A stretch of 64,000 nucleotides of DNA, from assembly GCF_000768315.1 (NCBI RefSeq), contig NZ_AQQX01000006.1:62001-126000 (forward strand), in the 5' to 3' direction. Shown here in pieces: positions 1-64,000 of the stretch; the first letter of the stretch is position 1; every line of letters starts with the position of its first letter. The stretch comes from Pseudooceanicola atlanticus. Its GTDB lineage: Bacteria > Pseudomonadota > Alphaproteobacteria > Rhodobacterales > Rhodobacteraceae. The position numbers and the translations under genes were made by a program. The notes beneath the pieces were generated by a model. It saw only the letters and a list, made by a program, of their open reading frames with translations. It was not told where the DNA came from and made no database searches.

Positions 1-2345
1 TCATGGGCGCGCTGAGCCCGCGGACGCGGAACGCTCAGGTCGCGCTCTACCAGAACGGCGATGTGGACTACCTGGTGGCCACCGATGCGATCGGGATGGG
101 CCTGAACCTCGACATCAATCATGTCGCGTTCTCCGCGCTGTCCAAGTTCGACGGCCGTCGGATGAGAGAGCTTCAGCCCAACGAGCTGGCCCAGATCGCG
201 GGCCGAGCGGGGCGGGGCATGGCGGACGGCACATTCGGCACGACGGGGCAGGCGCCGCCGCTGGACGAAGGCGTGGCCGAGGCGATCATGGAACATCGCT
301 TCACCCCGATCCGCCACCTGCAATGGCGCAACCCGTCGCTGAACTTCGCCACGCCCGAGGCGCTGATCGCGTCGCTTGAATTGCCGCCGCAGGAACAGGG
401 GCTGGTCCGCGCCCGCGAGGCCGACGACCTGACCGCGCTGCGCAGCCTGTCGCTGGATGACGAGGTGCGGGCGCGGGCGTCGAACGTGGAGGCGGTGCGG
501 CTGTTGTGGGATGTCTGCCGGATCCCGGATTTCCGGGGTATCAGCCATGCCGAACATGCCTCGCTGCTGTCGCAGATCTACGCCTATCTTCACCAGAGCG
601 GCCGCGTCCCAGATGACTGGCTGGCGCGCCAGATCCGGCGCATCGACCGCACCGATGGCGATATAGATGCCCTGTCGAAACGGTTGGCGTTTATCCGCAC
701 ATGGACCTATGTGGCGCAGCGGCGCGGCTGGGTTGGTGACGAAAGTCATTGGCGTGACGAGACGCGCGCTGTAGAAGACCGCCTGTCGGATGCTCTTCAC
801 GAGCGCCTGACCCAGAGATTTGTGGACCGGCGCACCAGCGTGCTGTTGCGGCGGCTCAAGCAGAAGGAGGCCCTTTTGGCCGAAGTAAGTGATACCGGGG
901 AAGTGACTGTCGAGGGCGAATTCGTCGGCCGTCTGGAAGGGTTCCGTTTCCGTCAGGATGCGCAGGCATCGGGGGAAGAGGCGAAGACGTTGAACCGGGC
1001 GGCCTTGTCCGCGCTGGCCCCGCATTTCCATCTGCGGGCCGATCGGTTCTACAACGCGCCCGATACCGAGATCGATTTCACCGAACAGGGTGGGCTGATG
1101 TGGGGCGAACAGGCCGTCGGCAAGATGGTCGCCGGCCCCGAGCCGCTGAAACCCGGCGTGCAGGTCTTTGTCGATGACGAGGCCGGGCCGGATGTCGCGC
1201 AGAAGGTGCAGCGTCGCCTGCAGCATTTCATCGACCGCAAGATCGCCGCTCTGTTCGAGCCGCTGATCGGCATGAGCCGGGACGAGGCCCTGACCGGGCT
1301 GGCGCGTGGCTTTGCCTTCCAGATGGTCGAGGGGCTGGGTATCCTGCCGCGCGCGCAGGTCGCCAACGAGGTCAAGCAGCTGGACCAGGATGCCCGCGGC
1401 GCGCTGCGCAAGCACGGCGTGCGGTTCGGCCAGTTCACCATCTTCATGCCGCTTCTGCTGAAGCCCGCGCCGACCCGCCTGCGGCTGGTGCTGTGGTCGC
1501 TGTCGAAGGGGCTGCAGGAATTCCCCGAGGCGCCGCCGCCGGGCCTGGTCACCGTGCCGACCGACAAGGACGCGCCGGATGGCTATGCGACCATGGCGGG
1601 CTATCGCGCCGCCGGCGAACGGTCGATCCGGATCGACATGCTGGAACGCCTGGCCGATATGCTGCGCGCCGAGGATAGTCGCGGCGGGTTCGAGGCCAAG
1701 GCCGACATGCTGTCGATCACCGGCATGACGCTGGAACAATTCGCCGACCTGATGCAGGGCCTTGGCTACAAGGCCGAGAAGGGCGAGCGAGAGAAGGTCA
1801 AACCGGCTCCCGCTGCTGAGGCGCCCGCCGCCGATGCCGCCCAAGGTGGCTCCGGACCGTCCGACAAGGTCGACAGCACGCCACCGTCGGATCCGGCCGC
1901 CGAGGATGCGGCCCAGGTGGTGCCCGACAAGCTGGAAGACGAACAGACCACCGCCGGTCAGACCACCGAGGAGGTCCTGGCCGAGGCCGGTGCCGCGCCC
2001 GAGAATGTCGAAGCCTCTGCCGAGGCGACGGCGGCCGAGACGGGTGCTGACACGGGTGCCGAGGCGACGGAAGAAGCCGGTGAGCCCGAAACGGAGGTGT
2101 TCTACACCTTCACCTGGGGCGCCCAGCGTCAGAACCGCAACCAGAACCGGGGCCAGGCCCGCGGCCCGGCCAAGGGCAAGCGCGAGGATGGCGGCAAGGG
2201 CGGCAAGGGCAAGCCGCGCGGCAAGGGCAAACCCCGCCGCGACGACGGGCCCAAGAGCTTCCAGTCGCGTCCGCCCAAGAAGGAAAAGGCCATTGATCCG
2301 GACAACCCCTTCGCTGCGGCGCTCAAGGGGCTCAAGACCGACTGA
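1..2345 (+). CDS. SUV3-like helicase, C-terminal part (cut by window start)
   Basis: An open frame runs in from before base 1, so only the C-terminal ~780 residues are visible. The first 80 residues carry the second RecA-like helicase domain: DYLVATDAIGMGLNLD (motif V region) and QIAGRAGRG (motif VI). This matches alphaproteobacterial relatives of the mitochondrial RNA helicase SUPV3L1. The middle is alpha-helical. From about residue 600 the protein becomes low-complexity: first Ala/Glu/Asp-rich, then a basic Gly/Lys/Arg-rich stretch near residues 720-755 that could bind RNA. The role in RNA unwinding is inferred from family. It is followed after 23 bases by an S4 RNA-binding protein gene, which supports an RNA-related function and a shared operon. 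Confidence 0.85.
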   Translation, partial: MGALSPRTRNAQVALYQNGDVDYLVATDAIGMGLNLDINHVAFSALSKFDGRRMRELQPNELAQIAGRAGRGMADGTFGTTGQAPPLDEGVAEAIMEHRFTPIRHLQWRNPSLNFATPEALIASLELPPQEQGLVRAREADDLTALRSLSLDDEVRARASNVEAVRLLWDVCRIPDFRGISHAEHASLLSQIYAYLHQSGRVPDDWLARQIRRIDRTDGDIDALSKRLAFIRTWTYVAQRRGWVGDESHWRDETRAVEDRLSDALHERLTQRFVDRRTSVLLRRLKQKEALLAEVSDTGEVTVEGEFVGRLEGFRFRQDAQASGEEAKTLNRAALSALAPHFHLRADRFYNAPDTEIDFTEQGGLMWGEQAVGKMVAGPEPLKPGVQVFVDDEAGPDVAQKVQRRLQHFIDRKIAALFEPLIGMSRDEALTGLARGFAFQMVEGLGILPRAQVANEVKQLDQDARGALRKHGVRFGQFTIFMPLLLKPAPTRLRLVLWSLSKGLQEFPEAPPPGLVTVPTDKDAPDGYATMAGYRAAGERSIRIDMLERLADMLRAEDSRGGFEAKADMLSITGMTLEQFADLMQGLGYKAEKGEREKVKPAPAAEAPAADAAQGGSGPSDKVDSTPPSDPAAEDAAQVVPDKLEDEQTTAGQTTEEVLAEAGAAPENVEASAEATAAETGADTGAEATEEAGEPETEVFYTFTWGAQRQNRNQNRGQARGPAKGKREDGGKGGKGKPRGKGKPRRDDGPKSFQSRPPKKEKAIDPDNPFAAALKGLKTD

Positions 2346-2368
2346 TCCGATCATGGAATGCCGTGCTC

Positions 2369-2761
2369 ATGTCTGAAAAGGCAGAGAAATTCCGCCTGGA
2401 CAAGTGGCTGTGGCAGGCCCGGTTCGTGAAGTCCCGCAGCCTGGCCGCCGCCCTTGTGACCGGTGGCCATGTGCGGGTGAATTCCGACCGGGCCTCCAAG
2501 GCGTCCTACGGGGTGCAGGTGGGCGACGTGCTGACCTTTCCCCAGGGCGACCGGATCCGGGTGGTGCGGATCCTCGCGCCTGCCAAGCGGCGCGGGCCGG
2601 CCACCGAGGCGCAGACGCTCTACGATGACATGAGCCCGGCGCCCGAACCGAAAGCGCCCAAGATTGCAGCACGGGACGAGGGCAATGCACGCCCGACAAA
2701 GCGCGACAGGCGTCAAATGGACCGGTTGCGGGAAAAAGGTCCCAATGATGCGCTTGAATGA
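2369..2761 (+). CDS. S4-domain RNA-binding protein (Hsp15/HslR-like)
   Basis: This 130-residue basic protein opens with KFRLDKWLWQARFVKSR and continues with a GHVRVN segment, the signature of the S4 RNA-binding fold as in heat-shock protein 15, which recycles stalled 50S-nascent-chain complexes. The C-terminal tail is rich in Lys/Arg. I chose the ATG at 2369; a GTG two codons earlier (2363) is possible. It lies directly behind the helicase gene and ahead of fdxA, an arrangement seen in many Rhodobacterales. Whether it has the true Hsp15 role is inference; the domain call is firm. Confidence 0.85.
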   Translation: MSEKAEKFRLDKWLWQARFVKSRSLAAALVTGGHVRVNSDRASKASYGVQVGDVLTFPQGDRIRVVRILAPAKRRGPATEAQTLYDDMSPAPEPKAPKIAARDEGNARPTKRDRRQMDRLREKGPNDALE

Positions 2762-2818
2762 TCCCTTTTGCCGCTGTAGCAAAACCGAAATGCCGCAAAG
2801 GCCCGAGCGGAGTCTTCA

Positions 2819-3157
2819 ATGACCTATATCGTCAACGACAATTGCATCGCCTGCAAATACACCGATTGTGTGGAGGTGTGCCCCGTGGATTGCTTCTACG
2901 AGGGTGAGAACATGCTGGTGATTCATCCCGACGAATGCATCGATTGCGGTGTCTGCGAACCGGAATGCCCCGCCGATGCGATCCGGCCCGACACCGAACC
3001 GGACATGGAGAAGTGGGTCGAGTTCAACCGCAAGTATTCCGAGATGTGGCCGGTTATCATCACCCGCAAGGATCCTCTGCCCGAGGCGGAAGAACGCGAT
3101 GGCGAAACCGGCAAGCTGGAGAAATACTTCTCCGAAGCACCGGGCGAGGGCGGCTGA
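2819..3157 (+). CDS. fdxA: Seven-iron ferredoxin FdxA
   Basis: The 112-residue protein has cysteines at 9, 12, 17, 21, 25, 40, 43, 46 and 50, the arrangement of Azotobacter-type 7Fe ferredoxins. Cys 9/17/50 would hold a 3Fe-4S cluster and Cys 21/40/43/46 a 4Fe-4S cluster ([11 protein letters not shown]). The acidic C-terminal extension is normal for FdxA. It is a soluble low-potential electron carrier; its partner is not indicated by the context. Length and start agree with the family. Confidence 0.93.
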
Positions 3158-3232
3158 GGCCGCACCGGGGCCACGAGAGGCTCGAATCGACACTGTGACC
3201 GGGGCGGCAAATGCCGCGCCGCAACATGGTGC

Positions 3233-3261
3233 TTCCGATTCGCAGTGATTCGTGTTATACA
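3233..3261 (+). promoter_or_regulatory. Possible promoter for carD
   Basis: TTCCGA and TATACA are separated by 17 bases, about 160 bases before the carD start. TATACA sits inside the palindrome GTGTTATACAC. The assignment rests only on hexamer match and spacing. Confidence 0.3.
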
Positions 3262-3295
3262 CTTTCTTCGTATGATGAAGACTGCCTGCCCCCCA

Positions 3296-3319
3296 GTAGC
3301 GGACGCTGCCACCCGCTAC
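3296..3319 (+). other. Hairpin in the carD leader
   Basis: GTAGCGG and CCGCTAC form a perfect 7-bp stem around a 10-base loop, without a following T-run. It would lie in the untranslated leader of carD if the upstream promoter call is right. No function is evident. Confidence 0.3.
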
Positions 3320-3418
3320 GCCAAAACCTGATAGCGACCTCACTCTCGGACGGGACCGATTGGCCTCGCCCGTAGACGTGTCGCCTGTTCTGACCGGGGC
3401 CTTGTGAAGGACCAAAAC

Positions 3419-3928
3419 ATGACCAAAGCGAAAAAAGCCGAATTCAGCCCGAATGACTACGTCGTGTATCCGGCGCATGGGGTCGGCCAGATCGTTTCGA
3501 TCGAAAGCCAGGAAATCGCCGGCATCTCGCTGGAGCTATTCGTGATTTCCTTCGAAAAAGACAAGATGACCCTGCGTGTGCCGACCAACAAGGCCACCGA
3601 GGTCGGGATGCGGTCGCTGTCCAGCCCGGACATCGTATCCAAGGCCATGTCCACGCTGAAGGGCAAGGCCAAGGTGAAGCGCGCCATGTGGTCGCGCCGC
3701 GCCCAGGAATACGAACAGAAGATCAATTCCGGCGACCTGATTTCCATCGCGGAAGTCGTGCGCGACCTGCACCGCAGCGATGACCAGCGCGAGCAGAGCT
3801 ATTCCGAGCGTCAGCTGTACGAAGCCGCGCTTGAGCGTCTGACCCGCGAAGTGGCCGCCGTGTCCGGTGGTGACGAAGTCGACGCCGCCCGCAAGGTGGA
3901 CGAGGTTCTGATCTCTCGCGCCGCCTGA
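3419..3928 (+). CDS. carD: CarD/CdnL-family transcription regulator
   Basis: This 169-residue protein begins with FSPNDYVVYPAHGVGQIVSI, the Tudor-like RNA-polymerase-interacting domain of CarD/CdnL proteins, and continues into the helical DNA-binding C-terminal domain. CarD stabilises open complexes at housekeeping promoters, notably those of rRNA genes. The start is the ATG at 3419, preceded by AAGGA seven bases upstream; a GTG at 3404 is in frame but lacks such a site. A strong intrinsic terminator follows. It has its own leader of about 260 bases after fdxA. Confidence 0.92.
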   Translation: MTKAKKAEFSPNDYVVYPAHGVGQIVSIESQEIAGISLELFVISFEKDKMTLRVPTNKATEVGMRSLSSPDIVSKAMSTLKGKAKVKRAMWSRRAQEYEQKINSGDLISIAEVVRDLHRSDDQREQSYSERQLYEAALERLTREVAAVSGGDEVDAARKVDEVLISRAA

Positions 3929-3968
3929 TCGGTTGCGGCCGGGGCTGCCCGGCGATCCATGATTGACG

Positions 3969-4005
3969 AACGCCCTTCCGGTTCCGCCGGGAGGGCGTTT
4001 CGCTT
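3969..4005 (+). terminator. Intrinsic terminator after carD
   Basis: AACGCCCTTCCGG and its complement CCGGGAGGGCGTT form a 13-bp stem (one G-U pair) with a 5-base loop, followed by TTTCGCTTTT. Confidence 0.85.
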
Positions 4006-4161
4006 TTGTCGCGGGCTGCATTGCCTGTTTGCAGCTTGGACCAAGCGGTGTAGCCTTGCGCGCAAAGGTCCCGCGCATCATGCGCCATGCAGAGAGATCG
4101 ACATGAGCAGATTTTCCCTATCCGCGCCGCGCGCGGTCCGTATCGGCACGGGAGCGACCCG

Positions 4162-5052
4162 ATGAGGCTGGCCTTCGTGACCATGGTCTGGCGCGATTAC
4201 TGGCTGCTGGAAAAATGGGTGTCCCACAACGAAAAGACGGTGCCGCGGTCGCAGCTCTACGTGATCAACCACGGTGGCGATCCGGAGGTCGACCGCATCG
4301 CCGCGGGCTGCAACCTGATCCACCTGCCGCGGGACGAGGTGACGCCGGACCTGACGCGCCGCCGCTGGGACCTGAAAGGCGGGCTGGTGACGGGCCTTCT
4401 GGGCTTCTACGACATGGTGATCTGCACCGATGTCGACGAATTGCTGGTCTATGTCGGGGCGGAGGGCGATCTGCTGTCCTACCTCGAGGGGGCCAGCCGG
4501 GAGACCGAGGCGATCTCTCCGGTCGGGCTGAACATGATCCCGCGACCCGACGATCCGGGCGAGGGGGAGACGGTTCTGGCACGCCATCCCCAGGCGCTGG
4601 TTCATGGCAAGTACACCAAGCCGTGTATCGTCAATGCGCCGGTCGGGTTCACCATCGGGGGGCATGGCCTGTTCAGGGGGGATTTCCGGATCGACCCGAA
4701 TATCGTGCTGTTCCACCTGCATTACGTGACGCCGGATTATGCCGAACGCATGGCGGCGCGGGCCGAGATCGTGGAGCAATCCAAGGACTACAACGCAAAG
4801 CAGGAAAACCCGGCCGAGATGCCGGCGCGCTACTGGATCAACTGGTCCAAGCCCGACCGGATCCGCGACAAGGATTTCGGCAATTTCGACCGTGCGACGG
4901 AGATGGACGTGTCCAACGGGTTCGAAGAGGCCGCGAAGGTGCTGCGCGGCGCGGTGCAGAAGAAGGGTCGCAAGAAGGTGGTCGAGCCACAGATCATCAA
5001 TGAAAACCCGCGCAAGGTGATGATCCCAGAGAAATGGCGCGGCGCGTTCTGA
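4162..5052 (+). CDS. Glycosyltransferase family 2-like protein
   Basis: The 296-residue protein starts MRLAFVTMVWRDYWLLEKWV, the pattern of the Glyco_tranf_2_4 group, in which a polypeptide binds an NDP-sugar in a GT-A fold. A DVD metal-binding motif lies at residues 90-92 (ICTDVDELL). No membrane segment is visible. Start 4162 is preceded by GGAG seven bases upstream; an in-frame ATG at 4087 has no such support. Substrate and product are unknown. Related genes in Rhodobacteraceae are often scattered singly, as here, so context gives no clue. Confidence 0.75.
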   Translation: MRLAFVTMVWRDYWLLEKWVSHNEKTVPRSQLYVINHGGDPEVDRIAAGCNLIHLPRDEVTPDLTRRRWDLKGGLVTGLLGFYDMVICTDVDELLVYVGAEGDLLSYLEGASRETEAISPVGLNMIPRPDDPGEGETVLARHPQALVHGKYTKPCIVNAPVGFTIGGHGLFRGDFRIDPNIVLFHLHYVTPDYAERMAARAEIVEQSKDYNAKQENPAEMPARYWINWSKPDRIRDKDFGNFDRATEMDVSNGFEEAAKVLRGAVQKKGRKKVVEPQIINENPRKVMIPEKWRGAF

Positions 5053-5082
5053 GCGCCGGTTCCTTTAGGTTGGAACGCCAAT

Positions 5083-5119
5083 GAAAAAGGCCCGGTCGCG
5101 CGATGCGGCCGGGCCTTTT
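5083..5119. terminator. Bidirectional terminator between glycosyltransferase and binding-protein genes
   Basis: AAAAAGGCCCGG and CCGGGCCTTTT pair across a GC-rich loop. The flanking A- and T-runs allow use by both convergent genes. Confidence 0.85.
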
Positions 5120-5139
5120 CTATGCGGTATGTGGCTGGA

Positions 5140-6150
5140 TCAGCCGTCGAAATCGACCTGCTGGATCAGTTGCAGCGCCTGCGGGCGCAGCTCGGCGAGG
5201 TCCATCAGGTTGACGTCGTCCGCCTCGAACTCACCCCAGCTGGCGACCAGTTCGGCCGGTTCCGAGCCCGGTGCGATCGGGTATTCGTAGTTCGCCTCGG
5301 CATAGATTTCCTGCGCCTTGGGCGAGGTCAGGAATTCCATCATCTTGAGGGCGTTTTCCTTGTTCGGGGCGGATTTGGTCATCGCCACACCCGAGATGTT
5401 CACATGCGCGCCGCCGTTCTCGAAGGTCGGGAACACGATACGGACGCTGTCGGCCCATTCCTTCTGTTCCTCGTCTTCCAGCATCTTGCCCATGTAATAG
5501 GTGTTGCCGATCGAGATGTCGCATTCGCCGGACCAGATCGCCTTGACCTGGGCGCGGTCGTTGCCCTGCGGCTTGCGCGCGAGGTTGGATTTCACACCTT
5601 CCAGCCATTCCAGCGTGGCCTCTTCGCCGTGGTGGTGCAGATAGGCGGCCACCAGCGCGACGTTGTAGGCATGGGTGCCCGAACGGGTGCAGATGCGGCC
5701 TTCCCATTTCGGGTCGGCGAGGTCCTCGTAGGTGGTCACGTCCCCTTCGGCGACGCGGTCCTTGGAGGCGTAGATGATCCGCGCGCGGGTCGTCAGGCCC
5801 CACCAGTGACCTTCGGGGTCATGGTAGGCGGCGGGCACGTTGGCTTCGAGCGTTTCGCTTTGCACAGGCTGGGTCAGGCCGGCCTCGACCACGGCGGCCA
5901 GGCGCGAGATGTCGACGGTGAAGACCAGATCGGCCGGGGAGCGGTCGCCCTCGGCGGTCAGCCGTTCCACCATGCCCTTGTCGAGATGCGCGACATTGAC
6001 CTTGATGCCGGTTTCTTCGGTGAAGGCATCGGTCAGCGGGGCCATCAGCTCGGGCTGACGGTAGGAGTAGAGGTTCACTTCCTGCGCGAAAGCGGGGGCG
6101 GCGATCATCAAGGCTAGGCCGCTGGCAAAGGCGGTCGGGCGGATGGTCAT
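5140..6150 (-). CDS. Iron(III)-type ABC transporter substrate-binding protein
   Basis: This is a 336-residue periplasmic binding protein of the FbpA/FutA group. A signal peptide ends at about residue 22 (APAFA), followed by EVNLYSYRQPELM, typical of ferric-ion binding proteins. The paired tyrosines in IGNTYYMGKM correspond to the Tyr ligands that clamp ferric iron in FbpA. The start at 6150 has AGGAG about six bases upstream; an in-frame ATG at 6177 is unlikely. No permease or ATPase gene is adjacent, so partners must lie elsewhere. Role: capture of ferric iron in the periplasm (family inference). Confidence 0.88.
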   Translation of the reverse strand: MTIRPTAFASGLALMIAAPAFAQEVNLYSYRQPELMAPLTDAFTEETGIKVNVAHLDKGMVERLTAEGDRSPADLVFTVDISRLAAVVEAGLTQPVQSETLEANVPAAYHDPEGHWWGLTTRARIIYASKDRVAEGDVTTYEDLADPKWEGRICTRSGTHAYNVALVAAYLHHHGEEATLEWLEGVKSNLARKPQGNDRAQVKAIWSGECDISIGNTYYMGKMLEDEEQKEWADSVRIVFPTFENGGAHVNISGVAMTKSAPNKENALKMMEFLTSPKAQEIYAEANYEYPIAPGSEPAELVASWGEFEADDVNLMDLAELRPQALQLIQQVDFDG

Positions 6151-6184
6151 GTGGGACTCCTGTCGGGTCGGTTGCAATTGAACC

Positions 6185-6214
6185 GCTTAAAGCTGAGTGT
6201 TTTGCTCGGGTCAA
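6185..6214 (-). promoter_or_regulatory. Possible promoter of the iron-binding-protein gene
   Basis: On the minus strand TTGACC (6209-6214) is followed 18 bases later by TTAAGC, about 35 bases before the start codon. The -10 match is poor. Confidence 0.25.
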
Positions 6215-6230
6215 TACCTGTATAAAACGA

Positions 6231-7043
6231 TCAGCTTTTTTCGGCGACTTTTGCCGCGTCCCACAGGGCATCCATTTCGGCCAGGTCGCTGTCTTCGGGG
6301 CGTTTGCCCTTTGCCGCAAGTGCGGCCTCTATCGATCTGAAACGACGGGTGAATTTCGCGTTCGTGCGACGCAGGGCAGCCTCGGGATCGACGCCCAGGT
6401 GACGCGCGAGGTTGGCCATGACGAACAGCAGATCGCCCATCTCCTCCTCGATCTCGTCGGGGCCCAGCTGGTCCTTGGCCTCGACCAGTTCGCCGGCTTC
6501 CTCGGTCAGTTTGGCCAGGACCTGGGTGGTCTGCGGCCAGTCGAACCCGACCCGCGCGGCGCGTTTCTGCAATTTCACCGCACGCAATAGGGCCGGAAGA
6601 CCCACGGCCACGTCATCCAGCACGCCCGAGGCGCCCTTGGCGGCGCGTTCGCGGGCCTTCACGGCCTCCCAGTCGCGGGTCTGCTGGTCGGCGGACTTGT
6701 CACGGCTTTCCTCGCCGAAGACATGGGGGTGGCGGTGGATCATCTTGTCCGCGACCCCGGCGGCCACGTCGCCAAAGCTGAAATGTCCTTCTTCCTCAGC
6801 CATTTGGGAATGGAAGACAACCTGAAGCAGGAGGTCCCCCAGCTCTCCCTTCAGCTCGTCGATGGAGCCGCGTTCGATCGCATCGGCGACCTCGTAGGCT
6901 TCTTCGATCGTATAGGGGGCGATGGTGGCGTAGGTCTGTTCGATATCCCAGGGGCAGCCGGTCTGCGGGTCGCGCAGCCGCCGCATGATCGCGAGGAGCT
7001 GCTCTAACCCAGGGTCATGATCGTGGATTTCATCGCGGGCCAT
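6231..7043 (-). CDS. mazG: Nucleoside triphosphate pyrophosphohydrolase MazG
   Basis: The 270-residue protein has two MazG repeats. The first contains CPWDIEQTY and IEEAYEVADAI with the metal-binding EExxE pattern near residue 50. The second contains LTEEAGELVEAKDQ and EEEMGDLLFVMANL near residues 185-215. MazG hydrolyses NTPs to NMPs and pyrophosphate, removing aberrant or excess nucleotides. The start at 7043 is preceded by GGAGG; ATGs further upstream lie in the divergent promoter region. It is divergent from the M20 amidohydrolase gene, with only 64 bases between starts. Confidence 0.93.
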   Translation of the reverse strand: MARDEIHDHDPGLEQLLAIMRRLRDPQTGCPWDIEQTYATIAPYTIEEAYEVADAIERGSIDELKGELGDLLLQVVFHSQMAEEEGHFSFGDVAAGVADKMIHRHPHVFGEESRDKSADQQTRDWEAVKARERAAKGASGVLDDVAVGLPALLRAVKLQKRAARVGFDWPQTTQVLAKLTEEAGELVEAKDQLGPDEIEEEMGDLLFVMANLARHLGVDPEAALRRTNAKFTRRFRSIEAALAAKGKRPEDSDLAEMDALWDAAKVAEKS

Positions 7044-7107
7044 TGCAGCCTCCGTTGCTTTGGGATTTGGTGCCAAGGTGACCAGCCGCATCGAAGGAGT
7101 CCAGTAG

Positions 7108-8265
7108 ATGCCCGTGATTAACCGCATTGCCGGCTACAGCGAAGAGATGACCGCCTGGCGCCGCCATCTTCATGCGCATCCTGAGCTTGGCTTCGACTGT
7201 TTCGACACCGCGTCTTTCGTGGCCGAACGCCTGAAGGAGTTCGGTGTCGACGAAGTGCATGAGGGCATCGCCAGGACCGGGATCGTCGCGCTGATCCGGG
7301 GGCAGGGCGATGGCCCGGCGATCGGGCTGCGCGCCGACATGGATGCCCTGCCGATCGACGAAGCGACAGGGGCGGAACATGCGTCGACCATCCAGGGCAA
7401 GATGCATGCATGCGGCCATGACGGGCACACGACCATGCTGTTGGGAGCTGCGAAATACCTGTGCGAAACCAGGAACTTCCGCGGCACCGTCGCGCTGATC
7501 TTCCAGCCCGCCGAAGAGGATGGCGGCGGTGGCGGCGTAATGGTCGAGGAGGGCATCATGGACCGGTTCGGCATCGGCCAGGTCTACGCGATCCACAATG
7601 CGCCGGGCTTTCCGGCGGGGCTGTTCATGACCGGGCCGGGGCCGGTTCTGGCCGCCGTCGACACGTTCCACATCCACGTCAAGGGCGTGGGCGGTCACGC
7701 CGCCAACCCGCACGAGACGAAGGACCCGATTCCCTGCACCGTCGCCATCGTTCAGGCGATCAACACGATCATCCCGCGCAACATCTATGCCAGGGACGAG
7801 GTGGTCGTGTCGGTGACCCAGATCCACACCGGCAGCGCCGAGAACATCGTGCCCGACAAGGCCTATATCAACGGCACCGTGCGCAGTTTCGACCCCAAGG
7901 TTCAGGACCAGGTTGAGGCGCGCCTGAAAGAGATCGTGGCGGGGCAGGCCGCGGCCTTTGGCATCACTGCGGAGCTGGCTTATGACCGGCATTACCCGGC
8001 CACCGTCAACGATGTCGCCAAGTCCGAATTTGCCGCCGAAGTGGCCCGCGACGTGTCCGACCAGGTGATCTACCAGGAGGCGCGGGAAATGGGGGCGGAG
8101 GATTTTTCCTATATGCTTCAGGCACGTCCGGGTGCGTTCATGATGCTGGGCCAGGGCGAGGGACCGGGCCTGCACCAGCCCGATTACGATTTCAACGACG
8201 AGGTCGCGCCGATCGGGGCCTCGTATTTCGTGCGACTCGTCGAGCGCGCCCAACCGGTGGAGTGA
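7108..8265 (+). CDS. M20 family amidohydrolase (hippurate hydrolase-like)
   Basis: The 385-residue metallopeptidase has the M20 landmarks in order: HAHPELGFD, GLRADMDALPIDE, MHACGHDGHTTMLLGAA and FQPAEEDGGGG, supplying the His, Asp and Glu metal ligands, then the dimerisation domain and a C-terminal HQPDYDFND. Such enzymes hydrolyse N-acyl amino acids or similar amides in the cytoplasm. AAGGAG precedes the ATG. The gene is followed after three bases by an agmatinase-family gene, suggesting joint breakdown of an amide plus a guanidino or ureido compound; the exact substrate is not known. Confidence 0.88.
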   Translation: MPVINRIAGYSEEMTAWRRHLHAHPELGFDCFDTASFVAERLKEFGVDEVHEGIARTGIVALIRGQGDGPAIGLRADMDALPIDEATGAEHASTIQGKMHACGHDGHTTMLLGAAKYLCETRNFRGTVALIFQPAEEDGGGGGVMVEEGIMDRFGIGQVYAIHNAPGFPAGLFMTGPGPVLAAVDTFHIHVKGVGGHAANPHETKDPIPCTVAIVQAINTIIPRNIYARDEVVVSVTQIHTGSAENIVPDKAYINGTVRSFDPKVQDQVEARLKEIVAGQAAAFGITAELAYDRHYPATVNDVAKSEFAAEVARDVSDQVIYQEAREMGAEDFSYMLQARPGAFMMLGQGEGPGLHQPDYDFNDEVAPIGASYFVRLVERAQPVE

Positions 8266-8268
8266 GCC

Positions 8269-9231
8269 ATGGCCCTAGAAGATGCCAAGACCCAGATCGA
8301 CCACGCCTTTACCCGCGACGACCCCAAGGGGCTGTCCTACGAGAACGTCTTTGCCGGGGCGCCGTCCTTTCTGCGGCGGAAATATACCAAGGATCTGAAG
8401 GGGTTCGACCTGGCCGTGACCGGGGTGGCCTTTGACCAGGCGGTGACCAACCGCACCGGTACACGGCTGGGGCCGCGGGCGATCCGCGAGGCGTCGCTGC
8501 TGCAGCCCTGCGATCCGCCCTATGGCTGGGGCTTCGATCCGCTGAGCGAATTTGCCATCGCAGATTACGGGGACCTGGCCTTCGACTATGCGAAGGTGTG
8601 GGAATTTCCCAAGGCTTTACAGTCACATATCGACGGCATCCTGCAGGCGGGCTGCGGGTCGCTGGTGCTGGGGGGCGACCATTTCATCACCCTGCCGATC
8701 CTGCGGGCGCATGTGGCGAAACACGGGCCGCTGGCGCTGATCCAGTTCGACGCCCATGGCGACACCTGGGTGGATGACGATGCGGAGCGGATCGACCATG
8801 GCACCTTCGTCTACAAGGCGGTGAAGGAGGGGCTGCTGGACGTGGACCGCTCGGTCCAGATCGGCATCCGCACCCATTGCGACGACCACCTGGGTATCCA
8901 CGTCATCGACGCGGCCGAGGTACATCGGTACGGACCTATTCAAGTCGCTGAAAAGGTTCGTGGAATCGTGGGGGAGGGGCCGGCCTACCTGACCTTCGAC
9001 ATCGACTGCCTGGACCCCGCCTTTGCCCCCGGAACAGGCACGCCGGTCTGGGGCGGATTGTCCTCGGCCCAGGCGGCGGCTTTGCTGCGCGGGCTGGCGG
9101 GTGTCACCCTGACCGGAGGCGACGTCGTCGAGGTCTCGCCCCCCTTCGATCACGCCGATATGACGGCGGTGGCGGGGGCCCACGTGGCGACCGAGATCAT
9201 GTGTCTCTGGGCCTGGACCCGCCGATCCTAG
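8269..9231 (+). CDS. speB: Agmatinase/ureohydrolase family protein
   Basis: This 320-residue enzyme has all three binuclear manganese motifs of the arginase/agmatinase fold: GGDH (about residue 135), FDAHGDTW and FDIDCLDPAFAPGTGTP. It hydrolyses a guanidino compound to urea and an amine; agmatine to putrescine is the commonest reaction. Guanidinobutyrate or related substrates cannot be excluded, because sequence alone rarely separates these. It is translationally close to the M20 gene upstream. Just after its stop codon is an 11-bp tandem repeat. Confidence 0.82.
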   Translation: MALEDAKTQIDHAFTRDDPKGLSYENVFAGAPSFLRRKYTKDLKGFDLAVTGVAFDQAVTNRTGTRLGPRAIREASLLQPCDPPYGWGFDPLSEFAIADYGDLAFDYAKVWEFPKALQSHIDGILQAGCGSLVLGGDHFITLPILRAHVAKHGPLALIQFDAHGDTWVDDDAERIDHGTFVYKAVKEGLLDVDRSVQIGIRTHCDDHLGIHVIDAAEVHRYGPIQVAEKVRGIVGEGPAYLTFDIDCLDPAFAPGTGTPVWGGLSSAQAAALLRGLAGVTLTGGDVVEVSPPFDHADMTAVAGAHVATEIMCLWAWTRRS

Positions 9232-9233
9232 GC

Positions 9234-9277
9234 CACGTCGGTATCACGTCGGTATTCTGTCGGTATCGCGTCGGTGC
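9234..9277. repeat. 11-bp tandem repeat, four copies
   Basis: The unit CACGTCGGTAT occurs twice perfectly, then as TCTGTCGGTAT and CGCGTCGGTGC, starting three bases after the agmatinase stop codon. It fills most of the gap to the convergent pentapeptide gene. Confidence 0.9.
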
Positions 9278-9292
9278 GAATGGCGGTGCGGG

Positions 9293-10918
9293 TCAGGGGA
9301 TGTTGTGGGCTTTTTTGTGGTCATACCAAGCTTTGAGGAAATCGTCTTCGCTTGCATAGGTACGGCTGTGCCAGTCTGGCGCCGCCACATACCGCGGCAG
9401 GTTCGTTGTGTCATCGCCAAAGAGTGAATTGACCTGATCTTGCGTTAGGTGAAGCATGGAAAGGTCAACCTCTCTAAATGCGGCACCACGCAGATTTGCC
9501 GCTTCGAGAGATGTGCCGGCATCGAACTTGGCTCCGGAAACCCAAGCCTCATTCAGATGAGCTCGGTCGAGCTTCGCACCATTGAATATTGCGCCGTGCA
9601 GGCCAGTCATCGAAAGGTGTGCCCATCGTAGGCTAGCATCGTTAAATTGTGCGAAGTACAGATCAGCATGCTCCAAGTGTGCAAAGTCGACTGTGGCTCG
9701 GCTCAGATTTGATTGGTCCATCATCGATGCTTCCAGGTGCGACCAGTGGAGGTCTGCCCCTTCCAGATGCGCCCCTTGGATGTACGCGCCTTCCAAATGC
9801 GCCCATCTGAGGTCCGCTCCCTTTAGATGCGCCCGGTCGAGCATCGCCCCCTCCAAGTGCGCGCCTTCTAGGCGCGCTTTATTCAATTGTCCGGATTCCA
9901 GGTCTGCGGATTGCAGGTTGGTTTGCCGCAGGTCGAGACGGTAGCCTTGTTTGTCGGCCGGTCGGCGGTCCTGGCTCTCGAGGGTGATCTGGGCAGGATG
10001 GCGGCGTTTGAGCACGTCGAGTGCGACGCGAATGTCAGCGCGGGGACGCATGAGACCTGCAGCCACTGCCCGAATGTCGTCCTGATCAGGAAACGGAGCG
10101 CGGTCTTCTTCGGCGAAAGCCTCATTCTCCCGTCGCCATTTCTGCACCAGCGTCTCCTGCGCCTCGCTCGCCGGGGCGTTCTGGCGGATATAGGCGCAGA
10201 GGATCTCCATGATCTGGATGTGGTCGCGGTCGCTGTCCTGGGCGATACGCTCCAGCGCGTAGATGGCGCCGATGCGGACCTCGAGGTTGGGTTCGGTGGT
10301 TTCCACCGTTTCCCGGTCGACGAATGCCGTTCCGTCCGGCCGTCGCGCAGGAATGAGTTTCCCTGTTTCGTCGCGCTTCCAGTCGCCCTTGGCATCTTTC
10401 TCGTAAAGCGGGGACTCGATCACGTGTTTCACGGTCTTTTCGGCACCGAGCCCCTCGACGGCCTGGTTGATGCGATCCGTGATCAGGCCTTCTTCGGTCG
10501 CGGTGACTTGTCTTTCCGTGGTGAGCACCCGCAACAGGGCGAGGGGAAGGGTGATCAGGCCGCCGAGAGCGGTGAGAAGGCCCACGAAGGAGAGGACGTG
10601 CCAGCGCAGTGCGAAGCTGAGAAGCGATTGGATCGTCTGGCCGTCTGACAGGGTTTCGGCCTCGAAATCCGAGGCTTCCGGGATCGACGTGACAAGGCGA
10701 CCGAGCAGGTAGAGGACGAAAAGGAACAGGGCGAGCCAGATCGGGGCAAGGACGCCCGCGACCGAGCCGAGAGCCTGTATTTGCCAGCGCTCCGATTGCG
10801 GTTTCCGGGTGTCGTGCAGGTGTTGCCATGCAAGGACACCGCACCAGGCCATGAGAAAGATCGCGGCCAGGACGCTCCAGAACGTTGTTTCGGAAATCGT
10901 GATCGTGACAGTCCCCAT
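9293..10918 (-). CDS. Membrane-anchored pentapeptide-repeat protein
   Basis: This 541-residue protein has hydrophobic segments near residues 12-31, 50-75 and 105-130. A soluble segment follows with LEVRIGAIYALERIAQDS, seen in many Rhodobacteraceae homologues. From about residue 330 to 480 there is a pentapeptide-repeat coil of A(D/H)LxxA units such as LEGAHLEGAMLDRAHLKGADL. Pentapeptide coils form right-handed quadrilateral helices used for binding; the partner here is unknown. Part of the repeat region is less GC-rich than neighbouring genes. No clear ribosome binding site is visible before the ATG. It stands alone, convergent with the agmatinase gene. Confidence 0.82.
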   Translation of the reverse strand: MGTVTITISETTFWSVLAAIFLMAWCGVLAWQHLHDTRKPQSERWQIQALGSVAGVLAPIWLALFLFVLYLLGRLVTSIPEASDFEAETLSDGQTIQSLLSFALRWHVLSFVGLLTALGGLITLPLALLRVLTTERQVTATEEGLITDRINQAVEGLGAEKTVKHVIESPLYEKDAKGDWKRDETGKLIPARRPDGTAFVDRETVETTEPNLEVRIGAIYALERIAQDSDRDHIQIMEILCAYIRQNAPASEAQETLVQKWRRENEAFAEEDRAPFPDQDDIRAVAAGLMRPRADIRVALDVLKRRHPAQITLESQDRRPADKQGYRLDLRQTNLQSADLESGQLNKARLEGAHLEGAMLDRAHLKGADLRWAHLEGAYIQGAHLEGADLHWSHLEASMMDQSNLSRATVDFAHLEHADLYFAQFNDASLRWAHLSMTGLHGAIFNGAKLDRAHLNEAWVSGAKFDAGTSLEAANLRGAAFREVDLSMLHLTQDQVNSLFGDDTTNLPRYVAAPDWHSRTYASEDDFLKAWYDHKKAHNIP

Positions 10919-11363
10919 GGCTTTTACTTTATCGGGGTGACGCTGGTGAGCAACGAATTCTTAATGGTTGCGGAGGGTCTTTGCCTCGCTCGTGACGCGC
11001 AGCGGCACGGGCCGCGCCCGACCGCCCCCATGGGCGGGCGCGAAGACGCGCCCACCCGCGGTCGGGTGCGTCCCTCTGTTGGGCGCAGGGGTTGGGTGAG
11101 CCGTTTGTGTTTTTCGCTTCCCCAGTTCGTGAAGCGTAGGCGGGGCGGCCCCCGGGTCTCTGCGGCCCTTTGGTGAAAGCGGGAACCGAAGGCGCGGCAT
11201 CGCCCCCTCATCGCACCCATCCCGCTCACAATCCCGCAAGGGAGGGGAAAAAGGGGGCTGACGTGTCTTCCGCCGCACCTGCACCGTCTTGCAATCCCCC
11301 CCGCGCGCTCATAGGTTCCGCCAAACTTCGCGGGACGCCCGCCAGACAAGAAGGACAGACCCC
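10919..11363. other. Intergenic region of 445 bases before yajC
   Basis: This GC-rich stretch has no convincing gene. Its short open frames on the minus strand are Arg/Pro-rich and differ between frames, as expected of non-coding DNA. It holds the divergent starts of the pentapeptide gene and the yajC operon, several GC-rich inverted segments around 11030-11070, and a candidate yajC promoter. Confidence 0.6.
11289..11317 (+). promoter_or_regulatory. Candidate promoter of yajC-secD-secF
   Basis: TTGCAA and TAGGTT are separated by 17 bases, 47 bases before the yajC start. Confidence 0.4.
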
Positions 11364-11654
11364 ATGGAAGGTGGCGCAATCGCCCAGATTCTCCCGTTCA
11401 TCCTGATCTTCGTGATCATGTATTTCCTGCTGATCCGGCCGCAGCAGAAAAAGCTGAAAGAGCATCAGGCGATGGTCAATGCGGTGCGCCGGGGCGACAT
11501 GGTGGTGACCCAGGGCGGCATCATCGGCAAGGTCATCAAGGTCCGCGACGACGGCGAAGTGGAGATCGAGATCTCCGAAGGCGTCAAGGTTCGGGTCATC
11601 CAGTCCACGCTGGCCGACGTGAAGTCCAAGACCGAACCCGCCGAAACCAAGTAA
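11364..11654 (+). CDS. yajC: Preprotein translocase subunit YajC
   Basis: This 96-residue protein has one N-terminal membrane helix (AQILPFILIFVIMYFLLI) followed by RPQQKKLKEHQ and a small cytoplasmic domain with GDMVVTQGGIIGKV, the standard YajC layout. YajC joins SecD and SecF in the accessory translocase complex. The start at 11364 has AGAAGGA upstream. It heads the operon, 30 bases before secD. Confidence 0.95.
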   Translation: MEGGAIAQILPFILIFVIMYFLLIRPQQKKLKEHQAMVNAVRRGDMVVTQGGIIGKVIKVRDDGEVEIEISEGVKVRVIQSTLADVKSKTEPAETK

Positions 11655-11684
11655 TCCCGAGACCTCGGACAAAGGGCTGGCCCC

Positions 11685-13316
11685 ATGCTGCAGATCGATC
11701 TGTGGAAACGTATCCTGATCTGGGCGGTGGTGGCCTGTGGCCTGCTGCTGGCCCTGCCGAACGCCTTCTACTCGAAGGTCGAGAGCTACAATGACGCGGT
11801 CGCCGTGGGCGAACCGGCAGAGGGCTGGGTCGACTGGCTGCCCTCGGGGCTGGTGAACCTGGGCCTCGACCTGCGGGGCGGGGCGCATCTGCTGGCCGAA
11901 GTGCAGGTCGGCGACGTCTACGAGGCGCGGATGAACGGGCTGTGGCCCGAGATCCGCAACCAGCTGCGGGACGAGCGCGACACGATCGGCACGATCCGCT
12001 TGCAGGACAGCGCGCCGGACGAGCTTCGCGTGCGGATTTCCCGGCCCGAGGGTATGGACCGCGCGCTGCAGGTCGTGCGTGAGCTGGCGCGTCCCGTGAC
12101 CAGCCTGACCGGCGCGGGGCAGAACGACATCGTGGTGTCCGCCGATGGGTCCGACGTCGTGGTGCGCCTGTCGGAGGCCGAGCGGCTGGCGACGGACGAC
12201 CGCACGGTGCGGCAATCGCTGGAGATCATCCGACGCCGGATCGACGAGGTCGGCACCCGTGAACCCACGATCCAGCGCCAGGGCGCGGACCGGATCCTGA
12301 TCCAGGTGCCGGGCGTTGGCAGCGCGGCCGAGCTGAAGGAGATCATCGGCACCACCGCGCAGCTGACCTTCCAGCCCGTGGTGCGTCGCACCAGCGACAG
12401 CGAGGCGATCCCCGGTCCGGGCAACGAGCTGCTGCCGTCGCTGGACGAGGAGGGCACCTATTACGTGCTGGAGGACGCGCCGGTCGTCTCCGGGGACGAG
12501 CTGGTCGATGCCCAGCCGTCCTTCGACCAGAACAACCGGCCCGCCGTGTCCTTCCGGTTCAATCCGGCCGGCGCACGGAAGTTCGGCGATTACACCGCGA
12601 ACAATATCGGCAACCCCTTCGCCATCGTGCTGGATAACGAGGTGATCTCGGCCCCGGTGATCCAGAGCCATATTCCCGGCGGATCGGGCATCATCACCGG
12701 CAATTTCACCGTCGACGAATCCACCAACCTGGCGGTTCTGCTGCGTGCCGGTGCGCTGCCGGCGGGGCTGGATTTCCTGGAAGAACGGACCATCGGGCCG
12801 GAACTGGGCGCGGATTCCATCGAGGCCGGCAAGATCGCGTCGATCGTGGCCATGGTCGCGGTGCTGGCCTTCATGTTCCTGAGCTATGGCCTGTTCGGCA
12901 TCTTCGCCAACGTGGCGCTGCTTGTGAACGTCGCGCTGGTCTTCGGCCTGCTGTCGATGATCGGCGGCACACTGACCCTGCCGGGCATCGCGGGGATCGT
13001 GCTGACCATCGGTATGGCGGTGGACGCCAACGTGCTGATCTTCGAGCGTATCCGCGAAGAGATCAAAAGTGGCCGAGGCCCGGCCCGTGCCATCGAACAG
13101 GGCTATGAAAAGGCTTTGTCGGCGATCCTGGACGCGAACATCACCACCTTCATCACGGCCGTGATCCTCTATGTCATGGGCTCCGGCCCGGTGCGGGGGT
13201 TCGCCATCACGCTGGGGCTGGGTATCCTGACCTCGGTCTTCACCGCCTTCTTCGTCACCCGCCTGCTGGTGGTGCTGTGGTTCGACCGCCGCCGCCCCAA
13301 GACACTGGAGCTTTGA
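11685..13316 (+). CDS. secD: Protein translocase subunit SecD
   Basis: The 543-residue inner-membrane protein has the N-terminal helix, the D1 motif LGLDLRGGAHLLAEV, a large periplasmic domain and a C-terminal six-helix block with GMAVDANVLIFERIREE. SecD uses the proton motive force to pull translocating proteins into the periplasm. Its length is usual for alphaproteobacteria. The stop is separated from secF by one base. Confidence 0.97.
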   Translation: MLQIDLWKRILIWAVVACGLLLALPNAFYSKVESYNDAVAVGEPAEGWVDWLPSGLVNLGLDLRGGAHLLAEVQVGDVYEARMNGLWPEIRNQLRDERDTIGTIRLQDSAPDELRVRISRPEGMDRALQVVRELARPVTSLTGAGQNDIVVSADGSDVVVRLSEAERLATDDRTVRQSLEIIRRRIDEVGTREPTIQRQGADRILIQVPGVGSAAELKEIIGTTAQLTFQPVVRRTSDSEAIPGPGNELLPSLDEEGTYYVLEDAPVVSGDELVDAQPSFDQNNRPAVSFRFNPAGARKFGDYTANNIGNPFAIVLDNEVISAPVIQSHIPGGSGIITGNFTVDESTNLAVLLRAGALPAGLDFLEERTIGPELGADSIEAGKIASIVAMVAVLAFMFLSYGLFGIFANVALLVNVALVFGLLSMIGGTLTLPGIAGIVLTIGMAVDANVLIFERIREEIKSGRGPARAIEQGYEKALSAILDANITTFITAVILYVMGSGPVRGFAITLGLGILTSVFTAFFVTRLLVVLWFDRRRPKTLEL

Positions 13317-13317
13317 C

Positions 13318-14286
13318 ATGCGCCTGAGACTGGTTCCCCAGGAGACGAAGATCGACTTCTTCAAGAGCGGCCGGCTGGCGCTGATCCTGTCCGCCTTCAT
13401 GATCGTTGCCTCGCTGGCAGCGGAAGGCATCATCGGGCTGAACTTCGGCATCGATTTCCGCGGCGGCACGACGATCCGGACGGAAAGCACCGAGCCGGTG
13501 GATATCGGCGTCTACCGGGACAGCATTTCCGAGCTGGGCCTGGGCGACGTGACCATCACCGAGGTCTTCGACCCGACCTTCGGGCCGGAGCGCAACGTGG
13601 CCATGGTCCGCATCCAGGCGCAGGACGGCGAGGAATCGGTGTCGGCGCAGATGATCGCGGATGTGGAGGGCGCCTTGCAGAGCGTGGTGCCGGATATCCA
13701 GTTCGTGTCGGTCGAATCCGTCGGGCCGAAAGTGTCGGGCGAATTGATCCAGACCGCCGTGATCGCGGTGCTTCTGGCGATCTTCGCGGTGCTCGTCTAC
13801 ATCTGGCTGCGGTTCGAATGGCAGTTCGCCGTCGGGGCGGTGGCCGCGCTGGTGCATGACGTGATCCTGACGGTCGGCGTCTTCTCGGTCTTCCAGATCC
13901 GGTTCGACCTGGCGATCATCGCGGCGCTTCTGACCATCGTGGGCTATTCGCTGAACGACACCGTGGTCGTCTTTGACCGGGTGCGGGAAAACCTGCGCAA
14001 GTACAAGAAGATGGAGCTGAAAGAGCTGCTGAACCTGTCGATCAACGAAACCCTGAGCCGGACGGTCATGACCTCTGGCACGACCCTGATCGCGCTGATC
14101 GCGCTGATCGTCCTGGGGGGCGACGTGATCCGCGGCTTCGTCTTCGCCATGACCTGGGGCGTGATCGTCGGGACCTATTCGTCGGTCTTCATCGCCGGCG
14201 AGATCCTGCGCCGCCTGGGCGTCAAGCGTGACTGGTCCAAGCCCACGGACACCACCGGCAACCAATTCGCCAATATCGATGCCTGA
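13318..14286 (+). CDS. secF: Protein translocase subunit SecF
   Basis: This 322-residue membrane protein carries LNFGIDFRGGTTI near the N-terminus and YSLNDTVVVFDRVREN in the transmembrane core, both SecF signatures. It pairs with SecD. The gene starts one base after secD and its end overlaps the start of the TauE-like gene by eight bases, so the operon extends further. Confidence 0.97.
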   Translation: MRLRLVPQETKIDFFKSGRLALILSAFMIVASLAAEGIIGLNFGIDFRGGTTIRTESTEPVDIGVYRDSISELGLGDVTITEVFDPTFGPERNVAMVRIQAQDGEESVSAQMIADVEGALQSVVPDIQFVSVESVGPKVSGELIQTAVIAVLLAIFAVLVYIWLRFEWQFAVGAVAALVHDVILTVGVFSVFQIRFDLAIIAALLTIVGYSLNDTVVVFDRVRENLRKYKKMELKELLNLSINETLSRTVMTSGTTLIALIALIVLGGDVIRGFVFAMTWGVIVGTYSSVFIAGEILRRLGVKRDWSKPTDTTGNQFANIDA

Positions 14287-15031
14287 TTGGCTGCCGGCCG
14301 GGGTTGGCGGGGTCGAATTGGCGATCCTGCTGGCCACGGTGCTGGTGGCCGGGATCGTCTATGGCTTTGCCGGGTTCGGCGCGGCGCTGATCTACATGCC
14401 CGTGGCGGCACGGATCGTGCCCATCGACCTGGCCATCGCGGCCTTTGCCGTCTCGGCGCTGGCCTCCTTGGTGACGGTGGTGCCGCAGGCGATCTCCGAT
14501 ATCGACCGGCGCGGCACGACGATCATGATCGGCACGGCCACCGTCGGGGCCTTTGTCGGGCTTTACGTCCTGAAGGTGACCGATCTGATCTGGCTACGCT
14601 GGGCGGTGGTGTCGGTGACGACGCTGACGCTGCTGGCCCTGATCTCGGGCTGGCGCTACCGCACGGTGCCGACGGATCGCAGCCGGGGTGCCATCGGCCT
14701 CTCGACCGGCTTCGTCGGCGGCGCGACCGGGCTGCTGGGCCCGGTCATGGTGCTGTTCCAGCTGGCGGGCCGGGACGGAGCCGCACGCAACCGGGCCACC
14801 AGCCTGGTCTTCCTGACCACGACCAGCGTCCTGTTGCTGCCGCTGATGGCGTTGCAGGGCATCCTGGGGATCGCGGCAATCCCGCTGGGCCTGGTGATGC
14901 TGGTGCCCTACGGGTTCGGCACCTGGATCGGCCGCCGCATGTTCCGCCCCGAGGCCGAGCGACTTTACCGCGGCGCGGCCTACCTGTTGATCGCGGTGGC
15001 CATCGTGATAGGCCTGCCCCTGTTCGATTGA
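14279..15031 (+). CDS. TauE/SafE family membrane permease
   Basis: This 250-residue polytopic protein has about eight hydrophobic segments and the family pattern GFAGFGAALIYMPV in the first repeat and GFVGGATGLLGPVMVL in the second. TauE/SafE proteins export small organic or inorganic sulfur anions, but individual substrates are rarely known. The chosen ATG overlaps secF by eight bases, indicating translational coupling. Its own stop codon lies in a three-copy 12-bp tandem repeat. Confidence 0.85.
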   Translation: MPDWLPAGVGGVELAILLATVLVAGIVYGFAGFGAALIYMPVAARIVPIDLAIAAFAVSALASLVTVVPQAISDIDRRGTTIMIGTATVGAFVGLYVLKVTDLIWLRWAVVSVTTLTLLALISGWRYRTVPTDRSRGAIGLSTGFVGGATGLLGPVMVLFQLAGRDGAARNRATSLVFLTTTSVLLLPLMALQGILGIAAIPLGLVMLVPYGFGTWIGRRMFRPEAERLYRGAAYLLIAVAIVIGLPLFD

Positions 15032-15058
15032 GTATTCGACTGAGTTTTCGACTGACAC
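15023..15058. repeat. 12-bp tandem repeat carrying three in-frame stop codons
   Basis: TTCGATTGAGTA, TTCGACTGAGTT and TTCGACTGACAC follow one another. The first contains the stop codon of the TauE-like gene. Because the unit is 12 bases, each copy repeats Phe-Asp-stop in the same frame. Confidence 0.9.
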
Positions 15059-15086
15059 CGCCACGAGACCCGGAAGGAGCCCCGAG

Positions 15087-15440
15087 ATGCAGCTGAATGA
15101 GATCGATTACGGCAAGGCACGCCCCATCGACGGCTATGGCCCCGGCTTTTTCCGCGTGGCCGGCGAGGCGATTGAGGGGCCGATCCTGGTGACCGCCGAT
15201 GCGGTGCGCAGCTGGGGCGGCTATGACGACGTGGAAGGCGCGCTGGCCTTTGCGGGCCAGGTGGACGTGCTGTTCGTCGGCACCGGCGCCGAGATGAGCT
15301 ATATCCCGCCCGCCTTCCGCGCCCGTCTGGACGAGGCGGGGATCGGCGTGGAACCCATGGCCTCTCCGGCGGCGTGCCGGACCTATAACGTGCTGTTGAG
15401 CGAGGGGCGGCGGGTGGCCGCCGCGCTTTTCCCGGTCTGA
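15087..15440 (+). CDS. Mth938-like domain protein (DUF498/NDUFAF3-like)
   Basis: This 117-residue single-domain protein has the Mth938 fold pattern: GPGFFRVAGEAIEGPILVT early, then VDVLFVGTGAEMSYIPPAF and a C-terminal SPAACRTYNVLLSEGR. Homologues include the mitochondrial complex I assembly factor NDUFAF3, but the bacterial function is unsettled. In many Rhodobacterales this gene lies between secF and ccmA; here ccmA is 35 kb away. A terminator follows. Confidence 0.85.
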   Translation: MQLNEIDYGKARPIDGYGPGFFRVAGEAIEGPILVTADAVRSWGGYDDVEGALAFAGQVDVLFVGTGAEMSYIPPAFRARLDEAGIGVEPMASPAACRTYNVLLSEGRRVAAALFPV

Positions 15441-15463
15441 TCCTTGTTCGATGCGCCTGGCCT

Positions 15464-15490
15464 GGCCGTCCCATCCGGGGCGGCCTTTTT
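15464..15490 (+). terminator. Intrinsic terminator closing the sec operon
   Basis: GGCCGTCCC and GGGGCGGCC form a 9-bp stem (one G-U pair) with loop ATCC, followed by TTTTT. Confidence 0.8.
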
Positions 15491-15592
15491 GCGTTCCTGC
15501 CGGAATATCGGGCGTGGGTCCGGCCGGATCGCCGCTTTTTCTGCCCCAGGGTCAACAGAAGGCTTGCCAGAACGGGGTTTTCGAATTTACGG

Positions 15593-15604
15593 TAATAATC
15601 ACGT
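15593..15604. promoter_or_regulatory. Candidate operator shared with the TRAP promoter
   Basis: TAATAATCACGT lies 124 bases before the flavin monooxygenase gene. The same 12-mer occurs at 20098-20109 in front of the TRAP transporter gene, next to the marR gene. The surroundings (15580-15610) are AT-rich in an otherwise GC-rich region. Confidence 0.45.
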
Positions 15605-15727
15605 TAATTGTGGTGGGCCCGATACCGGACCTGGTACTTGTCCCTGACCACGACCCGGATGGATCGGGCGCGGGCCAAAGAGGTCAGAGACCTCGGCCCC
15701 CACCCGATGGAGCGAGGAGGCGACGGA

Positions 15728-16888
15728 ATGAACATGCAAGCCAAGGCCCAGGCGCGGCCCGATCGGGGCGGCGACACCGCCGACCTGCTGAGCGAGGTGC
15801 TGGACGAGATCCGCACCCGCCGCGCGGAGTTCGAACAGAAGGCCCATGTGCCGCGCGACATGGTCGACCGGCTGCGCGCCATCGGCTGCTACCGCGCCTT
15901 CGTGCCGGAACGGTTCGGCGGCGATGCGCTCAGCCCCGCCGCGTTCTGCCGGCTGATCGAAACGATCTCCGCGGCCGATGCGTCGACAGGATGGGTGGCC
16001 AGTTTCGGCGTATCCTCGACCTACCTCTCGGCGCTGCCGCCGGAAACCTTTGCCAGGATCTACGCCGATCCCGACACGGTGTTCGCCGGCGCGATGTTCC
16101 CGCCGCAGGCCGCCACGCCCGAGGGCGACAAGCTGCGGGTGAACGGGCGCTGGCCCTGGTGTTCGGGCTCCATGGGGGCCGATTACATCGGTGTCGGCAT
16201 CAAGCTGGAGGGCGAAGCGACGCCACTGCCACGCTCCGCCGTGCTGCCCCGGTCGGAGGTCGAGATCGACGAGACTTGGGACACGATCGGGTTGCGCGGC
16301 ACCGGCAGCCACGAGGTTGTCGTGACCGACAAGCTGGTGAGCGAGGACTGGACCTTCATCCGCGGATCGGCGCCGCAGATGGACGACCCGCAATTCCGCT
16401 ACCCGGCCATGGCGCTGGCCGCGCAGGTGCTGGCCGTCGTTGCGCTTGGCACGGCGCGCGAGGCGCTGGACTGGATCCGCTCGGACGCAGCGCAGCGCGC
16501 CTCGATCACCGGCGCGCCCAATCCCGGCGCGCGCCCCTATGTGCAGGCCGACCTGGCCCGCGCCGAGGGTATCCTCGCCGGCGCCCGGCATTACTTCTAC
16601 GACACGATCGAGGCCGGCTGGGACGAGCTGCTGACCCAGGGCGAGGTCTCGGGCGACACGAAGATCGCCCTGCGAATGGCCGCCACCAAGGCCGCCCATG
16701 ACGGGGCCGAGGCCGCGCGTCTGGCCTTCACGCTGGGCGGATCGGGTGGCATGATGGCGGGGCACCCGCTGGGCCGTTGCATGATCGATGCGGCCTGCGT
16801 CGCGCAGCATGCCTTCCTCAATTCCGGCACCTGGACCGCCGCGGGCGCCGGGCTCTTCGACCAACAGACGCCGCCGGGATATCCCTGA
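15728..16888 (+). CDS. Acyl-CoA-dehydrogenase-like flavin monooxygenase (IacA/IifC type)
   Basis: This 386-residue protein has the acyl-CoA dehydrogenase fold but belongs with the two-component flavin monooxygenases (HsaA, HpaH C2, IacA, indole oxygenase). Visible marks are an N-terminal helical region with VPRDMVDRLRAIGCYRAFVPERFGG, DASTGWVASFG, and C-terminal GGSGGMMAGHPLGR. Such enzymes use reduced flavin from a partner reductase, which is present 2 kb downstream. The neighbours (IacB-like protein, SDR, reductase, MarR) point to hydroxylation of the indole ring. The ATG at 15728 has AGGAGG seven bases before it. Whether the substrate is indole-3-acetate, indole or another aromatic is not shown. 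Confidence 0.8.
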   Translation: MNMQAKAQARPDRGGDTADLLSEVLDEIRTRRAEFEQKAHVPRDMVDRLRAIGCYRAFVPERFGGDALSPAAFCRLIETISAADASTGWVASFGVSSTYLSALPPETFARIYADPDTVFAGAMFPPQAATPEGDKLRVNGRWPWCSGSMGADYIGVGIKLEGEATPLPRSAVLPRSEVEIDETWDTIGLRGTGSHEVVVTDKLVSEDWTFIRGSAPQMDDPQFRYPAMALAAQVLAVVALGTAREALDWIRSDAAQRASITGAPNPGARPYVQADLARAEGILAGARHYFYDTIEAGWDELLTQGEVSGDTKIALRMAATKAAHDGAEAARLAFTLGGSGGMMAGHPLGRCMIDAACVAQHAFLNSGTWTAAGAGLFDQQTPPGYP

Positions 16889-16955
16889 TCCCTTTCATCT
16901 TGCCATAAATACTCTGGGGGGAATTGGCCGCAGGCCAAGGGGGGCAACGCACCCC
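16885..16955 (+). repeat. Intergenic repeat element, copy 1
   Basis: It begins CTGATCCCTTTCATCTTGCC at the stop codon of the monooxygenase gene and continues with AAATACTCTGGGGGG and GC-rich hairpins. The same opening recurs at 39066, and an inverted relative lies at 39191-39250. Confidence 0.75.
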
Positions 16956-16998
16956 GACCGACCCGGACAGCCCCACATAAAACCAACAGGAGACCCCG

Positions 16999-17355
16999 AT
17001 GACCCAGCCCCTCCGCACGCTTCTCTGCTTCAACAACCACGGCACCTTCTTCAGCCTGCCCTTCGACCAGATCGGTCCGGTCTGGAAAGCCACGCAGGAG
17101 CTCATGTCCGAGATCAACAAGATGGAGGGCGTGACCATCGTCGGCACCTTCGACGATGACCAGACCATGGTCGGCGCGTCGCAGGGTTTCCCCTTCACCT
17201 GGTACATCCTGGCCGATTTCCCGGATCGCGACGCGGTGCAGGCGGCCTGCAACCTGCTGCGCACCATCGTGGTGGGCGAAGGCAATGACCGGTTGTGGAA
17301 ATACATGACGGTCGAGGCGCGGATGGGCCGGGCGCTCGAGATTCCCGATCTCTGA
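16999..17355 (+). CDS. Small IacB-like protein
   Basis: This 118-residue protein (MTQPLRTLLCFNNHGTFFSL at the start) has no membrane segment and no motif I can assign. Its size and its place directly after the IacA-like monooxygenase and before the SDR match the small conserved protein of iac clusters (IacB). Similar small proteins in indole-degrading (iif) operons have been described as cofactor-independent oxygenases acting on an oxindole; the link here rests on position and size. CAGGAG precedes the ATG. It is part of the same plus-strand operon. Confidence 0.6.
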   Translation: MTQPLRTLLCFNNHGTFFSLPFDQIGPVWKATQELMSEINKMEGVTIVGTFDDDQTMVGASQGFPFTWYILADFPDRDAVQAACNLLRTIVVGEGNDRLWKYMTVEARMGRALEIPDL

Positions 17356-17422
17356 GCCGCTCTCGTCACGTGTTTGAAACAGCGGCCGTCCATCACCGGG
17401 CGGCCCGGTCCGGAGGGTGCAG

Positions 17423-18172
17423 ATGAGTGATGCGATGCAGACAGCGGTGGTGACCGGGGCGGGCTCCGGCCTGGGAACTTACATCGTAAGGGCGCTGCAT
17501 GCGGCCGGGTTCCGCGTGGTCGTGACCGATATCGACGGCGCCCGCGCCGAGGCCTTGGCGCAGGAGATCGACCCGACGGGCGACACCGCGATGGCTGCCG
17601 CGCTGGATGTCGGCCAGGCCGACGCGTTCCAGGCGGTGCTGGACCGGTCGGTCGAACGCTGGGGATCGGTCGAGGTGCTGGTGAACAATGCCGCCGTCAC
17701 TGTGGCGCAGCCGGTGCTCGAGATCGACCCGGCCGAGTTCAACGCGGTCATGGCGACCAATGCGGGCGGGTGTTTCGCGGGCAGCCAGGTCTTCGGCCGG
17801 CATTTCCGTGATCGCGGCTATGGACGGATCGTCAACCTGGCCTCGCTGGCCGGGCAGAACGGTGGCACGGCCACCGGCGCGCATTACGCCGCGTCCAAGG
17901 GGGCGATCATGACATTGACCAAGGTCTTCGCCCGTGATCTGGCCTCTCATGGCGTGACGGTGAATGCCATCGCGCCGGGGCCGCTGGACAGTCCGATGGT
18001 GCACGGGATCGTGCCGCCGGACCGGATGGAGGCCTTCCTGGGCAATATCCCTGTCGGTCAGCTGGGCGACCCGGCCTTCGTGGCGCAGCTGGTCGTGTTG
18101 CTGGCGGGAGACGAGGCGCGTTTCGTCACCGGGGCGTGCTGGGACGTGAATGGTGGCCTTTTCATGCGGTAA
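17423..18172 (+). CDS. Short-chain dehydrogenase/reductase (IacE/IifB position)
   Basis: This 249-residue classical SDR has the NAD(P)-binding TGAGSGLG near residue 10, NNAA, the catalytic Ser in NLASLAG, and Tyr/Lys in HYAASKGA. The acidic residue after the second strand (VVTDIDGA) suggests NAD rather than NADP. In iac/iif pathways an SDR oxidises the hydroxylated indole intermediate. The ATG at 17423 sits six bases after GGAGG; a GTG at 17417 overlaps that site and is less likely. Confidence 0.82.
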   Translation: MSDAMQTAVVTGAGSGLGTYIVRALHAAGFRVVVTDIDGARAEALAQEIDPTGDTAMAAALDVGQADAFQAVLDRSVERWGSVEVLVNNAAVTVAQPVLEIDPAEFNAVMATNAGGCFAGSQVFGRHFRDRGYGRIVNLASLAGQNGGTATGAHYAASKGAIMTLTKVFARDLASHGVTVNAIAPGPLDSPMVHGIVPPDRMEAFLGNIPVGQLGDPAFVAQLVVLLAGDEARFVTGACWDVNGGLFMR

Positions 18173-18199
18173 GGCCGCAGGGCAGGCGAGGGACGCGCG

Positions 18200-18901
18200 A
18201 TGAAACACATGATCATCCCCAGCGACACGCGGGACCTGACCGTGCAGTCGCGGATCGACGATCGCGGCGATATCGTCCGGCTGGTGCTGGTGGCGCCGGG
18301 CGGGGCCGACCTGCCCGAGGTCACGGCGGGCGCGCATATCGACGTGCGGATCCCCGTGGGCGACGCCCTGGTCTGGCGGAGCTATTCGCTGGCAGGCGAT
18401 CCGGGCGACCGGTCGGCCTGGCATCTGGGCATCCTGAACGAGGCCGAGGGGCGCGGCGGATCGCGGACCCTGGTGCAGACGGCGCAGGGCGGGGCGGTGC
18501 TGGCCACCGACGGGCCGCGCAATCACTTCGCGCTGGTGCGCGGGGCAAGACGGTCGGTGCTGATCGGTGGAGGCGTGGGGATCACGCCGCTTCTGTCGAT
18601 GGGCTATGAGCTGGCCGGGCAGGGCGCGGACTGGTCGCTGCATTACTGCACGCGCGGGCCGGACCGCGCGGCCTTTGGCGATGTGCTGGGAGCGGCGCCC
18701 TTTGCCGGGCGCACGCATCTGCATCATGACGGCACCGACAGCGCCTTTGACCCGTCGATGCTGCCGGCGCCGGAGGCGGGCACGCATCTTTACATCTGCG
18801 GGCCGGAGGGCTTCATGGATTGGGTGATCGCGGCAGTCAGGGCACAGGGCCATGCGGCCGCGAACATTCACCAGGAATATTTCTCGGCCGTGGTCGAATG
18901 A
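18200..18901 (+). CDS. PDR-type flavin oxidoreductase lacking the 2Fe-2S domain
   Basis: The 233-residue protein has the flavin-binding barrel motif WRSYSLAGDP and the NAD-binding LIGGGVGITPLLSM, CTRGPDRAAF and YICGPEGFMDWV of phthalate-dioxygenase-reductase relatives such as IacF. It ends at EYFSAVVE, where those enzymes (about 320 residues) continue into a plant-type 2Fe-2S domain. No CxxxxCxxC motif is present here or in the next 130 bases. It may therefore donate electrons directly or depend on a separate ferredoxin, or be a shortened relic. Confidence 0.75.
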   Translation: MKHMIIPSDTRDLTVQSRIDDRGDIVRLVLVAPGGADLPEVTAGAHIDVRIPVGDALVWRSYSLAGDPGDRSAWHLGILNEAEGRGGSRTLVQTAQGGAVLATDGPRNHFALVRGARRSVLIGGGVGITPLLSMGYELAGQGADWSLHYCTRGPDRAAFGDVLGAAPFAGRTHLHHDGTDSAFDPSMLPAPEAGTHLYICGPEGFMDWVIAAVRAQGHAAANIHQEYFSAVVE

Positions 18902-19032
18902 AGCTGCGTGACCTTCCCGGTGGCCGCGCGCGTTTCGGGACTTATCATTACGGGCAGGGCGAGGGCGGCAATCGGTGCCGCGCGGCTCTGCCGCTTGCGG
19001 GCGGTATCGTCCGGCTGAAACTGGACATCTGA
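18898..19032 (+). CDS. Small coupled ORF of unknown function (44 residues)
   Basis: An ATG overlaps the reductase stop as ATGA, and the frame runs 44 codons to ten bases before the flavin reductase start. The product begins MKLRDLPGGRARFGTYHYG and ends GGIVRLKLDI. It has no known motif. The C-terminal hydrophobic-LDI ending resembles the last residues of PDR-type reductases, so it may be a remnant of a lost 2Fe-2S domain. A genuine small protein is possible; the evidence is only position and coupling. Confidence 0.3.
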   Translation: MKLRDLPGGRARFGTYHYGQGEGGNRCRAALPLAGGIVRLKLDI

Positions 19033-19042
19033 AGGAGTGGCC

Positions 19043-19540
19043 ATGGCACAGGGTGTAGATCAACAGGCGTTCCGCGAGGCGATGTCCCGGCTGGGCGCGG
19101 CGATCACGGTGCTGACGACGGACGGCCCGGCGGGCAAGCATGGCATGACGGCCTCGGCCGTCTGCGCGGTGACGGATACGCCGCCGACCCTGCTGATCTG
19201 CGTGAACCGGTCGGCGCGCAGCCATGACGTGATCGACGAGAACGGGGTCGTCGCGGTCAACGTGCTGGGCGGGCGGCATCGCCATCTCTCCAAGGCCTTT
19301 GCCAGCAAGTTGGAAGAGGACCGCTTTGCGGGCGGGCACTGGAGCGTGCTGGAAACCGGCGCGCCGGTGCTGGACGATGCCAGCGTGACCTTCGACTGCC
19401 GGATCAGCGAACAGAGCAGCGTCGGGTCGCACACCGTGTTCTTCTGCGAGGTCCTGGCGATCCGCCAGCATGACCGGCAGGCGGACGGGCTGATCTGGTT
19501 CGGCCGCGACTTCCACCACCTGGAGCCGCAGGAAGAGTGA
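19043..19540 (+). CDS. Flavin reductase (HpaC/IacG type)
   Basis: This 165-residue member of the flavin reductase-like family starts FREAMSRLGAAITVLTTDGP and carries the usual GMTASAVCAVTDTPPTLLICVNRSA and NVLGGRH segments. It would reduce FMN or FAD with NAD(P)H and supply it to the IacA-like monooxygenase at the head of the operon. The ATG at 19043 is preceded by AAGGAG; a GTG two codons upstream is less likely. It is the last plus-strand gene before the convergent marR gene, with no gap between stops. Confidence 0.88.
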   Translation: MAQGVDQQAFREAMSRLGAAITVLTTDGPAGKHGMTASAVCAVTDTPPTLLICVNRSARSHDVIDENGVVAVNVLGGRHRHLSKAFASKLEEDRFAGGHWSVLETGAPVLDDASVTFDCRISEQSSVGSHTVFFCEVLAIRQHDRQADGLIWFGRDFHHLEPQEE

Positions 19541-20008
19541 TCAGAGCTGCCCCATCCGGTCGAAGATCCGCTCCAGCAGGGTGTTGAGCGCCTTGTGATC
19601 CTCGGGGGTGAGGTCAGCGAGCGCGGTGGCGCGCACCTCTTCCGCGATGGCCAGGGCGATGCCGCGCTGGCGGATGCCTTCGGCGGTCAGCGACACTTCG
19701 GTCGCGCGCTTGTCGGTCTGGCTGGGGCGGGTGACGACCAGCCCGTCCGCGACCATGCGCTGTATGATCTTGGTGGCGGTGTTGAGCTTGATGATACAGG
19801 CATCGGCAATGCTGCTGACCGACAGCCAGTCATCCTCGTAAAGCGACATCAGCACCCGCCAGCGCGGGATATCTAGCCCCTTGGCCTTGAGTCGCGGCTC
19901 CATCACCTGGTGGTATCGGGCCGAGGCCTGGGTGATCCAGTAGAACGGCCAGTCCCGGCGGCGGAATTCCGGGGCGTCTACGGCGCTGTTTTGTGCAGGC
20001 TGGTCCAT
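19541..20008 (-). CDS. MarR-family regulator (IacR-like)
   Basis: This 155-residue winged-helix protein has WPFYWITQASARYHQ, LDIPRWRVLMSLYEDDWLSVSSIADACIIKLNTATKIIQRM (recognition helix) and GLVVTRPSQTDKRATEVSLT (wing). Regulators of this type usually repress aromatic degradation genes and release DNA on binding the substrate. It is convergent to the monooxygenase operon and divergent from the TRAP operon. The TAATAATCACGT motif in front of both target operons is a candidate binding site. An in-frame GTG at 20029 is an alternative start. Confidence 0.85.
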   Translation of the reverse strand: MDQPAQNSAVDAPEFRRRDWPFYWITQASARYHQVMEPRLKAKGLDIPRWRVLMSLYEDDWLSVSSIADACIIKLNTATKIIQRMVADGLVVTRPSQTDKRATEVSLTAEGIRQRGIALAIAEEVRATALADLTPEDHKALNTLLERIFDRMGQL

Positions 20009-20097
20009 GTCGTCCGTGTTCCGATCCACATTTTTCCGGTCAGGGTGCGATCAAAGTTGCGCCAGACCCTGTAAGATATGGTATAGGTCTAAAACAA

Positions 20098-20109
20098 TAA
20101 TAATCACGT
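20098..20109. promoter_or_regulatory. Candidate operator in the marR-TRAP intergenic region
   Basis: TAATAATCACGT is identical to 15593-15604 in front of the flavin monooxygenase. It sits in an AT-rich stretch (20080-20115). An imperfect inverted pair AGACC/GGTCT lies just upstream at 20064-20090. Confidence 0.45.
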
Positions 20110-20167
20110 AATCCGGGGGCGGGTCCCTATTCGCCCTTTCAATACCAACCAACAGGGAAATGACAAT

Positions 20168-21196
20168 ATGACCATGATACGCTTTGCCCCACTGAGTGCA
20201 GCCCTGGCCGTGGCCGGGACGCTGGCCGCGGGCCCGGCCCTGTCGCAGACGACCTTGACCGTGGCGAACTGGCTGCCGCCGTCGCATCCGCTGGTGTCGG
20301 ACGTGATCGTGCCGATGACGGAACAGATCGCGGAGGCCACCGACGGCGAGGTCGTGGCCAACATCCTGCCCGCGCCGCTCGGGCCGCCGCCGGCGCATTT
20401 CGATTTCGCGGTGAACGGCGTGGCCGACATCACCTTCGGCGTGCAGGGCTATTCCGCGGGCCGTTTCAAGACCACCAACCTGGCCGAACTGCCCTTCCTG
20501 GGGGACAGCGCCGAGGTCGTGTCGGTCGCCTACTGGCGCACCTGGGAAGCGATGCTGAAGGATGCGGGCGAATATGACGACGTGAAGGTCCTGGCGGTCT
20601 TCACCCACGGCCCCGGCGAGATCTTCGTCAAGGAGGGCGACCTGTCCGGCCCCGATGCGCTGGACGGCAAGAAGATGCGCGTCGGTGGCGGCATCGTGCA
20701 GAAGGTCGCGACCACGCTGGGCGCCGTGCCGGTGGAAGGCCCGTCCTCCAAGGCCTACGAATTGCTGAGCCAGGGCGTCGCGGACGGGATCCTGTTCCCT
20801 TATGAATCGGTGTCGTTCTTCGGCCTGATCCCGCAATTGTCCGAGGGCCTGTCGGTGCCTGGCGGTCTTTACAACACCTCGTTCTTCATCGTGATGAACA
20901 AGGGCAAGTGGGACAGCCTGACGCCCGAACAGCAAGCCGCCATCGACAGCGTCACCGGTGAACCGCTGTCGCGCATGGCCGGCCAGATGTGGGACAAGGT
21001 CGACGCTGCGGGCCTCGAGGCCATGGACGGCAAGATCAACGTCGCCGCAGCTTCGGACGAACAGGTCGCGGCCTGGAAAGAGGCACTGGCCCCGGTGATC
21101 GACGCCTCCCTGGCGGAGATCGACGAGGCAGGTGTCGATTCGGCCGCCGCGCTGGAGATGTTCATGTCGGAAATCGAAGCGGGCGCCGCTGAATGA
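20168..21196 (+). CDS. dctP: TRAP transporter substrate-binding protein DctP
   Basis: This 342-residue periplasmic protein has a signal peptide ending near residue 26 (GPALSQ) followed by TTLTVANWLPPSHPL, typical of the DctP family. The DGKKMRVGGG segment has the conserved Arg that pairs with a carboxylate ligand. Partner membrane subunits follow directly. Given the upstream operon, an aromatic or indolic carboxylate is a likely ligand, but this is inference. The dctP end overlaps dctQ by four bases. Confidence 0.9.
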   Translation: MTMIRFAPLSAALAVAGTLAAGPALSQTTLTVANWLPPSHPLVSDVIVPMTEQIAEATDGEVVANILPAPLGPPPAHFDFAVNGVADITFGVQGYSAGRFKTTNLAELPFLGDSAEVVSVAYWRTWEAMLKDAGEYDDVKVLAVFTHGPGEIFVKEGDLSGPDALDGKKMRVGGGIVQKVATTLGAVPVEGPSSKAYELLSQGVADGILFPYESVSFFGLIPQLSEGLSVPGGLYNTSFFIVMNKGKWDSLTPEQQAAIDSVTGEPLSRMAGQMWDKVDAAGLEAMDGKINVAAASDEQVAAWKEALAPVIDASLAEIDEAGVDSAAALEMFMSEIEAGAAE

Positions 21197-21747
21197 CCGA
21201 CAGCCCGAACCGGGATGACGGGGCAGGGGCGGCGCAGGCCGCCTCTGCCGAAGCTGCGGGCGGGACGCGTCCGCAATCTGCGCCGCGCATGGCGCTGGCG
21301 GTGATCTGCGGCGTGATCCTGATCGTGATGATGGCGCTGACCGTCATCGACGTGATCGGCCGCTACGGGTTCAACGCCCCGCTGATCGGCGCGACTGAAC
21401 TGACAGAGCTGTTGCTGGTCTCAGTGGTCTTCATCGGCCTGCCGGCGGTCAGCATGGATGACGGCCACGTTTCGGTCGACCTGTTCGTCAGCAAGATGCC
21501 CGTCTGGATCCAGCCGTTCCGGCGGATCTTTGTCGCGCTTGTCTCCTCGGGTGTGCTGGCCATGGTGGCCTGGCGGCTCTGGGTGCAGGGCGACCAGATA
21601 TCGGGATATGGCGGCGTGACCAATTCGCTGCGCCTGCCGGTGGCGCCGGTCGCGTGGTTCGCGGCCTTCTGCACGGCGGCGGCGATGCTGGTGACCCTGT
21701 GGCAGGTCTGGCGCGAGATCCGGGCCCTGCGCCCGCAGACGACATAG
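21193..21747 (+). CDS. dctQ: TRAP transporter small permease DctQ
   Basis: This 184-residue protein with four hydrophobic segments has the DctQ landmarks: DVIGRYGFNAPLIGATELTELLL in the first half and conserved MDDGHVSVDLF between helices two and three. The N-terminus carries about 30 extra residues rich in Ala and Gly. It overlaps dctP by four bases, and dctM follows 13 bases later. Confidence 0.92.
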   Translation: MTDSPNRDDGAGAAQAASAEAAGGTRPQSAPRMALAVICGVILIVMMALTVIDVIGRYGFNAPLIGATELTELLLVSVVFIGLPAVSMDDGHVSVDLFVSKMPVWIQPFRRIFVALVSSGVLAMVAWRLWVQGDQISGYGGVTNSLRLPVAPVAWFAAFCTAAAMLVTLWQVWREIRALRPQTT

Positions 21748-21760
21748 AAAGACCCCTGAC

Positions 21761-23059
21761 ATGGATTTCCTTGCCTCCTGGCCCATCGGCGCAGTCTGCC
21801 TGTTCGCGCTGCTGATCGTGGGCCTGCCGATCGCCTTTGCCCTGACCCTGATCGGGGTTCTGGGCACCGTGTCGATCATCGGCTGGACCCCGGCGCTGTC
21901 GCTGCTGGGCACGACCTTTTTCGACCAGGGGCGGAACTATTCCCTGTCGATCCTGCCGCTGTTCCTGATGATGGGCAATTTCGTGGTGCAATCGGGCATC
22001 GCCGAAAACCTCTATTCCGCAGCCCATGCCTGGCTGCGGCACCGCCGCGGCGGGCTGGCGCTGGCGACGGTGGTGGCCTGCGGCGGCTTTTCGTCGGTTT
22101 GCGGGTCGTCGATGGCGACCGCGGCGACGATGACGCGGATCGCGCTGCCCTCGATGCGGCGCTTCGGTTATCCCGATCACCTGGCCACGGCGTCAATTGC
22201 CGCCGGTGGCACGCTGGGCATCCTGATCCCGCCCTCGGTCATCCTGGTCTTCTACGGGATCATGACCCAGCAGGATATCGGCAAGCTGTTCCTGGCGGGC
22301 ATCGTGCCGGGGCTGATGGGCGTGCTGGGCTACGCCATCGCGGTGTCGATTTCCGTCCGGCTGGACGGGGCGAGCCTGCCATCCGAGCCCAAGCTGCCGC
22401 TGGCCGAGCGCCTGCGGGCGCTGAAGGGCACGCTGGGTGCGTTGGTGCTGTTCGTCTTCGTGATGGGCGGCATCTACCTGGGTGTCTTCACGCCGACGGA
22501 AAGCGCAGGGATGGGGGCCGCCGGTGCGTTGCTGCTGTCGATGCTGTCGGGCCGGTTCAGCCTGAAAGGTGCACTTGGGCCGCTGTTCGACGCGGCCAAG
22601 ACGACGGCGATGATGTTCTTCATCCTGTTCGGCGCGCTGACCTTCACCAATTACGTCAACCTGTCGGGCATGACCCGCGACATGCAGGACCTGCTGACCG
22701 TCTTCGGGGACAACCCGCTGGCGGTGATCCTCACGATCCTGGTGATCTACCTGCTGCTGGGCTGCATGCTGGAGGGGCTGTCTATGATCATGCTGACGGT
22801 GCCGATCTTCTACCCGGTCGTGGCCGCGCAGGGGTTCGACCTGATCTGGTTCGGCATCTTCGTCGTCGTGGTGACCGAGATCAGCTATATCACCCCGCCC
22901 GTGGGCATGAACGCCTTCGTGCTGCATGCGGTGGTCAAGGATGTGAAGCTGGGCACGATCTTTCGCGGGCTGGTGCCCTTCGTGGCGATGGACGTGGTGC
23001 GGATCGCGCTGCTGATCGGCATCCCGTCGCTGGTGCTGTTCCTGCCGGGCCGCATGTAG
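21761..23059 (+). CDS. dctM: TRAP transporter large permease DctM
   Basis: The 432-residue membrane protein has about 12 hydrophobic segments. It shows the DctM patterns FFDQGRNYSLSILPLFLMMGN, CGGFSSVCGSSMATAATM, GILIPPSVILVFYG and ITPPVGMNAFVL. It is the sodium-coupled transport subunit that works with DctP and DctQ. Its stop codon is the first codon of a 16-bp tandem duplication, followed by a strong terminator. Confidence 0.94.
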   Translation: MDFLASWPIGAVCLFALLIVGLPIAFALTLIGVLGTVSIIGWTPALSLLGTTFFDQGRNYSLSILPLFLMMGNFVVQSGIAENLYSAAHAWLRHRRGGLALATVVACGGFSSVCGSSMATAATMTRIALPSMRRFGYPDHLATASIAAGGTLGILIPPSVILVFYGIMTQQDIGKLFLAGIVPGLMGVLGYAIAVSISVRLDGASLPSEPKLPLAERLRALKGTLGALVLFVFVMGGIYLGVFTPTESAGMGAAGALLLSMLSGRFSLKGALGPLFDAAKTTAMMFFILFGALTFTNYVNLSGMTRDMQDLLTVFGDNPLAVILTILVIYLLLGCMLEGLSMIMLTVPIFYPVVAAQGFDLIWFGIFVVVVTEISYITPPVGMNAFVLHAVVKDVKLGTIFRGLVPFVAMDVVRIALLIGIPSLVLFLPGRM

Positions 23060-23088
23060 GCAGGCCGAAAAATAGGCGGGCCGAAAAA
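23057..23088. repeat. 16-bp tandem duplication starting at the dctM stop codon
   Basis: TAGGCAGGCCGAAAAA and TAGGCGGGCCGAAAAA lie head to tail. The first TAG is the dctM stop. Confidence 0.9.
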
Positions 23089-23118
23089 GAACCGGCCGGG
23101 CGCTGGCCCGGCCGGTTT
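23083..23118. terminator. Terminator between dctM and the flavin monooxygenase gene
   Basis: AACCGGCCGGG and CCCGGCCGGTT form a perfect 11-bp stem with loop CGCTGG. The minus-strand side continues TTCTTTTTC, so it is strongest for the minus-strand operon. Confidence 0.85.
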
Positions 23119-23141
23119 GGTGCACCGCCTGGCGCAGAGGC

Positions 23142-24629
23142 TCACGCCGCGCGGTATTCCGGGGTGGTGGCGAGGAAATCGCCATAGGCCTTCGCATCGG
23201 GATAGCTGAAGGTCTCGACCAGGGGATTGGAGCGTTTCCAACGGGTTGCGCCCATATCCTGCATCAATTCATCGAAATGCTGGAAGTGGAACGGGGCCGA
23301 GCAGAGGCCGCCATAGACCTGCGCCGCCGGACGTTCCTTGCGCCGCCAGTTCAGCATGAGTTCGATGTTCTGGTTCATCTCGGCCTCGCTGGGCTGGCGG
23401 GCGAGTTGCCCGTCCATGTAGCGCACCAGCCAGTTGGCGATGAGTTCCGCCGAGAGCACGGTGCAGAAGGACGAGTTGAAGCCGACAAAGCCCATATCCG
23501 GCAGGTCGGGATTCACCGACAGGCGATAGGTGCGGTACTGGCCGTCCGCCTCGATCAGCTTGTCGCGGTATTCCTGCGCCAGGTAGGGCACGCCCAGTTT
23601 CCAGCCGACCGCGAGGATCGACAGGTTGCAGGGCAGGGTCTGGCCGGTGGACAGCGTGACCTCGTTCGGGCCGTAGGACTCGATCGTGCCGATGACGGGA
23701 GTGATCTTTCCCTCGTTCAGCGCCTCGAAAAGCCCCGGCGTGACGATGGGAAGGGAGCACGACGCCTCCTTCTCGATCGGGGAGGTCGGGACCATGTTGT
23801 GCTTCTTCAGGCCCAGTTGCAGTTTCAGCAGGGTTTCCAGCCCGCGGAAATTGGCCCAGACCAGCGGCTTGGTAATGGCGGCGACGGCGCGTTTCAGCGG
23901 GTTGCGGCCCCAGCCGTTGAACTGCATTTCCTGCGCCCGCATGTAGAGCAGCCGCTTGAAGTTGATGCCGCCCACGAAATAGGGCACCCGCCAGACGTTT
24001 TCGCGGTAGACGAGGTGCACCGACTTGGCGCCGTTCCTGGCCGCGTTCACCGCGATGTCGGTGCCGGATTTGGACGCGCCCAGAACGAGGACATGCTTGC
24101 CCTCGCAGATCGTGGGATCGGTGTAATCCGAAGAATGCATGACCTGGCCGCCCGCCTCCTCGAAGGTGTCCTGACCGGGATGGGTGAGGATGTTCTTGTC
24201 GGAGAACTGGCCCGTGGCGATGGCGACGAAGTCGAAATCCTCGGTCCATTCATGGGCGCCAGAGCGCAATGTCAGCGTCCAGCCCGGGGCGCCGTCGGCG
24301 CGGCGGTCCATGGACAGGACATCGGTGTTGAGCTTGAACAGACGGGCCAGGCGATGCTTGGCGGCGTAGGAATGCAGGTAGGCGTGGACCTGCGGGCCCT
24401 TGGGCCATTCCGGATACTCGTCCGGCATCGGCAGGTCGGTATAGCTGTAGAGGTCCTTGGGCGATTGCGTCTGCACGTCCGGGTAGGAGCGCGACAATTC
24501 CCAGACCCCGCCGAAATCGTGACTGCGTTCGAAGCCGCAGACCCGGTGGCCCTTTTCGTCGAAGGCCTTGGCGGCGGCGAGGCCAGAGACCCCGCCGCCG
24601 ATCACGGCCACTTTCTTGCGATTGACCAT
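23142..24629 (-). CDS. Flavin-containing monooxygenase (FMO/BVMO-like)
   Basis: This 495-residue protein opens with KVAVIGGGVSGLAAAKAF, the FAD-binding Rossmann motif, and has GQVMHSSDYTDP, near the FMO identifying sequence, followed by VLVLGASKSGTDIA, the NADPH-binding motif. Family members oxygenate N or S atoms or ketones using a C4a-hydroperoxyflavin. The substrate is unknown. AAGGAG lies seven bases before the ATG. It is the second gene of a two-gene minus-strand operon with a cupin (11 bases between), divergent from an AraC regulator. Confidence 0.83.
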   Translation of the reverse strand: MVNRKKVAVIGGGVSGLAAAKAFDEKGHRVCGFERSHDFGGVWELSRSYPDVQTQSPKDLYSYTDLPMPDEYPEWPKGPQVHAYLHSYAAKHRLARLFKLNTDVLSMDRRADGAPGWTLTLRSGAHEWTEDFDFVAIATGQFSDKNILTHPGQDTFEEAGGQVMHSSDYTDPTICEGKHVLVLGASKSGTDIAVNAARNGAKSVHLVYRENVWRVPYFVGGINFKRLLYMRAQEMQFNGWGRNPLKRAVAAITKPLVWANFRGLETLLKLQLGLKKHNMVPTSPIEKEASCSLPIVTPGLFEALNEGKITPVIGTIESYGPNEVTLSTGQTLPCNLSILAVGWKLGVPYLAQEYRDKLIEADGQYRTYRLSVNPDLPDMGFVGFNSSFCTVLSAELIANWLVRYMDGQLARQPSEAEMNQNIELMLNWRRKERPAAQVYGGLCSAPFHFQHFDELMQDMGATRWKRSNPLVETFSYPDAKAYGDFLATTPEYRAA

Positions 24630-24640
24630 GATCCGGCTCC

Positions 24641-25081
24641 TTATTCCGCGTCCGGGGGCGGCAGGAAGTCGACCTCGTGCTCGGCCGAGATGCGGACAAG
24701 TTCTTCGGGATCGGTGACGCCGTCGAGCTTGCCGAACAGGTCGAACAGCTTGCGCGAGGGGGCCACGCCGAAGACGCAGGTCGCCTCGGCGCCGGAGCGG
24801 TTGAAGATGCCGTGGGCCACGCCCATGGGCATCTTGATCGTGTCGCCGGGGCCGGCCTTGTGCACGTCGGCGCCAAACTCGACCTCGAGATTGCCGGTCA
24901 GCATGACGATCCATTCATCCTGCGTGGGATGGATATGCGGCGGCACAAAGGTGCCGTCGGGGATGATCGCGTGCCAGATCATGGCGTTTTCGCTGTGCAG
25001 TTTCGGCGTGTAGGTGTGGCCGACGACGTTCCACTGCTGGCCTTCGACGCTGCCGTCGGATGCGGTGATGCCTGGTTCCAT
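24641..25081 (-). CDS. Metal-binding cupin (paralogue of the cupin at 37.3 kb)
   Basis: This 146-residue single-domain cupin has motif 1 GTFVPPHIHPTQDE (His49, His51, Glu56) and motif 2 GDTIKMPMGVAHGIFN (His90), a complete metal site. It aligns without gaps to the cupin at 37313-37759, with 49 of the first 90 residues identical by hand. Both end in EVDFLPP. Each cupin gene is followed by a flavoprotein monooxygenase gene. A dioxygenase or a ring-opening/isomerising role is possible; a pure binding role cannot be excluded. AGGAG precedes the ATG. Confidence 0.8.
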   Translation of the reverse strand: MEPGITASDGSVEGQQWNVVGHTYTPKLHSENAMIWHAIIPDGTFVPPHIHPTQDEWIVMLTGNLEVEFGADVHKAGPGDTIKMPMGVAHGIFNRSGAEATCVFGVAPSRKLFDLFGKLDGVTDPEELVRISAEHEVDFLPPPDAE

Positions 25082-25195
25082 GAGGGGTCTCTCCTGTTGA
25101 TGCGGGACCTGTCTGTCCCGTCGCCACCAGAATGCACGAACTTGCCGCAGCGCGTTATCCAGATTGCGAATCCGAAATGCCGGTTGGTCCTTGAA

Positions 25196-25204
25196 GCTTG
25201 AAAT
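25196..25204. promoter_or_regulatory. GCTTGAAAT motif in the cupin-araC intergenic region
   Basis: The same 9-mer is the right arm of the inverted repeat at 31670-31700. Here it forms part of CTTGAAGCTTGAAAT, 29 bases before the araC start. Confidence 0.35.
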
Positions 25205-25232
25205 AAATGTGACGATCGCCCAGTCTTTCTGC

Positions 25233-26228
25233 ATGACAGATGCGGGTTTGCATTCGGGAGCGGTGGATCCGGGCCTCTTGGCCGGGTTCCCGATCCTGCG
25301 GACCCGCGACCTGTCCGAGGCGCGCGAGGTCGTGGGCCGCGCCTTCTGCGACCATCGGCTGGATATACGGCAGGGCACGGACCTGTCGGTGTCCCATGAC
25401 CACGTGAGCGGGCAGGGCCTGTCGCTGAACGCGCTGAGCTATGGCGCCGAGGTCGAGATCGATCCCGGACAGCTGGGCCATTTCTACCTGCTGCAATTTC
25501 CCGTGGCCGGGGCCGCGCGTGTCTGGCACCGCGGCGAGGAGGTCGATGCCTCGACCCGCGCCGCGACGATCCTGAACCCCGACCGCGACACGCGGATGAT
25601 CTGGGGCGAAGGGTGCCGAAAGCTGTTGTTGCAGATGGATCGGCATCATCTGGAACAGGTGGCCACCGGGCTGCTGGGCGGCGAGATGCCCGGCCCGATC
25701 CGGTTCGATCCGCGGGTCGACCTTACCCGGCCCGATGGGCTGCGCCTGATGCGTCGGGTCATGTCCGCCGCCACCGCCGCCACGCGCGGAGAGCTGTGGG
25801 CCGGGCGGCCCGGCCTGCAGGAGGCCTGGGCCGAGCGGGAACTGGCCGCGGAGTTGCTGATGCTGCAGCCGAGCAATGTCAGCCACATGCTGTGGCGCGA
25901 GGCCCGCGCGCCCCTCTCGCGGGAGATGCGGCGGGCGCTGGATTACCTGCAGGCCAACATGGCCGAACCGATCTGCATCGACGATATCGCGCTGGAGGCG
26001 GGTTTGAATGTCCGCTCGCTCCAGATCGGGTTCAAGGCGGCCTTTGACCGTTCGCCCATGCGCTACCTGCGCGATCTGCGGCTGGATGCGGCCCGGTACC
26101 GGCTGAGCCGGCGGACCAACCGCGAAAGCGTGACCGAGGTTGCCTATTCGGTCGGCTTTTCCCATCTCGGCCGGTTTTCGCGCGATTACCGCGAGCGGTT
26201 CGGCGTCAGCCCGAGCGCAACCTCCTGA
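25233..26228 (+). CDS. AraC-family transcription regulator
   Basis: The 331-residue protein has an N-terminal cupin-like ligand domain of the AraC_binding_2 type and, from about residue 235, a double helix-turn-helix (ALDYLQANMAEPICIDDIALEAGLNVRSLQIGF; VTEVAYSVGFSHLGRFSRDYRERFGVSP). It is divergent from the cupin-flavin monooxygenase operon and is the likely activator of that operon. The inducer is unknown. The ATG at 25233 (MTDAGLHSG) fits homologues better than the upstream in-frame ATG at 25164. Confidence 0.85.
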   Translation: MTDAGLHSGAVDPGLLAGFPILRTRDLSEAREVVGRAFCDHRLDIRQGTDLSVSHDHVSGQGLSLNALSYGAEVEIDPGQLGHFYLLQFPVAGAARVWHRGEEVDASTRAATILNPDRDTRMIWGEGCRKLLLQMDRHHLEQVATGLLGGEMPGPIRFDPRVDLTRPDGLRLMRRVMSAATAATRGELWAGRPGLQEAWAERELAAELLMLQPSNVSHMLWREARAPLSREMRRALDYLQANMAEPICIDDIALEAGLNVRSLQIGFKAAFDRSPMRYLRDLRLDAARYRLSRRTNRESVTEVAYSVGFSHLGRFSRDYRERFGVSPSATS

Positions 26229-26278
26229 TCTATTTGACCCTTTCGGGGATTGGGCCGGTGTTGCGTCGAAGGCCCAGT

Positions 26279-26299
26279 TGCGAGTGGTTATCATTCGCA
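26279..26299. promoter_or_regulatory. Fur-family-like inverted repeat before the CDF gene
   Basis: TGCGA and TCGCA flank a centre reading GTGGTTATCAT, so each arm reads like a Fur/Mur half-site (TGCGAATGAT on the minus strand). It lies 65 bases before a metal efflux gene. No binding evidence is available. Confidence 0.35.
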
Positions 26300-26363
26300 G
26301 AATCAAGGGGTTGAGCGATGGTGTCCCGAGGGGTAAGGGCAGGGCTCATCAAAGGGGCGCGCC

Positions 26364-27254
26364 ATGTCGACCACCGTGAAACTCGCCATAGGCAGCCTGC
26401 TGATCGGGTGCGCCGTGCTGGGCCTGAAGGCCCTGGCCTGGTGGCTGACCGGATCGGTGGCGCTTTTGTCGGATGCGCTGGAGAGCACGGTGAACCTGGC
26501 CACGGCCTTTGCCGCGCTGGTGGCGATCCAGGTGGCGGCGCGTCCGGCCGACCAGAACCACCCCTACGGGCATCACAAGGCGGAATATTTCAGCGCCGTG
26601 CTGGAGGGCGTGATGATCATCGTCGCGGCGATGTTCATCCTGCGCGAGGCCTTTGACGGGCTGATGGCGCCGCGGGCGCTGGATGCGCCGGTGACCGGGC
26701 TAGTCATCAACGGCGTGGCCACGGCGGTCAACGGGGTCTGGGCCTTCGTGCTGGTGCGCCAGGGGCAGCGGTTGAAATCCCCCGCGCTGGTGGCCGATGG
26801 CAAGCATTTGTGGACCGATGTCGTGACCTCGGTCGGGGTGGTGGTCGGCGTGCTTGCGGCGGTGGCGACGGGGTGGTGGATCCTCGACCCGATCATGGCG
26901 GCGCTGGTGGCGGTGAACATCCTCTGGTCGGGCTGGAAAGTCGTGTCGCAATCGCTGAGCGGGCTGATGGACGAGGCCGTGCCGGAAGAGACCCTGGCCC
27001 GCATCCGCGAGATCATCGCATCCGAGGCCGGAGGCGCGGTCGAGGCGCATGACCTGCGCACGCGGCTTGCGGGCAGCGCGACCTTCGTGGAGTTCCACCT
27101 GGTCGTGCCGGCAGAGATGAGCGTCTACGAGGCGCATGAGATCTGCGACCACGTTGAGGCCGCGATCGGGCGGGCCGTGCCGGAATGCCGCGTGACGATC
27201 CACGTGGAGCCGGAACACAAGTCCAAGCATTCCGGGATCGTCGTGCTGGATTGA
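26364..27254 (+). CDS. Cation diffusion facilitator family transporter
   Basis: This 296-residue protein has six hydrophobic segments, SDALESTVN in TM2, NHPYGHHKAEYFSA in the loop, DGKHLWTDVVTS in TM5 (the His-x3-Asp metal site) and a C-terminal cytoplasmic domain. CDF proteins export Zn, Fe, Mn or Co ions by proton exchange. The TM2 site reads D-x2-E rather than the H-x3-D of zinc-selective members, which suggests Fe/Mn/Co rather than strict Zn. A Fur-like palindrome upstream agrees with metal control. It interrupts the catabolic genes and has no clear link to them. Confidence 0.87.
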   Translation: MSTTVKLAIGSLLIGCAVLGLKALAWWLTGSVALLSDALESTVNLATAFAALVAIQVAARPADQNHPYGHHKAEYFSAVLEGVMIIVAAMFILREAFDGLMAPRALDAPVTGLVINGVATAVNGVWAFVLVRQGQRLKSPALVADGKHLWTDVVTSVGVVVGVLAAVATGWWILDPIMAALVAVNILWSGWKVVSQSLSGLMDEAVPEETLARIREIIASEAGGAVEAHDLRTRLAGSATFVEFHLVVPAEMSVYEAHEICDHVEAAIGRAVPECRVTIHVEPEHKSKHSGIVVLD

Positions 27255-27354
27255 TCCCCGCGGCGCGGTAAGGCCCATGGCAGGGCGCTGTCCCGACCTT
27301 GTTCAAATCTCCCGCCCTGCGGCGCTTCCCTTGTTCCGTCGTTCGAGCGGGCAC

Positions 27355-27387
27355 AAAAAAGCGCCATTCCTTTGGGATGGCGCCTTT
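27355..27387 (-). terminator. Terminator of the CoA ligase operon
   Basis: Read on the minus strand, GCGCCAT and ATGGCGC form the stem and TTTTTT follows. It lies about 35 bases after the ligase stop codon. Confidence 0.85.
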
Positions 27388-27417
27388 GAGTTTTGAACCG
27401 GGCCTTAGCCCAAGCGG

Positions 27418-29058
27418 TCAGCCGTCATTCTTCAGTCGGAAGCGCTGGATTTTGCCCGATTCCGTCTTGGGCAGCGCCTCCACGAACTTGACCGAGCGGG
27501 GGTATTTGTAGGGGGCGATCGTGGCCTTCACGTGCTCCTGCAACGCCTTGACTGTCTTTTCGCCGGGGATGTGGTCGGGGGCCAGGACGACATGGGCCTC
27601 CACGATGGAGCCGCGATCCTCGTCGGGCTGTCCGACCACGGCGCATTCTGCCACGGCAGGGTGCGAGAGCAGGGCGGCCTCGACCTCCGGGCCGGCGATG
27701 TTGTAGCCCGAGGACACGATCATGTCGTCGTTGCGGGCGGCGAAATGCAGGTAGCCGTCCTCGTCCATCCAGAAGGCGTCGCCGGTGATGTTCCAGCCGT
27801 CCAGCACGTATTTCAACTGGCGGTCATCGGCCATGTAGCGGCAGCCGATCGGGCCGCGCACGGCAAGGCGGCCGACAGTGCCGCGTTCGACCTCTTTGCC
27901 GTCCTCGTCGATCACCTTCGCCTCGTAGCCGTTCACGGGCTTGCCGGTGCAGGCGGGCTTGTGGTCGTCGAAGCGGTTGGTGATGAAGATGTGCAGCATC
28001 TCGGTCGCGCCGATGCCGTCGAGCATGGGCTTGCCGGTCTTTTCGATCCATTCCTCGTAGACCGGCGCGGGCAGGGTCTCCCCGGCCGAAACGGCGGCAC
28101 GCAGGGTCGACAGGTCCGCGCCTTCCTCCATCGCGCGCAGCATGGCGCGGTAGGCGGTCGGGGCGGTGAAGCTGACGGTCGCCTTATATTTCTGGATGAT
28201 CTCGATCATATTGGGCGGGCTGGCATTTTCCAGCAGCGTCGCCGCCGCGCCGAAGCGGAGCGGGAAGACAGCGAGGCCACCCAGCCCAAAGGTGAAGGCC
28301 AGGGGCGGGGAGCCGACGAAGACATCCTCGGGCGTGACGCCCAGCACTTCCTTGGCGTAGCCGTCGGCGATAATCAGGATATCGCGGTGGAAATGCATCG
28401 TCGCCTTGGGTGCGCCGGTCGTGCCGGAGGTGAAGCCCAGCAGGGCCACGTCGTCGCGGCCGGTCTTCACCGCCTCGAAGGTCACGGGTTTCTCCAGGGC
28501 GAGGCGGTCAAGCTCGGCATCGTGGTTCGAGGTGCCGTCGAAGCCCACCACCTTTTCCAGGTATTCCGAGGTCTTGGCGCAGGTGGCCATTTCGTCCATC
28601 AGGCGCGTGTCGCAGAGCGCGAACTGGATCTTCGCCTTGTCCACGATGGCGGTCAGCTCGCCCGCGCGCAGCAGGGGCATGGTGTTGACGACGACCGCGC
28701 CGGCCTTGGTCGCGGCCAGCCAGACGGCGACCATGGCGGGGTTGTTGGCCGAGCGGATCAGCACCCGGTTGCCGGGCTGTACGCCCAGATCCTCGACCAT
28801 GGCGTGGGCCAGGCGGTTGGTCCAGTCGGCCAGTTCCTTGTAGGTGCGGCGGCGGCCATTCCCGATCAGCGCGGTGTGGTCACCAAAGCCCTTTTCCACC
28901 ATCGCATCAGTGAGTTCCACGCCGACGTTCAGGTAATCCGGGTAGTCGAACCCGTCGAGCAGAAGGTCGGGCCACTGATCCGCGGGCGGCAGGTGGTCGC
29001 GCGTGTAGGTGTCGACATGGGCCGAGGGGCCGAGGTTGAGGGTCTGTGCTGCACTCAT
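27418..29058 (-). CDS. 2-aminobenzoate-/benzoate-CoA ligase family protein
   Basis: This 546-residue acyl-adenylate-forming enzyme has FTSGTTGAPKATMHFHRD (phosphate loop), the DGIGATEMLHIFITN segment typical of benzoate and 2-aminobenzoate CoA ligases, the hinge AARNDDMIVSSGYNIAG and the C-terminal catalytic lysine in ESGKIQRF. It would activate anthranilate or a related benzoate to the CoA thioester. Kynureninase in the same region makes anthranilate, which favours 2-aminobenzoate. It is the last gene of the minus-strand marR-hydratase-dehydrogenase-ligase set. Confidence 0.85.
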   Translation of the reverse strand: MSAAQTLNLGPSAHVDTYTRDHLPPADQWPDLLLDGFDYPDYLNVGVELTDAMVEKGFGDHTALIGNGRRRTYKELADWTNRLAHAMVEDLGVQPGNRVLIRSANNPAMVAVWLAATKAGAVVVNTMPLLRAGELTAIVDKAKIQFALCDTRLMDEMATCAKTSEYLEKVVGFDGTSNHDAELDRLALEKPVTFEAVKTGRDDVALLGFTSGTTGAPKATMHFHRDILIIADGYAKEVLGVTPEDVFVGSPPLAFTFGLGGLAVFPLRFGAAATLLENASPPNMIEIIQKYKATVSFTAPTAYRAMLRAMEEGADLSTLRAAVSAGETLPAPVYEEWIEKTGKPMLDGIGATEMLHIFITNRFDDHKPACTGKPVNGYEAKVIDEDGKEVERGTVGRLAVRGPIGCRYMADDRQLKYVLDGWNITGDAFWMDEDGYLHFAARNDDMIVSSGYNIAGPEVEAALLSHPAVAECAVVGQPDEDRGSIVEAHVVLAPDHIPGEKTVKALQEHVKATIAPYKYPRSVKFVEALPKTESGKIQRFRLKNDG

Positions 29059-29126
29059 GGTTTTCGAACTCCCTGTTGCCGGTCCATGTCAGTGTTTTTG
29101 AGGCCGGTCGTTTTTGTTCGGTTGGA

Positions 29127-30284
29127 CTATCCCGCCACCGCTGCGTCGAGCGTCTGGCGGGCAATGATCACTTTCTGCACGTCGGAGGCGCCTTCGTAGA
29201 TGCGCAGCGCCCGGATCTCGCGGTAGAGCCGTTCGACCGTTTCGCCGGATTTCACCCCGTCGCCGCCATGCAGCTGCACGGCGCTGTCGATGACCTTCTG
29301 CGCCTCGTCGGTGGCAAAGAGTTTCGCCATCGCGGCCTCGCGGCTGACCCGCGGTGCGCCGCTGTCCTTGGTCCAGGCGGCACGGTAGACGAGCAGGGCG
29401 GCGGCATCGACGCGCAGCGCCATTTCCGCGATATGGGCCTGCACCATCTGCAGATCGGCCAGCGGTTTGCCCTGCACCTTGCGCGACATCACGCGGGTCG
29501 TGGCCTCGTCGAGGGCCCGGCGGGCAAAGCCAAGCGCGGCGGCGGCCACGGTGGTGCGGAACACGTCGAGCACGGACATCGCGATCTTGAAACCCTGGCC
29601 AACCTCGCCGATCAGGGCCGATTTCGGCAGGCGCGCGCCGTCGAAGCGCAGCGTGGCCAGCGGATGCGGCGCGATCGTGTCGAGGCGTTCGGCGATTTCG
29701 AACCCCGGCGTATCCGCAGGGACGATGAAGGCCGACAGTCCACGTGCGCCTTCGCCTCCGGTGCGGGCGAAAAGCGTGTAGACATCGGCGATTCCGCCAT
29801 TGGAGATCCAGGTTTTTTCCCCATCCAGAACCCATGCATCGCCGTCATCGCGGGCGGTCATGGTGGAATTGGCGACATCCGACCCAGACTGGGGTTCCGT
29901 GAGTGCGAACGCGGAAATCGCCTGACCCGAGCGGGTCTGGGGAAGCCATTCGCCCTGTTGCGCGGGCGATCCGAAGAGCGAAATGGCCCCGGTCCCAAGC
30001 CCCTGCATGGCGAAGGCAAAATCGGCCAGTCCGTCATGGCGGGCCAGCGTTTCCCGGGTGAGGCACAGGGTCCGCACGTCGAGAGGTTTCGGATCGGCCG
30101 GGTCCACGGCCGACGGTTTCAGCCAGCCATCGGCGCCCATTTTGGCGACCAGCGAACGGCAGGCATTGTCGGTGTCGTGGTGGTCGATGGGACCCAGCCC
30201 GCCGGCCCATTGATCCAGCCCGAGGGCGTGATCCTTGTGGGCAGGCGTCAGGAAGGGCCAGTCGAGAAAGCTTTGATCGGCCAT
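29127..30284 (-). CDS. Acyl-CoA dehydrogenase
   Basis: The 385-residue protein has [17 protein letters not shown] (flavin-binding) and the C-terminal signature [35 protein letters not shown], with the catalytic Glu in YEGAS. It oxidises an acyl-CoA to an enoyl-CoA with FAD. In this operon it probably acts on an alicyclic or ring-opened product of anthraniloyl-CoA metabolism. Its start overlaps the hydratase stop by one base (TGATG). Confidence 0.9.
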
Positions 30285-31084
30285 CAGTTGCCCTCGAAGA
30301 CAGGTTTTTCCTTCGCGACGAAGGCGTTGTAGGCGCGGGTGAAGTCCTCGGTCTGCATGCAGATCGCCTGGGCCTGGGCCTCGGCCTCGATCGCCTGGTC
30401 GAGCGACATGTTCCATTCCTGCTGCAGCATGGTCTTGGTCATCATGTGACCGAAATTCGGGCCTTCGGCGATCTTCTTGGCCCAGGCGACGGCCTCGGCT
30501 TCGAGATCGTCGGCGGCGACGAGACGGTTCCAGAAGCCCCAGCGTTCGCCTTCGTCCGCGTTCATGGCGCGGCCGGTATAGAGCAGTTCGTTCGCACGGC
30601 CCTGGCCGATGATCCGGGGCAGCATGGCGCAGGCGCCCATGTCGCAACCGGCCAGGCCGACGCGGGTGAAGAGGAAGGCGCATTTCGCCTCTGGCGTGGC
30701 GATCCGCAGGTCGGAGGCCATGGCGATGATCGCACCGGCGCCGACGCAGACGCCATCGGCGGCGGTGATGATCGGCTTGCCGCAATTGATCATCGACTTG
30801 ACCAGGTCGCCGGTCATCCGGGTGAACTGCAGCAGTTCCTTCATGGTCATCTTGGTGAGCGGGCCGATGATGTCGTGCACGTCTCCACCGGAAGAGAAGT
30901 TGCCGCCATTGGAGGCAAAGACCACCGCCTTGACCTCGTCATCGTAATGCAGGTCGCGGAACCAGTCGCGCAGTTCTGCGTAGCTGTCGAAGGTCAGGGG
31001 GTTCTTGCGGTCCGGACGGTCGAGCCGCACGGTGGCGATGCCGTCTTCGATGCTGCAGAGAAAATGCTTGGTGTCGGCTCTCAT
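30284..31084 (-). CDS. Enoyl-CoA hydratase family protein
   Basis: This 266-residue crotonase-fold protein has [14 protein letters not shown] (oxyanion-hole region) and [21 protein letters not shown], and keeps the conserved glycines. The usual catalytic Glu positions are partly changed ([16 protein letters not shown]), so hydratase, isomerase or hydrolase activity cannot be separated from sequence alone. It overlaps the marR gene upstream (ATGA) and the acyl-CoA dehydrogenase gene downstream, placing it in one operon. Confidence 0.85.
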
Positions 31085-31614
31085 GCCGGGTCCTCCTCGT
31101 CCTTGTGGGTGACCGCGTCAAAGCGGTCCGAGAACATCCGCGCCTCCTCGGGCGTGAAGTCCTCTAGCAATTCGTTGATCCATGTTTCGTGGGCGAGAGC
31201 CTGCTTTGCAAAGACCTCCTTGCCCTTTTGGGTGAGCCGCACGAGCGAGGCGCGGCGGTCGCCGGGCACCTGGACGCGCACGACCAGGCCTTCTTCGGCC
31301 AGCCGGTCGACAATGCCGGTGACATTGCCGTTGGAGACGCGGAGCACGCCCGAAAGCGCGCTCATCTTCAACCCGTCCTCGAAGCGGTCGAGCGCGGCCA
31401 GCACATCGAACCGGGGCAGGGTGGAGCTGAAGTCGCGGCGCAGGCGATCGCGCAGGGCGGATTCGACGCGTCGGGTGCTTTTCAGCATGCGAAGCCACAT
31501 GCGCAGCCGCTGTTTCGCGGCCATGTCCGCAGCGCCATCGACGGAGCCATCCATGGAACCATCCATGTCGGGCGTCGGTATCTGGCTATTGGCATCTGGC
31601 CCTGGCTGCGCCAC
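31081..31614 (-). CDS. MarR-family regulator with N-terminal MDGS repeats
   Basis: The 177-residue protein has a MarR core from about residue 35: [39 protein letters not shown] (recognition helix) and [15 protein letters not shown] (wing). Such regulators in CoA-ligase operons usually sense the aryl-CoA. The first 30 residues are unstructured and contain a 12-bp coding repeat giving [12 protein letters not shown]. The start is GTG at 31614, six bases after AGGAG. It heads its own operon and faces the hydrolase/ABC operon across an inverted-repeat operator. Confidence 0.87.
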
Positions 31615-31669
31615 GCTGGTCTCCTGTCCTGCGGTGGAGTTGATCGAAGGCTAGGCAGGTCCAAATTTT

Positions 31670-31700
31670 ATTTCAAGCAAAAAAAGTTTGAGCTTGAAAT
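31670..31700. promoter_or_regulatory. Inverted-repeat operator in the divergent marR/hydrolase promoter
   Basis: ATTTCAAGC and GCTTGAAAT are perfect 9-bp arms separated by 13 bases. A related pair CTTCAAGT/ACTTGAAG lies at 39283-39310. Probable site of the adjacent MarR protein. Confidence 0.6.
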
Positions 31701-31705
31701 ATAAT
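31700..31705 (+). promoter_or_regulatory. -10 element TATAAT overlapping the operator
   Basis: A consensus TATAAT starts at the last base of the operator right arm, 85 bases before the hydrolase GTG. The -35 match is poor. The overlap would let a repressor block initiation. Confidence 0.4.
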
Positions 31706-31789
31706 TTTTCACGGCTAACGATGAGGGCAAGAAACAGCGATCCGGGGCGGAATATTGTCCCGAGACGTAATAAAACAAGGGAGTCTGAC

Positions 31790-32614
31790 GTGATCACCCA
31801 CGACGTGACCGATTGGGATGATGCCTATGAGAATGGGCGCAACATTCCGGGTGGTGGCAATTATCCGGCCGCCTGGGTGGAGCCGTCTGCCTCTTTTCGC
31901 GCCGCTGCGAAGGCCCGTCTCGACATCTCTTACGGAAAGGGTGACCGGCACGCCTATGACCTGTTCATGCCCGAGGGAACGCCGCGCGGATTGTTCGTCT
32001 TCGTGCATGGCGGATACTGGGTTGGGCTGGACAAGTCCTATTGGTCGCACCTGGCGGCGGGACCACTGGCCAGGGGCTGGGCGGTGGCCATGCCGTCCTA
32101 CGATCTGTGCCCGGCTGTCAGCATCGCCGAGATCACGGCGCAGGTCGGGCAGGCGATCACCCATGCCGCCGGAGAGGTCGACGGGCCGATCGTGCTGTCG
32201 GGCCATTCCGCGGGCGGCCACCTTGTCACCGCGATGATGTGCGAAGACAGCCCGTTGCCCGAAGCCGTGCGGGGACGACTGGCGCATGTCGTGTCGATTT
32301 CCGGGCTGCACGATCTGCGTCCGATGCTGAAAACCACCCGCAACGAGTTGCTGAAGCTGGACATAAAGAGCGCGGAGGCCAACAGCCCGGCGCTGAAGCG
32401 CCCGCTGCCGGGTGTGCGCCTGACGGCGTGGGTCGGTGGCACCGAACGTCAGGAATTCCTGCGCCAGAACGCGCTCTTGGCGAATATCTGGCATGGTCTG
32501 GGGGCCACGACGCTGGAGGTGGTCGAACCGGACCGCCACCATTTTAACGTGATCGACGGGCTGGGCGATCCGGGGTCCAACCTGGTCCGGGCTGCCCTGG
32601 ATCCGGTCACCTGA
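31790..32614 (+). CDS. Alpha/beta hydrolase, probable arylformamidase (kynurenine formamidase)
   Basis: The 274-residue alpha/beta hydrolase has the oxyanion-hole motif HGGYW at 73-77 and the nucleophile elbow GHSAGGH with Ser140, plus a late His in DRHHFNVIDGL. This is the AFMID-type pattern, not the cyclase-like KynB family. Hydrolysing N-formylkynurenine to kynurenine would fill the step between tryptophan dioxygenase and kynureninase, both encoded 9 kb downstream. The start is GTG at 31790, preceded by AAGGGAG; no ATG fits as well. Function is inferred from fold plus context. Confidence 0.75.
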   Translation: MITHDVTDWDDAYENGRNIPGGGNYPAAWVEPSASFRAAAKARLDISYGKGDRHAYDLFMPEGTPRGLFVFVHGGYWVGLDKSYWSHLAAGPLARGWAVAMPSYDLCPAVSIAEITAQVGQAITHAAGEVDGPIVLSGHSAGGHLVTAMMCEDSPLPEAVRGRLAHVVSISGLHDLRPMLKTTRNELLKLDIKSAEANSPALKRPLPGVRLTAWVGGTERQEFLRQNALLANIWHGLGATTLEVVEPDRHHFNVIDGLGDPGSNLVRAALDPVT

Positions 32615-32734
32615 CATCGGGGAAAAAACTTGCATTCCTACCGCGTTACGCCGCTCAATGATCGGGTCCGCGGTGCGATACAGCCAAACAAAAAGACGGC
32701 GAAGCCGCGAAAGACCTCAACAAGGGAGTTTCCA

Positions 32735-33922
32735 ATGACCCACAAGACCAAACTGCTTACCTCGACCGTGCTGGCCATGGGCCTGGCCGGGTCCGCCATG
32801 GCACAGGACGTGCCTGCCGGTGCCAGCGACGACGTGCTGAAGATCGGCCTCGTCTACACCCTTTCCGGCCCGCCGGCCGCCCTGGGTGAACAGGCGCGTG
32901 ACGGCTTCATGCTGTTTGCCGAGAAGATCGGCGAAATCGGCGGCATGGAAACCGAGATCATCGTCGTCGATGACGAAGGCCGCCCCGACCTGGCCGCCGA
33001 CAAGGCGCGCGAACTGGTGCAGCGTGACGAGGTTGATTTCGTCGTCGGCCCGATCTTCTCCAACATCCTGATGGCGATCCACCAGCCGGTCACCTCGACC
33101 GGGACGGTCCTGATCTCGACCAATGCGGGGACCTCGACCCTGGCGGGCGAAGGCTGCACGCCGAACTTCTTCGTGACGTCCTACCAGAACGACCAGATCC
33201 ACGAGGTCATGGGCGCCTATGCCGAGAACCAGGGCTACCAGAACGTGTTCCTGATGACGCCGAACTACCAGGCGGGCAAGGACAGCCAGGCGGGCTTCAA
33301 GCATTCCTACACGGGCGGCACCGCCGGTGAGATCTACACCGAGCTGGGGCAGCTGGACTTCTCGTCCGAGCTGGCGCAGATCGCGGCCTTCCAGCCCGAT
33401 GCGGTCTTTACCTTCATGCCGGGCGGCATGGGCGTGAACCTGGTGAAGCAATACAGCCAGGCCGGCCTGACCTCGATCCCGTTCCTGTCGGCCTTCACCG
33501 TGGACGAAACCACGCTGCCGGCAACGCAGGACGCGGCGCTTGGCCTGCTGGGCGGTGCGAACTGGGCCCCGGACATGGAGAACGAGGCCAACGAGACCTT
33601 CGTGACCGAATACATCGCCAAGTACGAGCACGTGCCCGGCACCTACGCGATGCAGGCCTATGACGCGGCCCAGCTGATCGACAGCGCCGTGCGCAAGGTC
33701 GGCGGCGACCTGACCGACCGCGCCGCCCTGATGGCCGCGATCAAGGAAGCCGATTTCGACAGCCCGCGCGGCGATTTCTCGTTCGGGCCGAACAACTTCC
33801 CGATCCAGGACTTCTACCTGGTCGAGGCGGTGAAGCGCGAAGACGGCTATTTCGGCACCTCGATCGTCGAGAAGATCTTCGACGATTACGCCGATAACTA
33901 CGCCGATCAGTGCGAAATGTAA
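32735..33922 (+). CDS. Branched-chain-type ABC transporter substrate-binding protein
   Basis: This 395-residue LivK-like periplasmic protein has a signal peptide ending near residue 20 (GSAMAQ), then LKIGLVYTLSGPPAALGEQARDG, the usual start of the ligand-binding fold. Despite the name of the family, many members bind aromatic acids. AAGGGA precedes the ATG. Four transport genes follow in order, making a full importer, and the surrounding genes point to an aromatic ligand such as anthranilate or kynurenine; this is inference. Confidence 0.9.
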   Translation: MTHKTKLLTSTVLAMGLAGSAMAQDVPAGASDDVLKIGLVYTLSGPPAALGEQARDGFMLFAEKIGEIGGMETEIIVVDDEGRPDLAADKARELVQRDEVDFVVGPIFSNILMAIHQPVTSTGTVLISTNAGTSTLAGEGCTPNFFVTSYQNDQIHEVMGAYAENQGYQNVFLMTPNYQAGKDSQAGFKHSYTGGTAGEIYTELGQLDFSSELAQIAAFQPDAVFTFMPGGMGVNLVKQYSQAGLTSIPFLSAFTVDETTLPATQDAALGLLGGANWAPDMENEANETFVTEYIAKYEHVPGTYAMQAYDAAQLIDSAVRKVGGDLTDRAALMAAIKEADFDSPRGDFSFGPNNFPIQDFYLVEAVKREDGYFGTSIVEKIFDDYADNYADQCEM

Positions 33923-33951
33923 TCGCGGACTAGGCGAGGGAGATTGCGGCC

Positions 33952-34869
33952 ATGATGAACCTCTTCGTGCTCCAACTACTCAACGGAGTGCAGCTCGGGG
34001 TGCTGTTGTTCCTGATCGCGGCGGGCTTGACCCTGGTGTTCGGGATCATGGACGTGATCAACCTCGCCCATGGCGTCCTCTACATGGTGGGCGCCTACCT
34101 GATCGCCACCTTTGCGGCGGCGACCGGCAATTTCTGGTGGGGCCTCCTGCTGATGCTGCCAGCCGCCGTCCTGGTGGGGATGGTGTTGGAATTCGTGGTG
34201 ATGCGACGATTATATGCGCGCTCTCACCTCGACCAGGTGCTGGCCACCTTCGGGCTGGTGATGATAGCCAGTGAAGCGGTCAAGATGATCTGGGGCACCT
34301 CGCCGCTTTCGGTGCCGATGCCCGAGATCCTGTCCGGTGCCGTGCCATTGATGGGCCCGCTGAAATACCCGGTCTACCGGATCGCGGTGATCGTGGCGGG
34401 GCTGGCCGTGGCCGTGGGGCTGTTCGTTCTGGTCAACTACACCCGTGTCGGTATGCTGCTGCGCGCCGGGGCGACCAACCGGTCGACCGTTTCCGCGCTC
34501 GGCGTCGATATCAACCGGCTGTTTTCCGTCGTCTTTACCCTGGGCGCCGTGCTGGCCTGCCTGGCCGGTGCGCTGGTCGCGCCGATCCTGTCGGTGGATA
34601 CAGGCATGGGCGAGAGCGTTCTGATCCTGACCTTCGTGGTCGTCGTCATCGGCGGCATCGGATCGATCAAGGGGGCCTTCCTGGGCGCCCTGCTGGTCGC
34701 CATCGTCGACACGGTCGGTGGCGTCTTCGGGCCGATCTGGCTGCGGCAAATCCTGGACCCGGCTGCGGCGGGGCAGGTGGGTCGCGTGCTGGGGCCGATG
34801 CTGGTCTACATCCTGATGGCCGTCATCCTGTTTGCAAAACCCGCAGGTCTGTTCGGGAGGCGCGCATGA
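33952..34869 (+). CDS. Branched-chain-type ABC permease, LivH-like
   Basis: The 305-residue membrane protein has about eight hydrophobic segments, LNGVQLGVLLFLIAAGLTLVFG at the N-terminus, IMDVINLAHGVLYMVGAY and FVVVVIGGIGSIKGAFLGAL (the ATPase-contacting loop). It is one half of the transmembrane channel with LivM. It starts 29 bases after the binding-protein gene and overlaps the livM-like gene by four bases. Confidence 0.93.
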   Translation: MMNLFVLQLLNGVQLGVLLFLIAAGLTLVFGIMDVINLAHGVLYMVGAYLIATFAAATGNFWWGLLLMLPAAVLVGMVLEFVVMRRLYARSHLDQVLATFGLVMIASEAVKMIWGTSPLSVPMPEILSGAVPLMGPLKYPVYRIAVIVAGLAVAVGLFVLVNYTRVGMLLRAGATNRSTVSALGVDINRLFSVVFTLGAVLACLAGALVAPILSVDTGMGESVLILTFVVVVIGGIGSIKGAFLGALLVAIVDTVGGVFGPIWLRQILDPAAAGQVGRVLGPMLVYILMAVILFAKPAGLFGRRA

Positions 34870-35858
34870 GCGATCTGACCGCAACCGCGCCGGGCCGGGC
34901 CGCGCCGAGAATGGCGGGCCGGGTCAAGGCCGCGATCATCCTTTTCATCCTGTTCGCGCTGATGCCGCCGCTGGCCTCGGCGCTGGACGACCCGTTCTAC
35001 GTGCTGATCGGCACCCGGATCCTGGCATATGCGATTGCCGCTTTGGCGCTGGACCTGATCCTGGGCTACGGCGCGATGGTGTCCTTCGGGCATGCGGCCT
35101 ATCTGGGCTTCGGCTCCTACGCGGTGGCGATCCTGTCGAGCTACGGGATCAACGATCTGGGCCTGCAATTGCTGTTCGGGATCACCCTGTCGGCGGTCTT
35201 CGCGCTGATTACCGGGGCGATTTCGCTACGCACGCAGGGCGTCTACTTCATCATGATCACGCTGGCCTTCGGTCAGATGGCGTTCTTCTTCTTCATTTCG
35301 CTGTCGGCCTATGGCGGGGATGACGGGTATGGCCTGTCCGAACGGTCGACCCTGATGGGCATCGACATCCTGCAAAGCGATTTCGGCCTCTACTACGTCA
35401 CGCTGGCACTGCTGATCGCGATGTTCGTGCTGTGCCACCGGATCGTCATGTCGCGTTTTGGCCGGGTGCTGACCGGCATCCGCGAGAACCCGACCCGGAT
35501 GGAGGCGATCGGCTATTCGCCCTTCCGCTACCAGCTGACGGCCTTCATCATCTCGGGCTGCATCACGTCGGTCGCCGGGGTCCTGCTGGCCAACCAGGCG
35601 CAGTTCGTGTCGCCGGCCTTCATGTCCTGGCACCGGTCGGGCGAACTGATCGTGATGGTCGTTCTGGGCGGCGTGGGCACGCTGACCGGCCCCATCGGCG
35701 GGGCGGTGGCCGCGCTGCTGCTGGAGGAATGGCTGGGCGCGCTGTCGGAACATTGGCGCCTGTGGTTCGGCATCTTCCTGGTGCTGATGGTGCTGTTCTC
35801 GCCGCGCGGGATCACCGGGGTACTGGAACGTATGGGCATCGTGAGGACACGCCAATGA
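34866..35858 (+). CDS. Branched-chain-type ABC permease, LivM-like
   Basis: The 330-residue membrane protein has LGYGAMVSFGHAAYLGFGSY, LRTQGVYFIMITLAFGQM and VVLGGVGTLTGPIGGAV, all typical of LivM. The N-terminal 20 residues are Ala/Pro-rich. It overlaps its neighbours on both sides by four bases (ATGA), showing tight translational coupling in the importer operon. Confidence 0.93.
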   Translation: MSDLTATAPGRAAPRMAGRVKAAIILFILFALMPPLASALDDPFYVLIGTRILAYAIAALALDLILGYGAMVSFGHAAYLGFGSYAVAILSSYGINDLGLQLLFGITLSAVFALITGAISLRTQGVYFIMITLAFGQMAFFFFISLSAYGGDDGYGLSERSTLMGIDILQSDFGLYYVTLALLIAMFVLCHRIVMSRFGRVLTGIRENPTRMEAIGYSPFRYQLTAFIISGCITSVAGVLLANQAQFVSPAFMSWHRSGELIVMVVLGGVGTLTGPIGGAVAALLLEEWLGALSEHWRLWFGIFLVLMVLFSPRGITGVLERMGIVRTRQ

Positions 35859-36604
35859 CCGGCCTGGACGTCAAGAACCTGAGCAAGAGCTTCGGCGCGC
35901 TGAAGGTCACGGATGACGTGTCGCTGCGGGTCGAACCCGGAGAGGTGCACGCGATCATCGGGCCGAACGGCGCCGGGAAGACAACGCTGATCTCGCAATT
36001 GTCGGGCCAGCTGGCATCGGATGCGGGCAGTGTCAGCATCGGCGACCGGGACATCACCCACCTGTCGATGCCCGAACGGGTCAAGCTGGGCCTGGCGCGG
36101 TCCTTCCAGATCACCTCGATCCTGCCGGGCTTCACAGCGCTGGAAAACGTGGCGCTGGCCGTTCAGGCGCGCCGCGGGTCGAGCTTTCGCTTCTTCGGCA
36201 ATGTCGCCGGCGAGGCCGAGCTGAACGAGGCCGCGATGTCGGCCCTGGCCGAAGCCGGGCTGGACGACCGCGCCGAGGTGCTGGCCAAGTCGTTGAGCCA
36301 CGGCGAACATCGCCGGCTGGAACTGGCCATCGCGTTGGCGACCGATCCCAAGGTGCTGTTGCTGGACGAACCGCTGGCCGGGGTCGGCGGCGAGGATGCA
36401 GAGGCCTTCGTGTCCCGCCTCCAGACCTTCAAGGGCCGGTTCACCATGGTCCTGATCGAACATGACATGGACGCGGTCTTTGCCCTGGCCGACCGGGTGT
36501 CGGTGCTGGTCTACGGCAAGCTGATCGCGACCGGCAAACCCGAGGATGTCCGCTCCGACCCGGCCGTGCGCGCCGCCTATCTGGGCGAAGAGGAGGTGGC
36601 CTGA
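35855..36604 (+). CDS. ABC transporter ATPase, LivG-like
   Basis: This 249-residue ATPase has Walker A GPNGAGKTTLI near residue 35, the signature region LSHGEHRRLELAIALA, Walker B VLLLDEPLAGV and the switch His in LIEHDMDAVF. The LivG signature normally reads LSYGxQR; here LSHGEHRR, a mild variant. It energises the LivHM channel together with LivF. Its ATG overlaps the livM-like stop. Confidence 0.92.
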   Translation: MTGLDVKNLSKSFGALKVTDDVSLRVEPGEVHAIIGPNGAGKTTLISQLSGQLASDAGSVSIGDRDITHLSMPERVKLGLARSFQITSILPGFTALENVALAVQARRGSSFRFFGNVAGEAELNEAAMSALAEAGLDDRAEVLAKSLSHGEHRRLELAIALATDPKVLLLDEPLAGVGGEDAEAFVSRLQTFKGRFTMVLIEHDMDAVFALADRVSVLVYGKLIATGKPEDVRSDPAVRAAYLGEEEVA

Positions 36605-37290
36605 TGCTGGATGTTGCCGGATTGGAAAGCGCCTATGGCGACAGCCAGATCCTCTTCGGGATCGATTTCCGCGTGAAAGAGGGCGAGGTCGTCACCCTGC
36701 TGGGGCGCAACGGCATGGGCAAGACGACGACGGTCAAGTCGATCTTCGGCCTGGTGAAACCGCGGGCGGGCAGCGTCAAGATCAACGGTCAGAACCTGAC
36801 CGGCGCCGATCCGCACCGGATCGCGCTGGCGGGGCTGGGCTACGTGCCCGAAGGCCGACAGGTCTTTCCCACGCTCAACGTCGAGGAAAACCTGCGCGCC
36901 ACCGCCCGGCCCGGCAAATGGACGCTGCAGCGCATCTACGAGCTGTTCCCGCGTCTCGAGGAACGCCGCCGCAACATGGGCAACCAGCTGTCGGGCGGCG
37001 AACAGCAGATGCTGGCCATCGGTCGGGCGCTGATGACCAACCCCAAGCTGGTCGTTCTGGACGAGGCGACGGAAGGCCTCGCGCCGCTGATCCGCGCCGA
37101 TATCTGGGCCTGCCTGGAACGCCTGAAATCCGAAGGCGAGGCAATCCTTGTCATCGACAAGAACGTCGATGCGCTGACCAAGTTCGCCGACCGTCACGTC
37201 GTCATCGAAAAGGGCCGTGTCGTCTGGACCGGCACGACCGAACAAATTCTGGCCACACCGGATGTGAAGGACCGTTTCCTGCATGTCTGA
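36604..37290 (+). CDS. ABC transporter ATPase, LivF-like
   Basis: The 228-residue ATPase has GRNGMGKTTTVKSI (Walker A), the LivF-typical GYVPEGRQVFPTLNVEENL, LSGGEQQMLAIGRAL and VVLDEATEGLAPLI. The usual H-loop His after Walker B (VEQN/H in LivF) reads VIDKNVDAL, as in other LivF-type subunits lacking that His. It shares one base with the livG-like stop (TGATG). The cupin gene follows 22 bases later, so the importer and the cupin-monooxygenase pair probably share a transcript. Confidence 0.92.
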   Translation: MLDVAGLESAYGDSQILFGIDFRVKEGEVVTLLGRNGMGKTTTVKSIFGLVKPRAGSVKINGQNLTGADPHRIALAGLGYVPEGRQVFPTLNVEENLRATARPGKWTLQRIYELFPRLEERRRNMGNQLSGGEQQMLAIGRALMTNPKLVVLDEATEGLAPLIRADIWACLERLKSEGEAILVIDKNVDALTKFADRHVVIEKGRVVWTGTTEQILATPDVKDRFLHV

Positions 37291-37312
37291 GCCATCAACA
37301 AGGAGCCGCCGC

Positions 37313-37759
37313 ATGATACCTGGTGTCACGAAATCCAATTCCGGGATGGAAGAGATCAGCTGGAACATTCTGGGTCAGACCTATGTGCCCAAGCTGAAAT
37401 CGGAAAACTCCATGGCCTGGCACGCCACCCTGCCCAAGGGGACCTTCGTGCCGCCGCATATCCACCCCACCCAGGACGAGTTCATCTATGTCCTTGAGGG
37501 CCGGTTCGACCTGCTGCTGAACGGCGTGGAAACCTATGCGGAGCCGGGCGACACGATCCGCCTGCCGATGGGCATCCCGCACGGGATCTTCAACAAGACC
37601 GACACCACGATCAAGTGCCTGTTCTGGGTCGCGCCGACCCGCCGGCTCTATGATCTGTTCTGGGCGCTGCACAACCTCGGCCCCGAACCGAACCCGGCGG
37701 ATGTCGTCGCGATCTCGGCCAAGCACGAGGTGGATTTCCTGCCGCCCGAGGAGGAGTGA
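37313..37759 (+). CDS. Metal-binding cupin next to PhzS-like monooxygenase
   Basis: The 148-residue cupin has motif 1 GTFVPPHIHPTQDE (His49, His51, Glu56) and motif 2 GDTIRLPMGIPHGIFN (His90), all four metal ligands. It is the paralogue of the cupin at 24641-25081. AAGGAG precedes the ATG, and the flavoprotein gene begins four bases after its stop. In an anthranilate pathway it could cleave a hydroxylated ring as a dioxygenase, but single-domain cupins have many roles and no substrate can be read from the sequence. Confidence 0.8.
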   Translation: MIPGVTKSNSGMEEISWNILGQTYVPKLKSENSMAWHATLPKGTFVPPHIHPTQDEFIYVLEGRFDLLLNGVETYAEPGDTIRLPMGIPHGIFNKTDTTIKCLFWVAPTRRLYDLFWALHNLGPEPNPADVVAISAKHEVDFLPPEEE

Positions 37760-37763
37760 TCCG

Positions 37764-39011
37764 ATGAAGGTCCTGATAGCAGGCGCGGGGATCGGCGGGC
37801 TGACCACGGCTTTGATGCTGCATGCCCGGGGCATCCCGGTGCAGATCTATGAAGCGGCACGCGAGGTGCGCGAGGTCGGTGTAGGCATCAACGTGCTGCC
37901 CCATGCGATCCGGGAACTGGCCGATCTGGGCCTGCTGGAGGCGCTGGACAAGGTCGGCGTGCGCACCCGGAAACTGTCCTACCTGACCAAGCAGGGGCAG
38001 GAGGTCTGGACCGAGTTGCGCGGCATGCATGCAGGCCATGACGTGCCGCAATTCTCGATCCATCGCGGACGGTTGCAAAAGGTCATCTACGACGCGGTGG
38101 TCGACCGCCTGGGAGCGGATGCGATCCGCACGGGCCGCCGGCTGGCAGGCTTCGTGCAGGACGAGGCCGGGGTGACGGCGCATTTCACCGATGCCATCGA
38201 AGGCGGTGCCGGTCAGAGCGACCGGGGCGAGGTGCTGATTTGCGCCGACGGGATCCATTCCGCCGGGCGCCGCGTCTTCTACCCGAACGAGGGCCCGCCC
38301 TCCTGGCAGGGCGTCGTAATGTGGCGCGGCGCCGCGGAATGGTCGGTCTGGGAAGACGGGGAAAGCATGGCGATTGGTGGCGGACTGGGGGGCAAGTTCG
38401 TGCTCTATCCGATCGCGCCGGCCCACAAGGGCAAGCAGCTGATGAACTGGGTGGTGAACATCCGCATCAAGGATCCCGAGATTTCGACCCCGCCGCCGGA
38501 TAACTGGTCGCGCCAGGTGGCGCTGGCAGACGTGCTGCCGCATGCGTTGCGCTTCCACGTGCCGGGCATGGATATCGGCGGTCTGGTCAAGAAGACCCAG
38601 ACGATCTTCGAATATCCCATGGCCGACCGCGATCCGCTGCCCCGCTGGACCTTCGGGCGCGTGACGCTGCTGGGCGATGCGGCGCATCCGATGTACCCGG
38701 TCGGGTCGAACGGCGCGTCCCAGGCGATCCTGGATGCGCGCAGCCTGGCCGATGCGCTGCAGAAATCCGAACATCCGCGCGCCGCGCTCTGGACCTACGA
38801 GAAGGACCGCCTGCCCAAGACGGCAGAGGTCGTGCGCACCAACCGCGTCGGCGGGCCGGAACGGGTCATCGACGAGGTCGAGAAACTGGCGCCCGCCGGC
38901 TTCAAGTCCATCGATCAGGTCCTGAGCCACGACGACCGCAAGGCCATCGTCGGCGGCTATGCCAACATGGCTGGCTTTTCCAAGGTCACGGTGGCGCGCC
39001 GCGCTTCCTGA
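37764..39011 (+). CDS. PhzS-like FAD-dependent aromatic monooxygenase
   Basis: This 415-residue class A flavoprotein monooxygenase has GAGIGG at residues 7-12, VGVGINVLPHAIREL, QFSIHRGRLQ, the DG motif ICADGIHSAGR and GDAAHPMYPVGSNGASQAILDA near residue 300. The pattern is close to PhzS (5-methylphenazine-1-carboxylate monooxygenase) and salicylate hydroxylase relatives, which hydroxylate electron-rich aromatic acids with NAD(P)H and oxygen. Here the likely substrate is anthranilate, its CoA ester or a derivative (inference). It is coupled to the cupin gene, and a repeat-rich gap follows. Confidence 0.82.
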   Translation: MKVLIAGAGIGGLTTALMLHARGIPVQIYEAAREVREVGVGINVLPHAIRELADLGLLEALDKVGVRTRKLSYLTKQGQEVWTELRGMHAGHDVPQFSIHRGRLQKVIYDAVVDRLGADAIRTGRRLAGFVQDEAGVTAHFTDAIEGGAGQSDRGEVLICADGIHSAGRRVFYPNEGPPSWQGVVMWRGAAEWSVWEDGESMAIGGGLGGKFVLYPIAPAHKGKQLMNWVVNIRIKDPEISTPPPDNWSRQVALADVLPHALRFHVPGMDIGGLVKKTQTIFEYPMADRDPLPRWTFGRVTLLGDAAHPMYPVGSNGASQAILDARSLADALQKSEHPRAALWTYEKDRLPKTAEVVRTNRVGGPERVIDEVEKLAPAGFKSIDQVLSHDDRKAIVGGYANMAGFSKVTVARRAS

Positions 39012-39065
39012 CCCTGTTGTCCCGCGCCGCCCGGAGTGGCGCGGGACACAACGGGCCTTTGGGAC

Positions 39066-39134
39066 CTGATCCTCTTCATCTTGCCGGAAATACTCCGGGG
39101 GAGTCGCCCGCAGGGCGGCGGGGGCAGCGCCCCC
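39066..39134 (+). repeat. Intergenic repeat element, copy 2
   Basis: It opens CTGATCCTCTTCATCTTGCC, then GGAAATACTCCGGGGG and the hairpin GGGGGCAGCGCCCCC. It matches copy 1 at 16885. Confidence 0.75.
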
Positions 39135-39190
39135 AAACACCCGTTGGGATGTGAAGACAGGGCAGGCCTTGCGCCGCCTTTGGCGTCGCC

Positions 39191-39250
39191 AGGGCGGGGG
39201 CTCTGCCCCCGCACCCCCGGGATATTTTTCGGCCAGATGAAAGAGGGGCG
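39191..39250 (-). repeat. Intergenic repeat element, copy 3 (inverted)
   Basis: Read on the minus strand it gives CCCCTCTTTCATCTGGCC, then GAAAAATATCCCGGGGG and the hairpin CGGGGGCAGAGCCCCCG. This is a relative of copies 1 and 2 in opposite orientation. Confidence 0.75.
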
Positions 39251-39282
39251 TGCGAACAGGATCGGACACGACCTGCAAAAGC

Positions 39283-39310
39283 TTCAAGTGTGAAATTTTA
39301 GACTTGAAGT
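39283..39310. promoter_or_regulatory. Inverted-repeat operator before the thioesterase-kynA-kynU operon
   Basis: CTTCAAGT and ACTTGAAG are perfect 8-bp arms, 12 bases apart. The core TTCAAG...CTTGAA is shared with the operator at 31670-31700, suggesting the same MarR controls both. Confidence 0.55.
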
Positions 39311-39421
39311 TGTCGGGGCTGTCCCGGAAACTGACCTTGCGTACCGGACTGATCCGGAGCGATTTTCATCATGGCCAGCCGTGGATCATCGCGGTGAGGC
39401 AGGCAGGGGAAAGGACCGGAG

Positions 39422-39841
39422 ATGGCAGGATTTTCGCATCGATCGCCGGTCATGTTTCAGCATTGCGACCCGGCCGGTATCGTCTTCTATCCCCGGTATT
39501 TCGAGATGATCAACGCGGTGGTCGAGACGTTCTTCGACACGGCGATCGGGTGGAGTTTCCACCAGATGCATTCCGTTGACCGGGTCGGCATTCCCACCGG
39601 CAAGATCGAAGCGGAGTTCCACGCGCCTTCGCGTCTTGGTGACGACCTGGACTGGGTCCTGGTCTTCGAGAAGATCGGCGGGGCGAGCGCGGCTTACGTC
39701 CTTCGTGCCTATTGCGGCGACGAAGCAAGGCTGACGGCAAGGGGGACGCTTGTCATGGTCGATCTCGACCGGATGACGTCGCGCCGCTGGCCCGAAGCAA
39801 TCCGACAAAAACTAGAGACATTCCTGGAGGTCCATTCATGA
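39422..39841 (+). CDS. Hot-dog acyl-CoA thioesterase (4-hydroxybenzoyl-CoA thioesterase family)
   Basis: The 139-residue protein has FQHCDPAGIVFYPRYFEMI, the active-site helix of the 4HBT family with the catalytic Asp in DPAG. These enzymes hydrolyse aryl-CoA thioesters. In this operon the substrate could be a hydroxylated aminobenzoyl-CoA or a ring-cleavage product. It is the first gene after the TTCAAG operator and overlaps the RidA gene by four bases. Confidence 0.87.
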   Translation: MAGFSHRSPVMFQHCDPAGIVFYPRYFEMINAVVETFFDTAIGWSFHQMHSVDRVGIPTGKIEAEFHAPSRLGDDLDWVLVFEKIGGASAAYVLRAYCGDEARLTARGTLVMVDLDRMTSRRWPEAIRQKLETFLEVHS

Positions 39842-40236
39842 GCACGATGATCATTCACCCCGAAGGCTGGAAACCCGCCAAGGGCTATGCCAACGGCGTC
39901 CTGGCGGAGGGGCGTGTTCTTTTCGTGGGCGGCCAGATCGGCTGGAATGCGGATCAGGTCTTTGAAGCGCATGATTTCATTGGGCAAATGACCCAGGCGT
40001 TGCAGAATATCCTGGACGTGGTCACCGCTGCCGGGGGCAAGGCCGAAGATATCACACGGTTGACGTGGTACGTGACCTCGAAGAAGGAATACGTGGCACA
40101 CCAGGCCGAGGTCGGGCGCGCCTACCGGAGCGTTCTGGGCTACCATTTCCCGGCCATGACCATGGTCGTGGTCAGCGAGTTGGTCGAGGACGAGGCCAAG
40201 GTGGAAATCGAGGCGACCGCGGTGCTGCCCGCGTAA
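39838..40236 (+). CDS. RidA family protein (imine/aminomuconate deaminase-like)
   Basis: The 132-residue RidA-fold protein has GRVLFVGGQIGWNADQV, MTQALQNILDVVTAAGGKAEDITRLTWYV and VELVEDEAKVEIEATAVL. Canonical RidA has a catalytic Arg about residue 105 in a C-terminal xRxxVxV segment. Here that region reads AMTMVVVSELVED, without the Arg, so it may not be a general imine deaminase. RidA-like proteins in aminophenol pathways deaminate 2-aminomuconate, a parallel that fits an anthranilate pathway. It overlaps the thioesterase gene. Confidence 0.82.
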   Translation: MSTMIIHPEGWKPAKGYANGVLAEGRVLFVGGQIGWNADQVFEAHDFIGQMTQALQNILDVVTAAGGKAEDITRLTWYVTSKKEYVAHQAEVGRAYRSVLGYHFPAMTMVVVSELVEDEAKVEIEATAVLPA

Positions 40237-40263
40237 TCGCCGGCAAGAGATCAGGAGCATGTC

Positions 40264-40500
40264 ATGAAATGCGTTTTCGTTCAGATTCAGTGCCATCCCG
40301 GCAAGACCTACGAGGTTGCCGACGAGATCGCGCTGATGGAGCTTCATTCCGAGCTGTATTCCACCAGTGGCGAATTCGACCTGCTGGTGAAGCTGTACAT
40401 CCCCTCGGACAAGGATATCGGTTTCTTTCTCAGCGACTCGATCTTCAAGGTGCCGGGCATCACCCGGACCCTGACGACGATGACCTTCAACGCGTTCTGA
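40264..40500 (+). CDS. Stand-alone Lrp/AsnC ligand-binding (RAM) domain protein
   Basis: This 78-residue protein is only the C-terminal effector domain of Lrp/AsnC regulators (MKCVFVQIQCHPGKTYEVAD; SGEFDLLVKLYIP; VPGITRTLTTMTF). It has no DNA-binding part. Such single-domain proteins form oligomers that bind amino acids. Placed between ridA and kynA, it may sense tryptophan, kynurenine or anthranilate. The role is unknown. Confidence 0.8.
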   Translation: MKCVFVQIQCHPGKTYEVADEIALMELHSELYSTSGEFDLLVKLYIPSDKDIGFFLSDSIFKVPGITRTLTTMTFNAF

Positions 40501-40527
40501 TCCACCCGTTCGGCCGGAGGCCTGCCC

Positions 40528-41358
40528 ATGTCCGCCTATGATCCGTCCCAGGAAGGGGCCAAGACCTCTTTTTCGGACGATATGAGCTATATCGACTACC
40601 TGTCGCTCGACCCGATCCTGGGATCGCAGAAACGCCTGAGCGACGCCCATGACGAGATGCTGTTCATCATCCAGCACCAGACATCCGAGCTTTGGATGCG
40701 GCTGGCGCTGTTCGAACTGGACGCGGCGCGGCGCAACCTGGCGGCGGGCAATTTTTCGTCCACGTTCAAGATGCTGACGCGGGTGGCGCGGATCTATGAC
40801 CAGCTGAACAGCGCCTGGGACGTGCTGCGCACGATGACGCCCAGCGAATACACGCGGTTCCGCGATGATCTGGGGGCGTCCTCGGGGTTTCAGTCGCACC
40901 AGTACCGGCTGATCGAATATGTCCTGGGCAACCGCAACAAGGCGATGATGCGGGTACACGAGCACCGGCCAGAGCTCTACGCTATGCTGGAGCGGGAATT
41001 GTCGCAGAAATCGCTGTATCACGTGGCGCTGGATGCGTTGGCGGCAGAGCTGGGCGAGACCTTCGACCCGGCCATCTACAGGCTGGATGCGCCGCACCAG
41101 GCGGATCAGCAGGTGATGGATGCCTGGGCGCGGATCTACCAGGACCCGGAAGGGCATTGGTCGCTATACGAACTGGCGGAAAAGCTGGTGGACCTCGAGG
41201 ATTACTTCCGCCGGTGGCGGTTCAACCATGTCACCACGGTCGAACGGATCATCGGGTTCAAGCGCGGCACCGGCGGCACCAGCGGTGTCGCCTATCTGCG
41301 CAAGATGCTGGAAGTCGAACTTTTTCCCGAACTCTGGAAAATGCGGGGGCAATTGTGA
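40528..41358 (+). CDS. kynA: Tryptophan 2,3-dioxygenase
   Basis: This 276-residue heme enzyme has the TDO landmarks: DEMLFIIQHQTSELWMRL, SGFQSHQYRLIEYVLGN (substrate pocket), the axial His in RFNHVTTVERIIGFK and RGTGGTSGVAYLRK. It oxidises L-tryptophan to N-formylkynurenine in the cytoplasm. Its length is usual for bacterial KynA. Its stop overlaps the kynU GTG start (GTGA), so the two are translationally coupled. Confidence 0.95.
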   Translation: MSAYDPSQEGAKTSFSDDMSYIDYLSLDPILGSQKRLSDAHDEMLFIIQHQTSELWMRLALFELDAARRNLAAGNFSSTFKMLTRVARIYDQLNSAWDVLRTMTPSEYTRFRDDLGASSGFQSHQYRLIEYVLGNRNKAMMRVHEHRPELYAMLERELSQKSLYHVALDALAAELGETFDPAIYRLDAPHQADQQVMDAWARIYQDPEGHWSLYELAEKLVDLEDYFRRWRFNHVTTVERIIGFKRGTGGTSGVAYLRKMLEVELFPELWKMRGQL

Positions 41359-42551
41359 GCAAGGTGAGCCTGCCGGTGAAGGACCGGTTCGATCTGCCGG
41401 AGGGCGTGATTTACCTGGACGGCAACTCGCTGGGGCCGCTGCCCCTGTCGGTCAAGTCGGGCCTTCAGGGCGTGGTCGAGGACCAGTGGGGCCAGAACCT
41501 GATCAAGGGCTGGAATGTCGATCGCTGGATGGAGCAGCCGACCCGCGTCGGCAACCGCGTGGCCAGGCTGATCGGTGCGCCCGAAGGGTCGGTCGTGATG
41601 GGCGACACGCTGTCGCTGAAAGTCTACCAGGCGGTGTCCGCGGCACTGGAGATGCGGCCCGACCGCAAGGTCGTGCTTTCTGATAACGGCAACTTCCCCA
41701 CCGACCTCTACATGGCAGAGGGGCTGATCCGGCACCTCGACAAGCGGCACGAACTGCGCGTCGTGGCGCCCGAAGAGGTGGCGGATGCCATCACCGAAGA
41801 GGTCGCGGCGGTGATGATCACCCAGGTGGATTACCGATCCGGGCGGATGCATGACATGGCGGCGATCACCGCCAAGGCACATTCGGTCGGCGCCGTGATG
41901 ATCTGGGACCTGGCCCATAGCGCCGGCGCGGTCGAGTTGGACCTGGAAGGGTCGAATTGCGAATTCGCCGTGGGCTGTACCTACAAGTACCTCAATGGCG
42001 GACCGGGCGCGCCGGCCTTTATCTATGTGCGGCCCGATCTGACCGATGGCATCGCCCCGGCGCTGGCCGGGTGGATGGGCCATGATGCGCCCTTTGCCTT
42101 CGAGCAATCCTACCGCCCGGCGGGCGGGATCGAACGGATGCGCGTCGGCACGCCGCCGGTGTTGCAGATGTCGGCGCTGGAAATGGCGCTGGAGGCCTGG
42201 GACGGCGTCGACATGGGCGACCTGCGGGCCGCGTCCGTGAGGCTCTGCGATCTGTTCATCGCCGAGGTCGAGGCCAAGTGCCCGGAGTTGACCCTGGCCA
42301 GTCCGCGGGACGCGGCGCAGCGGGGCAGCCAGGTGTCGTTCGCCTTCGAACATGGCTACGCGGCGATGCAGGCGCTGATCGCGCGCGGCGTGATCGGGGA
42401 TTTCCGGGCGCCCAACATCATGCGCTTTGGTTTCACACCGCTTTACATCGACGAGGGTGACGTAGTGCAGGCTGTTGATATCCTTGCCGATATCCTGAAC
42501 ACCAAGGCCTGGGACCGCGAGGAATACCAGACCCGCAGCCGAGTGACCTGA
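41355..42551 (+). CDS. kynU: Kynureninase
   Basis: This 398-residue PLP enzyme has YLDGNSLGPLP at the N-terminus, DNGNFPTDLYM, WDLAHSAGAVELDL (cofactor Asp) and GCTYKYLNGGPGAPAFIYV with the PLP lysine. It cleaves kynurenine to anthranilate and alanine. The start is GTG at 41355 overlapping the kynA stop. Upstream in-frame codons lie inside kynA. With kynA and the formamidase-like hydrolase it completes tryptophan to anthranilate. Confidence 0.95.
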   Translation: MSKVSLPVKDRFDLPEGVIYLDGNSLGPLPLSVKSGLQGVVEDQWGQNLIKGWNVDRWMEQPTRVGNRVARLIGAPEGSVVMGDTLSLKVYQAVSAALEMRPDRKVVLSDNGNFPTDLYMAEGLIRHLDKRHELRVVAPEEVADAITEEVAAVMITQVDYRSGRMHDMAAITAKAHSVGAVMIWDLAHSAGAVELDLEGSNCEFAVGCTYKYLNGGPGAPAFIYVRPDLTDGIAPALAGWMGHDAPFAFEQSYRPAGGIERMRVGTPPVLQMSALEMALEAWDGVDMGDLRAASVRLCDLFIAEVEAKCPELTLASPRDAAQRGSQVSFAFEHGYAAMQALIARGVIGDFRAPNIMRFGFTPLYIDEGDVVQAVDILADILNTKAWDREEYQTRSRVT

Positions 42552-42560
42552 GCGCGCGGT

Positions 42561-43442
42561 TCAGGCCTCGACCGGCTGGACATCCACGCTTTGACGGCTG
42601 GATTGCCGGCCGACACCCCGCATCGTCCCGCGTACCGGGGCGATGTCGTCGTAATCACGTCCGTAGCCGATCGTGATGTAATCCGTGCCCGCGAACTGGT
42701 TGTTGGTGGGGTCGAACTCGACCCAGCCGACCTCGGGCCCGACCCAGGCGCGGACCCAGGCGTGCATGGCATCGACACCGACGAGTTTTTCCTTGCCGGG
42801 CGGCGGGAAGGTGCGCAGGAAGCCCGAGACATAGCCAGCGGGAATACCGACGCCGCGGAGGCAGGCGATCATGATATGTGCGAAGTCCTGGCAGACGCCT
42901 GCGCGTTTCTCGAAGGCATCCAGCGCCTCGGTATCCACGTCGGTCGCGTCCGAGGAATAGGTCATTTCGGTATAGATCGCGCGGCCGATGGCCTGCACGG
43001 CGTCCAGGGCCGACAGGCCGGGCGCCAAGTGATCGTGGGCGAAGTTGGTCATCACCGTTTCGATGGGCGCGCGGCGCGTCGGCGTGGTGAAATGCAGTGG
43101 CGACAGGGGCGTCGCGTCCCGCAGGCTGGCCAGCACGTGGCCCAGTTGGTCGATATCCGGGGACATCATGAAGCGGGCGGGTTCGGTCAGACGTTCGGCG
43201 CGGAAGCTGAGGCTGATCTTCACCTCTTCGATGGGGCTGTGCCAGGCGGCGGAAGTGACGTTGTTTCCGAAGAAATCGACGAAGCCGTAGCGTTCCGAGG
43301 GCAGGGGCGTCAGCGCCAGCTTCCATTCAGGTATACGCTGTAAGTTCGGGATGTCGATCGGCAGAAGACGCAACAGGTTGCGGGTCTGATCCCTCGGGTG
43401 GGAGTAGGTGTAGTCGATCCGCAGGGTGACGTCGTAAAGCAT
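42561..43442 (-). CDS. Transglutaminase-like cysteine protease family protein
   Basis: The 293-residue protein has a bacterial transglutaminase N-terminal domain and the core triad Cys184 (AGVCQDFAH), His227 (MHAWVRAWV) and Asp244 (EFDPTNN). It lacks a signal peptide. Such proteins occur with circularly permuted ATP-grasp and alpha-E proteins in predicted peptide-modification operons, where they may cleave or form amide bonds. It is the third gene of the minus-strand set and starts four bases after the ATP-grasp gene. Confidence 0.85.
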   Translation of the reverse strand: MLYDVTLRIDYTYSHPRDQTRNLLRLLPIDIPNLQRIPEWKLALTPLPSERYGFVDFFGNNVTSAAWHSPIEEVKISLSFRAERLTEPARFMMSPDIDQLGHVLASLRDATPLSPLHFTTPTRRAPIETVMTNFAHDHLAPGLSALDAVQAIGRAIYTEMTYSSDATDVDTEALDAFEKRAGVCQDFAHIMIACLRGVGIPAGYVSGFLRTFPPPGKEKLVGVDAMHAWVRAWVGPEVGWVEFDPTNNQFAGTDYITIGYGRDYDDIAPVRGTMRGVGRQSSRQSVDVQPVEA

Positions 43443-43446
43443 GATC

Positions 43447-45879
43447 TTATCGCAGGTGCGCGTTGGCCAGCCGGTTGGAGGCATTGGCAATCGTCGCGCG
43501 GACCTCCTCCAGCGCCTTGGTCGTGAGGTCTGCGGGTGTGCCGATTTCCAGCTGGGTGCGCAAGGGCAGCAATTCGCGGATGATCGCATTGGGCCGGTCG
43601 GCAGTGCGGGCATTGGGCAGACCTTCGGCCAGCATTTCGGCCTCGCGGACCTGGAACAGCAGGGAGCGCGGGTTGCCCGCATCATGGGCCAGCAGGTCGA
43701 CCACGGTTTCGCGCGTCGCCTCCAACGCGTAGCGGCGGCGATGCGCCATGGCGCTGTCGGCGACCTCGAGCGCGACGTCGAGCGCGCTTTCGGGGGCCTT
43801 GGCATCGGCGAAGGTTTCCAGCACGGCGGCCAGCGTGTCGGCGCGTTCCAGCCCGCGCCCAAGTGACAGGAAGCGCCAGCCGGAGAAGCGGTACATGTTT
43901 TCTGTCACCACCCCCGAGAACCCGGCGGTCTTGCGCAGCAGCACGCTCATCGCGCGGGCCGCATCGTCGCCGGGGCGCGCGGTTTGGGTCATCTGGCGCG
44001 CCGTCTTCACCAGGTCGTTCAGGGCGAACCAGCCATCGGTGGAGAACCGGTCGCGGATCTTCGCGGCGCAGCCATGGGCCCAGAGCAGGCGCTGGATCAG
44101 GCCGTCCGGGATCGGCTGACCGGTGTCGATCCCGACGGGATCCAGGAAGTTGCTGATCAGCGCGAGGATCGGATCCTCTGGCGTGTCGGTTGTGGCCAGA
44201 CGCAGGTGATAGGCGCGCAGCAGCCGCGCGGCGTCTTCGAAGCGGACGATGTAGCGGCCCAGCCAATAGAGGTTGTCGGCGGCGCGCGAGGGCAGGGCGC
44301 CGGCCTCGGTCCGGACGCGGCGACCATCGCCGGGGCCGGTGGTCGGCGGCGGGCCGGCAGGTTCGGGCACGCGTTTGTCCGACACGATCAGCACATCCGC
44401 GACAGAGCCCCCACGTTGCATGCCAAGCGCGGTCGGATCACCCTCGGGACCGATGCGGGCATATCCGCCCTGCATGAAGGTCCAGCCCCGCGGGGTGCGG
44501 GCGGCAAAGACGCGCACGGTCATCGGGCAGGGCACGAGGCGCGGCCCGTCAGGTGTTTCGCGCCAGTTGGGCGTGGTCGAGAGGGTCACCGCCTCCTGCC
44601 CGACGAGGTCGGGGGCGGGATCCGCAAGCAGGTGCGCCAGTTCCGGCTCCGCACCGCGCACGGTTTCAGAATTGCTGTCGAAGGGCAGGTCGCGCGACAG
44701 GGCCGGGGCGACCATCATCCGGTCGGCATTGTCCGAAACGTAGCTGCGGGCGCTGTCATCGCCGCACCACCAGGTCGCGATATTGGGCAGCTTCAGCGGT
44801 TCGCCGGTGATGACGCGGCTGATCTTGGGCAGGAAGGCCATCATCGCCCGCGCCTCCAGCACGCCGGAGCCGAGAGCGTTGACCATCGCCAGGTTGCCCA
44901 TGCGGACCGCATCCATCAGCCCGGGCACGCCGATCTGGCTGTCGGGATCGAATTCCAGCGGGTCGGCAAAGCTGGTGTCGATGCGCCGCCACAGCAGGCC
45001 CAGCGGGACCGGGCCTTCGATCGTGCGGACCATCGCCTCGCCGTTCTGGACGATGATATCCTCGCCCTCCAGTAGTAGCATGCCGAGGTAGCGGGCGATG
45101 AAGAGGTGTTCGTAGAAGGTGTCGTTTGCCCGGCCTGGCGTCAGCAGGCCGATCTGGTGTGGCCGGTCACGCCCGAAGGAGGACAGCCCCTCCAACGCGT
45201 CACGGAAGTTTTCGAAGAAACCGGCCATGCGGTGCGTATAGGCGCGGGGAAAATCCTCGGGGAAGATGCGGCGCATCGCCATCCGGTTTTCCAGCGCGAA
45301 GCCGGCACCCGAGGGCGCCTGCGTCCGGTCGCCCAGGACCAGCCAGCTGCCATCCGGAGAGCGCCCGATCTCGAAGGACAGGAAATGCAGGTACTGGCCG
45401 CCACGGGGCGGAACGCCCACCATCTGCCGCGCCCAGCCGGGGTTCTCGGCGATCAGCGAGGCGGGGAGGTGGCCTTCGCCCAGCAACCGTGCGAGACCGT
45501 ACAGATCCGCCATCACGGCCTCTAGCAGGTCGGCCCGCTGGCTGAGACCGTCGCAGATCTGCGCCCATTCCTTTTCGTGCAGCAGGACCGGAATGGGGCT
45601 GAGCGGCCATTCGCGTTCCTCCAACGGGTCCTCGGAATATTGCCGGTAATAGACGCCCGCGTCGCGCAGGTATTGCTTGCCGCGCTCGAACTTGTCGGTC
45701 AGGTCGTCGACCGACAGGCGAGACAGCGTGTCGATGAAGGGCCGCCAGACCGGCCGCAAGCTGCCATCGCGGTCGAATAGTTCGTCCGCGACGCCTTGCG
45801 TCGGCTCATAGCCCTTCAGGATAGGGCTTGCCGCGCCGGAATCTGTCCGTTGGTCCATAACCTCCCCTTTGCGGGTCAT
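43447..45879 (-). CDS. Circularly permuted ATP-grasp / alpha-E domain fusion protein
   Basis: This 810-residue protein joins two domains often encoded separately. Residues about 1-480 are a circularly permuted ATP-grasp ([63 protein letters not shown]-type end). From about residue 505 to the end is an alpha-E domain ([21 protein letters not shown]). ATP-grasp enzymes ligate carboxylates to amines, so a peptide ligase is predicted. The ATG at 45879 overlaps the upstream gene stop (ATGA); an ATG at 45858 follows GGGAGG closely and is an alternative. Confidence 0.87.
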
Positions 45880-48800
45880 CCCAGCCCTGTCGGGCGGCGC
45901 AGGTCAAGCGTCATCGGGAATTCGGGATGTGGGGTTTCGGGTTCGGGCCGGTAAGCGGCCGTGGTATGACCATGCGGTTCGAAACGGGCGAGGCGGCGGG
46001 CCTCGGCCTCGTAGCCGTTGACCGGGAAGGTGTCGTAGTTGCGCCCGCCGGGATGGGCCACGTGGTAGGTACAGCCTGCCAGCGCCCGGCCGGTCCAGTC
46101 ATCGTAGATGTCGAAGACCAGGGGCGCATTGACCGGAAGCGTCGGGTGCAGTGCCTCGGCCGGTTGCCATGCCTTGAACCGCACACCGGCCACGGACACG
46201 CCCGAGGCCTGGGTGCGGGTCATCGGCACGGGGCGACGGTTGCACATGACGCGGTAACGGTCCTGGTGCAGCGTTGTCAGCTTGATCTGCATCCGTTCCA
46301 CGGAACTGTCGGTGTAGCGGACGGTGCCGCCGATTGCGCCCATCTCGCCCAGCACGTGCCAGGGTTCCAGCGCCTGGCGAACCTCGAGGTGGACGCCCTC
46401 GGCCTCGATCTGGCCGCAGAAGGGGAAGCGGAATTCCGACTGCGCCTCGAACCAGACGGGATCGAGGTCATAGCCGTGATCGCGCAGGTCGCGCAGCAGG
46501 TCCAGCAGGTCTTCCCACAGGTAATGGGGCAGCATGAAGCGGTCATGCAGGACGGTGCCCCAGCGGACCGGCTTGCCCGTCACCGGGGCTTCCCAGCAGC
46601 GGGCGATGATGGCGCGCAGCAACACCTGCTGCGCCAGGGACATGCGCGGATCGGGGGGCATCTCGAAACCGCGGAATTCCACCAGGCCCAGGCGGCCCGT
46701 GGGCCCGTCGGGCGAGAAAAGCTTGTCGATGCAGATCTCGGCGCGATGCGTGTTGCCGGTGACATCGGTCAGCATGTTGCGCAACAGCCGGTCGACCAGC
46801 CAGGGCGGCGGTACATTGCCCGCATCCGGCGCGTTGATCTGGCTGAGCGCGATTTCCAGCTCGTAGAGCGTGTCGTGACGGGCCTCGTCGATCCGGGGGG
46901 CCTGGCTGGTCGGGCCGATGAAGAGGCCGGAGAACAGGTAGGACAGGCAGGGATGCCGCTGCCAGATCAGGATCAGCGATTTCAGCAGGTCCGGACGGCG
47001 CAGGAAGGGGCTGTCGTTCGTGGTGGCCCCGCCGACGACGACGTGGTTGCCGCCGCCCGTGCCGGTGTGGCGGCCGTCGATCATGAACTTGTCCGCCCCA
47101 AGGCGCGACTGACGGGCTTCCTCGTAGATTGCCTCGGTCGTGGCGACGCAATCCTCCCAGCTGTGGGCGGGGTGGATGTTAACCTCGATCACGCCGGGAT
47201 CGGGGGCCACGCGGATCACGTTGAGACGCGGATCGGATGGCGGCGAATAGCCTTCGATGTGGATCGGCAGGCCAAGCGCCTCTGCGGTTTCCTCGGCGGC
47301 GGCGATCAATTCGAGGTAGTCCTCCAGCCGGTCGCAGGGCGGCATGAACAGGCACAGGCGTCCGTCGCGCGGTTCCATCGCGATGGCCGTGCGGACCGCG
47401 CCGATGGACGGATCGGTGCCTTCGCCGGACCCGTCCTGCGGCACGATGGTCTGGCGTTCGGTGTCATCCTGCCCGACCGCGCGTGAGGGTTGCTTGTGGC
47501 CCTCGGTTTCCTCGGGCATCAGGCGCTTGCGCTCTGCCTCTTCCTCCGCGGCGATGCGGTCCAGTTCCTCCTGGACGAGGCGGCGGCGTTCGGCGACCTC
47601 GGCATGGAAATCGGGCAGGGGGCCGCGCACCTCGGACGTGTCGGCGGGGTAGGAATAGGGGTAATGCGCCGGCGGGATATGCGGCAGCGACCCAAGCGGA
47701 AGGCGGAAGCCGACGGGGCTGTCGCCGGGCACCAGGAACAGCTTGCCGCGCCGGGGTTTCCACAGCTCCGATTGCCATTTCGACGCCTTGCCCTGCCAGC
47801 GCTGGATCGGCAGCACGTAGCCCGCGGCCTCGTCCAGCCCACGGTTGAAGACGCGGGCATAGCGGGCGCGGTCCTCGGGGTTCTTCAGCTTGGAGTTCTC
47901 GGGCGTGACGTTGGTGGGAAGGTTTGCTTCCTTCAGGATCCACTCGGCCGGATCCTCGAAGGCCGGCTGGGCATAGTCCGCGTCGAGGCCAAGCGCCTCT
48001 GCGAAGCGGCCCATGAACTCACCGGCCTGTTCGGCGGTGGCCTTGCTGTCATCGGTTTCGCGGGCAATCAGGTCGGGGTTCTTCCAGACCGGCTGCTGGT
48101 CGTTGCGCCAGTACAGCGAGAAGGTCCAGCGCGGCAGGCTTTCGCCCGGATACCATTTGCCCTGGCCGTAATGCAGGAACCCGCCGGGCGCGAAACGCTG
48201 CTGAAGCCGTCGGATCAGCGTATCGGCCAGGCCACGTTTCTGCGGGCCGACGGCATCGGTGTTCCATTCGCCCGACTCGAAGTCGTCGATCGAGACGAAG
48301 GTCGGCTCGCCGCCCATGGTCAGGCGCACATCGCCCTTTTCCAGCCGTTCGTCTACATGGCGGCCAAGCGCGTTCAGCCGGTCCCAGGCCTCGTCCGAGA
48401 AGGGCTTCGTGATCCGGGGGTGTTCGGCCACCCGCTTGATCTGCATGTCAAATTCGAAATCGACCTTGGGCGCGCCCGCGGCGGTGAAGCCCCCGGCAAT
48501 CGGCGCGGCATTCTGGTAATGCGGCGTTGCGGCCAGCGGGATATGGCTTTCGCCGGTCATCAGCCCCGAGGTCGGGTCGAAGCCGATCCAGCCGGCGCCC
48601 GGCAGGTAGACCTCGCACCAGGCATGCAGGTCGGTGAAGTCGTGATCGGTGCCCGAGGGGCCGTCCAGCGCCTCAAGATCCGGCTTCAGCTGGATCAGGT
48701 AGCCCGACACGAAGCGCGCGGCAAAGCCGAGGTTGCGCAGCAATTGCACCAGCAGCCATGAACTGTCGCGGCAGGAGCCGGAGCCGATGGTCAGCGTTTC

Positions 48801-49310
48801 CTCCGGCGTCTGCACGCCCGGTTCCATCCGGATCGTGTATTCCACGATGTCCGAGACCTTGCGGTTGAGCTCCACCAGGAAATCGACGGTGCGTGCCTCG
48901 CTGCGCTCTATCGTGTCCAGCAGAGCAGCCAGCTTGGGCGTCGGATGTTCGGGCTTGCGGTAGATCGACAGATCTTCGGTCAGTTCCGCCGGGTAGTCGA
49001 AGGGCCAGGTCTCCGCGGTTTCATCGACGAAGAAGTCGAACGGGTTGTACACGGTCATGTCCGCGACGAGGTCGACCTCGATCTTGAATTCGCGCACGGG
49101 TTCGGGAAAAACGAAGCGGGCCAGCCAGTTGCCGTAGGGGTCCTGCTGGTGATTCACGAAATGCCCGCCAGGGCTGACCTTGAGCGAATGCGATATCACG
49201 CGGGTGCGGCTGTGCGGTGCGGGCCTGAGGCGGATAATCTGCGGGCTCAGCGTCACCGGCCGGTCGTACTTGTAATGCGTCAGGTGATAGATGCTTGCGT
49301 GGATCGCCAT
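45876..49310 (-). CDS. Large transglutaminase-like protein with DUF2126
   Basis: This 1144-residue protein starts with a transglutaminase-type N-terminal domain and a core with Cys180 ([10 protein letters not shown]), His229 ([10 protein letters not shown]) and Asp245 (GFDPTSG). From about residue 290 it has the long DUF2126 region ([31 protein letters not shown]). DUF2126 resembles amidoligase-like catalytic domains in published domain analyses, as far as I recall. It heads the operon and overlaps the ATP-grasp fusion gene. No signal peptide. A peptide-modifying role is a prediction. Confidence 0.87.
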
Positions 49311-49495
49311 GTCTGTGCTCGGTCCTTCGGATTTGGCCGCGGATGCGTGAGGGTGGACGCGTCGGCCTGCGGGTCCGTGATAAGAGTACCCATACCCATA
49401 ACAGAGTTAATGGACGTCGCCATCGCTGCGAAGCAACCTTTTCGTTTGGGCGTCACCTTGCCGCGATTTTCAGCAATGCCGCGCTACGGGGCCGA

Positions 49496-50458
49496 CTAAG
49501 GCCGGTTCAGCATCAGGTGGGCATGGGCGAAGGCGAACTTGCGCCGCACGCCGTCGGGCAGGATGAACGGGTAGACATCCGGCAGATCAAGCGCCCGGTT
49601 CACGTGGTTGACCGAGATCGAGATCGCGACGGCCCGGGTCACGAGGTCGCCCGTCTTCGTGTCGGCATAGGCGTCGTAGCCTTGTGGCCTGTCGCCGTGC
49701 AGGCTCAGCCCGGCCGCATCGGCGCTGTCGGCCAGGTCCACAAGGTGCAGCAGGTGCGCGATGGTTTCGGCCCAGTCCTCATGCGGGTGGGCGGTGGCAT
49801 AGCTGGTGATGTGGTCATGGCCCGCCGGGCGCGGTGCCTTGTAATGCGCATCCAACGCGGCGCCGTAATCCGCCCGTTCGTCACCGAAAAGGGCGCGGAA
49901 CTCGTTCGTGAACCCAACGGACTCGGCAAGGCGCAGGAACAGGAAATGCGCGATCTCGTGGCGCATATGGCCGGTCATGGTGCGATAGAGCTCTCCCAGC
50001 TCTTCCTGCCGCTTGGCGAGGACGGGATCGCTGGCCTCTGACACGTTAATGGTGATCAGGCCATCCGCATGGCCCATCGTGACGTTGGTTTCGCCGGTCA
50101 GGGTCTGTTCCGACAACATCCGGAAAACGGGGCGCGCGCCCGTATCGGCGTGATTGAACCAGCCCCAGCGGCCCAGGTTGGCGATCACCCAGCGTTTCGC
50201 CAGCTCGCTCCGGGTCCAGAGAGGGTGATTGTCCGGCTCTGCCAGATCCGGAACGGTTTCCGTCATCGCGCAGGACCGGCACAGACCGTCCGTTTCAGCC
50301 AGCCAGTTGCAGCCGATCTCGTCCCGGTTGGCGCAGAATTGCCCCCCCGATTGCATCCGCTGCGCTTCGGGATCGAAGGCGACAGCGGTGCCGCAACCGC
50401 AGGCGAGGTTGTGGAAATAGACCGGGGCGGCGCAGGCCGGGCATTGGAAGATTTGCAT
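49496..50458 (-). CDS. Zinc-ribbon metallopeptidase (Peptidase_Mx-like)
   Basis: The 320-residue protein begins with zinc-ribbon cysteines (C6, C9, C20, C22 and a second set C42, C50, C60, C63). It has an HEIAH zinc-protease motif at residues 167-171 (TGHMRHEIAHFLFLRL) and later HEDWAETIAHLLHL supplying a likely third ligand. It matches the putative zinc-binding peptidase family found beside transglutaminase/ATP-grasp clusters. AAAGGA precedes the ATG. It lies upstream of and in the same direction as the three-gene set, 185 bases away, so it may join it functionally. Confidence 0.82.
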   Translation of the reverse strand: MQIFQCPACAAPVYFHNLACGCGTAVAFDPEAQRMQSGGQFCANRDEIGCNWLAETDGLCRSCAMTETVPDLAEPDNHPLWTRSELAKRWVIANLGRWGWFNHADTGARPVFRMLSEQTLTGETNVTMGHADGLITINVSEASDPVLAKRQEELGELYRTMTGHMRHEIAHFLFLRLAESVGFTNEFRALFGDERADYGAALDAHYKAPRPAGHDHITSYATAHPHEDWAETIAHLLHLVDLADSADAAGLSLHGDRPQGYDAYADTKTGDLVTRAVAISISVNHVNRALDLPDVYPFILPDGVRRKFAFAHAHLMLNRP

Positions 50459-50651
50459 GTCGTGATCCTTTGTCCCGTCCTGTCCGGTCGTGTCGTGGCG
50501 AACTCGGGCGGTTGGGTCGGGGTTCCCATCGTCGTCGGGTTTTGTCAACTCTTCCCGGTGCTGCGGTGGCGCGAAAGGGCGCGGTCGGGCAATGCAGGGG
50601 TGCGGTCTCATGGCGCTTTTCGTGGCAGTCGAAATCGGGTAGCCCGACGCC

Positions 50652-51265
<614 letters not shown>

Positions 51266-51269
<4 letters not shown>

Positions 51270-51922
51270 TCGCGCTGCTGATCCGGGATATCCGGCTGGC
51301 CGTGCGCGCCGGTGGCGGCTTCGGGTTGGGCCTGGCATTCTTCCTGATCGTCGTCGTTCTGGTGCCCTTTGCCGTCGGGCCGGAGACCACACTGCTGTCG
51401 CGGATTGCCCCGGGCATCCTGTGGATCGGCGCGCTGCTGGCCTGTTTGCTGTCGCTGGACCGTATCTTTGCGCTCGACCGCGAGGACGGGTCGCTGGACC
51501 TGCTGGCCAGCGCGCCGCTGCCGATGGAAGGCATCGTGACCGTCAAGGCGCTGGCCCACTGGATCACGACCGGTCTGCCGCTGGTCGTGGCGGCGCCGGT
51601 CCTCGCCGTGCTGCTGTCGCTGCCGGAGGCCGGGTTCCTCTGGCTGGTCCTGTCGCTGCTGATCGGCACGCCGGCGCTGTCGGTCATCGGGACGTTCGGC
51701 GCTGCGTTGACGGTCGGGATCAAGCGGGGCGGCCTGTTGCTGTCCTTGCTGGTGCTGCCGCTTTACGTGCCGACGCTGATTTTCGGCGCTGAGGTCGCGC
51801 GGCGCGGGGCAGAGGGGCTGGAGGTCGACACGCCACTGTTCCTGCTGGGCGCGATCACACTGTTTTCCGTGGCACTCTTGCCCTTTGCAAGTGCCGCGGT
51901 ATTGAGAATGAACCTGCGGTAA
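51266..51922 (+). CDS. ccmB: Heme exporter permease CcmB
   Basis: This 218-residue protein with six hydrophobic segments has [23 protein letters not shown] and [16 protein letters not shown], both characteristic of CcmB. It is the membrane partner of CcmA. The start is GTG at 51266, overlapping ccmA by four bases. Forty-one bases separate it from ccmC. Confidence 0.94.
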
Positions 51923-51963
51923 TGTGAATGGTCCGTGTGGATCAGGGGGGATAGAGAGGGCAC

Positions 51964-52695
51964 ATGAGCTCGATCTGGGAATATGCCAATCCGAAGAAAT
52001 TCATCGAGACGGTGGACAAGGTTCTGCCGTTCGTGTCGGTGCTGGCCGCAATCGGGCTGGTCGCCGGGCTGATCTGGGGGTTCTTCTTCACCCCGGACGA
52101 TTACCGCCAGGGATCGACGGTCAAGATCATCTACCTGCACGTGCCAAGCGCGCTGATGGCGATCAATGCCTGGCTGATGATGCTGGTGGCCTCGCTGGTC
52201 TGGCTGATCCGGCGGCACCATGTATCGGCTCTGGCGGCGCGGGCGGCGGCCCCGGTGGGCGCGGTCATGACGATCATCGCGTTGCTGACGGGCGCGATCT
52301 GGGGGCAGCCGATGTGGGGCACCTGGTGGGCCTGGGACCCGCGGCTGACCTCGTTCCTGATCCTGTTCCTGTTCTACCTGGGCTATATCGCGCTATGGTC
52401 CGCGATCGAGAATGACGACACCGCCGCCGACCTGACCAGCGTGCTGTGCATCGTCGGATCGGTCTTCGCGGTGCTGTCGCGCTATGCGGTGAATTTCTGG
52501 AACCAGGGTCTGCACCAGGGCGCATCGCTGAGCCTCGACAAGGAAGAAAACGTCGCGGACGTGTTCTATTTCCCGCTGCTGGTGTCCATTGGCGGGTTCA
52601 TCCTGCTGTTCCTGGCGCTGGTTCTGCTGCGCACCCGGACGGAAATCCGGGCGCGCCGGATGCGGGCGCTGCTGATCCGGGAGAGAATGTCATGA
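51964..52695 (+). CDS. ccmC: Heme handling protein CcmC
   Basis: This 243-residue membrane protein has six segments and the tryptophan-rich heme-binding motif GTWWAWDPRLTSFLIL. Conserved histidines lie in YLHVPSALMA and FWNQGLHQGASL. CcmC loads heme onto CcmE. It overlaps ccmD by four bases. Confidence 0.96.
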   Translation: MSSIWEYANPKKFIETVDKVLPFVSVLAAIGLVAGLIWGFFFTPDDYRQGSTVKIIYLHVPSALMAINAWLMMLVASLVWLIRRHHVSALAARAAAPVGAVMTIIALLTGAIWGQPMWGTWWAWDPRLTSFLILFLFYLGYIALWSAIENDDTAADLTSVLCIVGSVFAVLSRYAVNFWNQGLHQGASLSLDKEENVADVFYFPLLVSIGGFILLFLALVLLRTRTEIRARRMRALLIRERMS

Positions 52696-52847
52696 TGCCG
52701 GAACTTGGAAAATATGCCGGCGCGGTGCTGAGCTCCTACGGATTGTCCCTGGCCCTGCTGATCGCGCTGATCTGGTACAGCCTGTGGCGCTCGCGCCGCG
52801 TTGCGAAATCCCTGAAGGACGTCGAGGATAGGGTGAAGAATGGCTAA
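52692..52847 (+). CDS. ccmD: Heme exporter protein CcmD
   Basis: This 51-residue protein has one membrane helix (YAGAVLSSYGLSLALLIALIW) and a basic cytoplasmic tail (RSRRVAKSLKDVE), the standard CcmD form. It helps release holo-CcmE. It overlaps ccmC (ATGA) and ccmG (eight bases). A second ATG three bases later is also possible. Confidence 0.92.
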   Translation: MMPELGKYAGAVLSSYGLSLALLIALIWYSLWRSRRVAKSLKDVEDRVKNG

Positions 52848-53379
52848 GGTGTCTCCGCTGATGATCCTGCCGCCGGCGATTTTCGCCGGTCTGGCCGCAG
52901 CCTTCTATATCGGGCTGCAACGGGACGATCCGGACCAGTTGCCCTCGGCCCTGGCGGGCAAGGAGGCCCCGGCGGTCGAGTTGTCGGCGCTTGGCGATCT
53001 GCCGGGCTTCGACGACGCGACGCTGCGCGATGGCGAGGTGAAGCTGGTGAACTTCTGGGCGTCCTGGTGTGCGCCCTGCCGGGTCGAACACCCCAATCTC
53101 GAAGCGCTGGCCGAGGATGGCCTGGCCGTCTACGGCGTGAACTACAAGGACGCGCCGGACAAGGCGCTTGGTTTCCTCGAGGAACTGGGCAACCCCTACG
53201 CCGCCGTCGGGGCCGACCCACAGGGGCGGATGGCGTTGAACTGGGGGCTTTACGGCGTGCCGGAAACCTACGTGATCGACGGCGACGGCAATATCGTGCT
53301 GCGCTTTGCCGGGCCGGTGACCCAGCGGGTGATCGAGAACACGCTGGGACCCGCCCTGGCCGAGGCGCGCGGCGAGTGA
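52840..53379 (+). CDS. ccmG: Thiol:disulfide interchange protein CcmG/DsbE
   Basis: This 179-residue periplasmic thioredoxin has an N-terminal membrane anchor, the active site WASWCAPCRVEHPNL and the CcmG-type GVPETYVIDGDG loop with cis-Pro. It reduces apocytochrome c cysteines before heme attachment. It closes the ccm operon; a terminator follows before the convergent acnA gene. Confidence 0.94.
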   Translation: MAKVSPLMILPPAIFAGLAAAFYIGLQRDDPDQLPSALAGKEAPAVELSALGDLPGFDDATLRDGEVKLVNFWASWCAPCRVEHPNLEALAEDGLAVYGVNYKDAPDKALGFLEELGNPYAAVGADPQGRMALNWGLYGVPETYVIDGDGNIVLRFAGPVTQRVIENTLGPALAEARGE

Positions 53380-53441
53380 TCCGGGTCTGACCGCGCCGCT
53401 TGTCGCAAAAGGTGCCGTCTTTTCTTCAAGCTGTTGATCCC

Positions 53442-53476
53442 AAAGAAAAAGGCCGGTGCGATGCACCGGCCTTTCC
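53442..53476. terminator. Terminator between ccmG and acnA
   Basis: AAAGGCCGGTGC and GCACCGGCCTTT form a 12-bp stem with loop GAT. The minus-strand side runs into TTTTTCTTT, so it is best suited to acnA. Confidence 0.85.
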
Positions 53477-53496
53477 TGTTCGTCGATCCGGCTGGA

Positions 53497-56271
<2,775 letters not shown>

Positions 56272-56359
56272 GGTGGCTCCCTTTCAATATGGAAAGCGGG
56301 GTATAGCTGGCCCGCTAATGCCCCATTGCGAAGAATGGATCAAGAGGGCGCAGCTGTAA

Positions 56360-56379
56360 ATGTGTACTATTGTATACAT
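56360..56379. promoter_or_regulatory. 20-bp palindrome between acnA and the DUF1223 gene
   Basis: ATGTGTAC and GTATACAT (one mismatch) flank TATT. The inner TTGTATACA resembles GntR-family (FadR subgroup) half-sites. It lies 88 bases before acnA and 109 before the DUF1223 gene. Confidence 0.4.
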
Positions 56380-56488
56380 AAACCCCGACCCGCTCACGAC
56401 AAGTGTTGCAGGCGTTCTCAAAACCTTGATTGGCCGTTTCGGATCGCTTTGACTAGGAAAGGAGCAGGAGAGCAACAAAGGGGCGAGC

Positions 56489-57202
56489 ATGTTTGCACGC
56501 ATCGGAAAGGTCGCAGCACTGGGCCTTGGTCTGGTTTTGGGTGGGATTCCCGCCCTGGCGGAAGAGGACAGACCCGTGGTGGTCGAACTTTTCACCTCTC
56601 AGGGATGTTCGTCCTGCCCGCCCGCTGACGCTTTTTTGAGCGTTCTGGCGCCGCGTGATGACGTCATCGCCCTCGGCTTCCATGTCGACTACTGGGATTA
56701 CATCGGCTGGAAGGACGTCTTCGCCTCGCGCCATTTCTCGGAACGGCAGAGAGCCTATGCCAAGGCGGCCGGTCGCCGGTCGGTCTACACGCCCCAGATG
56801 ATCATCAGCGGCACCAAGGACGTGATCGGCAATCACCCGATGGATGTGACCGAACTGATCGACGAACATCGCGACCGCCCGACGCGGATCGACCTGGACC
56901 TGACCCGCGGGCCGGGTGGCGTGATCACCGTGGATGCAGAGGCGCTCACGCCGTTTCCGCATCCTCTGCTGATTCAGCTTATCCGCTACCTGCCCGAGGC
57001 CAAGGTCGAGATCACCCGAGGCGAGAATGCCGGTCACAAGCTGGTCTATTCCAACATCGTGACCGACTGGTCGATCCTGGCGGAATGGGATGCGCGCCAG
57101 CCCTTCAAGGCCGATGTGCCGATCAAGGGCGATGCGCCTGTCGTCGTGCTGGTCCAGCAGAAAGGCCCGGGCGCGATCGAGGCCGCGGCACGCCTGCGTT
57201 AA
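56489..57202 (+). CDS. DUF1223 secreted thioredoxin-fold protein
   Basis: This 237-residue protein has a signal peptide ending near residue 25 (GGIPALAEE), then VVVELFTSQGCSSCPPADAFL with a CxxC motif, and HVDYWDYIGWKDVFAS, the DUF1223 signature. The fold is thioredoxin-like; the CSSC pair suggests periplasmic redox activity, but function is not established. Its stop overlaps the convergent acyltransferase stop by four bases, so no terminator separates them. Confidence 0.88.
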   Translation: MFARIGKVAALGLGLVLGGIPALAEEDRPVVVELFTSQGCSSCPPADAFLSVLAPRDDVIALGFHVDYWDYIGWKDVFASRHFSERQRAYAKAAGRRSVYTPQMIISGTKDVIGNHPMDVTELIDEHRDRPTRIDLDLTRGPGGVITVDAEALTPFPHPLLIQLIRYLPEAKVEITRGENAGHKLVYSNIVTDWSILAEWDARQPFKADVPIKGDAPVVVLVQQKGPGAIEAAARLR

Positions 57203-58116
57203 GCGGTTCCGTCTGCCGGATCGGGCTGATGGGCCCGGTCCTTCCAGCGACGGTGGATCCAGAACCACAGCTCCGGATGGTCGCGCACCCGCGCCTCCAG
57301 CGAGTCATTGAGCGCCTGGCCCATCTCTTCCGGCGTGGAATGCGGGATCGGATCCTCGAACACCAGCCGGAAGCTTAGCCCGTCAGGCTGACGAATCCCG
57401 TAACAGGGCACGATCGGCACGTCGTATTTCAACGCGATCTCGGGCACCGAAAGGGCCGTGTAGGCGCGTTTGCCGAAAAAGGTCAGAGGCGCGCCATGAT
57501 CGAAATGCTGATCGGTCAGCATGGCCATCACGTTGCCTTCGCGTACGAATTTCATCATCTGCGCCAGACCGCGCCGCCCGCGTTCAAAGAGCGGGGTCGA
57601 CGGCTGCGACAGGGCCTTTTCGTAATGGCGATTGAAATAGACGTTGTTGAGCGGCCGGTAGAGCCCGCCGACATCGCCGAACTTCATTGCCACGAAGGAG
57701 CGGACCGCATCGTAATTGCCGAAATGGCCCGAGATGATGAAGACCGAGCGGCCGGCGGCGCGGGCGTCTTCGATCACCTTCCAGCCGGGGCCTTCGGGCG
57801 TGACGCTGGCCAGTCGTTTCTTCAGTTCGGCGCCGGAATAGGTTTCGATCAGCGTGCGTCCGGCATTGTCGGGCACCTCGCGGGCGATGCGTTCGACCTC
57901 TGCCTCTGGCAACTCCGGCCAGGCATGGGCCAGGTTCTTGCGGATGCGTTTGCGCCAGCCGGCCAGCGGCGCGACCACGCGTGACACGAACCAGCCAACC
58001 GCCGGGATGCGCCAGCGATAGGGCAGGGACATGGCCAGCCGGATCACCCCGCCAAGCGCGAGGTTCGCGGTGTATTGGCTGATCCGTTTCAGCGGTGGAA
58101 GGGATTTCGGGTCCAT
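57199..58116 (-). CDS. Lipid A biosynthesis acyltransferase-like protein (LpxL/HtrB family)
   Basis: This 305-residue protein has the acyltransferase HX4D motif in ISGHFGNYDAVR and the later DQHFDHGAPLTFFGK and ELWFWIHRRWKDR. One N-terminal membrane segment is present. Family members add secondary acyl chains to lipid A at the inner membrane. The exact acyl donor is not predictable. It lies 11 bases after the DMT permease gene and may be cotranscribed. Confidence 0.88.
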   Translation of the reverse strand: MDPKSLPPLKRISQYTANLALGGVIRLAMSLPYRWRIPAVGWFVSRVVAPLAGWRKRIRKNLAHAWPELPEAEVERIAREVPDNAGRTLIETYSGAELKKRLASVTPEGPGWKVIEDARAAGRSVFIISGHFGNYDAVRSFVAMKFGDVGGLYRPLNNVYFNRHYEKALSQPSTPLFERGRRGLAQMMKFVREGNVMAMLTDQHFDHGAPLTFFGKRAYTALSVPEIALKYDVPIVPCYGIRQPDGLSFRLVFEDPIPHSTPEEMGQALNDSLEARVRDHPELWFWIHRRWKDRAHQPDPADGTA

Positions 58117-58127
58117 GTCCTGTCAGC

Positions 58128-59027
58128 TCAGCGGCGGTCGTCGGCTTTGACTTCGGCCAGTTTGGGGGCGGCGCGGGTTTCTCGGTGCCAGACATAGATG
58201 CCCGCCGCCACGATCACAACGGCCCCGATGATGGTCCAGACATCCGGGAACTCTCCGAAGACCAGCACTCCCCAGAAGGTCGCGACCAGCAGGCCGACAT
58301 ATGCAAAAGGCGCAAGCATCGCCGCTTCGCCGGCGCTGAGCGCGCGGATCATCAGCAATTGCGCACAGGTGCCGAAGACCCCCATCAGCAGCATCAGCCC
58401 GATGGTGGGCAGGTCGGGCGTTTCCCAGCGGAAGATGACGAGGATCGACAGGATGATCGACCCCAGCAGGGCACCGTAGAAAAGCGAAGTCCACGGATCC
58501 TCGCGATTTCCGACATGGCGGGTCACCAGCGAGAAGGCGGAGTAGAAGACGGCGGCCGACAGCGGAAAGATCGCCGCCCAGGAAAACACGCCGCTGCCCG
58601 GGCGGATGATGATCAGCGCGCCGATCAGCGCGGCCGCGATCCCGAAGAGCCGGCGAGGCCCCAGCTTTTCGCCCAGGAAGATCGCCGCGCCCAGGGTGAT
58701 CAGCACCGGGTTCACATCCATGATCGCGGTGGATTCGGCCAGGCCGAGAAAGCTGAGCCCGGTGAAGAAGGACGAGGTGGCGCAGAGCAGGAAGATCGAG
58801 CGCAGGAATTGCAGCTTGGGGAAGTTGGTCTTCGCCACGCTCTTCAGCCGCGGGGCGATCAGGATCAGCACCAGCATCGCCTGGCCGAAATACCGCGCCC
58901 AGAGCGCCATGAGCGGCGAGGATTGCATCGACACGGCCTTGGCCGTGGCATCCATCGTCGCGAAGAAGAAGATGGCGCCCATCATCATCAGGATGGCGCG
59001 GTTTTGCTGGCTGAGGCGGGCCCACAT
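58128..59027 (-). CDS. DMT-family (EamA) permease
   Basis: This 299-residue protein has ten hydrophobic segments in two EamA halves (MMGAIFFFATMDATAKAV; VGLLVATFWGVLVFGE). DMT permeases export amino acids or other metabolites; the substrate is unknown. The gene shares direction with the acyltransferase gene. Confidence 0.88.
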   Translation of the reverse strand: MWARLSQQNRAILMMMGAIFFFATMDATAKAVSMQSSPLMALWARYFGQAMLVLILIAPRLKSVAKTNFPKLQFLRSIFLLCATSSFFTGLSFLGLAESTAIMDVNPVLITLGAAIFLGEKLGPRRLFGIAAALIGALIIIRPGSGVFSWAAIFPLSAAVFYSAFSLVTRHVGNREDPWTSLFYGALLGSIILSILVIFRWETPDLPTIGLMLLMGVFGTCAQLLMIRALSAGEAAMLAPFAYVGLLVATFWGVLVFGEFPDVWTIIGAVVIVAAGIYVWHRETRAAPKLAEVKADDRR

Positions 59028-59142
59028 GGCTAGACCTCCGCCGCCCTGGGATTGGCCCCGGTCAGGGCGGAATGGGTCACGTCGAACATGGCGCCAGCTT
59101 TAGGCGCGTGTCGGTTGAGTGTCCAGATGCAGGGCGCGACAT

Positions 59143-59204
59143 GGGCCCGTGATTGGGCCCGTGATCAGTAGGGGCCCGTGATCAGTTTGGGCCCGTGATC
59201 AGTC
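59143..59204. repeat. Tandem repeat over the fliG stop codon, four copies
   Basis: GGGCCCGTGATCAGT recurs at 59155, 59172 and 59189 (17-base period), with a shorter copy at 59143. The TCA in the last copy is the fliG stop codon on the minus strand. Confidence 0.92.
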
Positions 59205-60254
59205 TTCTTCCTCTTCGGCGATGAGAAGGAGTTCGCCGGCGGTTTCCATCCCGCGGATCGTCGTGACGATGCTGGTCATCGCGGCCTCGCCATCCTTGGC
59301 CTTGACCTTGCCGGCCTCCTGCACCTCTTCGCGCAGCTGATCGGCCAGGCGGCCGGACATGTTGGAGAGGATGTATTCGGCAGAGCGGTTGGTTTCCGGG
59401 GTTGCGGCAGCCGCGGCCAGCGCGGTGACCAGTTCCAGTTGATCCAGCTCGCGGACCACCTTTGGAATGTCGCGCGGGGCGATGCGGTCGGGGATGTTGA
59501 CGAAGGTGAAGATTGCCTTGCGCACCTCGTCGGCAAACAGCCGGTCGGTTTCATCGAGGCCGTTCAGCACGTCGTCCCGTGTGGCGGCCGTTGAGTAGTT
59601 GAGGATCGCGCCGACCCGTTCGACCGGGCCCTTGTCGAAGACGCTGGCGGGTTCCGCATCGATCTGGGCGGCCAGCGACAGGCCGATCCGGTCCAGCGCG
59701 TCGGGTGTCACGCTGGAGGTCTGATTTACGGCGTAAGTTATGCGACGCGCACGATCGCCGGGCAGCAGGCCGAGCAGTTCGGCCGCCTTGGAAATATCCA
59801 GCTTGGACAGGATGATCGCCGCAACTTCGATGCTTTCGCCCTCGATGATCTTGGCCAACTTCTTGGCATCCTGCGCCTTCAGCCGTTCCCACGGATCACC
59901 GGCCTGGCGCACCCCGGCCTCTTTCCGCAGGCGGGCGGCTGTGTGCGGGCTGATCCGGCCATCGAGCACGGAGAGCGCGCCGCCGATGCCACGCGGGAAG
60001 GTCAGGCCAAGCGATTCCAGTTCATGGGCGAATTCCTCCACCACCTCGGACAGCGTATCGCGGGTGATGGGACGCATGTCGCCCAGGATGCGGGTCAGGT
60101 CGGCCTGCAGATCGTCCGGCAATTCCTGTAGCGGCACGTCTGCCCCATGCGACAGGGCCAGACGAATGATGATTGCCGCTTTCTGCCTGCGTGTCAGCCG
60201 AACGCCGCCCCGTGAAAAAGGCGCGTTTTGCGCCAATGGGGTGAGATTGCCCAT
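59199..60254 (-). CDS. fliG: Flagellar motor switch protein FliG-like
   Basis: The 351-residue protein aligns with FliG over its length: N-terminal LTRRQKAAIIIRLALSHGADV, a middle domain, and C-terminal VVRELDQLELVTALAAA with NMSGRLADQLREEVQEAGKV. FliG couples the flagellar stator to rotor rotation. No other flagellar gene is in the window, so it is isolated. The usual charged torque helix is partly altered (FTFVNIPDRIAPRD). The gene ends in a tandem repeat. Confidence 0.85.
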   Translation of the reverse strand: MGNLTPLAQNAPFSRGGVRLTRRQKAAIIIRLALSHGADVPLQELPDDLQADLTRILGDMRPITRDTLSEVVEEFAHELESLGLTFPRGIGGALSVLDGRISPHTAARLRKEAGVRQAGDPWERLKAQDAKKLAKIIEGESIEVAAIILSKLDISKAAELLGLLPGDRARRITYAVNQTSSVTPDALDRIGLSLAAQIDAEPASVFDKGPVERVGAILNYSTAATRDDVLNGLDETDRLFADEVRKAIFTFVNIPDRIAPRDIPKVVRELDQLELVTALAAAAATPETNRSAEYILSNMSGRLADQLREEVQEAGKVKAKDGEAAMTSIVTTIRGMETAGELLLIAEEEED

Positions 60255-60346
60255 GCTCTTCCCGATAAATTGCCTGTTTCCGTTTGGAGACAGATAACCA
60301 AAGAGGAATGAACAAAGGCTTTAACGCGGACAGGTTCTGCGGCTTA

Positions 60347-60499
60347 TCAGCCGATGCAGAGGTTGTTGACCGGGTCGTGCTTGGACCCGGCGGGGCAGAC
60401 CTCTTTTTCCGGGGGCCATTGCATCTGGCGGCAGATTTTGGCCTCCGCCAGGACGGGCAGGGCAATAAGGGCGGCGGTCAGGGTGATACGTAGGGACAT
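60347..60499 (-). CDS. Tiny secreted Cys-rich peptide A (50 residues)
   Basis: The frame starts seven bases after AGGAG. The product MSLRITLTAALIALPVLAEA is a clear signal peptide with an AEA cleavage site, leaving about 30 residues with three cysteines. The stretch C-P-A-G-S, ending NNLC, has two cysteines 12 residues apart, the same spacing as in peptide B upstream. The motif recalls half of a chitin-binding type 2 module. Too short for common gene callers; function unknown. Confidence 0.65.
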   Translation of the reverse strand: MSLRITLTAALIALPVLAEAKICRQMQWPPEKEVCPAGSKHDPVNNLCIG

Positions 60500-60592
60500 A
60501 GAAGCGCTCCTGTTGAAATGCAGTTACGCTAGCATGACCAATCCATTCCGCACACGGATCATTGTTCCTGAAATCAGGACAATGTGTTTCCG

Positions 60593-60748
60593 TCAGCTGG
60601 ACACGACCTGTTCGCAGGTCTTCGTGGCGGAATTCCACTGCGTGCCTTCGATGCAGGATTCGGCCGCATGTTTTTCGGCACAGCTGCTCTGTGCCAGCGA
60701 AAATGTCGGCAGAACCATCAAGGCGGATGCAAGAATAAAGCGGGTCAT
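60593..60748 (-). CDS. Tiny secreted Cys-rich peptide B (51 residues)
   Basis: The peptide MTRFILASALMVLPTFSLAQ is a signal sequence, followed by a 31-residue mature part with three cysteines, ending CIEGTQWNSATKTCEQVVSS. The last two cysteines are 12 residues apart with Gly at +3, as in peptide A. GGAGG precedes the ATG at 60748; an in-frame ATG at 60787 is not supported. It lies between purB and peptide A on the same strand. Confidence 0.7.
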   Translation of the reverse strand: MTRFILASALMVLPTFSLAQSSCAEKHAAESCIEGTQWNSATKTCEQVVSS

Positions 60749-60835
60749 GGCGGACCTCCCTCTCTTAACCTTGGGGAAGCCTACCATGACCCTGCGATTT
60801 TCCGAACGGTGAGCCGCACCTGGCCCACGATCTTG

Positions 60836-62143
60836 TCATTCCTCGCCGAAAACCCGCGCAAAAATCGTGCCCACATGCTTGGTGTGGTAGCCGAGGTCGA
60901 ACTTCTCCTCGATCTGCGCCGGTGTCAGCGCCTTCAGCACGTCTTCGTCCTTCAGCAGTTCTTCCTTGAAGTCCTTGCCTTCTTCCCAGACCTTCATCGC
61001 GTTGCGCTGCACCAGCTTGTAGCTGTCCTCGCGCGACACGCCGGCCTGGGTCAGGGCCAGCAGAACCCGTTGCGACATCACCAGGCCGCGGAACTTGTGC
61101 ATGTTGGCCAGCATGTTGTCGGGATAGACGACCAGGTTCTCGATCACGCCGGTCAGACGCGCCAGCGCGAAATCAAGCGTGACGGTGGCGTCGGGGCCGA
61201 TATTCCGCTCGACCGAGGAATGCGAGATATCGCGCTCGTGCCACAGGGCGACATTCTCCATCGCCGGGATGGCCATCGACCGCACCAGGCGCGCTAGGCC
61301 GGTCAGGTTCTCGGTCAGGACGGGGTTGCGCTTGTGCGGCATCGCCGACGACCCCTTCTGGCCCTTGGAGAAGAACTCCTCGGCTTCCAGGACCTCGGTG
61401 CGCTGCATATGGCGAATCTCGGTCGCGATGTTTTCCACCGACGATGCGATGACGCCCAGCGTGGCAAAGAACGCGGCGTGGCGGTCGCGCGGGATCACCT
61501 GGGTCGAAATCGGTTCGGGCACCAGGCCCAGCTTGTCGCAGACATGTTCCTCGACCGCGGGGTCGATATTGGCAAAGGTGCCGACCGCGCCGGAAATAGC
61601 GCCGGTCGCGATCTCGGCCCGGGCATCGCGCATGCGGGACAGGTTGCGGTCCATCTCGGCGTAGAAGCGGGCAAAGGTCAGGCCCATCGTGGTGGGTTCG
61701 GCGTGGATACCATGGCTCCGGCCGATGCGGACCGTGTCCTTGTGCTCGTAGGCGCGTTTCTTCAGCGCGGCCAGCAGCCTTTCCAGATCCGCGATCAGCA
61801 GGTCGGCGGCGCGGGTCAGCTGCACGTTGAAACAGGTGTCCAGCACGTCGGACGAGGTCATGCCCTGGTGGACGAAGCGCGCCTCGTCGCTGCCCACATG
61901 TTCGGCCAGGTGGGTGAGGAAGGCGATCACGTCATGCTTGGTGACGGCCTCGATCTCGTTGATCCGGTCGACGTCGAATTCGACATCTTTCGCTTTCCAG
62001 ACTGCTTCGGCATTTTCCTTGGGGATCACGCCGAGATCTGCCATGGCATCGCAGGCATGGGCCTCGATTTCGTACCAGATGCGGAACTTGGTTTCGGGCG
62101 ACCAGATGGCGACCATGTCGGGACGGGAATAGCGGGGGATCAT
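60836..62143 (-). CDS. purB: Adenylosuccinate lyase
   Basis: The 435-residue enzyme has the fumarase/aspartase superfamily signature [16 protein letters not shown] with the catalytic Ser, and the active-site His in [13 protein letters not shown]. It catalyses two steps of purine synthesis, the SAICAR and adenylosuccinate cleavages. AGGAG precedes the ATG. Length is usual. Confidence 0.96.
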
Positions 62144-62240
62144 CGGGCTCTCCTAGGCTTTGCGGGCCTCTTAGCGTCGGCAGGCAGAGGCGACAAGGGC
62201 CGTGAGGGGCGGTAGGATGACGCGCAGCAGGGAGCAGGCG

Positions 62241-62645
62241 ATGAATCTGAACGATTTCGAGGGAATCTGGGCGCTGGAGCGTCAGGTCAGCAATGCGATC
62301 GGTCCCGATGCGGTGTTTGCCGGACATGCGCGTTTCGTTCAGGACGAGGAAGGTCTGATCCTGACCGAAGAAGGCCGGATGACGATCGAGGGGCAGGTGC
62401 CGATGCAAGGGGTGCGGCAATACCTGTGGCGGCAGGAGGGCGCGGATATCGTGGTCCTGTTCGATGACGGCCGGTTCTTCCACCGGTTCCACCCCGACGG
62501 CACGCCAGAGGCCGGCCACGATTGCGCGCCCGACGTCTACCAGGTGGCCTATGATTTCACGGCTTGGCCGGTCTGGACGGCGCGTTGGCAGGTGGTCGGC
62601 CCGCGCAAGGATTACCTGATGACATCGCGCTACACCCGGGCGTGA
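62241..62645 (+). CDS. DUF6314 family protein
   Basis: The 134-residue soluble protein has FEGIWALERQV at the start, RQYLWRQEGADIVVLFDDGRFFHRF in the middle and CAPDVYQVAYDF, the DUF6314 pattern found mostly in Rhodobacteraceae. The beta-rich fold resembles lipocalin-type proteins. No enzymatic motif. The ATG at 62241 is preceded by GGGAG; an upstream ATG at 62202 is less likely. Confidence 0.8.
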   Translation: MNLNDFEGIWALERQVSNAIGPDAVFAGHARFVQDEEGLILTEEGRMTIEGQVPMQGVRQYLWRQEGADIVVLFDDGRFFHRFHPDGTPEAGHDCAPDVYQVAYDFTAWPVWTARWQVVGPRKDYLMTSRYTRA

Positions 62646-62650
62646 TCTGC

Positions 62651-62763
62651 TTTGCACTTTTGCAAATTAGCCGGATTTGCAAAATCTGGATTTGCAAGTT
62701 CCACACGCAGAGAGGCCTTGCAACGCTTGCGTCGTGATCGGTCGTTCGGCATCAAGTTGCAAA
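62651..62763. promoter_or_regulatory. Cluster of TTTGCAAA motifs before bioY
   Basis: TTTGCAAA occurs at 62659 and 62676, TTTGCAA at 62691, TTTGCACT at 62651, and TTGCAA at 62718 and 62757, all within 113 bases. This is the core of ScfR/RamB-type regulator sites (PccR in Rhodobacter, RamB in Corynebacterium). Confidence 0.55.
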
Positions 62764-62790
62764 CTGCATAGTGGAAATTGGAGGAGTGAA

Positions 62791-63396
62791 ATGTCCCATG
62801 CATCTCGTCACGGCGTCCTGAGTGATGCCTTCGGTCCGACCGAAGGTGCCGCGCTGCGCCTGAAACAAGCGGCCCTGGTGATCGCCGGGATCGCGGTTCT
62901 GGCAATCTGCGCCAAGATCAAGGTGCCGGTTCCCGGCTCTCCCGTCGCTGTCGGCATGGGGACCTTTGCCGTGCTTGGCATCGGCGCGGCCTACGGTGCG
63001 CGGCTCGGCCTGGTGACCATCATGGGTTACATGCTGATCGGCATGCTGGGCTTCGACATTTTTCAATCCTCTACAGCCGATCTGAACGGTGTGGAGTATA
63101 TGATGGGCGGCACCGGCGGCTACCTGCTGGGCTACGTGATGGCGACCGTCCTGCTGGGCGTGCTGGCACAGCGCGGTTGGGACCGGTCGGTGCTGTGGAT
63201 GGCGCTGGCGATGCTGCTCGGCAACATCCTGCTCTACATTCCGGGTCTGGCCTGGCTGGGTACCCTCTATGGCTGGGACAAGCCGATCCTGGCCTGGGGC
63301 CTGACACCGTTCATCGTCGGCGACCTGCTGAAGCTGGCACTTGCGGCCTTGATCCTGCCGCTTGCTTGGAAACTGGTGGGCAAGGCGCGCGGCTGA
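62791..63396 (+). CDS. bioY: Biotin transporter BioY
   Basis: This 201-residue membrane protein has six hydrophobic segments and the BioY pattern VPVPGSPVAVGMGTFAVLGIGAAYG and GGTGGYLLGYVMA. BioY is the substrate-binding unit of the biotin ECF transporter, sometimes working alone. GGAGGAG precedes the ATG at 62791. No BioMN genes are adjacent. A cluster of TTTGCAAA motifs precedes it. Confidence 0.92.
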   Translation: MSHASRHGVLSDAFGPTEGAALRLKQAALVIAGIAVLAICAKIKVPVPGSPVAVGMGTFAVLGIGAAYGARLGLVTIMGYMLIGMLGFDIFQSSTADLNGVEYMMGGTGGYLLGYVMATVLLGVLAQRGWDRSVLWMALAMLLGNILLYIPGLAWLGTLYGWDKPILAWGLTPFIVGDLLKLALAALILPLAWKLVGKARG

Positions 63397-63438
63397 CCAG
63401 CCCGGCCAGACAAGGCCAGGTCAAGCCACACAAAAGGA

Positions 63439-63472
63439 AAGGCGCGCTCCGGGGATCGGGGCGCGCCTTCTT
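63439..63472. terminator. Terminator after bioY
   Basis: AAGGCGCGC and GCGCGCCTT form a 9-bp stem with a 13-base loop, between bioY and the convergent CBS-protein gene. Pyrimidine-rich tracts follow on both strands. Confidence 0.8.
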
Positions 63473-63490
63473 CGTTTCTCCGTGCCGCGC

Positions 63491-64000
63491 TCAGACCTGG
63501 AAGGCGGAGGAGGCGAGCGGACGAATTTTCAGCCGCGTCAGACGGTTATCCTTCCGCGTCAGCACCTCGAACCGGTAGCCGTGAAAGGAAAACACCTGGC
63601 CCGCCTGCGGGATCATCTGTGCCTCGTGGATGACGAGGCCTGCGATGGTGTTGGCCTCCTCGTCAGGGAGGGACCAGTCCATGGCGCGGTTAAGATCGCG
63701 GATCGTCATGGCCCCGTCGACGATGAATTGGCCGTCCTCGGTATGACGCACGACATGTTCGGCATCGGGGTCGAATTCGTCCGTGATCTCGCCGACGATC
63801 TCTTCCAGGATGTCCTCTAGGGTCAGCAGGCCGCGCAGGGCACCATATTCGTCGACGACCAGCGCAAAATGCGTGCGCAGGCTGAGGAACTGGCGCATCT
63901 GTTCGTCCAGCGTCGTCGTCTCGGGCACGAAATAGGGCTTCATCGCCACGTCGGTGATGGCGAAATCGGACAGCGCTTCGGTCATCGACTTGCCGTTCTC
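63491..64000 (-). CDS. CBS/CorC-HlyC family protein, C-terminal part (cut by window end)
   Basis: The frame stays open to the window end, so only the last ~170 residues are visible. They hold a second CBS domain (ALVVDEYGALRGLLTLEDILEEIVGEI) and a CorC_HlyC transporter-associated domain (VDGAMTIRDLNRAMDWSLPDEEANTIAGLVIHEAQ). In CNNM-type proteins these follow a membrane DUF21 domain, and the proteins act in Mg/Co efflux. The membrane part would lie outside the window. Confidence 0.88.
   Translation of the reverse strand, partial: ENGKSMTEALSDFAITDVAMKPYFVPETTTLDEQMRQFLSLRTHFALVVDEYGALRGLLTLEDILEEIVGEITDEFDPDAEHVVRHTEDGQFIVDGAMTIRDLNRAMDWSLPDEEANTIAGLVIHEAQMIPQAGQVFSFHGYRFEVLTRKDNRLTRLKIRPLASSAFQV

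Follow-up and report, generated by a model that had tools for sequence, protein, structure and literature searches.

What does a small cupin do beside a flavin monooxygenase, and why does the same kind of cupin stand beside monooxygenases of different classes? These questions are raised by a 64,000-nucleotide stretch of the genome of Pseudooceanicola atlanticus (the window; contig 44 of the 4.94-Mb genome, G000). A first-pass annotation of this DNA had noted paralogous cupin–flavin monooxygenase pairs at two places in the window, and BLASTP and profile searches confirm the observation. We refer to the two proteins as cupin A and cupin B, after the clades to which they belong (Table 1).

Table 1. 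Genes of the window discussed in the text, in order of position
Feature	Position	Strand	Remarks
TRAP transporter DctPQM	20168..23059	+	convergent with the cupin A–FMO pair; named from sequence
FMO-type flavin monooxygenase, 495 aa, partner of cupin A	23142..24629	-	PF00743, E 2e-38
Cupin A, 146 aa, clade A	24641..25081	-	Cupin_2, E 3.5e-12
AraC-type regulator	25164..26228	+	divergent from cupin A; start uncertain; named from sequence
Aryl-CoA ligase, anthranilate-CoA ligase type	27418..29058	-	584 bits to the pAL1 ligase
Acyl-CoA dehydrogenase, aminobenzoyl-CoA operon type	29127..30284	-	profile match and conserved neighbourhood
Enoyl-CoA hydratase PRK08258	30284..31084	-	profile match
MarR-type regulator of aminobenzoyl-CoA operon	31081..31614	-	named from conserved neighbourhood
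Alpha/beta hydrolase, HGGYW and GHSAGG motifs	31688..32614	+	start uncertain; relatives: kynurenine formamidase and pAL1 hydrolase
LivK-type substrate-binding protein	32630..33922	+	sequence and annotated homologues
LivH-type permease	33952..34869	+	sequence and annotated homologues
LivM-type permease	34866..35858	+	sequence and annotated homologues
LivG-type ATPase	35855..36604	+	start inferred within ORF 35432-36604
LivF-type ATPase	36604..37290	+	directly 5' of cupin B; sequence and annotated homologues
Cupin B, 148 aa, clade B	37313..37759	+	Cupin_2, E 1.9e-17
PhzS/PRK07538-type FAD monooxygenase, 415 aa, partner of cupin B	37764..39011	+	PF01494, E 1.9e-22
4HBT-type thioesterase	39422..39841	+	profile match
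RidA-type imine/enamine deaminase	39838..40236	+	PF01042
Tryptophan 2,3-dioxygenase	40528..41358	+	PF03301, E 2.5e-68
Kynureninase	41355..42551	+	KYNU_C, E 5e-36

The two cupins are clearly related, with 77 of 145 residues identical (53%; 166 bits, E 2e-58 in a single BLASTP comparison). Our recount over the first 90 residues gives 49 identities, the number stated in the first-pass annotation, and the EVDFLPP end that it described is present near the C terminus of both proteins. The alignment had been called gap-free. This holds up to about residue 122, beyond which BLASTP requires a three-residue gap. The same four metal ligands had also been claimed for both, and H49, H51, E56, and H90 do lie at identical positions in cupins A and B. 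These presumed ligands are invariant across 75 aligned family members, and in a sequence alignment their positions match the HxHx4E + H pattern of YxaG. Judged by sequence, the three histidines and one glutamate of a quercetinase-type site are conserved in these cupins as presumed metal ligands. Membership among the WbuC-type cupins (TIGR04366) was rejected because the window cupins score 23.2 and 27.7 bits, under the curated NCBIfam cut-off of 42 bits. The best sequence match in the PDB reaches E 6e-14, yet it spans 56 core residues only.

Each cupin comes first in a pair of genes, as had been reported, with 11 bases between cupin A and the FMO and 4 bases between cupin B and the FAD monooxygenase. 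The FMO scores 132.6 bits against PF00743 (gathering cut-off 22) and belongs to that family. The partner of cupin B scores 564 bits against PRK07538, above the NCBIfam cut-off of 400. Its closest PDB chains, 2rgj and 3c96 (E 3e-83), are named "flavin-containing monooxygenase" and are presumably PhzS, which is 5-methylphenazine-1-carboxylate monooxygenase. The cupin B partner thus resembles PhzS in sequence. No phenazine genes were noticed around it. Similarity between the two monooxygenases is at chance level (best BLASTP E 2.9), so they represent different classes, as the first-pass annotation had it. We know of no PF00743 enzymes that act as quinolone hydroxylases.

The pairing is not peculiar to this genome. 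We searched 295 genomes of the same family for cupins (threshold E 1e-15), scoring 5 FMO, 6 PhzS, 3 ACMR (aminobenzoyl-CoA monooxygenase/reductase), and at most 13 cupin candidates per genome. The cupin family occurs in 49 copies in 37 genomes. At E 1e-60, all 17 FMO homologues with at least 73% identity directly adjoin a cupin, usually with both on one strand and the cupin first; one remote match (34%, G124) has no adjoining cupin. PhzS-type homologues of at least 449 bits, a threshold chosen after inspection of the data, are found in 14 genomes, and all of these carry the cupin; a further 101 genomes have matches of 408 bits or less only. Cupin and PhzS-type gene are neighbors in 13 of the 14, and in the exception, G054, they lie on different contigs. 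One genome, G278, has both cupins and no FMO match at E 1e-60. Homologues of the AraC-type regulator also adjoin cupin A–FMO pairs in further genomes. The proposed association with flavin monooxygenases therefore holds elsewhere and is near complete for clades A and B.

A wider set of 136 cupins in 123 loci (L033-L155) was examined for partners within three genes. A PhzS-type gene accompanies 84 of the 88 cupins labeled B. The 30 cupins labeled A have an FMO in 17 cases, a PhzS-type gene in 11, and neither in 2, and aminobenzoyl-CoA operon genes stand near 15 of the 18 cupins labeled C. These labels name the best-matching query, and the tree described below is a better guide. The last 80 loci (L076-L155) were the ones most similar to cupin B among at least 580, which biases them towards clade B. 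Because loci L033-L220 include genome duplicates (L039/L087, L046/L108) and overlapping species, locus counts are not independent, and the 295-genome counts are fairer. At least 580 related cupin stretches were found in one scan. In the plasmid records examined, such genes are annotated "cupin domain-containing protein", and no paper among those that our searches listed in the open-licence PMC literature treats this family.

As controls we used 20 PRK07538 neighborhoods, taken from the 101 genomes with lower-scoring matches only and from second copies. None of the 20 contains a cupin of the window family (E 1e-10), nor the alpha/beta hydrolase, a ligase above 300 bits, or an ACMR above 500 bits; one locus (L233) has a 280-bit ACMR-like match.

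A small cupin of another kind immediately precedes the PRK07538 gene in four control loci (L222, L223, L224, L239). The control is thus clean with respect to the window family and not for cupins generally. This second cupin has 148 residues and stands with a Liv cluster and a more distant PRK07538 gene; L239 belongs to the window's own genome (G000:C5). It matches the window family marginally in three loci (E 0.001-0.015) and not at all in L223, and it is related to a cupin of the pAL1 operon (39-47 bits). By Pfam, the L239 cluster opens with three molybdenum hydroxylase subunits, and L224 and L222 have genes similar to these in sequence. The L239 large subunit is related alike to 4-hydroxybenzoyl-CoA reductase, CO dehydrogenase, and quinoline 2-oxidoreductase. 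These clusters may be N-heterocycle clusters. Since a separate cupin stands beside PRK07538 genes in four control loci, pairs with flavin monooxygenases seem to have originated in more than one family of cupins.

A tree of the window family shows how partners are distributed. It holds 104 of 170 sequences after thinning and was built by a quick method with SH-aLRT support only and several long branches. Three clades, A (99), B (85), and C (99), and a loose group D (84) were recovered. In the window's family, the FMO accompanies clade A. Of the 10 loci of family f8, 7 (L197, L200, L204, L207, L209, L218, L220) have it beside a cupin that the tree or the label assigns to clade C, as does L212; the other three f8 cupins labeled C (L202, L208, L210) have no adjoining FMO. 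PhzS-type genes accompany clade B and basal clade A cupins. Group D has other partners: a luciferase-like monooxygenase (PF00296) with an FMN reductase in Mesorhizobium amorphae (L157) and DszC-like monooxygenases (PF08028) in L060, L196, and L198, which L205 resembles. Pfam confirmed these partners in L157, L060, and L196. In L065 (G027, a tenth family genome lacking both usual partners, in addition to nine described below), the cupin stands with a further FAD hydroxylase, a phenol-hydroxylase-like PF01494 protein with a Rng_hyd_C domain. Five loci (L053, L103, L117, L120, L154) combine cupin A, the alpha/beta hydrolase, cupin B, and PhzS in a single run, in L053, L103, and L154 in the tight order cupin A–hydrolase–cupin B–PhzS. 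The family is spread over Rhodobacterales and Rhizobiales and also occurs in one Pseudonocardia.

The same cupin keeping company with unrelated flavoenzymes, which had been proposed from two pairs, is therefore a stronger pattern than claimed, extending over PF00743, PhzS-type, PF00296, PF08028, and phenol-hydroxylase-like PF01494 partners. It had further been suggested that the cupin acts on a class of products, not as a subunit of one enzyme. Partner exchange across monooxygenase classes and cupin clades, together with the G278 genome, in which no FMO match was found, makes a dedicated subunit of one enzyme unlikely. Action on the products is an interpretation of this pattern, and the common denominator looks narrower than a product class: the routes seemingly end in anthranilate. 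The suggestion is further limited by clade C cupins, which mostly stand in the aminobenzoyl-CoA operon with no monooxygenase partner of their own.

Anthranilate is suggested by the genes around the cupins and elsewhere in the genomes. ACMR (E 1e-120 or better) is present in 32 of the 37 cupin genomes versus 74 of the 258 others (Fisher p 1.6e-11). In the window's genome, it lies on another contig (C12:644817-647084), and named records annotate it as "bifunctional salicylyl-CoA 5-hydroxylase/oxidoreductase". ACMR has no match in 5 of the 37 cupin genomes. Conversely, 74 of the 106 ACMR genomes lack the cupin, which therefore looks like a feeder of the lower pathway; a place in its core, the aminobenzoyl-CoA pathway itself, was rejected for the same reason. 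The amidase-like alpha/beta hydrolase falls within the fetched flanks of 58 of 157 cupin loci versus 0 of 20 controls. Gene order varies around these parts. Aurantimonas and Methylobacterium have, with small variations, Liv–cupin B–PhzS–SDR–ECH–ACAD–ligase–RidA–hydrolase. One SAR116 MAG and one Rhodobiaceae MAG have hydrolase–DctP and cupin B–PhzS–DctQM, and a Pseudonocardia (L152) has cupin B–PhzS with a different alpha/beta hydrolase. The common theme of these modules seems to be conversion towards anthranilate.

The window hydrolase shares 34% identity over 239 residues with the alpha/beta hydrolase of pAL1 (E 3e-29) and matches kynurenine formamidase 4e11 at E 3e-16; its closest PDB chain is 2pbl, named as an esterase. 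Its homologues are divided between N-acylanthranilate amidase and arylformamidase activities, and both its homology and its catalytic motifs fit a putative enzyme of either kind. Being kynurenine formamidase-like, it could serve the tryptophan route encoded in the window. We looked at 25 genomes with cupin–PhzS modules, chosen for loci that combine the cupin with PhzS and, with few exceptions, the hydrolase, and that contain neither tryptophan 2,3-dioxygenase nor KynU (L092 was left out). Tryptophan 2,3-dioxygenase is present elsewhere in 13 of these genomes and absent from 12, an absence that is weak for three of the 12 (L093, L095, L102) because they are MAGs. Since 11 of the 12 nevertheless have the hydrolase in the fetched locus, it does not serve formylkynurenine solely, a role we rejected on this ground. 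The modules are likewise independent of the formylkynurenine route, given the 12 genomes without the dioxygenase.

The predicted structures add a further clue. AlphaFold2 models of cupin B (pLDDT 95.1) and cupin A (94.3) have a cupin fold. In VIA-align comparisons, where rows differing by 1 or less in Z count as tied, quercetinases take ranks 1-6 for cupin B (8hfb, 2h0v, 5flh, 1y3t, 5flj, 1h1i; Z 16.6-15.0 over 139-143 residues, with 8hfb at 143 residues and 2.1 A). They take ranks 1-5 for cupin A (1y3t, 5flh, 8hfb, 2h0v, 5flj; Z 16.6-15.9 over 134-141 residues, with 5flh at 140 residues and 2.1 A). KdgF, TM1459, and DddK are the next matches, at Z 13-15 over 102-122 residues. Phosphomannose isomerase appears at Z 14-15, and CucA at Z 13.8-14.9 with most of the chain covered. 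In the models, the similarity to quercetinases extends over nearly the whole chain and takes in the helices that follow the barrel. HAAO, gentisate, and other cupin dioxygenases are not among the 50 fold matches listed, which excludes nothing. Prior work describes a quercetinase metal bound by three histidines and one glutamate, and metal-promoted systems that convert 3-hydroxy-4-oxoquinolines to CO and N-acylanthranilate (PMC6479552). A common fold and common ligands do not prove that the predicted proteins carry out this reaction.

We propose, with a probability of roughly 0.4, that the cupin, as a metal-dependent dioxygenase, opens a ring in the compound made by its partner monooxygenase and would be a non-homologous replacement of Hod. 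Pairings, partner swaps, genomic context, predicted fold, and conserved ligand positions are what we observe; the chemistry, the order of steps, and all substrates are what we infer from them. The monooxygenase would add an enol-type hydroxyl to a benzo-fused N-heterocycle. For the PhzS-type enzymes our guess is a 4-quinolone, for example kynurenate or a related compound, and for the FMO-type enzymes it is an indole. The cupin would then add O2 by quercetinase chemistry, opening the nitrogen ring to give N-acyl- or N-formyl-anthranilate, and CO would be lost where the substrate is a 3-hydroxy-4-quinolone. The alpha/beta hydrolase would strip the acyl group, leaving anthranilate for activation by the CoA ligase, and the aminobenzoyl-CoA pathway with ACMR would continue from there. 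Such a cupin would be usable behind several monooxygenase classes, replacing the cofactor-free Hod and AqdC. A broader version is more tentative still: that a family of quercetinase-like monocupins is a second, metal-dependent way of opening 3-hydroxylated N-heterocycles (quinolones, indoles) with release of CO or a formyl group, combined like cassettes with two families of alpha/beta hydrolase and with flavin monooxygenases from at least four unrelated classes, so that different heterocycles are channeled into anthranilate.

Some loci speak against ring opening. Nine of the 295 genomes have a clade C cupin only, with neither FMO nor close PhzS (G023, G034, G101, G121, G188, G212, G227, G247, G285). 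Seven of these nine loci lie within aminobenzoyl-CoA or tryptophan genes. Neither context appears in the other two: L067 is on a short contig of the 62%-complete G212, and L069 lies at a contig end of G227, with the hydrolase adjoining the cupin. A clade C cupin also stands in the aminobenzoyl-CoA operon of Ruegeria pomeroyi (DSS-3 SPO_RS21870) and of Paracoccus versutus. Its substrate must come from ACMR, from tryptophan metabolism, or from another monooxygenase, and at least clade C needs a different explanation. A single ring-opening step also does not explain two cupins in one operon, as in the five combined runs (L053, L103, L117, L120, L154). Further points against the proposal are the three f8 cupins labeled C that have no adjoining FMO, the presence of the hydrolase in just 58 of 157 loci, its possible service to the tryptophan route (13 of the 25 genomes do have tryptophan 2,3-dioxygenase), and the lack of known quinolone hydroxylases among PF00743 enzymes.

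The cupin might instead work on the monooxygenase product without O2, as a metal-dependent isomerase, lyase, dehydratase, or hydrolase by which an unstable hydroxylated intermediate is rearranged or opened. KdgF and DddK are non-oxygenase cupins and RemF is a cyclase, and a cupin of this sort could accept several products. KdgF, phosphomannose isomerase, and DddK follow close behind the quercetinases in the fold comparison (Z 14-15), and RemF is a sequence match of the cupin at E 5e-6. We nevertheless consider this rather unlikely. Among the top matches, those that extend along almost the entire chain and take in both C-terminal helices are quercetinases, followed by CucA, whereas KdgF and DddK align over 109-122 residues, and the cupin's place in the gene set is that of the dioxygenase in the pAL1 and aqd pathways. 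A further reading would keep the cupin closest to the flavoenzyme, as its subunit, metallochaperone, or by-product scavenger and not as the next enzyme. The near-perfect adjacency, usually with the cupin upstream of the FMO on the same strand, would suit such an accessory. Yet the partners have unrelated folds (PF00743, PF01494, PF00296, PF08028) and are swapped, G278 keeps cupin A where no FMO match is found, clade C cupins stand without a partner, and all four ligand positions are invariant, which together make an accessory role improbable.

Clade C brings up another role, in the lower pathway. Ring-cleaving cupins have precedents in the 3-hydroxyanthranilate and 5-nitrosalicylate dioxygenases, and the family could by that example cleave hydroxylated anthranilate, anthraniloyl-CoA, or the ACMR product. 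Clade C cupins are embedded in an operon of the order ACMR–SDR–MarR–ECH–ACAD–cupin–thioesterase–RidA–ligase. ACMR too belongs to the flavin monooxygenases, and it can yield 5-hydroxyanthraniloyl-CoA when NADH is limiting (PMC3534580). The lower pathway does not need the cupin, however, since 74 of 106 ACMR genomes do without it, and 5 of 37 cupin genomes have no ACMR match. The presumed metal site also looks different: gentisate and salicylate cupins use three histidines, and 3-hydroxyanthranilate dioxygenase two histidines and one glutamate (PMC10306065), whereas three histidines and a glutamate are invariant here. Relative to 3-hydroxyanthranilate 3,4-dioxygenase, the window family thus has a further invariant ligand-like histidine. 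We judge a lower-pathway role to be quite unlikely for the family.

The modules bring together parts whose kinds are all known, in a combination for which our searches of the open-licence PMC literature listed no description. Opening of 3-hydroxy-4-quinolones is credited to cofactor-free enzymes of the alpha/beta-hydrolase fold in PMC8961568 and PMC6479552. If our proposal is true, this would be a clean non-homologous replacement that links the worlds of flavonol and quinolone dioxygenases. It would give a testable function to several hundred genes annotated "cupin domain-containing protein", routes for the use of tryptophan-derived heterocycles in roseobacters, rhizobia, and methylobacteria, and new candidate enzymes for cleaving quinolone signals. 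The swapped partners on the tree also open a general question to testing: how one downstream enzyme can be reused behind unrelated oxygenases.

A close parallel in gene content is plasmid pAL1 of Arthrobacter sp. Rue61a. There the Hod gene (meqE) stands between those of an FAD-dependent monooxygenase and an alpha/beta hydrolase, and the genes of an AMP-binding protein, the anthranilate-CoA ligase, and of ACMR lie further on. The hydrolase beside Hod, recorded as an alpha/beta hydrolase, we take to be the N-acylanthranilate amidase. It is of the same kind as the window's, the ligase and ACMR are also common to both systems, and the pAL1 FAD_binding_3 monooxygenase shares 25% identity over 360 positions with the partner of cupin B. 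The difference lies in the ring-opening place, which Hod/MeqE holds in pAL1 and which the cupin would hold here; searches for Hod homologues gave no match either in the window (E 1e-3) or in the other loci covered (E 1e-5). The pAL1 ligase/ACMR operon has a cupin of its own, which we considered as a relative that might reveal the role and rejected as a member of another cupin family (31% over 48 residues, E 0.017). Quinaldine degradation by this pathway ends in CO, acetate, and anthranilate (PMC3534580).

The quercetinases, among them YxaG of Bacillus, the Ni-quercetinase 5flh/5flj, and 1h1i, have in common with the window cupins the predicted fold, two C-terminal helices, and the presumed ligand set of three histidines and a glutamate. 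They differ in sequence (15-20% identity), and the window proteins are monocupins of about 147 residues in an anthranilate, not a flavonol, gene context. In gene context alone, the modules match the HQD family (Hod, Qdo, AqdC), with an FAD monooxygenase and an N-acylanthranilate amidase-like gene, the hydrolase in 58 of 157 loci; the cupins themselves fall outside this family, being predicted to have a cupin and not an alpha/beta-hydrolase fold. In the aqdABC genes of Rhodococcus and Mycobacteroides, the monooxygenase AqdB, the dioxygenase AqdC, and the N-acylanthranilate amide hydrolase AqdA, a carboxylesterase type B protein, lead to anthranilate (PMC5332414). The window module would follow the same three-step logic. 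AqdC, like Hod, is cofactor-less and of the alpha/beta-hydrolase fold (PMC8961568), whereas the candidate here is a metal-binding cupin. By analogy, the set of FAD monooxygenase, cupin, hydrolase, and ligase is a copy of the quinaldine and alkylquinolone pathways in which the cupin would take the place of Hod or AqdC.

The island holds a third flavin-monooxygenase set, which lacks a cupin. The 118-aa protein of this set has no Pfam match. The bifunctional aminobenzoyl-CoA monooxygenase/reductase (ACMR) of the source genome lies outside the window, and its neighbours are a further oxygenase of the DszC-like kind, a gene resembling flavin reductases, a thioesterase, RidA, and MarR.

The alpha/beta hydrolase in the Mesorhizobium amorphae locus is of a family that also adjoins DszC-paired cupins in loci L060, L196, L198, and L205 (216–257 bits). 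A second type of cupin, 148 aa long and distinct from the studied family, is found immediately 5′ of a more distant PRK07538 gene (flavin monooxygenase) in L239, from another contig of the source genome, and in L222, L223, and L224. This arrangement occurs in 4 of the 20 control loci, and its setting is a Liv cluster. The L239 cluster has molybdenum-hydroxylase subunits at its start, as identified by Pfam, and sequence likeness suggests that L222 and L224 resemble it in gene content.

Two small features of the window were also recorded. The AsnC/Lrp protein is without the DNA-binding part. The tRNA-Pro call, lying within what by appearance is a membrane protein gene, is probably a false positive.

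Coordinates of the features (window positions unless a locus or contig is named)
Feature	Position	Content
Third flavin-monooxygenase set	15608-19540	DszC/HsaA-like two-component monooxygenase, 118-aa protein, SDR, reductase, flavin reductase
M. amorphae pM0123d set	L157:9282-14319	In gene order: FMN reductase, monooxygenase of the luciferase-like type, alpha/beta hydrolase, cupin, protein with a metallo-beta-lactamase fold, SDR
ACMR locus	L242 (G000:C12:636001-656000)	
148-aa cupin–PRK07538 pair	L239:8514-10688 (G000:C5)	
Stand-alone AsnC/Lrp ligand-binding domain	40264-40500	78 aa; between RidA and tryptophan 2,3-dioxygenase
tRNA-Pro call	14705-14776	ARAGORN; within ORF 14228-15031
pAL1 anthraniloyl-CoA operon	L245:22136-29049	

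The anthraniloyl-CoA operon of pAL1, the quinaldine-pathway plasmid of Arthrobacter sp. Rue61a, contains a cupin adjoining a fumarylacetoacetate-hydrolase-like gene. Because this cupin belongs to another family, cupins seem to have entered anthraniloyl-CoA-type operons more than once.
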